In this document: piece after piece, positions 1 to 36,902 of the stretch
How positions within the stretch are numbered: position 1 is the first letter of the stretch
How the letters are laid out: every line of letters starts with the position of its first letter
Source: Sulfurimonas sp.
GTDB taxonomy: Bacteria; Campylobacterota; Campylobacteria; Campylobacterales; Sulfurimonadaceae
NCBI GenBank assembly: GCA_026988235.1
Contig: JALSLQ010000084.1
Location: 1 to 36,902 of the forward strand
DNA length: 36,902 bases
Direction: 5' to 3'
Program-made: the position numbers and the translations under genes
Notes under the pieces: generated by a model
What the model was told of the DNA's origin: nothing
Databases searched by the model: none
What the model saw: the letters and a program-made list of their open reading frames with translations, nothing else

Positions 1-1
1 C

Positions 2-2965
2 CTAGAAAATCTCTCAACTGGAAAACTCCCAATGAAGTTTTCTTTGGTTCAAAAATGGCTGCTTAAGGATAAAATTGATATGATTTATAAATTCAAAAAT
101 TGCACTTCAGATTTAAATTTTGGAAATAAATATATAGACGCTTCTAACATAGTACAAAAAGAAGATAAACAAGACTTTATTGAAATATTAAAAAACTTCA
201 ATGAAGAGTTAAAAAGTAAAATCAATAATAACAAAAGTTTAAATACAGTAATTGAAAATGACATAAGTTCATTAATGGGACTTGTTAATATTAAGAAACT
301 ACTTGAGCAAGACAATATCGTTAAAGGTTTACTAAATGCCTATAAAAGTTCCATTATTCCTTATTTCAAAAATAATAAAGAAGATGACAAATTAAATAGA
401 ATTTTATATTATCACCCATCGCAATATTTAAATGACATAGGCATTAAACAAAACAACAAAAATACACTTAGACTAAGTAAAGAAAATGTGAAACTATTGC
501 AAAAAAAGCACCTTGGTTCATTTAACTCAGAATTTGCAATAACTATGTCTCAGCGATTAGCGATTAGCAGTTATCTGTCTCCAATGGATATTGTTCCAGT
601 TAATGGACCTCCTGGAACAGGAAAAACTGCATTACTTAGAGCGATATTTTCAGACTACATTGTTAAAGCCGCAATAAAGGCAAAGTCTAGTTATGACAAT
701 GTTAAAAAAGATCCTTACAGTTTTATTGATACTGGAAAACCAATACTAGGGACATCTAGTGTAAGGCAGGCTATTAATAATATTATTGAAGGTATATCAG
801 GTGGATTTGATGATGCTAAAAAGAGTAAAAAAGTTTTATATAGAAGGTGGCTAGTATTAAAGGATTTTGAAGCTGATGTTAAAGTTAATTTAGTTGAAGA
901 AAACTGTGTAGTTCCTCAAATTAGAAATAGCGAAAACAAATATGAAAACAAAGTTTTATTTACAAGTATAAATAAAATCTTTGACTATATTTCTTCTTTG
1001 GATGTTCAACTTGCTGAAATTGATTACTTGAATAAGATTAACTTAATATCAAAAAGGAATATAGAAGACTTGGACGATGCTATAAAATTTCTTTTTTCAA
1101 ACATTAATAGACTTTCAAATGAAATAAATACAAAGATTGATGATTCTCCAGACAATGAGTTATCCAAAACATATGAAAAATTAGATAAAAATGAGAGATT
1201 TGATACATTTTTTATTAGTCTTCATTTATTGGAAGCTTTTTTTATTTTAAATTTAAAAAAATTAAATAAAAAATCATCTAATGGAAAATGTCCTATTTGT
1301 AATAATTCTATTGAAAGTAATGATTATGTTTTTCAATGTGCTTCTTGTGACTTCAAAATTTACAAAAAAGATAAATATAATGATATAAGTATTACAAAAA
1401 CTGAAGATTTAAAAGCTCTCTTAGATAATAACTTAGAGCAAAATGATAAGTTTTATGGAATTAAATATTATGATGGTGGTTATAAAATTGTTTCAAAAGA
1501 TGAATCTGGTTCAGATTTATCTAACGACATCAATAATATATATTTAATAACACCATTATTTCCAATGATAACAGTAACTATGCATTCCCTTTTTGGTGCA
1601 TTTAAGCACAAAGATAATGATGAATATATACTTATTAGAGAGTTTTTTGATTTGGTTTTATCTGATGAATCTGGAATGATTTTAGCTCCTATCGGACTTC
1701 CTGCACTATATGTTGCTAAAAAAATGGTTATTGTTGGAGATGAAAAACAAATAGAACCAGTATATCCATTTGATGAAGTTGTTGATAAATCAATAGTTGA
1801 CAATATTTCACCTGATATTGATTATAGTAAATTTAAAAAAAATCATTCTGCAATTTTTTTAAACTTTTTGACAATTGCTAATAGATCAACTTATTTTGAT
1901 AGTTTTGAAATGGAAGAGCATGAAGATAATTCATTGTGGCTAAAGGAACACTTTAGATGTAAAGATGAAATAATTGAATATTGCAATGAAATAATTTACA
2001 AAGGGATTTTAATTCCAAAAGTAAGGTTTTATACAAATAAATTATACCTTGATGATGCGAAAGATTTCTACCCGTCTATGAAACTGTTCAACATTAATTC
2101 AACTGTTAAAAACAATAGTAGCTATATAGAGACAAAAGAAATAGTTAAATTTTTACTAGAGAATATTTGTAATTTAACTGATATGTACAATAATCATAAT
2201 GAAAAAAATCTATCTTATGAAGAATTTCATGAGCATATAGGAATTGTTACACCATTCAATAATCAAAAAAAGATGATTACTCGAGAATTAAAAAAAGTAG
2301 AAAAATACAACTTAGATAAAATTCTTGTAGGAACTGTGCATGCCTTTCAAGGCAGCGAAAGAGAAATTATAATCTTTTCACCAACAGTTGACAAAAATTA
2401 TAACGGAATACATTTTAGCAATCATGATGATGGAAATATGATGAATGTAGCGGTCTCGAGGGCAAAGAGTGCATTTTGGATATTTGGAAGTAAAGAAGGC
2501 TTAAAAAATTGTGGTGAATACACAAATAAATTAGTAGATTATATTGATACTAATTATGAGTGTGAAATAAAATGTCCAATATGTAATCATTGCATTAATG
2601 AAGATGAAAAAGCTTTTAAATGTGAAAATTATAAATGGGATTATAAAACAAAAAAAATCACTGGTTGTAATTTTATAATATGGAAGTCCAATAAGATAGC
2701 AAACTGTGATTTTAACAAGAATAATTTAGTGAGCTTGTTAACTAATGATGAAATTATTTTAAATGGTAAAAAATTTATATTAGATATTAAAAGTAAGAGT
2801 TTTATAAAAGAGAACTCTAATACTATCCATATGGAAAGTACAGATAAAGAGTATAAAAAATGTCCTCAATGCGAAAGCGAACTAAAGGAAAGAAAAGGCA
2901 AATATGGTGATTTTTATGGATGTAGTAACTTTCCAGACTGTAAGTATACAGAAAAAATCATCTAA
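2..2965 (+). CDS. Superfamily 1 DNA/RNA helicase with zinc ribbons, 5' end cut by window
   Basis: The frame is open to the left edge, so the first in-frame ATG (position 32) need not be the true start. Counting from that ATG: Walker A GPPGTGKTALL lies near residue 192, a DE-box DESGM near 543, GDEKQIEP near 568, GTVHAFQGSERE near 766 and VSRAKSAFW near 807. This is the motif order of UvrD/Upf1-like SF1 helicases with a long insertion after motif I. Two CPIC-type cysteine clusters (near 420 and 850) and a C-terminal topoisomerase-type C4 zinc ribbon (CPQC...GCSNFPDC) add nucleic-acid contacts. It should unwind or translocate on nucleic acid using ATP. Codons are very AT-rich compared with the genes from 3389 on, and the next gene is decayed, which suggests acquired DNA. 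A defence role is possible but not shown. Positions 92-125 are repeated perfectly, inverted, near the right end of the window. Confidence 0.85.
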   Translation, partial: LENLSTGKLPMKFSLVQKWLLKDKIDMIYKFKNCTSDLNFGNKYIDASNIVQKEDKQDFIEILKNFNEELKSKINNNKSLNTVIENDISSLMGLVNIKKLLEQDNIVKGLLNAYKSSIIPYFKNNKEDDKLNRILYYHPSQYLNDIGIKQNNKNTLRLSKENVKLLQKKHLGSFNSEFAITMSQRLAISSYLSPMDIVPVNGPPGTGKTALLRAIFSDYIVKAAIKAKSSYDNVKKDPYSFIDTGKPILGTSSVRQAINNIIEGISGGFDDAKKSKKVLYRRWLVLKDFEADVKVNLVEENCVVPQIRNSENKYENKVLFTSINKIFDYISSLDVQLAEIDYLNKINLISKRNIEDLDDAIKFLFSNINRLSNEINTKIDDSPDNELSKTYEKLDKNERFDTFFISLHLLEAFFILNLKKLNKKSSNGKCPICNNSIESNDYVFQCASCDFKIYKKDKYNDISITKTEDLKALLDNNLEQNDKFYGIKYYDGGYKIVSKDESGSDLSNDINNIYLITPLFPMITVTMHSLFGAFKHKDNDEYILIREFFDLVLSDESGMILAPIGLPALYVAKKMVIVGDEKQIEPVYPFDEVVDKSIVDNISPDIDYSKFKKNHSAIFLNFLTIANRSTYFDSFEMEEHEDNSLWLKEHFRCKDEIIEYCNEIIYKGILIPKVRFYTNKLYLDDAKDFYPSMKLFNINSTVKNNSSYIETKEIVKFLLENICNLTDMYNNHNEKNLSYEEFHEHIGIVTPFNNQKKMITRELKKVEKYNLDKILVGTVHAFQGSEREIIIFSPTVDKNYNGIHFSNHDDGNMMNVAVSRAKSAFWIFGSKEGLKNCGEYTNKLVDYIDTNYECEIKCPICNHCINEDEKAFKCENYKWDYKTKKITGCNFIIWKSNKIANCDFNKNNLVSLLTNDEIILNGKKFILDIKSKSFIKENSNTIHMESTDKEYKKCPQCESELKERKGKYGDFYGCSNFPDCKYTEKII
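92..125. repeat. 34-bp repeat, copy 1
   Basis: Perfect reverse complement of 36776-36809. In the helicase frame it encodes FKNCTSDLNFG. Confidence 0.85.
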
Positions 2966-3187
2966 CAAAGCCTAGCAGTGAACGCGCGCGTCACTGAAGT
3001 CAAATGTTGTATCTAAGTTTTAAAGATTTCTAAATGGCAAAAGCCACAAAATCACACTTTGTTTTAATCGAGGATAGTAAAGTTTTTTATATTTTAATAA
3101 AGATTGATAAATCGAAAATCATGTTGCTTCAATAAATATTATGATAACTTTAGATAAAATAGTACATCTTAATTATTGGAGTTTACT
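2966..3187. other. Gene-poor spacer with two small hairpins
   Basis: No credible gene is seen between the helicase stop and the decayed antitoxin gene. CAGTGA (2976-2981) and TCACTG (2991-2996) form a 6-bp stem around a CG-rich loop, and TGGC-AAAA-GCCA (3035-3046) is a second short hairpin. Neither has a convincing T-tract, so they are only weak terminator candidates. AACAAAG (2964-2970) and CTTTGTT (3057-3063) form a distant inverted pair. Confidence 0.4.
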
Positions 3188-3313
3188 ATGCAAACACTAG
3201 CAATAGAGGTTCAAGATAGCTATATGCAGTAGTTTATGAATTTTGTAAAAGAAAGTCATTCAAATATAATTGTTTCAAAAATAAATACAAATAATCTACA
3301 AAAAAACTTTTGA
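3188..3313 (+). pseudogene. Remnant of a small antitoxin-like gene
   Basis: An ATG at 3188 preceded by TTGGAG starts a frame reading MQTLAIEVQDSYMQ, then TAG at 3230-3232, then in the same frame FMNFVKESHSNIIVSK and on to TGA at 3311. Joining the two parts gives about 41 residues that look like the N-terminal half of the short ribbon-helix-helix or Phd/RelB-type antitoxins that are common in epsilonproteobacteria (family recall, not a search). The in-frame stop and the short, low-complexity end indicate decay. No toxin gene follows; ycaO begins 75 bp downstream. It could also be a chance ORF, but the ribosome site and amino-acid composition favour a relic. Confidence 0.5.
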
Positions 3314-3352
3314 AAACATAATGAAAATTTCATTTAAAAAATATAAATTAGC

Positions 3353-3358
3353 TATAAT
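3353..3358 (+). promoter_or_regulatory. Putative sigma-70 -10 box for ycaO
   Basis: TATAAT lies 30 bp before the ycaO ATG in an A/T-rich stretch, with CAGGAA as a ribosome site at 3372-3377. No clear -35 is visible, which is usual for epsilonproteobacterial sigma-70 promoters. Confidence 0.5.
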
Positions 3359-3388
3359 TTCAATAAATAATGCAGGAACAAATATTTA

Positions 3389-5008
3389 ATGAATTTTCTC
3401 TCAAAAGAAGCTCCGCTTCAACAATCTATATCTCAAATGAAGAGTGTTTTGTCTGATGTTGGCTGTGAGGTGCTTTTTTTGGAAGAAAAAAATCCTCTCA
3501 CTCACTGTTTTTCGGTTAATCTCAGCTCAAAAGAAGCACCCAGACATATTTACTCAAACGGCAAAGGTGTGCTGAGCGATGCTTCTGTGGCGAGTGCTTT
3601 GGGTGAGTATATTGAACGCCTGCAGACGAACAATTTTTTTATTGATTTTCATTTGCCCAGTAGAAAATACTATCCTGATGAAGTTGCGTTTGGATTTGAT
3701 GAAGCTTATCTCAGTGATGAACTTATGGCAGTTTATAATCCGGATGGAAATCTCTCACCTGAAGATTTGGTGGACTTTAACAGCGATTATGATGATAAAA
3801 TAGTTGCTCTTCCTTTTATAAAACAATCAACACAGGAAAAAATTTCAATTCCACTCAATATTTTAAGCAATCTTTATGTGAGCAATGGTCTAGCAACGGG
3901 AAATACCCCTTTAGAGGCAAAAGTGCAATCTTTGAGTGAAATATTTGAACGCTTTGCAAAAATAGCTATCATAAAAAACGGCTATGCTTTACCGGAATTT
4001 CCTGATGAAGTTGTGAAAAGTTTTCCAAAAGTACATAACGATGTGCAAGCCTTGCAAAAACTCGGCTATAAAATCAAAGTGCTTGATGCTTCTTTGGGCG
4101 GTCAGTTTCCCGTTACTGCCATTTCGCTCATCAACCCGAACAACGCAACCCTCTTTGTCTCTTTTGGGGCACATCCCATGATTGAAGTTGCATTGGAGCG
4201 AACGATGACGGAGCTTATGCAGGGGCGTTCTTTAGAAAATCTTGACAGTTTTGAAGTGCCTACTTTTGACATGAGTCTTGTCTCAGACAGTTTTAACCTT
4301 GAATCCCACTTTATAGATTCAAACGGCAAACTCGGTTTTCCTTTTTTAAGCACCAAAAAAAGTTTTGAATATTCTCCTTTTTCTTATAAAGGAAACTCCA
4401 CGCAAGATGAGTATAACTACCTTACAAATATTCTTCAAAAAATGAACAAAGAATTTTACATCAGAGAGTATGATTATCTGGACTTTTACTCTTGCCAAAT
4501 CATCGTTCCCGGTGTTTCAGAAGTTTATCCCATAGATGATTTGATATACAACAACAAAAATAATGGCAAACTCATTCGTGATATGGTTCTCAATTTTACA
4601 AAATATGACCCGCAGGAAATTATACTCAACATTGAATCTTTGGAAGATTCACTCAATATAGAAAAATACATCGGCGTTATTTTTAAAGAAAATTTTACAA
4701 TGGCAGAGTTTAAAGCACAAATACTATTGCGTCTGGGTGAAAAAGAAGAAGCCTTAGAACTCTTGGAATACGGTTCAAACAAGCTCGGACATCTTGTTGT
4801 AGAACTGTCTCGCATGCAGGAGATGGAACTTGATTTTCAAGACTATCAAGAGAGTCTCTATATTCTATTTTCCAAAGAAAAAGTATTAAAAGCTTTGGGT
4901 ATTCTCAATAATATAGAGTTTTTAATAGATACAAGTCTCCATCAGGATTACAACAATATGCTTTGCCTTTATGACAAACTTGAGAGAAAAAAATGCCAAA
5001 TGAAATAA
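3389..5008 (+). CDS. ycaO: YcaO: ribosomal protein S12 methylthiotransferase accessory factor
   Basis: 539 aa, close to the 586 aa of E. coli YcaO. The YcaO ATP-binding core is visible: SNGKGVLSDASVASALGEY near residues 56-74 and SNGLATGNTPLEAKVQSLSE near 166-185. The last ~110 residues are helical with a TPR-like look (LGEKEEALELLEYG), matching the C-terminal region of stand-alone YcaO proteins. Known family role: YcaO proteins activate amide carbonyls with ATP, and this subtype supports RimO-dependent beta-methylthiolation of S12. No precursor peptide, dehydrogenase or radical-SAM gene adjoins it, which argues against a RiPP cluster. The 3' end overlaps the next methyltransferase gene by 16 nt, so the two are probably co-translated. 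Possible promoter at 3353. Confidence 0.88.
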   Translation: MNFLSKEAPLQQSISQMKSVLSDVGCEVLFLEEKNPLTHCFSVNLSSKEAPRHIYSNGKGVLSDASVASALGEYIERLQTNNFFIDFHLPSRKYYPDEVAFGFDEAYLSDELMAVYNPDGNLSPEDLVDFNSDYDDKIVALPFIKQSTQEKISIPLNILSNLYVSNGLATGNTPLEAKVQSLSEIFERFAKIAIIKNGYALPEFPDEVVKSFPKVHNDVQALQKLGYKIKVLDASLGGQFPVTAISLINPNNATLFVSFGAHPMIEVALERTMTELMQGRSLENLDSFEVPTFDMSLVSDSFNLESHFIDSNGKLGFPFLSTKKSFEYSPFSYKGNSTQDEYNYLTNILQKMNKEFYIREYDYLDFYSCQIIVPGVSEVYPIDDLIYNNKNNGKLIRDMVLNFTKYDPQEIILNIESLEDSLNIEKYIGVIFKENFTMAEFKAQILLRLGEKEEALELLEYGSNKLGHLVVELSRMQEMELDFQDYQESLYILFSKEKVLKALGILNNIEFLIDTSLHQDYNNMLCLYDKLERKKCQMK

Positions 5009-6189
5009 ACCTGATACTCAAATCCGACTTTGTGCAAAAAATAAAAAACGGCTATCCTTTACTCTCAAGAGAGTTTATAGAAGATTGGAGCGAAGCTACA
5101 GAAGAAGGCAGCATTGTCAATCTGCTTGATCAGAAAAAAAACTTTGTTGCAAAAGGTTACTACGGTTTGCAAAACAAAGGACAAGGCTGGATACTTTCAC
5201 AACAAGCCGATGAAGTAATAGATACAGATTTTTTCAAACGTAAAATCAAAGCGGCATTAGCCTACAGAAAAGATTTTTTTGCCGATGTAAAGACAACGGC
5301 TTTTCGAGTCTTTAACGGAGAAGGAGACGGTGTCGGCGGTGTAACCGTTGACTATTTTAACGGTTATTATCTTTTTACTTGGTACAGCATCGGGATTTAT
5401 GAGCTAAAAGAGATGTTTCTTGAAGCCTTTAAACAAAGTGTGGATTTTAAAGGCATCTATCAGAAAAAACGCTTTGATACAAAAGGCATGTATCTTAACG
5501 ATAACAATGATTTTGTCTGTGGTAACGAAGCGCCTGCGCCTTTACATGTAAAGGAAAACGGAGCAAATTTTGCCATCTATCTTGATGATGGTGCAATGGT
5601 CGGAGTATTTTTAGACCAAAGAGATGTGAGAAAAACCATCCGTGACAAATATGCAAAAGGAAAAACCGTTTTAAATACTTTTTCCTACACGGGTGCTTTT
5701 TCAGTATTTGCAGCACTTGGCGGTGCAAAAAGCACGACAAGCGTTGACTTGGCAAAACGCAGTCTGCCAAAAACGCAAGAGCAGTTTCGCATCAATAATA
5801 TTGATTTAGAAAATCAAAATATCATCGTTGAGGATGTCTTCTTATACTTTAAATATGCCGTGAGGAAAAAACTGCTTTTTGATATGGTCGTGATAGACCC
5901 ACCGAGTTTTGCACGTTCCAAAAAACGCACATTCAGTGCAAACAGAGACTATGTCAAACTGCTCAAAGAGGTCATACAAATCACAAACAAAGGCGGCACT
6001 ATTATCGCCTCAACCAATGCTGCCAACTTTAGCATGATGACCTTTCGAGGCTTTATAGACAAGGCATTTAGAGATTTAAAAATAAAGTTTCAAGTCCTTG
6101 AGAGCTATGCACTGCCAAAAGATTTTCGCGTGGCAGAGAAATTTCAAGAGAGCAACTATTTAAAAGTGGTGTTTATAAAAAAACTCTAA
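4993..6189 (+). CDS. RlmI-like class I SAM-dependent rRNA methyltransferase
   Basis: 398 aa. An N-terminal PUA-like region is followed by a Rossmann methyltransferase with SAM motif NTFSYTGAFSVFAALGGA near residue 221 and motif IV VVIDPPSFARSKK near 300. This is the COG1092 family, whose E. coli member RlmI makes m5C1962 in 23S rRNA. Odd point: the loop where RlmI has its catalytic Ser-Cys-Ser reads IASTNAANFS here and contains no cysteine, so either the product is not m5C or another residue serves. Start ATG at 4993 overlaps ycaO by 16 nt with GAGAG upstream. It ends convergently, overlapping the rhodanese gene by 4 nt. TTTACATGTAAA at 5541-5552 encodes LHVK inside it. Confidence 0.88.
   Translation: MPNEINLILKSDFVQKIKNGYPLLSREFIEDWSEATEEGSIVNLLDQKKNFVAKGYYGLQNKGQGWILSQQADEVIDTDFFKRKIKAALAYRKDFFADVKTTAFRVFNGEGDGVGGVTVDYFNGYYLFTWYSIGIYELKEMFLEAFKQSVDFKGIYQKKRFDTKGMYLNDNNDFVCGNEAPAPLHVKENGANFAIYLDDGAMVGVFLDQRDVRKTIRDKYAKGKTVLNTFSYTGAFSVFAALGGAKSTTSVDLAKRSLPKTQEQFRINNIDLENQNIIVEDVFLYFKYAVRKKLLFDMVVIDPPSFARSKKRTFSANRDYVKLLKEVIQITNKGGTIIASTNAANFSMMTFRGFIDKAFRDLKIKFQVLESYALPKDFRVAEKFQESNYLKVVFIKKL
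5541..5552. repeat. TTTACATGTAAA palindrome, exact copy
   Basis: Perfect 12-bp palindrome inside the RlmI-like gene, read in frame as Leu-His-Val-Lys. One of four exact copies in the window, all within 5.5-15.3 kb. Confidence 0.85.
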
Positions 6190-6626
6190 GTTTTTTTAAG
6201 AGCAAAATATCCCAAATAATTTTTAATCGGTTTTTGTGCATTCACCCAGCTTGTGATGCCGCCTTCGAGATTGACAACATTACTAAAGCCTAAATCTTTT
6301 AATGTTTTTGCAGCCATTAGCCCTCTTGCACCCTTTAAACAGTAACAAACTATTTGATGATTGCTCAAATCTATCAGTTTGTCATCAACGGCAAACTCCA
6401 GTTTCCCGCGAGGAATTGTAAAGACGGTTTTTGCAGGAATGACACCGCTTGCAAATTCATCGGATTCTCGTACATCAATCAACACCATATTTTCTAAGTC
6501 TATATCTTCAACCTGTATCTGGCGTATCTCTTTTTTTGCCGCAGTCAGCAACTCTTTTAAATGCCCTTTAATAAGGTCAATATCACACCTTTCATAATAC
6601 TTTTTCATCTGCTCATTATGATTCAT
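6186..6626 (-). CDS. Rhodanese-domain protein
   Basis: 146 aa cytoplasmic protein. Residues ~1-35 are a helical extension; the rhodanese fold follows, with VLIDVRESDEFASG (48-61), the active-site loop C96-L-K-G-A-R101 and VVNLEGGITSWV near the end. C96 is the expected persulfide-carrying cysteine, and a second cysteine (C94) sits two residues earlier. Single-domain rhodaneses move sulfane sulfur, which fits a sulfur-oxidising or sulfur-reducing lifestyle, but the acceptor cannot be told from the sequence. ATG at 6626 is preceded by AAAGGGG, and TATACT/TATAAA lies upstream in the 108-bp divergent region shared with coaBC. Confidence 0.88.
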   Translation of the reverse strand: MNHNEQMKKYYERCDIDLIKGHLKELLTAAKKEIRQIQVEDIDLENMVLIDVRESDEFASGVIPAKTVFTIPRGKLEFAVDDKLIDLSNHQIVCYCLKGARGLMAAKTLKDLGFSNVVNLEGGITSWVNAQKPIKNYLGYFALKKT

Positions 6627-6708
6627 AACATACCCCTTTCGTTATAAGATTTTTATAGTATACATCTACAAAGCTTAAGTATATTTATTACTTCTAAGTA
6701 TTTTTAGG

Positions 6709-6714
6709 TAAAAT
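6709..6714 (+). promoter_or_regulatory. Putative -10 box for the coaBC operon
   Basis: TAAAAT 20 bp before the coaBC start implies a leader of about 14 nt. It lies in the divergent region shared with the rhodanese gene. The ribosome site is weak (AAAAGA). Confidence 0.4.
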
Positions 6715-6734
6715 ACAAGAAAAAAAGATTTTTC

Positions 6735-8009
6735 ATGAATATACCGACAGATTTAATAAAAGACAAAAAAATTCTCCTTGCAGTAACCGGTTCTATCGCT
6801 GTGTACAAAACGCTTGAGCTTGTACGAAACTTCATAAAAGAGGGAGCAGAAGTAAAAGTTGTAATGAGTGCGAGTGCAAAAAAGTTTATAGCACCTCTTA
6901 CTTTTGAAACGCTTACTTCCAATGAAGTACTTGATGATACGAATGAATCCTGGGCAAATGAGCATAACCACATTAAAATTACCCAATGGGCAGACATTAT
7001 GGTCATCGCTCCCGCTACGGCAAATACGATTGCCAAGCTTGCCAATGCCATTGCAGACAATATGTTGCTGCAATGCGCGCTTGCTTTTAGCGGTATGAAA
7101 ATCCTTGCACCCTCGGCAAACACAAATATGCTCCAAAACCCAATCACGCAGGCAAATTTAAAAATGCTGGGCATTGCAAACTATACTATTTTGGACACAC
7201 AAACAAAAGAGTTGGCATGTAAAACAGTCGGTGATGGTGCAATGGCAGAACCTTTGGACATTTTTTATCAAACCTGCCGTGAGCTTTTAAAAGAAGAGTT
7301 TTGGGAACATAGACGGGTTATAGTTACCGGTGGAGGCACGATAGAGAAGATAGATGAAGTTCGCTACATCTCAAACTTTTCAAGCGGAAAAATGGCATCG
7401 GCTCTGGCAACGGCACTCTATTTAAAAGGGGCAGACGTCAACCTCATAGCAACCAGATTTGACACTGATCTACCTGAGAATATGCATAAAATAGAGGTAG
7501 AAGACTCTGCAGAAATGCTTGAGTATCTTGTAGATTCTATTCGCATTGCAAAAAAAGGCAAACTTTCAAAAGCTACACTCATCAGAGACGAGCATATTCA
7601 CGTCATTCAAAAAAAGCCTTATTTGTTTATGGCGGCGGCAGTGAGTGATTATGTTCCTGAATTTCCACAAAATACCAAACTTAAAAAAGAAGATTTGGGT
7701 GAAAAATGGACATTGCATTTGAAAAAAAATATTGACATATTGAGTGAGATTGACAAAGAAGGCATTACGGTTATAGGTTTTAAAGCCGAAATGGACAGAG
7801 AAAAAGCAGAAGAAAATGCGAAAAAGATGCTTAAAGAAAAAAAACTTGACGGTGTTTGTTTAAATATTTTACAAAATTCTGCAAGCTTTGGCAGTGACGA
7901 AAATGAAGTAGAATTTATAACCGCGCAAAAAGATGTGCACATACCAAAAGCAGACAAATTGCATGTTTCCTTTGAAATAGTAAAAAATGCAAAAGGGCTG
8001 CAAGAGTAA
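6735..8009 (+). CDS. coaBC: CoaBC: phosphopantothenoylcysteine decarboxylase / phosphopantothenate-cysteine ligase
   Basis: 424 aa bifunctional enzyme of coenzyme A synthesis. The N-terminal flavoprotein half (CoaC) has VTGSIAVYKTLELVRNF (17-33), a conserved H75 region (EHNHIKITQWADIMVIAPAT) and the catalytic-cysteine stretch ELACKTVGDGAMAEP (C162). The usual PxMNxxM motif reads PSANTNM, keeping the Asn. The CoaB half begins near residue 195 with VIVTGGGTIEKIDEVRYISN and contains KKPYLFMAAAVSDYVP and the K-x-K-K nucleotide segment (TKLKKEDLG). It leads a five-gene operon; uppS starts directly after its stop. Confidence 0.95.
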   Translation: MNIPTDLIKDKKILLAVTGSIAVYKTLELVRNFIKEGAEVKVVMSASAKKFIAPLTFETLTSNEVLDDTNESWANEHNHIKITQWADIMVIAPATANTIAKLANAIADNMLLQCALAFSGMKILAPSANTNMLQNPITQANLKMLGIANYTILDTQTKELACKTVGDGAMAEPLDIFYQTCRELLKEEFWEHRRVIVTGGGTIEKIDEVRYISNFSSGKMASALATALYLKGADVNLIATRFDTDLPENMHKIEVEDSAEMLEYLVDSIRIAKKGKLSKATLIRDEHIHVIQKKPYLFMAAAVSDYVPEFPQNTKLKKEDLGEKWTLHLKKNIDILSEIDKEGITVIGFKAEMDREKAEENAKKMLKEKKLDGVCLNILQNSASFGSDENEVEFITAQKDVHIPKADKLHVSFEIVKNAKGLQE

Positions 8010-8690
8010 ATGATGAATAAAGCCAAACATATTGCCATTATTATGGATGGCAACGGTCGCTGGGCAGAGTTACAGGGCAAAAAACGCGTCAAAGGGCATG
8101 AAGCAGGGGCAAAAGTCGTCAAAGCAATTACAACGTATTGTTCCAAGAATGAAGATATAGAACGCTTGACACTTTATGCCTTTTCAACAGAAAACTGGAA
8201 AAGACCACGATTGGAAGTGGAATTTTTAATGAAATTGTTAGAAAGATATCTCAAAGACGAGTTGCCTTCTTACTTAGAAAACAATGTCAAGTTTGAATCC
8301 ATAGGTGATATTCGTGCTTTTTCAAAATCACTGCAAAAAACCATACAAATGGTAGAAGAAAAAACGGCACATTGTGACGGTTTGGTACAGAGTCTTGCTC
8401 TGAATTATGGCTCGCAAGATGAAATTCTTCGTGCGGTAAACTCTTTGAAAAAACAGGATGAAAACATTACGATAGAGATGCTTAACAACGCACTTGACTG
8501 TAAAGTAGATGTAGATATACTCATCCGTACCGGCGGAGACAAAAGACTCTCAAACTTTTTACTCTGGCAGTCAGCTTATGCAGAACTCTTTTTTACAGAT
8601 ACGCTCTGGCCGGACTTTACATGTAAAGAGTTAGAAAAAATTCTGCAAAAATTTACAAAAATTGAAAGACGATTTGGTGGTTTAAAATGA
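8010..8690 (+). CDS. uppS: UppS: undecaprenyl diphosphate synthase (isoprenyl transferase)
   Basis: 226 aa, normal for cis-prenyltransferases. HIAIIMDGNGRWA (8-20) holds the catalytic Asp13, followed by GHEAGAKVVKAI. LTLYAFSTENWKRP and IRTGGDKRLSNFLLWQSAYAE are the substrate- and Mg-binding motifs. It condenses isopentenyl diphosphate onto farnesyl diphosphate to make the C55 lipid carrier for peptidoglycan and O-antigen. It starts immediately after coaBC (a second ATG follows directly, so the start may be 8013) and overlaps the prepilin peptidase gene by ATGA. Confidence 0.95.
   Translation: MMNKAKHIAIIMDGNGRWAELQGKKRVKGHEAGAKVVKAITTYCSKNEDIERLTLYAFSTENWKRPRLEVEFLMKLLERYLKDELPSYLENNVKFESIGDIRAFSKSLQKTIQMVEEKTAHCDGLVQSLALNYGSQDEILRAVNSLKKQDENITIEMLNNALDCKVDVDILIRTGGDKRLSNFLLWQSAYAELFFTDTLWPDFTCKELEKILQKFTKIERRFGGLK
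8616..8627. repeat. TTTACATGTAAA palindrome, exact copy
   Basis: Exact copy near the 3' end of uppS. Here it is read in another frame, giving FTCKEL rather than LHVK, which shows that conservation is at the DNA level. Confidence 0.85.
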
Positions 8691-9505
8691 TAGAACTTAG
8701 CATAGCTTTTGTAATCGGTATACTTTTTGGCTCTTTTTTAAATGTTGTAATTCTGCGCATTCCCAAAGGGGAAAGTGTTGTTTTTGATGCTTCACATTGT
8801 CCTACATGTAACGAGAAACTCAAACCATGGCATAATATTCCACTTTTTTCATGGCTATTTTTACGAGGGAAATGTGCGTACTGCAAATCTAAAATTTCTA
8901 TGCAATATCCTCTTGTTGAACTTGTTTCCGGTTTTGTTTTTGTCATCATTGCCCATAAATTTGGACTAGAACTACCAGCATTTTTTATAGCCATGAGTTT
9001 TTTAATGCTCTTAGCACTTTCGGTGATAGATTTCAGATATAAAATGATACCCGATTCACTCAACTTGCTAGCTATTTTCTTTGCTATTATTGGGGCATGG
9101 AATATTAACGGTGTTATCATCAACTTAGAAAATGCACTTCTTTTTGCCGGTGGATTTACACTCCTTCGTTTTGCTCTTTCTTACTACCTTACATCATCTG
9201 TATATCGAGCCGGAATAAAAACAAAAACACCATGGAATAAACATTATGACAGAACACCCTTTATAGAAGCGATGGGAGAAGGTGACATTATGGTGGCAGC
9301 TACAATGGGCGCACTTCTTGGCGTGCAACTCGGGCTTGTTGCCGTATTTGTCTCCGCACTTTTAGCTCTACCTGTTATGCTCTTTGTTCTCAACAAATCA
9401 AAAGAGGAGCAACGCGTTCCTTTTGTCCCATTTTTAGCACTTGCGACTTTCATAGTCTATGTTTATGACTCCCAAATATTAAGCTACATCAAGGCAAATT
9501 ACTAA
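8687..9505 (+). CDS. Prepilin peptidase (A24 family, PilD-like)
   Basis: 272 aa polytopic inner-membrane protein. GILFGSFLNVVILRIP (11-26) is the usual N-terminal motif. A zinc-binding cytoplasmic domain uses C38/C41 (CPTC) and C63/C66 (CAYC), then LVELVSG. The catalytic aspartates fall in VIDFRYKMIPD (~117) and GEGDIMVAATMGALLG (~197), the GxGD signature. It cleaves and N-methylates type IV pilin or type II pseudopilin leaders. It sits in the coaBC operon with overlapping starts and stops (ATGA to uppS, TAATG to the next gene). TACATGTA at 8803-8810 encodes part of the CPTC zinc motif. Confidence 0.93.
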   Translation: MIELSIAFVIGILFGSFLNVVILRIPKGESVVFDASHCPTCNEKLKPWHNIPLFSWLFLRGKCAYCKSKISMQYPLVELVSGFVFVIIAHKFGLELPAFFIAMSFLMLLALSVIDFRYKMIPDSLNLLAIFFAIIGAWNINGVIINLENALLFAGGFTLLRFALSYYLTSSVYRAGIKTKTPWNKHYDRTPFIEAMGEGDIMVAATMGALLGVQLGLVAVFVSALLALPVMLFVLNKSKEEQRVPFVPFLALATFIVYVYDSQILSYIKANY

Positions 9506-10524
9506 TGCAAAGATTACAAAAGTATCTCCTCAGTAACTTTTCTTCCCTTTTTATGTCTATATTTTTGCCATTGTTTGTGATAGCCTCAGTTATATTTTTA
9601 ATTAAACTTTCCACGTATACGGCAGTTATTCAGTTAAGTATTTGGGAAATGGGCAAACTCTACCTTTTTGTTTTGCCTGAAATTCTTTTTTATACTCTGC
9701 CGATTACCTTTTTTGTTGCAGCTACGCTTTCGCTGTTTAAACTCTCTAATGACAATGAAATTATTGTTATTTTTGCATTGGGAATCAAACCGGGCTTTAT
9801 CATAAAAACCTTTTTTAAACCGGCATTTATTTTGCTGCTACTTTTGGTATTTGATTTTTTAGTCGTTGCCCCACATACCACGACTTTGTCAAAAAACTTT
9901 TTGTCTTATAAAAAGAGTGAAGCAAAATTCAACCTTGCGGCAAGTGAATTTGGAAACAGTTTTGGCGACTGGCTTTTATATATAGGCGCAAAAAACAAAG
10001 ACGGCACGTTCTCAAAGGTCTTTTTATTTAATAAAAAACAAGAAGAAGAAATACTTATCGCGGCAAAAAGAGCAAAAGTCATCAATGATTCGGGAATTTT
10101 ACGCCTTAAACTAATGGATGGCGAAGGATACAGCTACTCTAAAGAAAAATTTTCTCAAATAAATTTTAAGATAATGATGATAAATGATACGCTCACAACT
10201 GATCTAACAAGCTATAAACAACCTCTGCAGTATTGGCTCTCAAAAGAAAATGCCGGAAGAAAAAAACATGTTTTCATTAAAGATACCCTACTGAGTCTCT
10301 TTCCAATCATCACACTTTTTCTCATTGCGAGCATAGGCATAGTTCAGGTCAGACATCAAAAGTCTAAGATGTATTTGTACCTCTTTTTGACCATAGTTTT
10401 TTATTATGGTATGACTATCGGTTTGGAAAAAATATTTGGGTACTACACCATTGCAGTTGTCGCCCTTTCATGGCTTATAAGTACATATATACTCTATAGA
10501 AAAACCATCGTAAACAAGTTTTAA
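9505..10524 (+). CDS. LptF/LptG family LPS export permease
   Basis: 339 aa. Three hydrophobic segments in the first ~115 residues, a ~150-residue periplasmic beta-jellyroll region and three further segments after ~255: the YjgP/YjgQ layout. LPEILFYTLPITFFVAATLSLFKLS and NDNEIIVIFALGI match the family's coupling-helix region (SxDNEIivlxA.G). With LptB and a partner permease it extracts LPS for transport to the outer membrane. Which of LptF or LptG it is cannot be decided by eye. The start ATG shares its A with the TAA of the upstream gene. Confidence 0.85.
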   Translation: MQRLQKYLLSNFSSLFMSIFLPLFVIASVIFLIKLSTYTAVIQLSIWEMGKLYLFVLPEILFYTLPITFFVAATLSLFKLSNDNEIIVIFALGIKPGFIIKTFFKPAFILLLLLVFDFLVVAPHTTTLSKNFLSYKKSEAKFNLAASEFGNSFGDWLLYIGAKNKDGTFSKVFLFNKKQEEEILIAAKRAKVINDSGILRLKLMDGEGYSYSKEKFSQINFKIMMINDTLTTDLTSYKQPLQYWLSKENAGRKKHVFIKDTLLSLFPIITLFLIASIGIVQVRHQKSKMYLYLFLTIVFYYGMTIGLEKIFGYYTIAVVALSWLISTYILYRKTIVNKF

Positions 10525-10528
10525 ACGA

Positions 10529-11239
10529 ATGAGAGTAGCACTGTATTTAGCCTATAACGGAACACATTTTTTAGGTTCCCAGATACAAAAAGAGACACAA
10601 AACACTGTCCTTGGTGAACTTGAAAATGTCTTAAAAAAACTGGGCATTGCACAAAGAGTTGTGGCAAGCGGACGCACAGACAAAGGGGTGCATGCCACAA
10701 TGCAAGTTTGTCACATTGATCTGCCTCCGTATTGGAGTGATATAAAAAAGCTCAAAAAAGTTCTCAATGAAATGCTAAACGATGCCTTACATGTAAAGAA
10801 AATCATACATGTAAAGAATGATTTTCATGCAAGATACAGCGCGAAAAAAAGAAGCTATCGTTACATCATTAAAACAACACCACGCAACCCTTTTGAAAAA
10901 GATTTTATCACTTTTTTAGAAAATGTAGATTTTGAACAGATACAAAAAAACATAAAGATTTTTGTCGGAGAACACGATTTTAAACACTTTATGAAATCAG
11001 GCAGTGAAGTTAACTCTACAACAAGAATTATTTACAAAGCCTTTGCCTATAAACATAAAAACTGCATTATTTTGTCCTTTGAAGCCAACGGTTTTTTACG
11101 TAGCCAAATCAGACTCATGGTCGGGGCACTTCTAACGCTTAATGCTCAGCAAATACAAGAACAGCTTCACTGTGAGAAAAAATACAACATCAAACCGGCA
11201 CCTCCCAACGGGCTTTATCTTTCAAAAATCATCTATTAA
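10529..11239 (+). CDS. truA: TruA: tRNA pseudouridine(38-40) synthase
   Basis: 236 aa. SGRTDKGVHATMQV has the catalytic Asp51; GEHDFKHFMKSG and SFEANGFLRSQIRLMVGAL are the other TruA signatures. It isomerises U38-U40 in the tRNA anticodon stem. Last gene of the coaBC operon, 4 nt after the permease. Two TACATGTA elements (10786-10815) give the unusual repeated stretch LHVKKIIHVKND. Confidence 0.95.
   Translation: MRVALYLAYNGTHFLGSQIQKETQNTVLGELENVLKKLGIAQRVVASGRTDKGVHATMQVCHIDLPPYWSDIKKLKKVLNEMLNDALHVKKIIHVKNDFHARYSAKKRSYRYIIKTTPRNPFEKDFITFLENVDFEQIQKNIKIFVGEHDFKHFMKSGSEVNSTTRIIYKAFAYKHKNCIILSFEANGFLRSQIRLMVGALLTLNAQQIQEQLHCEKKYNIKPAPPNGLYLSKIIY
10786..10815. repeat. Two neighbouring TACATGTA palindromes in truA
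   Basis: CTTACATGTAAA at 10786-10797 (11 of 12 positions of the full palindrome) and a shorter copy, ATACATGTAAA, ending at 10815. Both are read in the same frame as HVK. Confidence 0.75.
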
Positions 11240-11272
11240 AAGAGTAAATTTATTCTTTTTTTGTTACACTCC

Positions 11273-11278
11273 TATAAA
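11273..11278 (+). promoter_or_regulatory. Putative -10 box for the NifU-like gene
   Basis: TATAAA about 20 bp before the ATG at 11299, with AAGAGAG as the ribosome site. It would separate this pair of genes from the truA operon. Confidence 0.35.
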
Positions 11279-11298
11279 TTATAAGTAAGAGAGTAATC

Positions 11299-11781
11299 AT
11301 GTTTGAAAATGTAAAAATGCCCGAGGGAATGAATCCTGAGGTTTTAGAGCATTTAATGAATCCGAAAAATTACGGGAAATTAGATGATGCTGATGGTGTA
11401 GGTATTGCACTCGATGAAAAGACAAAAGAGTATGTCATATTTTATACAAAACTTGAGGGTGACATTATAAAAGATGTTAAATTTGCTACAAACGGCTGTC
11501 AGGACACCGTTGTCATCGGTTCTATGTTTACACAAATGATACTGGGAAACGATACGGAATATGCAAACAAAGCCGTAGAAAAAATGCATGAAAAGCTCGG
11601 TACACTCTCTCCCCAACAACAAATATGTGCCGACATCGTTTTTACGGCATTTATAGCCTCACTTAAAAACCATGAAAACAGACAAAACGGCGAAGATGAA
11701 GAGTTACATGTACTGAAAATGAAAGAGAGTTGTGAAGCAGTTGCAATGCCGGAGGATGAGCAAAATGAAAACAATCAATAA
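11299..11781 (+). CDS. NifU/IscU-like iron-sulfur assembly scaffold protein
   Basis: 160 aa; the first ~125 residues match the NifU N-terminal/IscU fold: VLEHLMNPKNYGKLDDADGVG (16-36), GDIIKDVKFATNGCQDT with C67, and SPQQQICADIVFTAFIASLKNH with C110, the positions of the second and third IscU cluster ligands. The first ligand (the Cys expected after MNPKNYGKLDDADG) is missing; G and I occupy the site. A 35-residue acidic tail carries another cysteine (C146). It may hold a cluster with altered ligation or act as an Fe-S-related adaptor. It overlaps the following ferritin-like gene by 17 nt. TACATGTA at 11705-11712 encodes the LHV of its tail. Confidence 0.82.
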   Translation: MFENVKMPEGMNPEVLEHLMNPKNYGKLDDADGVGIALDEKTKEYVIFYTKLEGDIIKDVKFATNGCQDTVVIGSMFTQMILGNDTEYANKAVEKMHEKLGTLSPQQQICADIVFTAFIASLKNHENRQNGEDEELHVLKMKESCEAVAMPEDEQNENNQ

Positions 11782-12577
11782 AACATATCAAAAGAAACAT
11801 GAGCTTTGGCTCTGCATACTTTTTGCCTCTTTTGCCATCAATGAAGAAACTATTAAGTCTCGTCTGTATGATTTTTCTCAAATCGCTTTTCGTCATATGA
11901 AATGGCTGGGGCAGTCCATTTTAGAAAATGGGGAAGATTACAACTATGACAGAGAAAAAACACTTCTAAAAAGAGAGAATAACTTTGCAATTTTAGAAGC
12001 ACTCAAAGAAGAAGTGCAAGCAATTCAAGCATTCTACCCTACTACAATCTTAGGTGAACGCATGAAAACAGATGATATTTATCTTTTAGAGTATCTTACA
12101 CAAACCTTACGCGAAACTAAGAATGATGCCAAAGTAACAGCTTTTAATATGTCACGAAGTTGGGAAGATATTGATCAAACACAAATAGATGCAATGACGC
12201 TCTTTTTATTTGATGAATCTTACAAAGAGTATGAATTAATCTTAATCTATGCCTATATGCAAGCAAGAACAAAAAGTCTATTGCATTATGATGTTTATCA
12301 AGATCTCATTGATGAATCACATTTCCATCTTAAATCTTTTGGCAATATGATGGCAAAACTTGGTATATTAGCTCTTCCTCGTGAATTACACGAAATGACA
12401 TATATTGTAAAAGATTTAGATCAATTCATTAGAGATGGAATTGATGAAGAAATAGCAGCAAAAGAGATGTGTAAAGAACTCAGTGAATCTATCACAGATG
12501 AAAAACTCTCAAAGTTTTTTGATTTTATCAATTATCAAGAAAACTATCATATTGAACTTATGAAAAAACTTTTATAA
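11765..12577 (+). CDS. Putative ferritin-like (di-iron carboxylate) protein
   Basis: 270 aa from ATG 11765, chosen because GGAGG at 11751-11755 sits 9 nt upstream; a GTG at 11732 and an ATG at 11756 are worse placed. The protein is almost all helix. Acidic/His motifs spaced along it (LFLFDESYKEYELI ~155, LIDESHFHLKSFG ~190, INYQENYHIELMK near the C-terminus) resemble the paired E and ExxH ligands of ferritin-like di-iron proteins. Overlap with the NifU-like gene suggests a link to iron handling or Fe-S repair. No close named family is recognised; the fold call is inference. Confidence 0.6.
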   Translation: MKTINKTYQKKHELWLCILFASFAINEETIKSRLYDFSQIAFRHMKWLGQSILENGEDYNYDREKTLLKRENNFAILEALKEEVQAIQAFYPTTILGERMKTDDIYLLEYLTQTLRETKNDAKVTAFNMSRSWEDIDQTQIDAMTLFLFDESYKEYELILIYAYMQARTKSLLHYDVYQDLIDESHFHLKSFGNMMAKLGILALPRELHEMTYIVKDLDQFIRDGIDEEIAAKEMCKELSESITDEKLSKFFDFINYQENYHIELMKKLL

Positions 12578-12641
12578 GTTTTTTAGTCTTGAAAACTGGG
12601 TTTCAGGCTTACAAAATACAAAGCCCTCACTAAATATTCTC

Positions 12642-12715
12642 TTGGAATCGGTACTTTAGTGCCGACTGTTGCTACTTTCTTGCCACTCTCGTCGGTACTA
12701 AAGTACCGATTCCAA
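12642..12715. repeat. REP/BIME-like inverted repeat (25-bp arms)
   Basis: Left arm 12642-12666 and right arm 12691-12715 are reverse complements at 24 of 25 positions, separated by 24 bp. Each arm is itself a hairpin: CGGTAC-TAAA-GTACCG in the right arm, and the same with a G-T wobble in the left. Two oppositely oriented REP-type hairpins form a BIME-like unit. It lies between two convergent genes, and the right arm codes for the last residues of the ElyC-like protein. Confidence 0.8.
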
Positions 12716-13460
12716 AAAAACTTCTTTTTGCCCAAAGTATGCCTAAATACTCATGAACTGCTACACTTGATATATAAAAGTACAAAGGCTCTGGTGCTCG
12801 CAAATACCCTCTAAATTCGCTTTTATAATAATTTGTCGGTGCAGCTATGGGATGCATGCCGAGTGAGCGAAAAAGAAGCATTGCTCGAGGCATATGTGTA
12901 GCAGAGGTTACTAATACAAAAGGCTTATCTCCAACGAGTGTTTTAGTAAACAATGCTTCTTCTTTTGTATCAACCGGTTTCCCATTTATAATCATCTCTT
13001 TATAATCTACACCTAATGCATGTGCCAGTTTCGCATTCATCACTGCATTTGTCGTATTTGTATCTCCCTCATAGCCCGTAAAAATCAATATAGCATTTGG
13101 CATCTGTTTATGTATGAGTATCCCTTCTAAAACTCTTTTTGTTCCTGTACTGCTGATCTGAGAAGAGAGAGGCTGCGACGGGTCTATATTATGTCCGCTA
13201 CCGAGTACATGTATGTATTTCACCTGCTGTTTATAATCAAATTTCGGGTATTGGTTTTCCAGATTCTGTACCAAAAAGTTTGCAAAAGGCGGGTAAGAGA
13301 AGAGTAACAACAAAAATAAACCAAAAGAAAGTAGTATCTTTGCAACGCGCTCCTTCTTTACATGTAACATGTAAAGCCCAAGAACGAGCAATATGGAAAT
13401 AAAACCTAAAGGCTCCACAAAAAAAGTAACAAATTTTTTTAAGAAAAATCCTAACTGCAT
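12672..13460 (-). CDS. ElyC/SanA/YdcF family envelope protein (DUF218)
   Basis: 262 aa, near the 259 aa of E. coli ElyC. Two N-terminal membrane segments (~15-30 and ~41-58), then the DUF218 domain: YIHVLGSGHN (~83), ILIFTGYEG (~124), GKPVDTKEEA (~160) and FVLVTSATHMPRAMLLFRSLGM (~181-202). ElyC-type proteins act in peptidoglycan or lipid-carrier metabolism at the inner membrane. The last 13 residues (GIGTLVPTRVARK) are encoded by the inverted repeat at 12642-12715, which also supplies the stop codon, so the native end was probably near WAKRS. It overlaps the upstream hydrolase gene by 10 nt. A doubled TACATGTA element encodes LYMLHVKK after the first two hydrophobic stretches. Confidence 0.85.
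   Translation of the reverse strand: MQLGFFLKKFVTFFVEPLGFISILLVLGLYMLHVKKERVAKILLSFGLFLLLLFSYPPFANFLVQNLENQYPKFDYKQQVKYIHVLGSGHNIDPSQPLSSQISSTGTKRVLEGILIHKQMPNAILIFTGYEGDTNTTNAVMNAKLAHALGVDYKEMIINGKPVDTKEEALFTKTLVGDKPFVLVTSATHMPRAMLLFRSLGMHPIAAPTNYYKSEFRGYLRAPEPLYFYISSVAVHEYLGILWAKRSFFGIGTLVPTRVARK
13357..13376. repeat. Double TTTACATGTAA element
   Basis: TTTACATGTAAC immediately followed by ATGTAAAG: two overlapping half-copies of the palindrome forming a 19-bp near-palindrome. On the reverse strand it reads LYMLHVK in the ElyC-like gene. Confidence 0.75.
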
Positions 13461-14224
13461 CCTATCACCTCATTAATTTTATCTATCACTCTCGGCTCCC
13501 AAAACAGTTCACTGTGTGAAAGCCCATCAAATTCTTCATAATAGACTAAATTTTTGATATGTTTTTTTAAATTTCTGGCATTTTGCAAAGGAATAAGTTC
13601 ATCATCCCGACTGACAAACAGATAGGTATCAGCAGTGACATGTTGTATATATTGCATTGTTTTAAACTTGTAACGCAAGAGTTTTGCCATATAAGAAATT
13701 TTGGCATATTTACGGCGTAAAAGCTGTGCTATGGAATCAAATGCACCTATCAAAAAAAGTGCTGATACTTTGTGCTTTGAAGCAACAAATGCCGAGACAC
13801 TTGAACCTAATGAATACCCTAAAAGGTAAAAATCTCCATAGTTCTTTTGTACTAATGTAGCGATGTATAAAGCGTCTTGCAAAATATTTTTCTCATTCGC
13901 AATCCCACTGCTTTTTCCGTAACCACGATAGTTAAACGCAATGATTCGTGATTGTGAATAAAGTTGTGCAAGTTTACTCATAAGGGCTACAGCGTCATGA
14001 CTACGACCGACAAAAACAAGAAGTGTACTTTTGGAGTTTTTAGGCTCATATACTGCACCTTCAAGTTCTACGCCGTCATCAGTCTTGACTGTCAATATAG
14101 AACAATCTTGGCAAAGAGTTCTCTCTTTTATATATGTAGGTCGAAAAATCATAAAATACTGCCACTGATAAAAAGCAAATAACAGGATTAAAAAAGTGAA
14201 AATTAAAAAAGCTATATAAATCAT
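13451..14224 (-). CDS. Membrane-anchored alpha/beta hydrolase
   Basis: 257 aa from ATG 14224; an extension to a TTG at 14275 would run across the divergent promoter and into the next gene's start, so it is rejected. One N-terminal membrane helix (~2-22), then an alpha/beta hydrolase fold: NYRGYGKSSG (oxyanion region), nucleophile elbow GYSLGSS (Ser), SRDDELIP (Asp) and GLSHSELF (His). This is the BEM46/YfhR-like type with an outward- or inward-facing anchored esterase domain; the substrate is unknown. It forms a two-gene operon with the ElyC-like gene (10-nt overlap). Confidence 0.8.
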   Translation of the reverse strand: MIYIAFLIFTFLILLFAFYQWQYFMIFRPTYIKERTLCQDCSILTVKTDDGVELEGAVYEPKNSKSTLLVFVGRSHDAVALMSKLAQLYSQSRIIAFNYRGYGKSSGIANEKNILQDALYIATLVQKNYGDFYLLGYSLGSSVSAFVASKHKVSALFLIGAFDSIAQLLRRKYAKISYMAKLLRYKFKTMQYIQHVTADTYLFVSRDDELIPLQNARNLKKHIKNLVYYEEFDGLSHSELFWEPRVIDKINEVIGCS

Positions 14225-14238
14225 AGCTAGAATTATAG

Positions 14239-14244
14239 TATAAT
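14239..14244 (+). promoter_or_regulatory. Putative -10 box of the 14270 gene
   Basis: TATAAT 25 bp before the ATG at 14270, followed by AAGAGGA (14257-14263) as the ribosome site. It lies in the 45-bp gap between divergent genes. Confidence 0.55.
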
Positions 14245-14269
14245 TCGCCCAATAATAAGAGGACAAACA

Positions 14270-15004
14270 ATGCAAGTATTTGGAAAATTTTCTACAAACT
14301 TTGATATGGACTACTTGGTCGAGCAGTACATGTACATAAATGAGAACGAAGAGGAAAAAATCACGGTTGATGATTTAGAGAATATGCTCAAGAAAAAGCG
14401 TAAACATGTCGTGGGAACTGTTTTTTTATATAACCCTGAAGTTAGTCCAATTGGTTATAAAATGAGCCGTTTTTTACAAGAGGACGGCTTTGATAAGTAT
14501 GATGAGTTTGTACCTTTAAATGAAAGCCCAAAAGATTACATTTTAAATGCAGGCTTTAAAGAACATTACAAAGGCAAACTTGTCCAAATCAGATATTTGT
14601 TTAATTACAACAGAGAAAACATTGAACCGACTCCGATTTTGGAAGAGTTTGATGCCGATTTGGATAAAATCACCTCTACACAGCTCACACGCTATGACAA
14701 GCAGTTAAATTATACAGATATACCAAACATCAGGCTCAGTGGCAAGTTTGTATTTTTCGGTATGGGAAACAAGTATGACCGACACCACAAAGCAATCATT
14801 GCCTATGCAAAAGCACTCTCTTTACATGTAAACAAACTTGATAAAAATGTAGTTTTTATGTATGACAACAATTATGACCCTGATGAGTGTATAGAGAGAG
14901 CCTACTACCTGTCACCGTTTGCAGGCGGAAAAGCAAGAGAAATCAGAGCCAATGCCGTAAAAGAAATTTTTAAAACAATGCCGCCACAACGCGTGAAAAT
15001 ATAA
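14270..15004 (+). CDS. Conserved-looking cytoplasmic protein of unknown function
   Basis: 244 aa, soluble, no signal peptide or membrane segment. I do not recognise the family. Visible features are an acidic N-terminal third (NENEEEKITVDDLENMLKKK), a central FVFFGMGNKYDRHHKAIIAYAKAL stretch resembling a nucleotide- or nucleic-acid-binding strand-loop-helix, and a C-terminus with YLSPFAGGKAREIRANAVK. It has a good promoter and ribosome site and chromosomal-type codon use, so it is a real gene. A TTTACATGTAAA copy encodes SLHVNK inside it. Confidence 0.7.
   Translation: MQVFGKFSTNFDMDYLVEQYMYINENEEEKITVDDLENMLKKKRKHVVGTVFLYNPEVSPIGYKMSRFLQEDGFDKYDEFVPLNESPKDYILNAGFKEHYKGKLVQIRYLFNYNRENIEPTPILEEFDADLDKITSTQLTRYDKQLNYTDIPNIRLSGKFVFFGMGNKYDRHHKAIIAYAKALSLHVNKLDKNVVFMYDNNYDPDECIERAYYLSPFAGGKAREIRANAVKEIFKTMPPQRVKI
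14821..14832. repeat. TTTACATGTAAA palindrome, exact copy
   Basis: Exact copy in the 14270 gene, in frame as Leu-His-Val-Asn. Confidence 0.85.
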
Positions 15005-15013
15005 TTCTAAAAA

Positions 15014-16132
15014 CTACCTCTTTTTAGCCCAGCGCGCAAAAAACCTTGCCGGGCTGATTCTTTCACTTATATCTTTGCCGTGTAAAATATGTTCTGTCAG
15101 TATTTTTGCCAAATACGGTGCTAAAACAAAACCGTACCCGCCGCTTCCGTTTATCATAAAAAGATTCGGATAATAGACATACTCTGTAAAATCAGGCTTC
15201 TTTACATGTAAAGAGCCTTTACATGTAAGCAGTGTTTCGTTAGAGAGCACCAAAGAACCCACCATCGGCATATAATCAAATGAGCCTGAACGTAATCCTG
15301 TGTAATCTTTGAGAACTTCTACATTTTCAAGTTGCATCGTTTTTGCAGCTTTTTCTAGTAGCTCTGCTCTGCCCTGTTCTATGTCATAAGGTTCTTGCGT
15401 TTTTTCTGGATGGTAATGGACATTGTGCGTCGCACCGATAGCAAGTTTGCCATCATTGGATGGAGAAATAGAGACATACTGATGAATGGAACAGGGATTT
15501 TGTGTTGCTGTTGTTATATCTATACGATGTCCCCAGACCCCACGAAGCTGAATGTAAGGCTCTTTTATCAGCATATCATAAGCACCCGTTGCCAAAACAA
15601 CATTTTTGGCACTGTAGGTTTCATTTATAACCCAATAATCATCATTATAGACAAGTGTTTCTACTTTCTCTTGTACAAATTTAGCGCCGCAGGACATATC
15701 ATTGCATATTCGCTGGGCATCAACAACTCCCGCCTCAAGACAAATATTTTCTCTTTTTTTTGCTTCTGCCGTTAATTTTTTCTCTAAAGAGGCAGGAATC
15801 TTTTGTAAAGGAAGCTCTGTTTTTTGCTTATATACATGTAAAGCTTCCTCATCTCTTTCATCTTTGGCAATATGAACGAGTGGTGCTTTTGTAAAGCATA
15901 AAGAGAAATTTTTACCATAAAAATCATAAGAGTAAACAAAGGCATCATGGAGCAGTTCTTTTAGTTCCCCTGCTTTGGAAAACTTGGGAGATATAAAAGC
16001 ACCTGCAGCACCACTCCCACCGCTTGCAATGCCCTCTTTGTCAAAAAGAATAACACGCTTGCCTTCTTTGATGAACTCATACGCCACACTGCAACCATTT
16101 ATACCAGCCCCAATAATAGCTACATCATACAT
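15014..16132 (-). CDS. FAD-dependent oxidoreductase, MnmC C-terminal-domain-like
   Basis: 372 aa. GAGINGCSVAYEFIKEGKRV (8-27) is the FAD dinucleotide-binding motif, followed by D31 and the ASGGSGAAGAFISPKFSKAG loop. The end has YTGLRSGSFDYMPMVGSL and NGSGGYGFVLAPYLAKIL, the same arrangement as the FAD oxidase half of MnmC (GLR...D..PMVG, then G..G...AP). It may therefore remove the carboxymethyl group of cmnm5(s2)U in tRNA; no SAM methyltransferase half is fused. Amino-acid oxidase activity is the alternative. Two palindromes at 15201-15229 give LTCKGSLHVKK within it, which looks like an inserted stretch. Confidence 0.75.
   Translation of the reverse strand: MYDVAIIGAGINGCSVAYEFIKEGKRVILFDKEGIASGGSGAAGAFISPKFSKAGELKELLHDAFVYSYDFYGKNFSLCFTKAPLVHIAKDERDEEALHVYKQKTELPLQKIPASLEKKLTAEAKKRENICLEAGVVDAQRICNDMSCGAKFVQEKVETLVYNDDYWVINETYSAKNVVLATGAYDMLIKEPYIQLRGVWGHRIDITTATQNPCSIHQYVSISPSNDGKLAIGATHNVHYHPEKTQEPYDIEQGRAELLEKAAKTMQLENVEVLKDYTGLRSGSFDYMPMVGSLVLSNETLLTCKGSLHVKKPDFTEYVYYPNLFMINGSGGYGFVLAPYLAKILTEHILHGKDISERISPARFFARWAKKR
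15201..15229. repeat. Two adjacent TTTACATGTAA palindromes
   Basis: Exact copy at 15201-15212 and an 11/12 copy at 15218-15229, 17 bp apart. On the reverse strand they are read in two different frames, giving TCK and LHVK in the same protein. Confidence 0.85.
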
Positions 16133-16219
16133 ACAAATCCACCAAAAATTTAATGTGAAATTATAGCTAAATAATATGTTATTAGCATTTTTTTAATAGT
16201 AGGGTTATAGTCTTTTGTG

Positions 16220-16225
16220 TATAAT
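16220..16225 (+). promoter_or_regulatory. Putative -10 box for the DksA/TraR-like gene
   Basis: TATAAT 20 bp before the ATG at 16245. Its position excludes the more upstream TTG (16215) as start codon. Confidence 0.6.
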
Positions 16226-16244
16226 TTCCCTAAAGAGAAACAAA

Positions 16245-16586
16245 ATGACAATAACAGAAAAACAACAATTAAAAAATATTATTGAATCGCAAGTAGCAGC
16301 ACTTTCAAAAGAGTTGGCATATCTCAAAACACAACTAAAACCTGTTGACAAAGAGTGTTCATTAGACAATGTCTACCATGCAGGCAGACATCAAGAACAA
16401 AACATCATCTTTCACAGATTTGAAAAATACACCAAACGCTACAATAGACTCATAGCAACTCTCAATAGAATTGAGAGTGAAGATTATGGTGTGTGTAAAG
16501 AATGCGAAGAGGATATTTCCATAGAGAGACTGAAACTTATACCCGAATCAGAGTATTGCATTGATTGCATGAACGAGTTAGGATAA
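16245..16586 (+). CDS. Short DksA/TraR-family zinc-finger protein
   Basis: 113 aa from ATG 16245 (an upstream TTG lies before the -10 box). Two helices forming a coiled coil (residues ~1-75) are followed by a C4 zinc finger: CKEC near 84-87 and CIDC near 106-109, the DksA/TraR layout. Such proteins enter the RNA polymerase secondary channel and modulate initiation, often with ppGpp. The usual acidic tip (DxxDxA) of DksA is not evident between the helices, so the regulatory effect may differ. It is transcribed alone, convergent with glyS. Confidence 0.82.
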   Translation: MTITEKQQLKNIIESQVAALSKELAYLKTQLKPVDKECSLDNVYHAGRHQEQNIIFHRFEKYTKRYNRLIATLNRIESEDYGVCKECEEDISIERLKLIPESEYCIDCMNELG

Positions 16587-16602
16587 TAAATAATAGATAT
16601 AT

Positions 16603-18621
16603 TTATATACTAACTTCTTTAATATCCGCAATTTTAAAGATACTTTTATAGATAGACGCAACAAGTGCTTTACGGTTGTTTTTCACTTTTTCATCTTCAA
16701 CATTTACCATAACACTGTCAAAGAAGGCATCAAGTTCAGGTTTGAGTCCTAAAAGGGCATCCAGTTCTTCTTCATAACTTTCATACTCTTTTGCTGTCAC
16801 TTCTTTGTATCTTTTATAGAGTGTTTTTTCTGCTTCTTCTGTGAGTAAACTCTCATTTACATGTAAGTCATTGTTGAGATCAATCTCTTTGGTTATATTT
16901 GCCACACGCTTGAATGTAGACGAAACTTCATCAAAACCTTCTGAATTTACAAGAGTGTTAAGTGCTTCGATTTTACGACCAAGTGCTAAAAGTTCTCTCT
17001 CTCCTGATGCCAAAACAGCTTCGATAATAGACGGATTGACTTTATAGTATCTTCTAATACGCTCCAAAATAAAGTTTTCAAGTTTTTCCAAATCAATACT
17101 ATCATAATTTTTAGAAAGCTCTTTGAGCGTTTTGACTATATCAAATGCAAAGCCGTACTCATTGACAATGCGGATAATACCGTTTACAGCGCGACGCAGA
17201 GCAAACGGATCACGCGAACCTGTCGGAATTTCATTGACACTGAAGAGTCCAAGCAGTGTATCGAGTTTAATGCTCATAGCCACTATGGCACTCAAAGGCG
17301 TAGAAGGCAGTTCACTCTCTTCACCCTCAGGCAAATACTGCTCTTTTATCGCCAAAGCTACCGCATCACTCTCCCCTGCCTCTTTTGCATAGTAGTACCC
17401 CATAAGCCCCTGAAGTTCTGTAAACTCATACACCATCTCACTCATCAAGTCGGCTTTTGCAAGTTCTATAGCTCTGTTTAAGTCTTCTTTTTTTGCATCA
17501 GGTTTGTACATTTCATATAAAGCATTTGCAATTTTTTCTTCACGCGTAATTTTGTCGGCAACGCTGCCAAGTCCTTTAAAAAAGGCAACTTTTTCAAGTC
17601 CTTTTGTACTGAGTCCGTTTTTGAGGTCATTGTCATAAAAGAAAAGTGCATCTGCCAAACGAGGACGAAGCACTCGTTCATTTCCTGCTATGACTTCTGA
17701 AAAATCATCTGTTAAGGCATTGGAAACTACGACAAATTTATTGATGAGTTTACCATCTTTAAAGACAGGGAAATAACGCTGATGTTCTTTCATAGAGGTG
17801 ATGATAACCTCTGGAGGGAGTCGTAAAAATGCTGCATCAAAAGAACCGAGCAGTGCTGTCGGATTTTCAGTAATGGCAACAACTTCTGCAAAAAGTTCTG
17901 CATCTATTTCAACATTAACAGCATTGTCTTTTTCAATGGTTTTAATGTCACCGAGTATTTTTGCTTCTCTTTCTTGTTGAAACAGAGTAACTCCACCGTT
18001 TTTAAGTGTTTCAAAATACTCTTTTATCCCTGTAATCTCTACCGGATTGAAATTCGCTATACGATGAACACGCGTTGTTTTTGAAGCATCTATGCCATAC
18101 ATATGTATAGGCACGAGTGTATCATCGAGTTGCACATTTATCCATCTGATAGGACGAATGAAACTCTCATGCAGACTGCCCCAACGCATAGATTTACCAA
18201 AGTCAAGTGACTTAAGCCAAGTATGTATGATTTGGGGAAGTAGCTCAGTTGATGCTTTTCCTGCTACATCTTTTTTATAGTAAAGAACCTCTTTCCCGCC
18301 TTTTTGGGCTGTGCTCAACTCTTCTAAAGTAACACCGCATTTACGGGCAAAACCTTCAGCTGCTTTGGTAGGCTCTCCATCTTTATAGGCAACTGCCAAA
18401 GGAGCACCAAAAAATTCTTCTACACTGTCAGCCTGCTGGGTTGGAAACTCCCTGTGCCACATCACCAAACGACGAGGCGTATAATAAAATTCAAATTCAC
18501 TTAAAAGGGCATATTTTTCTAAAATATCGGCATATTTTTTCTCAATATTCTTCATCTCTTTTAAAAGAGGAACTGCAGGAAGCTCTTCAACACCGATTTC
18601 AATTAGTAATGGTTTTAGCAT
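16603..18621 (-). CDS. glyS: GlyS: glycine-tRNA ligase beta subunit
   Basis: 672 aa (E. coli 689). Start MLKPLLIEIGVEELPA is the family's invariant N-terminus. EFYYTPRRLVMW, FGKSMRWGSLHESFIRPIRW, ITSMKEHQRYFPV, NERVLRPRLADALFFYDND and SRDPFALRRAVNGIIRI are all typical beta-chain motifs. The C-terminal ~100 residues form the anticodon-binding region. It pairs with GlyQ, which is not in the window. The gene starts from the 182-bp divergent region shared with the superoxide reductase gene. Confidence 0.96.
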   Translation of the reverse strand: MLKPLLIEIGVEELPAVPLLKEMKNIEKKYADILEKYALLSEFEFYYTPRRLVMWHREFPTQQADSVEEFFGAPLAVAYKDGEPTKAAEGFARKCGVTLEELSTAQKGGKEVLYYKKDVAGKASTELLPQIIHTWLKSLDFGKSMRWGSLHESFIRPIRWINVQLDDTLVPIHMYGIDASKTTRVHRIANFNPVEITGIKEYFETLKNGGVTLFQQEREAKILGDIKTIEKDNAVNVEIDAELFAEVVAITENPTALLGSFDAAFLRLPPEVIITSMKEHQRYFPVFKDGKLINKFVVVSNALTDDFSEVIAGNERVLRPRLADALFFYDNDLKNGLSTKGLEKVAFFKGLGSVADKITREEKIANALYEMYKPDAKKEDLNRAIELAKADLMSEMVYEFTELQGLMGYYYAKEAGESDAVALAIKEQYLPEGEESELPSTPLSAIVAMSIKLDTLLGLFSVNEIPTGSRDPFALRRAVNGIIRIVNEYGFAFDIVKTLKELSKNYDSIDLEKLENFILERIRRYYKVNPSIIEAVLASGERELLALGRKIEALNTLVNSEGFDEVSSTFKRVANITKEIDLNNDLHVNESLLTEEAEKTLYKRYKEVTAKEYESYEEELDALLGLKPELDAFFDSVMVNVEDEKVKNNRKALVASIYKSIFKIADIKEVSI
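16856..16867. repeat. TTTACATGTAA palindrome, 11/12 copy
   Basis: TTTACATGTAAG in glyS, read on the reverse strand as DLHVNE. Confidence 0.75.
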
Positions 18622-18760
18622 ATTTAGACTCTTTATGTATTAATTGACGCGATTTTATCTCTTTATTGGTTAAAAACTTGTTAATTTTTAATAAAAAAAT
18701 AATTAAATTTTTCTTAAATTCGTAAAGGTATTTCTTGTTTATGAGTATACTAAAAGTTTT

Positions 18761-18771
18761 TATACTACAAT
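18761..18771 (+). promoter_or_regulatory. Putative promoter of the superoxide reductase gene
   Basis: Overlapping -10 candidates TATACT and TACAAT lie 33-43 bp before the ATG, with AAGGAA as the ribosome site. The whole glyS/SOR gap is A/T-rich (runs such as TTAATTTTTAATAAA); no definite PerR or Fur box can be named. Confidence 0.35.
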
Positions 18772-18803
18772 ACTCCAAATAAAATTAACACAAGGAATTT
18801 AAT

Positions 18804-19190
18804 ATGCCAAAAATTAACAAATATGTTGATATTGACACAGTAGAAAGAGAAGCAAAAAAAGATCTTATTGATCGTCACTCACCGTTCATCACAGTACCAG
18901 GTGTTGCTAAAAAAGGCGAAATGCTTACAGTAAATGTAAAAATGGGGAATGAATATACGCATCCTGATGATTTTGATCATTATATTGAGTCTATCACTCT
19001 TTTTGATGGTGAGACTAAACTTGCAGCAGCTTCTTTTGTAGCAGGTACTTTAGGAAATGAAAAATCTCATGCTGAAGTAACATTTAACATTAGACCAATG
19101 AAGAAAAAACTTAATCTTATAGCTCACGCTTACTGTACAAAACATGGTATTTGGGAATCAACTGCTGAAATTGTTGAAGTTACTGAGTAA
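18804..19190 (+). CDS. Class II (one-iron) superoxide reductase, neelaredoxin type
   Basis: 128 aa. The His4Cys iron ligands can be placed: H25 (DRHSPFI), H53 and H59 (HPDDFDHY), C111 and H114 (CTKHG). There is no N-terminal desulforedoxin domain, so it is the one-iron class. It reduces superoxide to peroxide with electrons from rubredoxin-like donors, typical of microaerophiles and anaerobes. The residue before H25, normally the catalytic lysine of the EKH motif, is arginine (DRH). Transcribed alone with a hairpin downstream. Confidence 0.93.
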   Translation: MPKINKYVDIDTVEREAKKDLIDRHSPFITVPGVAKKGEMLTVNVKMGNEYTHPDDFDHYIESITLFDGETKLAAASFVAGTLGNEKSHAEVTFNIRPMKKKLNLIAHAYCTKHGIWESTAEIVEVTE

Positions 19191-19202
19191 TAGCGTTCCT
19201 AA

Positions 19203-19224
19203 CATAGAGCTTTTTTGCTCTATG
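19203..19224. terminator. Hairpin between convergent genes
   Basis: CATAGAGC (19203-19210), a T6 loop and GCTCTATG (19217-19224): a perfect 8-bp stem 12 bp after the superoxide reductase stop. It probably stops transcription from both sides, although a downstream T-run is lacking. Confidence 0.65.
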
Positions 19225-19238
19225 CTATCATCTGACAA

Positions 19239-20090
19239 TTATAATTTCAAAGAGGGTTCATCTATATAAAATCCTTGGGAATAGTCTATTCCCAACTCAC
19301 ATACTTTATCCATAACAACACTTGAATGCACATACTCTGCAATCGTTTTAATGCCTAGTTTTTTTGCAAATTGGACGATAGTATCAACCACAATTTCTGA
19401 AGCTTCATCAACATCAATATTTTCTATCAATGAACCATCTATTTTTATATAATCGGTTTCAATTTTCGTTATATATGAAAAGTTAGAATAGCCACTTCCA
19501 AAATCATCTATGGCAATTTTAGCACCATATCTGACAACTTCGCTGATAAACCTGTCTACTTTTTTAAAGTCTTGTATAGCTTCTGATTCTAAAAGCTCAA
19601 AAGTAACTCTTGATGCAGCTTTAGAATTTTTAAGTTTTTCTAGTATAAAATTAAAAATTTCGCTACTCATAATATCTTCAATAGAAAGGTTGATGCTAAA
19701 TTCAAAGTCATTCTCTTCAAATGCACTAAAGCATTTATTTACTATAGCTTTTGTTACATCATTGTAAATTTTAATATTTTTTGCAATAGGAATGAATAGG
19801 AGAGGAGAAAGAACTTTTTCATTCGCATCTATCAGTCTTGCTAAACATTCATATTTAGTAATTTTTTTCGTTTTATTGTCCATTATTGCTTGAAAATATG
19901 GTACGATTTTATCGTTTTGTACCGCTTCTCTCACAATGTAAGAAAGGTGTAAATTCCGTTGATATTCATCTTCAAAATGCATTTTATCTTCATATATCCA
20001 AAAGGGAACACCTTTTTTCTTTGCATAAATTAATGCCATAGAGACTTTAGAAAAAATATTATTGTTTATTCTATCAGAGGAAGATGCCAA
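19239..20090 (-). CDS. EAL-domain c-di-GMP phosphodiesterase, 3' part of a gene split by an amber codon
   Basis: 283 aa counted from a TTG at 20090; an ATG at 20039 is the next option. EAL motifs are intact: YECLARL (~80, the EAL position), FELLES, IAIDDFGSGYSNFSYI, DYIKIDGSLI and IAEYVH, the residues that bind Mg and hydrolyse c-di-GMP. The frame is continuous with the upstream GGDEF ORF, interrupted only by TAG at 20109-20111; the six codons between (IFVDFT) and the following residues look like ordinary protein. It may be expressed by read-through, by internal initiation at the TTG, or not at all. Confidence 0.8.
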   Translation of the reverse strand: MASSSDRINNNIFSKVSMALIYAKKKGVPFWIYEDKMHFEDEYQRNLHLSYIVREAVQNDKIVPYFQAIMDNKTKKITKYECLARLIDANEKVLSPLLFIPIAKNIKIYNDVTKAIVNKCFSAFEENDFEFSINLSIEDIMSSEIFNFILEKLKNSKAASRVTFELLESEAIQDFKKVDRFISEVVRYGAKIAIDDFGSGYSNFSYITKIETDYIKIDGSLIENIDVDEASEIVVDTIVQFAKKLGIKTIAEYVHSSVVMDKVCELGIDYSQGFYIDEPSLKL

Positions 20091-20108
20091 AGTAAAGTCA
20101 ACAAAAAT

Positions 20109-20795
20109 CTATGTTTCTTGATAAGCAATTTTTATATTTTTTATTTTTTCATATAACTCGGATAAATAAGATTTTAAGTGATAAAAACCCAATTTCCCAT
20201 CTGTTGCAATGGCATATTCTGCACCTGACAAACGATACACCTGATAAGGAGCGAGAATTTCTTTTAAATACTTACCCACATACTCTAAAACATAATCTCC
20301 AACCACGAAACCATAAAAGTTGTTGATAGTTTGAAAATTATCAATTTTCAAAAGAATCAATCCACATTCATCACAATTTTCAAAGTCTTTTCTTAACTGA
20401 TATAAATTAGGAAGATTTGTTAAATGATCAGTAAAATAGCGTTTAAAAAGTTCTATTCTATACTCTTGAATATTTAATTTTTTATTTGAGTGATCTATAT
20501 ACAACTCTTTGAGTACTTCATCGCTAATATGTTCTTCATCCTCTATATCTATAGTAAAAACAACCACAGAAGTCTTTTTTTTATCATCATGTTTGAGTAA
20601 TATCACTTTTGCATCTGGCACTACTTTATTGATTTCTCGGACAAGACTTTGTACTAAAACTGTATTATGAATGTATGAGACTACATGAATTAACACCTTA
20701 TTTTCTACTAATAGCTCAATTCCGTTCATGATACTTGGAACTTCAGTTGATGAGCTTAATGTAAAATTATTAATCTTTAGGGTATTGCTATTCAT
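20109..20795 (-). CDS. Degenerate GGDEF domain protein, 5' part of the split GGDEF-EAL gene
   Basis: 228 aa from ATG 20795, chosen because AAAGG lies about 10 nt upstream; an ATG at 20816 sits almost on a candidate TATTAT -10 box. Residues ~1-90 form an alpha/beta region of unknown role. The diguanylate cyclase fold follows from LTNLPNLYQLRKDF (~130) through LILLKIDNFQTINNFYG and VGDYVLEYVGKYL. The GGDEF signature is LSGAEYA, so cyclase activity is unlikely; such domains often bind GTP and control a linked EAL domain. It ends at TAG, after which the same frame runs straight into the EAL domain. Confidence 0.75.
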   Translation of the reverse strand: MNSNTLKINNFTLSSSTEVPSIMNGIELLVENKVLIHVVSYIHNTVLVQSLVREINKVVPDAKVILLKHDDKKKTSVVVFTIDIEDEEHISDEVLKELYIDHSNKKLNIQEYRIELFKRYFTDHLTNLPNLYQLRKDFENCDECGLILLKIDNFQTINNFYGFVVGDYVLEYVGKYLKEILAPYQVYRLSGAEYAIATDGKLGFYHLKSYLSELYEKIKNIKIAYQET

Positions 20796-20901
20796 ACTAT
20801 CTTTACCTTTGTACATATATTGTTTTGTATAATACCATATTTTTTTCTCATAAAGTAGAATTTAACCACAGTTTGACTATACTCTTACGATATTTTTATG
20901 A

Positions 20902-21567
20902 ATGGTGGCAGTGTTGAAATCTTATCAAAACCTTATTTTACTTCAAAATTTGTATCGTCTCAAAGCAATAGGTTTTGAGTATATAGAACATTTCAATATC
21001 AACGACAAAACAAACTATGAAACACCAAATACACTTGAAGCATTATCTCAAAATATCAATTCATGCCACTTGTGTGATTTAAGTAAATCAAGAACACAAA
21101 GTATGAGTGGATATGGGAACAAAAGTGCAAAACTTGTCATCATAGATTATACTGTATCGCAAGCACAAGATAGCACGAACACATACTATGCCGGGCGTTC
21201 AGGAGAGACTTTAAAAAACATGATAGAAAAGGTTATACATTTGAGAGTAGAAGATGTTTATATAACACATGCGGTAAAATGTAAACCGCTCCAATCTAAC
21301 AAACCTTCTTCTTCAGAATATAATTCATGTAAAAACTATCTATTTTCTCAACTGAAATTTATACAACCAAAAGTTATTGTAACATTGGGAGAAGATGCTT
21401 ATGCTCACCTTACAGGTGACACAAATTTTGAAAATGTCAGAGGTCATGTGATAGACTACAAAGAGTATAAACTCATTCCTATTTACCACCCCCAATACCT
21501 TTTGAGAAATCCACATCTAAAAAAAATCACCTTAAATGATTTAAAAACTATAAAGAGTTGCTTATGA
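20902..21567 (+). CDS. UDG family 4-like protein with degenerate active site
   Basis: 221 aa. Four cysteines (C55, C58, C127, C143) match the [4Fe-4S] ligands of family 4 uracil-DNA glycosylases (CHLC, KCKP, NSCKNYL), and HPQYLLRN (196-203) matches motif 2 (HPS-x-LLR). The catalytic motif 1, usually GEAPG with an acidic residue, reads IDYTVSQAQD, so base excision may be lost or altered. The fold is well supported, the activity is not. Start choice is uncertain: ATG 20902 is used, but GTG/TTG codons at 20911-20914 follow a GGTGG run. The next gene overlaps by ATGA. Confidence 0.72.
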   Translation: MVAVLKSYQNLILLQNLYRLKAIGFEYIEHFNINDKTNYETPNTLEALSQNINSCHLCDLSKSRTQSMSGYGNKSAKLVIIDYTVSQAQDSTNTYYAGRSGETLKNMIEKVIHLRVEDVYITHAVKCKPLQSNKPSSSEYNSCKNYLFSQLKFIQPKVIVTLGEDAYAHLTGDTNFENVRGHVIDYKEYKLIPIYHPQYLLRNPHLKKITLNDLKTIKSCL

Positions 21568-22838
21568 AAAAACTACTATTTTTACTTGTACCTTGTATTG
21601 TCTTTGCACAAAGCTTTATGATATCAAACATTCCTATACCAAAAATGTATATACAAGACCTTGATCCTTATACATGTAACGACAACTGTATGAAAGAGCT
21701 TTTAGACAATGGACAAATATTTTCTTTTCTTTCACATGCAAACAAAAAACTTGCAGACAAAGATTTAGACGAAGCACGCAGTATCAACATTGCTGTGCTC
21801 AATCTTGGAGCAGCTAATACTGGGGCTAAACTAAAAATAGCACTCCTTCTCCCTTACAATAAAATAGGAAAATATGCCTCTACTACAACAAATGCCACTT
21901 TCGCATACTTAATGACAAAAAGTAACTCTTTTATGCTTAAAAGTTACAAAATTGACAAAGAAAGTATAGCTGATTTACAACAAGCCTTCACTCAAATAAA
22001 ATCTGACGGTTTTGATTATGTTATTGCACCTTTAACAGCGAAAGGGGTAAAAAATGTTATTAGTCTTGATCCAGATTTAAACATATACTTTCCAACTATT
22101 AACAAAAAAGATGTAACTTCAACATCACCTTCACTTGTATTTGGAGGTATAGATTATAAAAAACAAACTCAAATGTTACTGCATGAAGCGGTCTCTCCGC
22201 TCGTTATATTTTCCGACAAATCACAAATCGGAAAAAAATTGGCACTTTATCAGGAAAAAGAATTTCTGCATCCTACTGTCGACATAAATGACACTATGTC
22301 ATATGCTGATGAAGTCAGTGTTTATAGCGAAGATACAAATCTAACTGAGGGGAAAAAAGTACTGAAGTATTTCATTTCAAGAAGAACAACAAATCTTGAA
22401 AGATATTTAAAGGAAAATGAAGATATTGTGAATGCATCATTTTTTGTCAATACGCCTATTATTAAAACGGGTATGATACTCTCACAGCTCACCTTGTATG
22501 ATGTAAACGCAACAAACATTCTCTCAACACAGATTAATTATGACCCCTTATTGCTTTCCATGACGCAGTATGCAGACAGGAAGAATATGATTGTTGCAAA
22601 CTCTATTACTCAAGAGAATAATGTACTTATAGAAACCAATTCACTCTTGGGAAATGACATTGTTTACGACTGGATTAACTACACGACGACAGTAGGAATA
22701 GACTACTTTTACAGTCTAATTACCGGTGAAGACAGAGAATATACCATTAGCGTGTCTGATAATCAGATGATGTATGATATAGAACTTTTACGCCCTGGAA
22801 TATCGAGGTTTTTTCGTTATACCCCACCACAAGAGTAA
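21564..22838 (+). CDS. Exported protein, periplasmic-binding/LpoA-like fold suspected
   Basis: 424 aa from ATG 21564 (ATGA overlap with the UDG-like gene; a TTG two codons upstream is less likely). MKKLLFLLVPCIVFAQS is a clear signal peptide. After a helical ~80 residues, LKIALLLPYNKIGKYA and GFDYVIAPLTAKGVKNVI resemble the type 1 periplasmic-binding fold, as in LpoA or branched-chain amino-acid receptors; SPLVIFSDKSQIGKKLALYQ fits the next Rossmann unit. Ligand and partner are unknown. A CNDNC pair near residue 38 may form a disulfide. The last 51 nt overlap the convergent MFS gene. TATACATGTAA at 21669 encodes YTCN. Confidence 0.65.
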   Translation: MKKLLFLLVPCIVFAQSFMISNIPIPKMYIQDLDPYTCNDNCMKELLDNGQIFSFLSHANKKLADKDLDEARSINIAVLNLGAANTGAKLKIALLLPYNKIGKYASTTTNATFAYLMTKSNSFMLKSYKIDKESIADLQQAFTQIKSDGFDYVIAPLTAKGVKNVISLDPDLNIYFPTINKKDVTSTSPSLVFGGIDYKKQTQMLLHEAVSPLVIFSDKSQIGKKLALYQEKEFLHPTVDINDTMSYADEVSVYSEDTNLTEGKKVLKYFISRRTTNLERYLKENEDIVNASFFVNTPIIKTGMILSQLTLYDVNATNILSTQINYDPLLLSMTQYADRKNMIVANSITQENNVLIETNSLLGNDIVYDWINYTTTVGIDYFYSLITGEDREYTISVSDNQMMYDIELLRPGISRFFRYTPPQE

Positions 22839-23945
22839 TGTCAAAAACATTACTCCCATTCCTGTCTCACTAACAAGTAAAGCATTTTCAAAACCAAAAT
22901 TTTTCCAAATATAGCCTATAATAAGTGCACCTAACGCACTAAATACCGCTACTCCACCGTAAAATACACCAAACACAAAACCTTTAGAGTTTGCATACGC
23001 AGAAATGTAAGCACGAATAGCATTTAAACTCAAAACAGTAAAAAGACCTAAAAAAGCAAAAGATAGCCAAAGATTCACAGGCATCATAAATATAGATAAA
23101 ATGCCAAAAATAAAAGCAAGAAGCATGACCCTAAGAACACCAATTTTATCACTTAAAATACCGCCATAATAACTCACAAGAGTTTGCACTGCCGTAAGCA
23201 TCATAACAAAAAGTGGTATATTTATCAAAGAATAGCCTTCTTCTCTGGCTTTTAAAATAAAAAATTGCTCACTCATTATAAAAAATATAAATCCAAAATA
23301 GATAAATAAAACCGGTAAAAGTTTATAATCTTCTTTATTGAGAACATTTGTAGTTTTTTCACTCTGTTTTGGTGCATCTTTTACGAAAAATAGAACTATA
23401 AAAGTAGCGATTAGACCAGGGATAAGAGTAAGTGCAAAAATCATCCGTATGGAATGTTCATCTTTGGCAATAAACATAAAAATTATAAAAATAATGAAAG
23501 CACCACTAAGTTCCCCTGCAATATCCATTGTCTTGTGAAAACCAAAAGTCTTGCCGTCTTGTTTGTTTTTTACATAGGTACTAATCAAAGAGTCTTTTGA
23601 AGCACTTCTAATAGCTTTACCCATTCGCTCAATACCACGAAGCAGAGCAACACTCATATAGGTGTGCGAATATGCCAAAAGTGGTTTGGAAATAGCTGAT
23701 ATAAAATAACCCGTCACAACAAAAGGCTTCACGATTTGATACTTGTCACTCAAATAACCAAATAAAATTCTAAAAGCATAAGAAATAAATGTAGCAATGG
23801 CAATAATAAACCCAAGTTTGTCAACACCTGCATGCAGTACATAAACAACAAAAACAGGTAAAAGAGTCGTAATCATACTCGAAGACATATCGGTAAAAAA
23901 ACTCACCCAACCTAAATATATAACATTTTTATCTATATTTTTCAT
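22788..23945 (-). CDS. Major facilitator superfamily transporter
   Basis: 385 aa with about 12 hydrophobic segments. LGWVSFFTDMSSSMITTLLPVFV at the N-terminus and RILFGYLSDKYQIVKPFV, the MFS A-motif (G-x-L-S-D-K), identify the family. GIERMGKAIRSASKDSLIS resembles the loop of MFS proteins in the efflux/YfiS-like branch. The second A-like motif is YYGGILSDKIGVLRVML. The substrate cannot be inferred. The 3' end overlaps the convergent exported-protein gene by 51 nt; ybgC lies 8 nt upstream on the same strand. Confidence 0.88.
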   Translation of the reverse strand: MKNIDKNVIYLGWVSFFTDMSSSMITTLLPVFVVYVLHAGVDKLGFIIAIATFISYAFRILFGYLSDKYQIVKPFVVTGYFISAISKPLLAYSHTYMSVALLRGIERMGKAIRSASKDSLISTYVKNKQDGKTFGFHKTMDIAGELSGAFIIFIIFMFIAKDEHSIRMIFALTLIPGLIATFIVLFFVKDAPKQSEKTTNVLNKEDYKLLPVLFIYFGFIFFIMSEQFFILKAREEGYSLINIPLFVMMLTAVQTLVSYYGGILSDKIGVLRVMLLAFIFGILSIFMMPVNLWLSFAFLGLFTVLSLNAIRAYISAYANSKGFVFGVFYGGVAVFSALGALIIGYIWKNFGFENALLVSETGMGVMFLTLLLWWGITKKPRYSRA

Positions 23946-23953
23946 TTTATTCC

Positions 23954-24328
23954 CTAAAACAAGGAAAGAATTAGCTCTTTTGTTTCACTATTTATTTTTT
24001 GTACTTTCGCATTAAAATCAATATATACCAAAAGAATTTCTAATTCAAAGATTTTGTTATTTTCTTTATAAATTTCTTGACTGAGCGTAAAGGAAGCTGC
24101 TTTCATTGAAATAAGGTGTGTTTTTACTTCAAGCATATCCCCAAGTTTTGCACTTTTATAAAAATCTGCATTCACTTTTCGTGCTACAAAATGTCCACTC
24201 TCTAAAACAGGTGTCAATCCTTTGTCAAAAAAAGCTTCACTTCTCGCTCTTTCACAAAAGTTTAAATAGTTAGAATGATATACAACACCACCCGTATCTG
24301 TGTCTTCGTAATAGACTCGTATTTTCAC
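23954..24328 (-). CDS. ybgC: YbgC-family acyl-CoA thioesterase
   Basis: 124 aa hot-dog-fold protein. YYEDTDTGGVVYHSNYLNFCERARSEAF near the N-terminus carries the catalytic Asp (DTDTGG) and the family helix, matching YbgC/4-hydroxybenzoyl-CoA thioesterases. It probably hydrolyses short acyl-CoAs near the Tol-Pal system in the envelope. Its start codon region overlaps the stop of the integrase gene (24325-24328), so the element's integrase end abuts or replaces the native upstream region of this gene. A promoter therefore has to lie inside the integrase gene or come from upstream. Confidence 0.9.
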   Translation of the reverse strand: MKIRVYYEDTDTGGVVYHSNYLNFCERARSEAFFDKGLTPVLESGHFVARKVNADFYKSAKLGDMLEVKTHLISMKAASFTLSQEIYKENNKIFELEILLVYIDFNAKVQKINSETKELILSLF

Positions 24329-25512
24329 CTTGAAACTCCTATTTTATGGGGCTTATCGTACATTAGATTATTGGCGGTGCCGGATTTGTGCCAGTTATCC
24401 AAAAAATCAGCCCTCTTTTTTCTTTGATTTTTATCCTTAATTACCTTATAGGCTTTTGCATAAACCTTTAAAGTTATATCAGAACTCTTATGTCCCATCA
24501 TCTGTGATACCCATGTGATCTCTTCACCATTTTGTATCATCAAAGATGCAAATGTATGTCGAAGTTGATATAAATATCGTGTATCATTTTCCTTAAGCAA
24601 ATTTTTAAACTGTAATGCAATCGTATCATGGCTATAAAATGGCTTATGAAAAGAACTAAGAAATACCATATCAAAGACATTTCCACCTGTAAGTTCATAT
24701 TGCCTACGAAAATATTCCTTTACATTAGGCATCATCTCTACCGTTCTTTTTGATGATTTAGTCTTTGGTGGTCCAAATTCACCTCTTATTCGTGTTCTTT
24801 TAATTTTAAAAGTTTCACTTTCCCAATCAATATCACTCCACTTTAAAGCTACTAATTCACCAGGTCTAACTCCACTAAATACCATAATAGCAAAGAAGTT
24901 TTTTTTATATCCAGTAGCTTCTTCTAAAATTGAACGCATTTCTTCTAATGAAAAAGGATTAACATCTTTATCTTCTTCATCGATTTCATCATCTTCATCA
25001 AAGACTTCTTTCACTGCAGGTCTTGGGACTCTATTAAAAGGATTAGAATCTATCAAACCTTCTATTACTGCATCATCCAATATAGTATAAAATATTGACC
25101 GATACTTTCTAACACTCGATGCTTTATAACTTTCAAGCTTCTCGTTCTGCCAATCACGCAACTGCATTGATGTAATTGTTGAGACCAGCCTCTTTCCAAA
25201 TTTAGGTATAATATGCTTTTTAAAATGATTTTTGTAGCTTTTTTGCACATGATTTCTTCTTTCATTAACATGTCTTTTAAAGCTCAGTTCACCATAATCT
25301 GCAACTGTTTGAATAACAGCAACTCGTTCAGCTTTTGGAACATAAGTTCCAAGAGCTATTTCTCTGTTTATACTAGGTATGACATCATTGATCAGAAGTT
25401 CTCTGTTTTTAACAGTATCCTTAAGACCTGTACTTGGTCGAGTTCGTCTTCCCTCACCATAATGTATATCTAGTATTAACTTACCGTTTTTAGTTCGTAT
25501 TTTTACACTCAT
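24325..25512 (-). CDS. Tyrosine recombinase (phage-type integrase)
   Basis: 395 aa. N-terminal arm-binding region (KIRTKNGKLILDIHYGEGRR), SAM-like core-binding domain (~75-165) and catalytic domain: GVRPGELVALKWSDI with the first Arg (~214), YQLRHTFASLMIQNGE with the second Arg, MMGHKSSDITLKVYAKAY with the His and the nucleophile Tyr. The position three before the second Arg is Tyr rather than His, a common substitution. An acidic insert (DEDDEIDEEDKD) lies near 180. It ends on the ybgC start codon. No att core could be identified by eye. Weak ribosome site AAAGGG just upstream, overlapping the end of the excisionase-like gene. Confidence 0.93.
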   Translation of the reverse strand: MSVKIRTKNGKLILDIHYGEGRRTRPSTGLKDTVKNRELLINDVIPSINREIALGTYVPKAERVAVIQTVADYGELSFKRHVNERRNHVQKSYKNHFKKHIIPKFGKRLVSTITSMQLRDWQNEKLESYKASSVRKYRSIFYTILDDAVIEGLIDSNPFNRVPRPAVKEVFDEDDEIDEEDKDVNPFSLEEMRSILEEATGYKKNFFAIMVFSGVRPGELVALKWSDIDWESETFKIKRTRIRGEFGPPKTKSSKRTVEMMPNVKEYFRRQYELTGGNVFDMVFLSSFHKPFYSHDTIALQFKNLLKENDTRYLYQLRHTFASLMIQNGEEITWVSQMMGHKSSDITLKVYAKAYKVIKDKNQRKKRADFLDNWHKSGTANNLMYDKPHKIGVSR

Positions 25513-25523
25513 AAAAAATCCCT

Positions 25524-25862
25524 TTAAACGGCACTTCTACACTCAGGTATTATACCAAGTTGTAGATTTACTGCATCTAACTTTTCTTGCTTGTTTGAAG
25601 ATTTTCGCCTGCCTTTAACACCACTTTTCTTTAGCTTAATAATCTCTTCTGGTACAAATTCACGAGTTCTATCATTCTTCACAAAATGAATTCCTTCAAC
25701 AAATACACCATCCTTAAGATAGTTATTAAATGTGTTCTTAGTTATTTCAAGGAAGTGTATCACTCCCTTTTCTGTCTCAAGATTTGGTAAAAATAGTTCC
25801 ACCATTTCCACTAAGCGTGCCTGCTCACTAATAAGCAAATCAATCTTTTCTTCAAAAAACAT
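25524..25862 (-). CDS. Small putative excisionase/DNA-binding protein
   Basis: 112 aa, 11 nt upstream of the integrase gene on the same strand. The central TFNNYLKDGVFVEGIHF, followed by REFVPEEIIKLKK, resembles the winged-helix MerR/AlpA-type fold of excisionases, and the tail GVKGRRKSSNKQEK is basic. An excisionase or directionality factor is the expected partner in this position. GGAGATG precedes ATG 25862. The assignment rests on position and a weak motif. Confidence 0.55.
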   Translation of the reverse strand: MFFEEKIDLLISEQARLVEMVELFLPNLETEKGVIHFLEITKNTFNNYLKDGVFVEGIHFVKNDRTREFVPEEIIKLKKSGVKGRRKSSNKQEKLDAVNLQLGIIPECRSAV

Positions 25863-25899
25863 TAAGCATCTCCTATCTCTAATAAATCTTTTACTAATT

Positions 25900-27054
25900 T
25901 CAAAACTTATTCTCCCTATCTAAGCTATCGAACTTGTCCGACTTATCCAAAAGCACAAATACATCTCTATTATGATTCTCTTTCTCTTTAATTGCTCGCC
26001 AATAATACTCTTTTGCTGCCTGAATAACAGCATTAACTTTATTTTTTGTAAATCCACAATCATTGGTGCAGTAGCTTAATATTTGGGTATATGTTGGCTT
26101 TTCATTATTTTTTATATAATTAACAATTGTTAGTCTTATTTGTTCACTTTCCTCTGTCTCTTTAGCAAAGAACAAGTCACAACTTTCTATCATATTTTCA
26201 GCTTTAGAAAATTTAAAAGCCACTTCACTGAGACTACCAACTCTCTCTTTTATTGGTTTTAAAATAAAGGTATTTTTAAATCGATTTTGTTCTAACATAA
26301 AAGCTGAACTCACATCCTCGAGCCATGCGGCTGCACCAGCAAAGATCGTTTCCATGTCTTTTTGAGGTTTGTTTACATGATGTAGTAAAAGCACTGTTGC
26401 ACCATTATTTCTAATAGTTTTAATGATATTTAAAAACTCAGAAACATCCTTATTGCTATCTCTATCTTTACCATTTCCCATGAAGTTTTTTGAAGAATCA
26501 AAAACAATTAAATATGATTCAAGTGATGCTCTAGATAATATATTTAATATGTAAAGCATCTTTGATTTTGAAACTGATGATGAGTGTAAATACCTAAACT
26601 TGCCTTTATACTTATCCTTCAACTTATTGATTTTTCTATCTGATAAAGTGACAAGAGAATTGTCCAAATCTAGATATAATAAATTGTCAATTAATTTATT
26701 TTCAAGACAAAAAACAGCGCTCCCTACTGCAAAAGAACTTTTCCCTCGACCAGGAGCTGCAATAATTATTGTTACTTCTTTTTTTATAATACACGGAGTA
26801 AGATACTCTACTTTTATATTTTCAAAATCACTAGACGCTATATCATGTTTTTCAAGCATGCTACTTAGTTCATTTTCATCGATTTTAGTACCATTTTTAA
26901 TACTCTTTTTCAACTTTTTGATTTCAGATTCGATAATTTTTCGATCTTTTTCATCTACAGCAAGCTCCAAACTTAAATTCTCTAATTTTTTAATTTTTAG
27001 AATTACTTGCTTCGTCACTTTCACTTTCTTTTCTATCTCTGCTATACTTAGCAT
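25900..27054 (-). CDS. RepA/KaiC-like RecA-fold ATPase of the integrated element
   Basis: 384 aa from ATG 27054, preceded by AAGGAAGTGAC; an upstream ATG at 27120 would overlap the previous gene and lacks this site. N-terminal ~85 residues are helical coiled coil. The RecA/DnaB-like core has Walker A AAPGRGKSSFA (~107), YLDLDNS, Walker B SYLIVFDSSKN and TVLLLHHVNKP, then AGAAAWLEDVSSAF, the arrangement of plasmid RepA hexameric helicases and related phage ATPases. The C-terminal ~90 residues resemble a winged helix (TYTQILSYCTNDCGFTKNKV). It probably acts in replication of the excised element. Confidence 0.8.
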   Translation of the reverse strand: MLSIAEIEKKVKVTKQVILKIKKLENLSLELAVDEKDRKIIESEIKKLKKSIKNGTKIDENELSSMLEKHDIASSDFENIKVEYLTPCIIKKEVTIIIAAPGRGKSSFAVGSAVFCLENKLIDNLLYLDLDNSLVTLSDRKINKLKDKYKGKFRYLHSSSVSKSKMLYILNILSRASLESYLIVFDSSKNFMGNGKDRDSNKDVSEFLNIIKTIRNNGATVLLLHHVNKPQKDMETIFAGAAAWLEDVSSAFMLEQNRFKNTFILKPIKERVGSLSEVAFKFSKAENMIESCDLFFAKETEESEQIRLTIVNYIKNNEKPTYTQILSYCTNDCGFTKNKVNAVIQAAKEYYWRAIKEKENHNRDVFVLLDKSDKFDSLDRENKF

Positions 27055-27082
27055 GTCACTTCCTTTATTTGGTGAGTTTTGA

Positions 27083-27742
27083 TTAAAAATTAAAAACAAG
27101 TTGAGAATTACCGTTCTCATTTTGTTTTACCTCGTACTTAGTTGCAATTTCTATTTTTATAAATGTTTCAGGAGGAGGTGCTTGATATTTTTGGCATAAA
27201 TACTTTAAATCTTCAAAATTAAAATCAAAATCCAATAAATTATCATTCCACAATTCTTTCAATATCTTTATTTTTGTGAAATCATCAAAGGTTGAAAATT
27301 CATCTAACTTAATCTCATTTTCACATATATTATCACTAATACTTATCTCAATATCATTAATATGTATATGAAAACTAATATCTAAACTATTTTTATATCT
27401 AGGATCAAAGAGATTTTTATGCATACTTATATGCCTTTCAAATAACCAGTCTATCACATTGTCTAATTTATTAGAATTGCATACAATTGCAAAAGACCCC
27501 TTTCTTTTCCATTTTTCTAATTTAGAAACAACATCTTTCTCTACGATTTTTGCAAAATCATCAACTCTGTTACCCAACCAATTCCATTTTCTACAATTTA
27601 ATAAAGTTTCTTTTGTAACATCCCTACAGCATTCCCAAAAATAATCATCCTTATTTTTAATACAATGTAAGAATTCTTCTATATCATTGTATTTCTTTAT
27701 AAGCAAAGTTCTATATAATGAACTAAAATTTTGTTTTTTCAT
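27083..27742 (-). CDS. Unknown element protein next to the RepA-like ATPase
   Basis: 219 aa from ATG 27742, which follows AAAGGAGAAAACA. Soluble, no membrane segment, rich in Trp, Cys and acidic residues (DYFWECCRDVTKE, NCRKWNWLGNRVDD). I recognise no family. Its place between a divergent regulator and the RepA-like ATPase suggests a replication or control function. Very AT-rich codon use, like the rest of this module. Confidence 0.6.
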   Translation of the reverse strand: MKKQNFSSLYRTLLIKKYNDIEEFLHCIKNKDDYFWECCRDVTKETLLNCRKWNWLGNRVDDFAKIVEKDVVSKLEKWKRKGSFAIVCNSNKLDNVIDWLFERHISMHKNLFDPRYKNSLDISFHIHINDIEISISDNICENEIKLDEFSTFDDFTKIKILKELWNDNLLDFDFNFEDLKYLCQKYQAPPPETFIKIEIATKYEVKQNENGNSQLVFNF

Positions 27743-27826
27743 TGTTTTCTCCTTTGTATTTTGAATTGTACAAACAAACATCGCAATAAAATTACGAAGT
27801 TAAATTTGACAAAATGGAGACACAGA

Positions 27827-28801
27827 ATGGGTAAATGTCATATTATAAATGAATTGCTAAAAATTGTTTATAAAGAGGGAGGCACATCGACTGTTTCCTT
27901 ATCTGAACAGCTTGATTTAAAAATAAGAAATCTTCAAAATCACTTAAAAAAACTAAGTTCATCTACTTGCCTTGATGTACATAACAATGTTTCTTATTCA
28001 AAAGAAAAACTCGATATAGAGTCAATACAAGGAAAGAGTGTATGCTACAAGCTTAATCCAATATTCAAAAGCACTTTAAAGAAATTCAATTCAAAGGAAA
28101 GAAATAATATTTTATATATTGTCTCAGCAATACATTTTTGTGAAGATCTTCACTATTATTCTAATGAGCATAAAATCAATTTTCTTTTTAATTTACTAAA
28201 CTATTCAATTCAAGAATTGCATGACAGTTCATATGTTTTAAGCACTAATATGGAAGTAGAAGATTTAAACTTAAAAAAATATAATTTATATTATCTAGAT
28301 ATTAATAGCAATTTACACCCAATTAACAAACCATTGATGCTGTATTTTCATTCAATTTATACAAGAAATAATACAATTTACTTTCTCTTCTATGATCAGA
28401 ATATTCAGTTTGAATTTATCAAAAAAAAAGATATTCATACTTTCAATATAGCAAATGCTTCTCCGGAGACACAAACATACAAAGAAATAGATAGCGAAAA
28501 AGTAAAATATTTTTTACACAAAGAAAACTTGTTTTTTGATATAAAAAATAAAATCAAAATCAAAATTGACAATACCCTTTTAAAATCACTTAATAAAGAT
28601 TTTTTTAATATTACAATAAATTCTTTCGCTCAAACAACTACTATTATCACCATGAAAGAAAGTTATAATTTTTTATTTCCATTCTTAAAAATGAATATTG
28701 ATAAAATCACAATCATTGAAGGAGATTCCACTCTAATAGAAGATCTTAAAGAGTATTTTCACCAAGACCTATATGCCCATGTAGCAAATATTAAAACTTA
28801 A
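27827..28801 (+). CDS. HTH regulator, WYL-like architecture
   Basis: 324 aa from ATG 27827, preceded by TGGAGA; a TTG-type extension to 27731 would read through the divergent promoter. The first ~60 residues contain a winged helix (LLKIVYKEGGTSTVSLSEQLDLKIRNLQNHLKKL) of the DeoR/WYL type; the remaining ~250 residues have alternating strands that could be WYL/WCX-like sensing domains, though the W-Y-L triad is not clear. It is divergent from the replication genes (84-bp gap) and is probably their repressor or activator. Very A-rich codon use. Confidence 0.6.
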   Translation: MGKCHIINELLKIVYKEGGTSTVSLSEQLDLKIRNLQNHLKKLSSSTCLDVHNNVSYSKEKLDIESIQGKSVCYKLNPIFKSTLKKFNSKERNNILYIVSAIHFCEDLHYYSNEHKINFLFNLLNYSIQELHDSSYVLSTNMEVEDLNLKKYNLYYLDINSNLHPINKPLMLYFHSIYTRNNTIYFLFYDQNIQFEFIKKKDIHTFNIANASPETQTYKEIDSEKVKYFLHKENLFFDIKNKIKIKIDNTLLKSLNKDFFNITINSFAQTTTIITMKESYNFLFPFLKMNIDKITIIEGDSTLIEDLKEYFHQDLYAHVANIKT

Positions 28802-28834
28802 CTATAACTATTCAACCCATTGAAAGTTAGACAT

Positions 28835-28857
28835 GAACTATATTTGTAATATAGTTC
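28835..28857. terminator. Perfect 10-bp hairpin between convergent genes
   Basis: GAACTATATT, loop TGT, AATATAGTTC. It lies between the regulator gene and the reverse-strand small-gene series. Its position fits a bidirectional terminator; there is no T-run, so a protein-binding palindrome is an alternative. Confidence 0.5.
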
Positions 28858-28926
28858 CAAAATGACAGAAAATAAATAAATTAGAGAGATTCAAATAGAA
28901 AATATCAGAATAAATATAGGTGTACA

Positions 28927-29352
28927 TCAAATTTCTCTTCTAAAATCAACAACCCCACCCTCTATCAAATCATTCGAAACACGCAACATAGAAAGACCGG
29001 TAATTGTTTCATATGTAAGAACACTCCTGCTTTGTCCAACATAATCCACGCTGTATTGCATGCCATATTTATCTACAACTGTAGTATCTTCTTTTACAAC
29101 ATAAATCATCTCTTCAATTGCTTGAAAATACTCCTCATTATAAGCAGAAAGTAAAAAGAGATCAAGCTCTTCATCACTAAGCATTATGAGAAGGTCTGGT
29201 GGAAGCGTAATACCTTGTGTGTCATCAAATGTTTCTACTTTTTGCATAAATGCATCTATGATTTCACTCTCACTCATCCCTGCATTACCATCCAAAAATG
29301 TAAACTCTGTAAATGTCTCTGTAGTTGGATTATCATAAATTAACTCTATCAT
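28927..29352 (-). CDS. Acidic soluble protein of unknown function
   Basis: 141 aa, last gene of the small-gene series. No signal peptide or membrane segment. Strongly acidic in the first 90 residues (SESEIIDAFMQKVETFDD, LSDEELDLFLLSAYNEEYFQAIEEM), then a strand-rich end (YGMQYSVDYVGQSRSVLTYETI). No family recognised. It lies 21 nt after the membrane-protein gene 29374-29754, so it is probably in the same transcript. Confidence 0.6.
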   Translation of the reverse strand: MIELIYDNPTTETFTEFTFLDGNAGMSESEIIDAFMQKVETFDDTQGITLPPDLLIMLSDEELDLFLLSAYNEEYFQAIEEMIYVVKEDTTVVDKYGMQYSVDYVGQSRSVLTYETITGLSMLRVSNDLIEGGVVDFRREI

Positions 29353-29373
29353 CTCTTCACTTTTTTGTTGTTT

Positions 29374-29754
29374 TTAAAACAATTTGCAAATCATCTCTTT
29401 GAGCCATACATACTTCTCATTTCTCAGCACAAAATAATAAAAAGCAAAGAGCAGTGTCCCTACAAAGAGTAGCAGTAAAATTCCCTGAATGCCATTTGCC
29501 AGATAGATAAGTCCTAAGAGTGTGGATTGTATAAATACAAATGCGTAACGGTTGTTTGGATCTACCTTATCTATCCAATCAGGTATCTTGGATTTACCAA
29601 TAAAGTAGATCATTACCATCGTTATAATAACACTTAGTAAAAAATGCCATCCACTTATATAGTGATACTCTACCCCTATAGTTTTACAAGCTGTTGCCAT
29701 TGCTTCATTGTAGTAAAATAAAAAACTGTGTATGTAGTTATTGATGATATCCAT
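29374..29754 (-). CDS. Small polytopic membrane protein
   Basis: 126 aa with about three hydrophobic segments (WHFLLSVIITMVMIYFIG ~37-54, YAFVFIQSTLLGLIYLANG ~70-88, ILLLLFVGTLLFAFYYFVL ~91-109). AAGGAGAG precedes the ATG. No family recognised. It sits between the 42-aa ORF and the acidic protein gene. Confidence 0.6.
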   Translation of the reverse strand: MDIINNYIHSFLFYYNEAMATACKTIGVEYHYISGWHFLLSVIITMVMIYFIGKSKIPDWIDKVDPNNRYAFVFIQSTLLGLIYLANGIQGILLLLFVGTLLFAFYYFVLRNEKYVWLKEMICKLF

Positions 29755-29783
29755 CTATCTCTCTCCTTAGTTTTTGTTATGGA

Positions 29784-29912
29784 TTACTTGATATTTTGAC
29801 TATTAAATGAGTTCGTTTTTATGATGAGTGTTACAGTATCATCACAACTCTCGATAATGGCATTGATCTCACTCATTGTAATATCTAACAGCATGTCTTC
29901 ATTGCTTCTCAT
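29784..29912 (-). CDS. 42-aa small protein
   Basis: A short ORF: ATG at 29912, TAA at 29784-29786, preceded by AAGGAGAGTAGGATT, one of the best ribosome sites in the series. The product begins MRSNEDMLLDITMSEINAII and ends TNSFNSQNIK; it is acidic, mostly helical and has no membrane segment. It starts 4 nt after the stop of the preceding gene, exactly filling a gap in a tightly packed operon, which supports it as a real gene. Function unknown. Confidence 0.6.
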   Translation of the reverse strand: MRSNEDMLLDITMSEINAIIESCDDTVTLIIKTNSFNSQNIK

Positions 29913-29916
29913 AATC

Positions 29917-30288
29917 CTACTCTCCTTTATCTCTTGATTTGCAGTTTTTTAAAGAGATAAGAGTGTCATTTTTTAAAAAGCTCTCTTTACTAAGTTGCCA
30001 CCCTGTTGATTTTTGCACAAGATAGGTGTTAAATCCTGTATCGCACTCAAGCGCAATACCTCTGTTGAAATCTGCTTTATTATTTATAAGACTCTTTTTA
30101 GTATCGGATGCATCCCAAAACATAATTGTTACCATTAAAACAAGAAAGAAGGCTGCCATTACTCTAATACCTATGTTCTTTGTTCCTTTTTCGTAGTTTT
30201 CACCTAGCTCTTTTATTACTATTGCAAAGAGCCCCAACAGCATTAATGGCCCCATCATTAAAAACAATGGATTTACATACTCAAACAT
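29917..30288 (-). CDS. Two-TM protein with Cys-pair domain, paralogue C
   Basis: 123 aa. Two N-terminal membrane helices (FLMMGPLMLLGLFAIVIKEL and VMAAFFLVLMVTIMFW), then a ~60-residue C-terminal domain: FNRGIALECDTG, YLVQKSTGWQLSKESFLKND, SLKNCKS. The layout R-G-x2-L-x-C ... Y-x-V-x-K-x2-G-W ... F-x-K ... C recurs in the proteins at 30420-30755, 30755-31129 and 32963-33220. The cysteines could form a disulfide if the domain faces the periplasm. Starts with MFEY like paralogue B. Overlaps the 45-aa ORF by 8 nt. Confidence 0.68.
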   Translation of the reverse strand: MFEYVNPLFLMMGPLMLLGLFAIVIKELGENYEKGTKNIGIRVMAAFFLVLMVTIMFWDASDTKKSLINNKADFNRGIALECDTGFNTYLVQKSTGWQLSKESFLKNDTLISLKNCKSRDKGE

Positions 30289-30418
30289 CCTCTAACCCTT
30301 CATCTTTTTTCTCTGCATCTCTCTTTTGCGCTCGAACAAGCCCTACCATTATAAAGGCTGCAACCATTCCTATAGCCACCAATAACTCTAATACTGCTGA
30401 TCCTGCAGGCGTAATCAT
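30281..30418 (-). CDS. 45-aa single-pass membrane protein
   Basis: ATG at 30416-30418, TGA at 30281-30283, overlapping the start of paralogue C. The product begins MITPAGSAVLELLVAIGMV, with a hydrophobic helix of about 20 residues and a charged tail (RAQKRDAEKKDEGLEDV). It starts one base after the stop of paralogue B. The shape, a short N-terminus, one helix and a charged tail, resembles small phage membrane or coat-type proteins as well as small regulatory membrane proteins; no more can be said. Confidence 0.58.
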   Translation of the reverse strand: MITPAGSAVLELLVAIGMVAAFIMVGLVRAQKRDAEKKDEGLEDV

Positions 30419-30419
30419 C

Positions 30420-30755
30420 TTATAGTCTCTCACACTTATTAGCTCGTATCATTAGGGAGTCTTTTGTAAAATAATCTCCCTCTAAACTCCAGCCGTTTTT
30501 CTTAGAGACTCTATATCTGTTTGCTTCACTATAAAGACCTCCGCCACTTAAACACTTCAGCGCTGTCCCTCTTTTAAAATATGTTTTATTCTCCTGTGCT
30601 GTAGAGTAACTGTCATGTGCATCCATAAAAAGAAGTGCAATACAGATTACTCCTAAAGTAGTAACAAATGGATCTCTCGTTTTTTCAAAAAAGAGTGGTA
30701 TTATAAATACAACACTCAGCACAAACAAAGCACCATTGTTCATATACTCAAACAT
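30420..30755 (-). CDS. Two-TM protein with Cys-pair domain, paralogue B
   Basis: 111 aa. Two hydrophobic segments (~7-23, ~31-45), then FKRGTALKCLSG, YRVSKKNGWSLEGDYFTKDS and LMIRANKCERL. It is the closest relative of paralogue A (both have YRVSK..GW and KDSLMIRA..C). Its stop overlaps nothing but is one base from the next start, and its ATG overlaps the stop of paralogue A by one base, so translation is probably coupled. Confidence 0.68.
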   Translation of the reverse strand: MFEYMNNGALFVLSVVFIIPLFFEKTRDPFVTTLGVICIALLFMDAHDSYSTAQENKTYFKRGTALKCLSGGGLYSEANRYRVSKKNGWSLEGDYFTKDSLMIRANKCERL

Positions 30756-31129
30756 TACTCCATCTCCTCACATCTATCAGCCCGTATCATGAGCGAATCT
30801 TTTATAAAGTAGAATCCATCTACCTCCCAGCCATCTTGTTTGCTTACCCTGTATTTACTACTATCATTTGTGCAGCGAAGTACTTTAACACCCCTAAATA
30901 GTTTTATATTCTCTTTTGCTTGCATCATTGAACTATCTGCTTGAAAAAATATAAGTGCTGTAATAAAGAGCACATAGGCAAACCAGTAATATTTGGCACT
31001 GCTCTTTTTACTGCTTTGTAGCTGTTTGGATTTTTTCTTCTGTGTACTCAATGAAGGTACCAGAAATACCAATATTAAAGAGAGTAAAAAAAGTGCTTTT
31101 ATAAGCTCTGAATCTATAAACTCTATCAT
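30755..31129 (-). CDS. Two-TM protein with Cys-pair domain, paralogue A
   Basis: 124 aa. First membrane segment ALFLLSLILVFLVPSL (~11-26), a basic loop (TQKKKSKQLQSSKKSS), second segment YYWFAYVLFITALIFF (~47-62), then FRGVKVLRCTND, YRVSKQDGWEVDGFYFIKDS and LMIRADRCEEME. Same domain plan as paralogues B and C. By the positive-inside rule the basic loop is cytoplasmic, which would put both the short N-terminus and the Cys-pair domain in the periplasm. It overlaps the upstream gene by ATGA. Confidence 0.68.
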   Translation of the reverse strand: MIEFIDSELIKALFLLSLILVFLVPSLSTQKKKSKQLQSSKKSSAKYYWFAYVLFITALIFFQADSSMMQAKENIKLFRGVKVLRCTNDSSKYRVSKQDGWEVDGFYFIKDSLMIRADRCEEME

Positions 31130-31527
31130 CTCTTTTTCTCCTCTTTTAAATCTAGCGATGCACTATATGCAACTACAGCTTGCTCTATTGCCTCACCCAT
31201 TGTTATATTCTCTTCGCAGCAACAACGGATTAATTTTTTTTGCAGCTCCTTATCAAGTAAAACTTCTACTGCAATCTCATCTTCTTTTGGTTTGCAATCT
31301 TCTTTTACTTCCAATGAAGATGAGACCTCTGTATTTATAAAACGATACAACACCACAATTGCAATAACAACAAAATATAAAGAGATCACAAATGCTATGT
31401 CAGGGTGTTGCTTCCCATACTCTTCAAACCAGTATGCCGATAATACCATTGCCAAAAAATAGAGATGTGCAAACCATACATTACGCCACTCTATCTTTGA
31501 AAAGAGACTCTTTTTTTTATCCTGCAT
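31126..31527 (-). CDS. Membrane protein with ribbon-helix-helix-like cytoplasmic tail
   Basis: 133 aa. Two hydrophobic segments (~17-34 VWFAHLYFLAMVLSAYWF and ~43-62), followed by an acidic linker and a C-terminal piece, IAVEVLLDKELQKKLIR then ITMGEAIEQAVVAYSAS, which has the strand-helix-helix pattern of ribbon-helix-helix DNA-binding domains. A CCC triplet sits between the helices. A membrane-tethered DNA-binding or oligomerisation module is the inference. GAGAGGAAG precedes the ATG. It follows a 109-bp gap that may hold a second promoter. Confidence 0.58.
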   Translation of the reverse strand: MQDKKKSLFSKIEWRNVWFAHLYFLAMVLSAYWFEEYGKQHPDIAFVISLYFVVIAIVVLYRFINTEVSSSLEVKEDCKPKEDEIAVEVLLDKELQKKLIRCCCEENITMGEAIEQAVVAYSASLDLKEEKKR

Positions 31528-31636
31528 TATAATGCTTCCTCTCTGCCAATATTCAATACAAACTATGCAACTTATTTAAAAATATTTTAACGCAAATAAA
31601 AGCTCAATCTATCATAATTCACAAAGTGTGAAAGAG

Positions 31637-32314
31637 TTAAAAAAGATCTATATCTTCACAAAAATCATAATTGAGAATAATCCTCATGAGGTGTTCATTC
31701 CCTATTCCTTCCTCCTCATCATAGCCTATAACATTTACAAAGTACTCTCTATAATTGATTTGCATACGAGCTTCTATGTAGAGTCCTGCTAGAGAACCAA
31801 CAGCAGTAATAAGATCATTCCCCTCATATAAAACACCATTACTCACTTTTAAGAGATAGAGGCTCATATTTTCATCATCGCGTCTAATATAGCAATCAAG
31901 CTGTTTTATATAGGTTAAGTTTGCGTAGATGTCATTTATTTTTTCAATATCTTCTATTATCTTTTGGGCTTTATAATCGTAAATAAGATAGGGCATTTTA
32001 TTCTCCTGCAAATACTCTGCGAGATAGACATACTTTTTTTTAAGAGATTCGATTTTATAGATATGATCATTACTAGAGCATGATGAATCACCATAGAGCA
32101 AAAATTCCAAAGAGGTCTTATGCTTTTTTGCAAACTTTGCTAATGCCTCATAGGGGATACGGTTACGACTCTTTATATTGGAAAAGTTTGAAGAGGAGAG
32201 ACCTAGAGCATGTGCTATCTGTTTGTTCTGCGGGGTACTCTTCTCCTGTAGTTCTAAAATCACAGAGACTCTTTGTATAATCTCTTCAAAATTCACATCT
32301 TTTATTTCACTCAT
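31637..32314 (-). CDS. Phage CI-type HTH regulator
   Basis: 225 aa. Residues ~8-75 match the phage CI repressor helix-turn-helix family: FEEIIQRVSVILEL, NKQIAHALGLSSSNFSNIKS, then RIPYEALAKFAKKHKTSLEFLLYG. Residues ~80-225 have no visible LexA-type Ser/Lys autoprotease motif and may sense a ligand or oligomerise. AAGGAGAG precedes ATG 32314. It is probably the control gene for the surrounding series; unusually it lies in the middle of the series, not divergent from it. Confidence 0.78.
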   Translation of the reverse strand: MSEIKDVNFEEIIQRVSVILELQEKSTPQNKQIAHALGLSSSNFSNIKSRNRIPYEALAKFAKKHKTSLEFLLYGDSSCSSNDHIYKIESLKKKYVYLAEYLQENKMPYLIYDYKAQKIIEDIEKINDIYANLTYIKQLDCYIRRDDENMSLYLLKVSNGVLYEGNDLITAVGSLAGLYIEARMQINYREYFVNVIGYDEEEGIGNEHLMRIILNYDFCEDIDLF

Positions 32315-32327
32315 AAGCGCTCTCCTT

Positions 32328-32702
32328 CTAATTATCTAATACTGTAACTACAACACCATCAACAACTTTTACTGCATACCCATCACACCTGTAAGTACCA
32401 CTGCCAAGCTCTTTTATCTTTTTAGAGAGAGTTGGTGGCACTATCTCTTGTGTAATCTTTTCTAAATCAAGTGCATAGACTCTTTGCAGATACCTGATAA
32501 TGGCATGTTCACTGACAATGAGACTATCTGAAGAGGTGCTAAGCTGTTTGATCTCATTTTTATATTTTTGAATCTGGTTATTGAGTTTATCCCGTCTGCT
32601 TTGAATGGCATTAAACTCTCTGTTTAGCTCCTCTTTTTCTAACTCTTTTTTCGTAAGCAGTACCTGAAGATTTTTTATCTTTGTCCCTGTTAGATGTTGC
32701 AT
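32328..32702 (-). CDS. Coiled-coil protein with phage-type C-terminal domain
   Basis: 124 aa. Residues ~1-60 are a lysine- and glutamate-rich coiled coil (LLTKKELEKEELNREFNAIQ). The C-terminal half, SEHAIIRYLQRVYALDLE ... YAVKVVDGVVVTVLDN, resembles a small domain I have seen in phage proteins (pattern HAxxRYLxRVxxxDxE ... VVTVL); this is recall, not a search. The gene overlaps the WGR gene by 13 nt, with AAGGAGAG before its ATG. Confidence 0.58.
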   Translation of the reverse strand: MQHLTGTKIKNLQVLLTKKELEKEELNREFNAIQSRRDKLNNQIQKYKNEIKQLSTSSDSLIVSEHAIIRYLQRVYALDLEKITQEIVPPTLSKKIKELGSGTYRCDGYAVKVVDGVVVTVLDN

Positions 32703-32953
32703 TGTAGTCTCTCCTTCTCTTTGGTGTAACCTCTGTTTAGTTTTTTAGCAAGGGTTTGGTTGTATGCATTTATTGCGGCTTCAAGAGTACAAAAATACTC
32801 CTCTATTATGCGCGTTGCCCTTTTTGCTTTGATGCTTCCATACTCTTTGATAAAGATATACTCTCCAAAGAGATTAAGCAGTATGGAGAGTTTGTAGTAA
32901 CGCACTCTCTTGTTTACTTCACGATAGAGTTTTACTTGGTGTGGATAGCGCAT
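32690..32953 (-). CDS. WGR-domain mini-protein
   Basis: 87 aa. RVRYYKLSILLNLFGEYIFI, then KEYGSIKAKRAT and CTLEAAINAYNQTLAKKLNRGY match the WGR domain in order (Y-x-l ... L-F-G ... W-G-R replaced by Y-G-S ... F.s.eeA...........K...GY). WGR domains bind nucleic acid ends or act as protein adaptors; stand-alone versions occur on plasmids and phages. It contains nothing besides the domain. Its 3' end overlaps the coiled-coil gene. Confidence 0.68.
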   Translation of the reverse strand: MRYPHQVKLYREVNKRVRYYKLSILLNLFGEYIFIKEYGSIKAKRATRIIEEYFCTLEAAINAYNQTLAKKLNRGYTKEKERLQCNI

Positions 32954-32962
32954 CTTTTACTC

Positions 32963-33220
32963 CTACTCAATACCATCTGCTCTCTTGCAACTCTTCATAT
33001 AAACAACCCTATCGCCTTTTTTAAAGAACTTCTCTTTATAAATACTCCATCCACCCTCTTTGGTAACAAATGCCTCTTCGCCATATTCATGCAAAGATGT
33101 ACTACACAGCAGTGGTACGGCACTCTCAAACTCCTCTTTTATATCAACGGATGATGAGCACCCTTGTATTATTAGAGTGAGTGTTGTTGCTATTATGATT
33201 CTTTTTTTATTTATCTTCAT
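32963..33220 (-). CDS. Lipoprotein with Cys-pair domain, paralogue D
   Basis: 85 aa. MKINKKRIIIATTLTLIIQGC is a lipoprotein signal with the lipid-bearing Cys at 21. The remainder, VPLLCSTSLHE, FVTKEGGWSIYKEKFFKKGD and YMKSCKRADG, is the same Cys...K-x2-G-W...F-x-K...Cys domain as in paralogues A-C, here on a lipid anchor in place of two membrane helices. This supports a periplasmic location for the domain in all four. GAAGGAAG precedes ATG 33220; a terminator-like hairpin lies upstream. Confidence 0.7.
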   Translation of the reverse strand: MKINKKRIIIATTLTLIIQGCSSSVDIKEEFESAVPLLCSTSLHEYGEEAFVTKEGGWSIYKEKFFKKGDRVVYMKSCKRADGIE

Positions 33221-33247
33221 CTTCTACTTCCTTCTATTAAATTGTAG

Positions 33248-33284
33248 TAAAAACTCTGCTTTAGATTTAAAAGTTTTGCAGAGT
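33248..33284 (-). terminator. Intrinsic terminator after the 33322-33747 gene
   Basis: On the reverse strand ACTCTGC, an 18-nt loop and GCAGAGT are followed by TTTTT (33248-33252). It lies 38 bp after the stop of the four-TM protein and before the lipoprotein gene, so it separates these two transcripts at least partly. Confidence 0.6.
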
Positions 33285-33321
33285 GTCATATTTTAAATGT
33301 TGGCTTTTCTGTGCGTGTTGC

Positions 33322-33747
33322 TTAGTAACAATCATCATCACAGTAGTACCCATTACGCCCACCACCAGCGATTCCAATTGCAATCACAACTAAAAAAGCA
33401 ATCGCTGCTGCACCAACAACATAAAAGAGAAGCTGTACAATTGAGAGCACAACTCCCTCTTCAAAATTTGTATTTTTTATATTGATCCATATATCAAGAA
33501 CTATAAGAACAATACCGATAGCTATCATAAGCTGACCATTTAAAATATCACCACCATTTTTTAAAGCACTCTGGTAAAAATCAAACCCAAAATATATAAG
33601 CGCATAAGCTATAGTTACTAATACCAAAGTTCCACCATCAAATATTTGGTAGTTAAACTTTTTTGTGGTGTATTGGTTTATCATGGTAACTATCAACCAT
33701 CCAACTACAGCGGCTCCAATGAGACCAAATATTGTTAAAACAACCAT
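33322..33747 (-). CDS. Four-TM small membrane protein
   Basis: 141 aa with four hydrophobic stretches (~4-21, ~40-57, ~72-89, ~102-126). The C-terminus ends GGGRNGYYCDDDCY, with a Cys pair flanking acidic residues, possibly metal-binding or disulfide-bonded. AAGGAGAAAGCG precedes the ATG. First gene of the reverse-strand series and separated from the rest by a terminator, so it may be made in excess over the others. No family recognised. Confidence 0.62.
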   Translation of the reverse strand: MVVLTIFGLIGAAVVGWLIVTMINQYTTKKFNYQIFDGGTLVLVTIAYALIYFGFDFYQSALKNGGDILNGQLMIAIGIVLIVLDIWINIKNTNFEEGVVLSIVQLLFYVVGAAAIAFLVVIAIGIAGGGRNGYYCDDDCY

Positions 33748-33962
33748 CGCTTTCTCCTTCTTATTTTACTTTTTACAATAGCGACTCTTTGCGAAAACAT
33801 TAATTCGTTACGAGTGACTTTCGCAGTTTATGCTTTTTTACTATATGGCATATATACAAACCAGAGTATACACAATAATCTAATAATTTCCAAATTTTTT
33901 CTATGCCAATTTTTTATAGTGTATAATTTCTTTATAATATCAATGAACAGAGGCAAGTAAAG
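33748..33962. promoter_or_regulatory. Divergent control region with inverted repeats
   Basis: It contains TGCGAAA (33790-33796) paired with TTTCGCA (33819-33825), and TGGCATA near 33855 paired with TATGCCA near 33903. Both are candidate operators, for example for the CI-type regulator at 31637-32314. Two TATAAT boxes at 33922-33927 and 33933-33938 can serve the forward gene at 33963. Confidence 0.45.
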
Positions 33963-34787
33963 ATGACAGAAGAAGAGAATCAGGAGAGACTCAGAGGTTT
34001 AAAAGAAGAACTTCTTAATTCCTTGAAAAAAGAGTATGGCAATATTCCTGTTACTACCCTTGAATCATTGACTAAAGAGATTAAGCTAATACCGAGTGTG
34101 CGTAGTGGTCATGAAGAAAAAAGAGATACTACGAATTACTGTGAACTCTCCCCTACAAAGCTCAATGAGTATGATGAACTCCTTGTTCAAGAAAGAGAAT
34201 TAGGTCCAGCAAACAGTAGACTTGTTGAAAAGTACAGCTTAGTATATGGAGATTTATTAGTATCGTATCGTGGATATAGAAATATACTTATCGGCAGATT
34301 TGCAAAAAAAGAATGTAATAGACCTGCCGTTGCGGCAGTGAGTAATATTCTTATAAGATTTGAGGAAGAGACAAGTGAATCACTTTCTCTGCTAGTGCAT
34401 AAATATCTTACAGATGGTCCTGCGCAACATTACCTGCGATCTGGAGCAGTAAATCCTGATGATGGAAGAGATCGTTTCCACAGACGATATCTACTGAGTA
34501 AAGAGTATTTGGCAAATATTCCAATTCCCGATTTTAGAGTACTTATGCAAGAGAACCCAATTGACAAACTCTACTATACTCAAAAAGATTTATTGGCAAC
34601 TATCATGCATCTTTATTCAACTATATCAAAGATGCGTACAAATATAATGAAAAAAGATGAGTCCTTACTACAGGTTTATCTCAAAAACAACAGTGCACTC
34701 CCTGAAACACTTCACCAGAATAAGAAACTGCTAGAGCAGCTTAAACTTTTAGAGAAACAGGCTGAGAGGCTTTTAGACGAGTCATAA
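33963..34787 (+). CDS. Orphan HsdS-like protein with a single target-recognition domain
   Basis: 274 aa. After ~60 helical residues, EKYSLVYGDLLVSYRGYRN, VAAVSNILIRFEEE, LLVHKYLTDGPAQHYLRSGA and YLLSKEYLANIPIPDFRVL follow the order of a type I restriction S-subunit target-recognition domain (y.l..GDilis.rG ... v.s...i.ir ... L...L.S..gq..l.s ... s...l..i.iP.P). The C-terminal ~60 residues form the long helix that in HsdS packs against the methylase dimer. Full HsdS has two such units; this has one. No hsdM or hsdR is in the window. It could form a homodimer and borrow a host HsdM, or be an anti-restriction mimic. Confidence 0.65.
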   Translation: MTEEENQERLRGLKEELLNSLKKEYGNIPVTTLESLTKEIKLIPSVRSGHEEKRDTTNYCELSPTKLNEYDELLVQERELGPANSRLVEKYSLVYGDLLVSYRGYRNILIGRFAKKECNRPAVAAVSNILIRFEEETSESLSLLVHKYLTDGPAQHYLRSGAVNPDDGRDRFHRRYLLSKEYLANIPIPDFRVLMQENPIDKLYYTQKDLLATIMHLYSTISKMRTNIMKKDESLLQVYLKNNSALPETLHQNKKLLEQLKLLEKQAERLLDES

Positions 34788-34820
34788 ATTTAGAGTGATA
34801 AATAAAATCAAAGGAAGAAA

Positions 34821-35336
34821 ATGAAAAGAAAAATATTAGGATTAGTTGCAGCAGTAACATTATCAACAGGAGCTTTTGCAGCAAGTGATTTACAAATTGG
34901 CAGCGGTTCAGTCAGTATTGATGGTATGCAAAATGAAACGTCTTATTTTGTGGGTGCTGATGGTGCAAATGTGGTAAAAACAGGAGCGTTAAAAGGCACT
35001 TTAATTGGTATTGGCGGGAACATTAACGTTTTTAGTGTTGATACAATAACTGCTACAGGTGGAGCTTACACTATGGCGGCTGATTTGCTTGTTGGTTATA
35101 CATTCAAAGAATCTTTCAATATTCCTCTTACGCTTAAAGCTGGTATTGGTTATGGGGTAACTCGTGATAATATTGTAAATAAAAATTCATGGGCACCTCA
35201 ATATAGTGCTTCTGCTGCATTTACAATCTATAAAGGAATTGGTCTTGGAGTAAGATACAATACAACTAAGCCTACGCTTCTTGGTGTTAAGAGAAATATT
35301 AAATCTACAATCGGGTATTTAAATATTGCCTATTAA
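34821..35336 (+). CDS. Small outer-membrane beta-barrel protein
   Basis: 171 aa. Signal peptide MKRKILGLVAAVTLSTGAFA, then alternating amphipathic strands (YTMAADLLVGYTF, LTLKAGIGYGVTRD, YSASAAFTIYKGIGLGVRYN) ending in a strand with a C-terminal aromatic residue (STIGYLNIAY), the usual barrel-insertion signal. About eight strands fit the length. AAAGGAAG precedes the ATG; it follows the HsdS-like gene by 33 bp. No adhesin or porin subtype is evident. Confidence 0.72.
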   Translation: MKRKILGLVAAVTLSTGAFAASDLQIGSGSVSIDGMQNETSYFVGADGANVVKTGALKGTLIGIGGNINVFSVDTITATGGAYTMAADLLVGYTFKESFNIPLTLKAGIGYGVTRDNIVNKNSWAPQYSASAAFTIYKGIGLGVRYNTTKPTLLGVKRNIKSTIGYLNIAY

Positions 35337-35428
35337 AGAAATACTAAATCTTTACAATGTACAGTTCAAAGTCAAATTAACGATTCTGGCTGACACAGTT
35401 ATGTTTGCACTATCTTACTTTCATTTTA

Positions 35429-35833
35429 TTACCAAGATACACTAATATTAATTGAAGCTTTCGAATCCCAATACTGATTATGTGTCACAGAATAACCTTT
35501 TTTAATTAATTCTCGTATCACCAATGAACGTATTACATCTTGTTCTTTTCTTGACAATGGCTTTAAAAGTTCTGAAATTTTATTTGGAGCATTTATATAA
35601 GTTATTATAAATGAATTATAATAACCACCAGATGCTATCCTTGCAATATTTTTATTAAAAAATATAATTAATCCATTATATGCTTTTTTCCCATTTGCAG
35701 ATTTCATAATATGTTTTTCTAGTTTTTTTGTCTCTTGTATTGTTGTTTTATGGGCATCTTTTGCTGGAATTAGCCCACTTGCACTAAGCATGCTAAAACC
35801 ACCTATTAATATTATAAATAGTATTTTATTCAT
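35429..35833 (-). CDS. Exported protein of unknown function
   Basis: 134 aa. MNKILFIILIGGFSMLSASG is a signal peptide. The mature part is basic and strand/helix mixed (YNGLIIFFNKNIARIASGGYY, SRKEQDVIRSLVIRELIKKGYSV), ending ASINISVSW. The C-terminal region looks like a small stator or TonB-C-like alpha/beta fold, but no family is recognised. It lies 23 nt downstream of the repeat-bearing lipoprotein gene and is probably co-transcribed. Confidence 0.62.
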   Translation of the reverse strand: MNKILFIILIGGFSMLSASGLIPAKDAHKTTIQETKKLEKHIMKSANGKKAYNGLIIFFNKNIARIASGGYYNSFIITYINAPNKISELLKPLSRKEQDVIRSLVIRELIKKGYSVTHNQYWDSKASINISVSW

Positions 35834-35856
35834 CGATTTACCTTTCTCTATTTATT

Positions 35857-36681
35857 TTAATTTGATTGACATCTATATTTGTCAAGTTCATTATATAAAC
35901 TGATTAACTTACTGCCTGCAGCTACATCTATCTTATTTTGTATGTTTTTACATACTTTATTATGTACATCTCTTTTTCTTTTGGCATTGGCTTCTCTTTC
36001 CTTTTTAACTTTGGCCTTTCTTGCTTCTCTTGCTTCTCTTTCCTTTTTAACTTTGGCCTTTCTTGCTTCGCTTACTTCTCTTTCCTTTTTAGCTTTGGCC
36101 TCTCTTTCTTCGCTTACTTCTCTTTCCTTTTTAGCTTTGGCTAATAGAAGTTTTTTTCTTACGCTCACTAAATTATTATCTCTAACAACTTGATCAAAAA
36201 GTGCTTTATCAAAGGTAGGCTGAGAACCTATTGAGCCTGTTACCGCTGTCAACCCTAGACTAAGGACAGCACTGATTCCTCCACCTATTGCAGTAGTAAT
36301 AGCATCTTTATCCTTGAAAAACTGGCTATTACAATATTCTTTTTCTTGTTTATTTTGTAAAGAACTATTCATGCAACATTGAACAAACTGCTTCCCTTCT
36401 TCAATTTTAAAACTCATTTTATTTTTATAATTTGGGTAAAATCCATACTCAGATATAATAATAACTTCGTCTTTACCATTTTTCTCACTATTGGGATTAT
36501 TATCAATAGTGATTAATACTCCATTTTTATCAACATGTGCATACCTTAATGGATTTTTAGCAGATAATACTATTTTTTCATTATCTCGTTGTAAGGCATT
36601 TTTATGTATTGAAGGTTGTGTTGCTGAACAAGCGTTAAAGGACATTATTATTAAACAGTTGATAATGATTTTTTTAGTCAT
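35857..36681 (-). CDS. Putative lipoprotein with K/E/R-rich tandem repeats
   Basis: 274 aa. Signal with a lipobox-like SFNAC (Cys ~18). Residues ~25-130 are a strand-rich domain with a CC...C cluster (QFVQCCMNSS, KEYCNSQF), then a hydrophobic glycine-rich segment (TTAIGGGISAVLSLGLTAVTGSIGS, ~130-155) that could insert in a membrane. Residues ~178-235 are 14-residue repeats of the type AKKEREVSEEREAK, predicted to form a long charged helix. The last 40 residues carry two more cysteines. The repeat number could vary between strains. No close family recognised. Confidence 0.62.
   Translation of the reverse strand: MTKKIIINCLIIMSFNACSATQPSIHKNALQRDNEKIVLSAKNPLRYAHVDKNGVLITIDNNPNSEKNGKDEVIIISEYGFYPNYKNKMSFKIEEGKQFVQCCMNSSLQNKQEKEYCNSQFFKDKDAITTAIGGGISAVLSLGLTAVTGSIGSQPTFDKALFDQVVRDNNLVSVRKKLLLAKAKKEREVSEEREAKAKKEREVSEARKAKVKKEREAREARKAKVKKEREANAKRKRDVHNKVCKNIQNKIDVAAGSKLISLYNELDKYRCQSN
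35991..36142. repeat. 42-bp tandem repeats (three and a half units)
   Basis: Units start at 35991, 36033, 36075 and 36117 (the last partial), each beginning CTTCTCTTTCCTTTTTA. They encode 14-residue repeats in the lipoprotein on the reverse strand. Long forward ORFs over this stretch are artefacts of the repeat. Confidence 0.85.
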
Positions 36682-36902
36682 CTTTTATTACGGTTCCTAT
36701 ATTGAATAATTTTAAAGGTAATGTTATCAATTATAACCTTAAAAACAATATTAATAAAAAACAACTTGAAAAAGATTCCAAAATTTAAATCTGAAGTGCA
36801 ATTTTTGAAAATTCAAAATTGAAAAGTTGTAAATTTAGATTTGAAGAGGTTAAATGTTAAAATCTCACTTCAAATTCTAACCACAGAAAAAGGAAGAGAG
36901 AT
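36682..36902. other. Non-coding end region with mixed-orientation repeats
   Basis: No convincing gene. It holds the promoter side of the lipoprotein gene, a 34-bp copy (36776-36809) of a sequence also found inverted at 92-125, a palindrome CAATTTT...AAAATTG (36799-36821), an outer inverted pair ACAACTT (36761-36767)/AAGTTGT (36824-36830), and related words AAATCTGAAGTG, AGATTTGAAGAG and, inverted, CTCACTTCAAATTC. Confidence 0.5.
36776..36809. repeat. 34-bp repeat, copy 2 (inverted relative to 92-125)
   Basis: Perfect reverse complement of positions 92-125. Here it is intergenic; the other copy is inside the helicase reading frame. Flanks are unrelated on both sides. Confidence 0.85.

Follow-up and report, generated by a model that had tools for sequence, protein, structure and literature searches.

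A perfect inverted repeat at the two ends of a contig

Close to its two ends, a 36,902-bp contig of Sulfurimonas sp. carries perfect reverse complements of 34 bp (positions 92-125 and 36776-36809), and the question arises what kind of element, if any, these sequences delimit. The stretch analysed, referred to below as the window, comprises contig C84 in full and comes from a draft genome of 1,805,074 bp in 93 contigs. Comparison of the window sequence with itself upheld the basic observation of the preliminary description: the pair is exact, the match breaks off on either side of both copies, leaving unrelated flanks, and a chance origin is essentially impossible, as a random sequence of 36,902 bases with the window's composition would be expected to contain about 9e-11 such pairs.

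We are almost certain that the inverted pair represents the 32-bp terminal repeats of one multicopy insertion sequence (IS) of the IS30 family, whose copies flank the window and inside which the contigs end. The repeat is 32 bp long because the mismatches among the ten copies listed in the genome are confined to the two outermost bases of the 34-bp match; these outer 2 bp agree by chance. The coordinates of the features are given in Table 1.

Table 1. IS-related features at the two ends of the window
Feature	Position	Strand	Evidence
IS30-family IS right end, copy 1 (remainder off contig)	1..123	+ (transposase strand)	100% to five contig ends over at least 123 bp; 80-82% to right ends of L069 and L048
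Transposase, last 21 codons and stop, PRKSLNWKTPNEVFFGSKMAA*, frame 1	1..66	+	14/21 identical, E 1e-10, to C terminus of 323-aa L069 transposase
Right terminal inverted repeat, 32 bp	92..123	-	Same 32 bp at ten listed IS ends, outer flanks different
SF1 helicase gene (AAA_11/AAA_12, Zn_ribbon_Top1), 5' part apparently removed by IS insertion	124..2965	+	Pfam; 70%-identical G543 homologue
AAAT, candidate 4-bp target duplication	124-127		Matches flank of left end C20
IS left end, copy 2, oriented as copy 1	36778..36902	+	100% to three contig ends; 93-94% to left ends of L069 and L048
Left terminal inverted repeat, 32 bp	36778..36809	+	Same 32 bp at ten listed IS ends

Distribution of the repeat in the draft genome

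The preliminary description had offered a dispersed repeat family as one explanation, and this part of it stood. A search of the 1.8-Mb genome with the 34-mer, in which up to 3 mismatches were allowed, listed ten copies (0-2 mismatches) on eight contigs, and the reversed pattern, serving as the control, gave 0 matches in the same genome. All ten listed copies are situated no more than 130 bp from a contig end. Six of them are right ends and four are left ends of the element, and the outer flank differs from one to the next. Window positions 1-127 match five other contig ends at 100% over 123-127 bp (C75, C86, C31, the start of C5, and C3), while positions 36776-36902 match three others at 100% over 124-125 bp (C91, the end of C5, and C20). 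Over at least 123 bp inside the element, the right ends are identical to each other, and so are the left ends; their outer flanks differ. Contig C5 of the same genome has at both its ends the same arrangement as the window.

Three pairs of ends (C75 with the start of the window, C86 with C31, and the end of C5 with C91) have exactly 127 bp in common, a few matching flank bases being counted in; for the remaining four ends, the stretch in common with the best partner is 124-126 bp. Sharing of exactly 127 bp is the overlap that a de Bruijn assembly with k=127 could leave, which does not account in detail for the four shorter ends.

The contig very probably ends where it does because the assembly could not read through a repeated element. 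We suggest that one IS copy lies just to the left of the window, where it would break a helicase gene, and another just to the right. A presumably short-read assembler would be unable to place near-identical copies, contigs would break off within the IS ends, leaving one terminal repeat at each end of this contig. The full elements would then be located beyond both contig ends. A section heading of PMC10771768 speaks of identical insertion sequences being collapsed by assembly. The finding is an ordinary one, i.e. the terminal repeats of two IS30-family copies, one at either end of a contig, and it disposes of a suspicious-looking observation: an unresolved IS can leave a draft-genome contig with perfect inverted repeats at both ends.

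Assignment to the IS30 family and related elements

The part of the transposase encoded in the window consists of its last 21 residues only, which match the C terminus of the L069 transposase (Table 1); the peptide alone gave no Pfam match. At the opposite side, the right end of the contig seems to fall at the AT of the transposase ATG, the position of the start codon being judged by eye. The 32-bp terminal inverted repeats are present here at left and right ends, whereas the full single-gene layout was seen in two relatives and not in this genome.

These relatives, found in two Sulfurovum MAGs, are complete elements with repeats at both ends and one 323-aa transposase each (L048, 929-2081, 1153 bp; L069, 3872-5025, 1154 bp), from which a length of about 1.15 kb may be assumed for the IS of the window. 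Their transposases score 290 (L048) and 287.8 bits (L069), exceeding the cut-off of 80 of the IS30 model (NF033563 transpos_IS30), and contain HTH_38; the match to rve (integrase core) is under its cut-off. At the transposase-start end both relatives have the identical 32-bp repeat; at the opposite end there are 1 and 3 mismatches. The left end of the window is 93-94% identical to theirs, in contrast to merely 80-82% for the right end, and those MAGs hold complete copies, as opposed to the ends only found here. The plan is that of known IS30-family elements (NF033563 transpos_IS30; e.g. ISApl1): in the complete relatives, terminal inverted repeats flank a single 323-aa transposase with HTH_38, and the transposase C terminus is present here.

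The body of an IS30 transposase was not found in this assembly (NF033563 model, 0 matches), and the interior of the element was therefore seen in the relatives only. Both ends being present and the transposase body missing, some or all of the sites might be occupied not by full copies but by a MITE-like, internally deleted IS30 derivative. We regard this as quite unlikely, given that the 123-126 bp on the left and on the right extend to the start region and the C terminus of the transposase, as in the complete relatives, and that very short repeats are easier to assemble through. Full IS30-family copies remain our preferred reading, and the absence of the transposase body fits copies lost at assembly or binning. 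The only match to rve in this genome, on C74, was over the cut-off (43/102 positions, with an internal stop); it was taken as another element, the IS30 model having given no match there.

The element is presumably mobile. By analogy with other members of the family, its transposase would act at the terminal repeats, make a circle and insert this circle elsewhere; copy-out-paste-in transposition of IS30 members is described in PMC5821093.

In public genome contigs, the search for the exact 32-mer yielded 38 stretches, derived from five MAGs: Sulfuricurvum (16 stretches), two Sulfurovum (13 and 1), Arcobacter (7) and Sulfurimonas (1), all of which we take to belong to Campylobacterota. On the element side, 33 of the 38 stretches leave the contig within 141 bases. 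The exact pattern used for the public contigs fetched left ends only: the stretches were scored as 38 left and 0 right ends, with a weak inner match behind the score in 24 of them. A search with the right end in 398 genomes of the order gave matches at E <=0.001 in 39, our genome included; below 1e-20, besides our genome, were only G330, G378 and G276, and the rest were short, weak matches. Among the loci retrieved by the public 32-mer search and by the order-wide right-end search, L048 and L069 were the only complete elements by the criteria applied. A Sulfuricurvum contig (L077) is arranged at both ends like the window and likewise starts with sequence for the transposase C terminus. In plasmids the right end found no match, and in viral contigs the 32-mer gave 0.

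At positions 182-219 of locus L019 (G000:C69), near the start of C69, the sequence matches 38 bp of the IS left end at 87% and may be what remains of a related IS.

Apparent interruption of the helicase gene

The preliminary description had placed positions 92-125 inside a helicase frame. An open reading frame on the plus strand does cover these positions, but they are not part of the helicase gene: the frame runs by chance from IS DNA into the gene. The first approximately 40 codons of this frame (2-124) belong to the IS, and annotating them as helicase would be wrong. The peptide FKNCTSDLNFG, which the preliminary description proposed to look for in other SF1 helicase homologues, is IS DNA read in the wrong frame, and it is absent from all six frames of the locus of the one close homologue found (G543, 70%).

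The search for the helicase in 200 genomes of the family yielded some match in 189 and a close one in a single genome. This homologue is 70% identical over nearly the whole length, and the next match is 32% identical over about half. The alignment starts just after the IS edge, from the second residue beyond it, and the homologue is uninterrupted at that edge. Upstream, the G543 protein extends in frame for approximately 44 codons to the edge of its contig, with a sequence different from that of the window. Based on the comparison with this one homologue, the IS appears to interrupt the helicase gene.

Misassembly often occurs at repeat ends, and one of the contig ends might in principle be a chimeric join. 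There is, in our opinion, hardly any likelihood of that, as both ends stop inside the IS, which requires no false join, and as the helicase aligns with its homologue so close to the IS edge.

A search of this genome for the lacking N-terminal part of the helicase did not find it and gave a single match (C55, E 0.19). This candidate was rejected as a chance match lying inside a complete-looking, unrelated frame, which reads as what is presumably an lpxB-like gene. Pairing of C20 with the start of the window does not restore the helicase frame, an early stop being met (read by eye), and C20 could equally pair with C75.

Two observations concern the gene and its surroundings. The helicase (124-2965) has weak similarity, far under the cut-offs, to the phage-defence helicase models NF040671 PLuB_AAA and NF058533 ProA. 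The interrupted gene is adjoined by a gene for a YcaO-domain protein (3389-5008; PF02624, 5e-58).

Candidate target site duplications

For three of the four left ends, exactly 4 bp are common to the flanks of a left and a right end: CTTA (end of C5 and C86), CATA (C91 and C3) and AAAT (C20 with C75 or with the start of the window). When flanks were cut at random, three such left ends were reached in 7 of 20,000 trials, in a test made after the pattern had been seen. The window's own left end (flank GATT) has no partner among the six right ends, and a 4-bp duplication was found in neither of the two complete relatives. The candidate 4 bp differ from the 2-bp target duplication that is given for ISApl1, an IS30-family member, in PMC5821093.

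There may exist a Campylobacterota subgroup of IS30 whose elements have diverged at their ends apart from a fully identical 32-bp left repeat, and whose target duplications may be 4 bp rather than 2 bp long. We put this forward tentatively, with more doubt than confidence.

Orientation of the elements and recombination

Inverted and placed at both ends of the window, the 34-mers might be read as recombination or attachment sites that bound a 36.7-kb island or invertible segment. The preliminary description had listed island ends and recombination sites among its explanations, and had added that recombination would invert the 36.7 kb. We consider such a unit extremely improbable. The window is merely a contig, the same repeat caps eight contigs, and the integrase (24.3-25.5 kb) is far from either copy. 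Moreover, according to our own reading of the translations, the genes between the copies are core-like, including coaBC-like, uppS-like, truA-like and glyS-like genes, which we assume to be core genes.

Both IS ends flanking the window align to the complete L069 element in the same orientation. Judging from these alignments, the whole flanking elements are direct repeats and only their terminal repeats face each other, which is a further point against an island or invertible segment. Homologous recombination between direct repeats deletes or excises the interval, here 36.8 kb. With the whole copies in the same orientation, recombination would therefore delete or excise the interval, and the postulated inversion does not follow. 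Nor was support obtained for a gene-conversion tract, another of the earlier suggestions.

Other features of the contig

The region 24325-36681 looks like an integrated element, encoding a tyrosine integrase (phrog_1, 1e-63), an AAA_25 ATPase (phrog_6357, phrog_239), a repressor-like protein (phrog_8) and many small proteins; 5 of the 10 proteins tried had no PHROGs match or nothing better than a weak one. The tRNA search of the window found none. Within the ORF at 35857-36681 on the minus strand, 42-bp near-repeats (35991-36141) encode a repeated lysine/glutamate-rich stretch.
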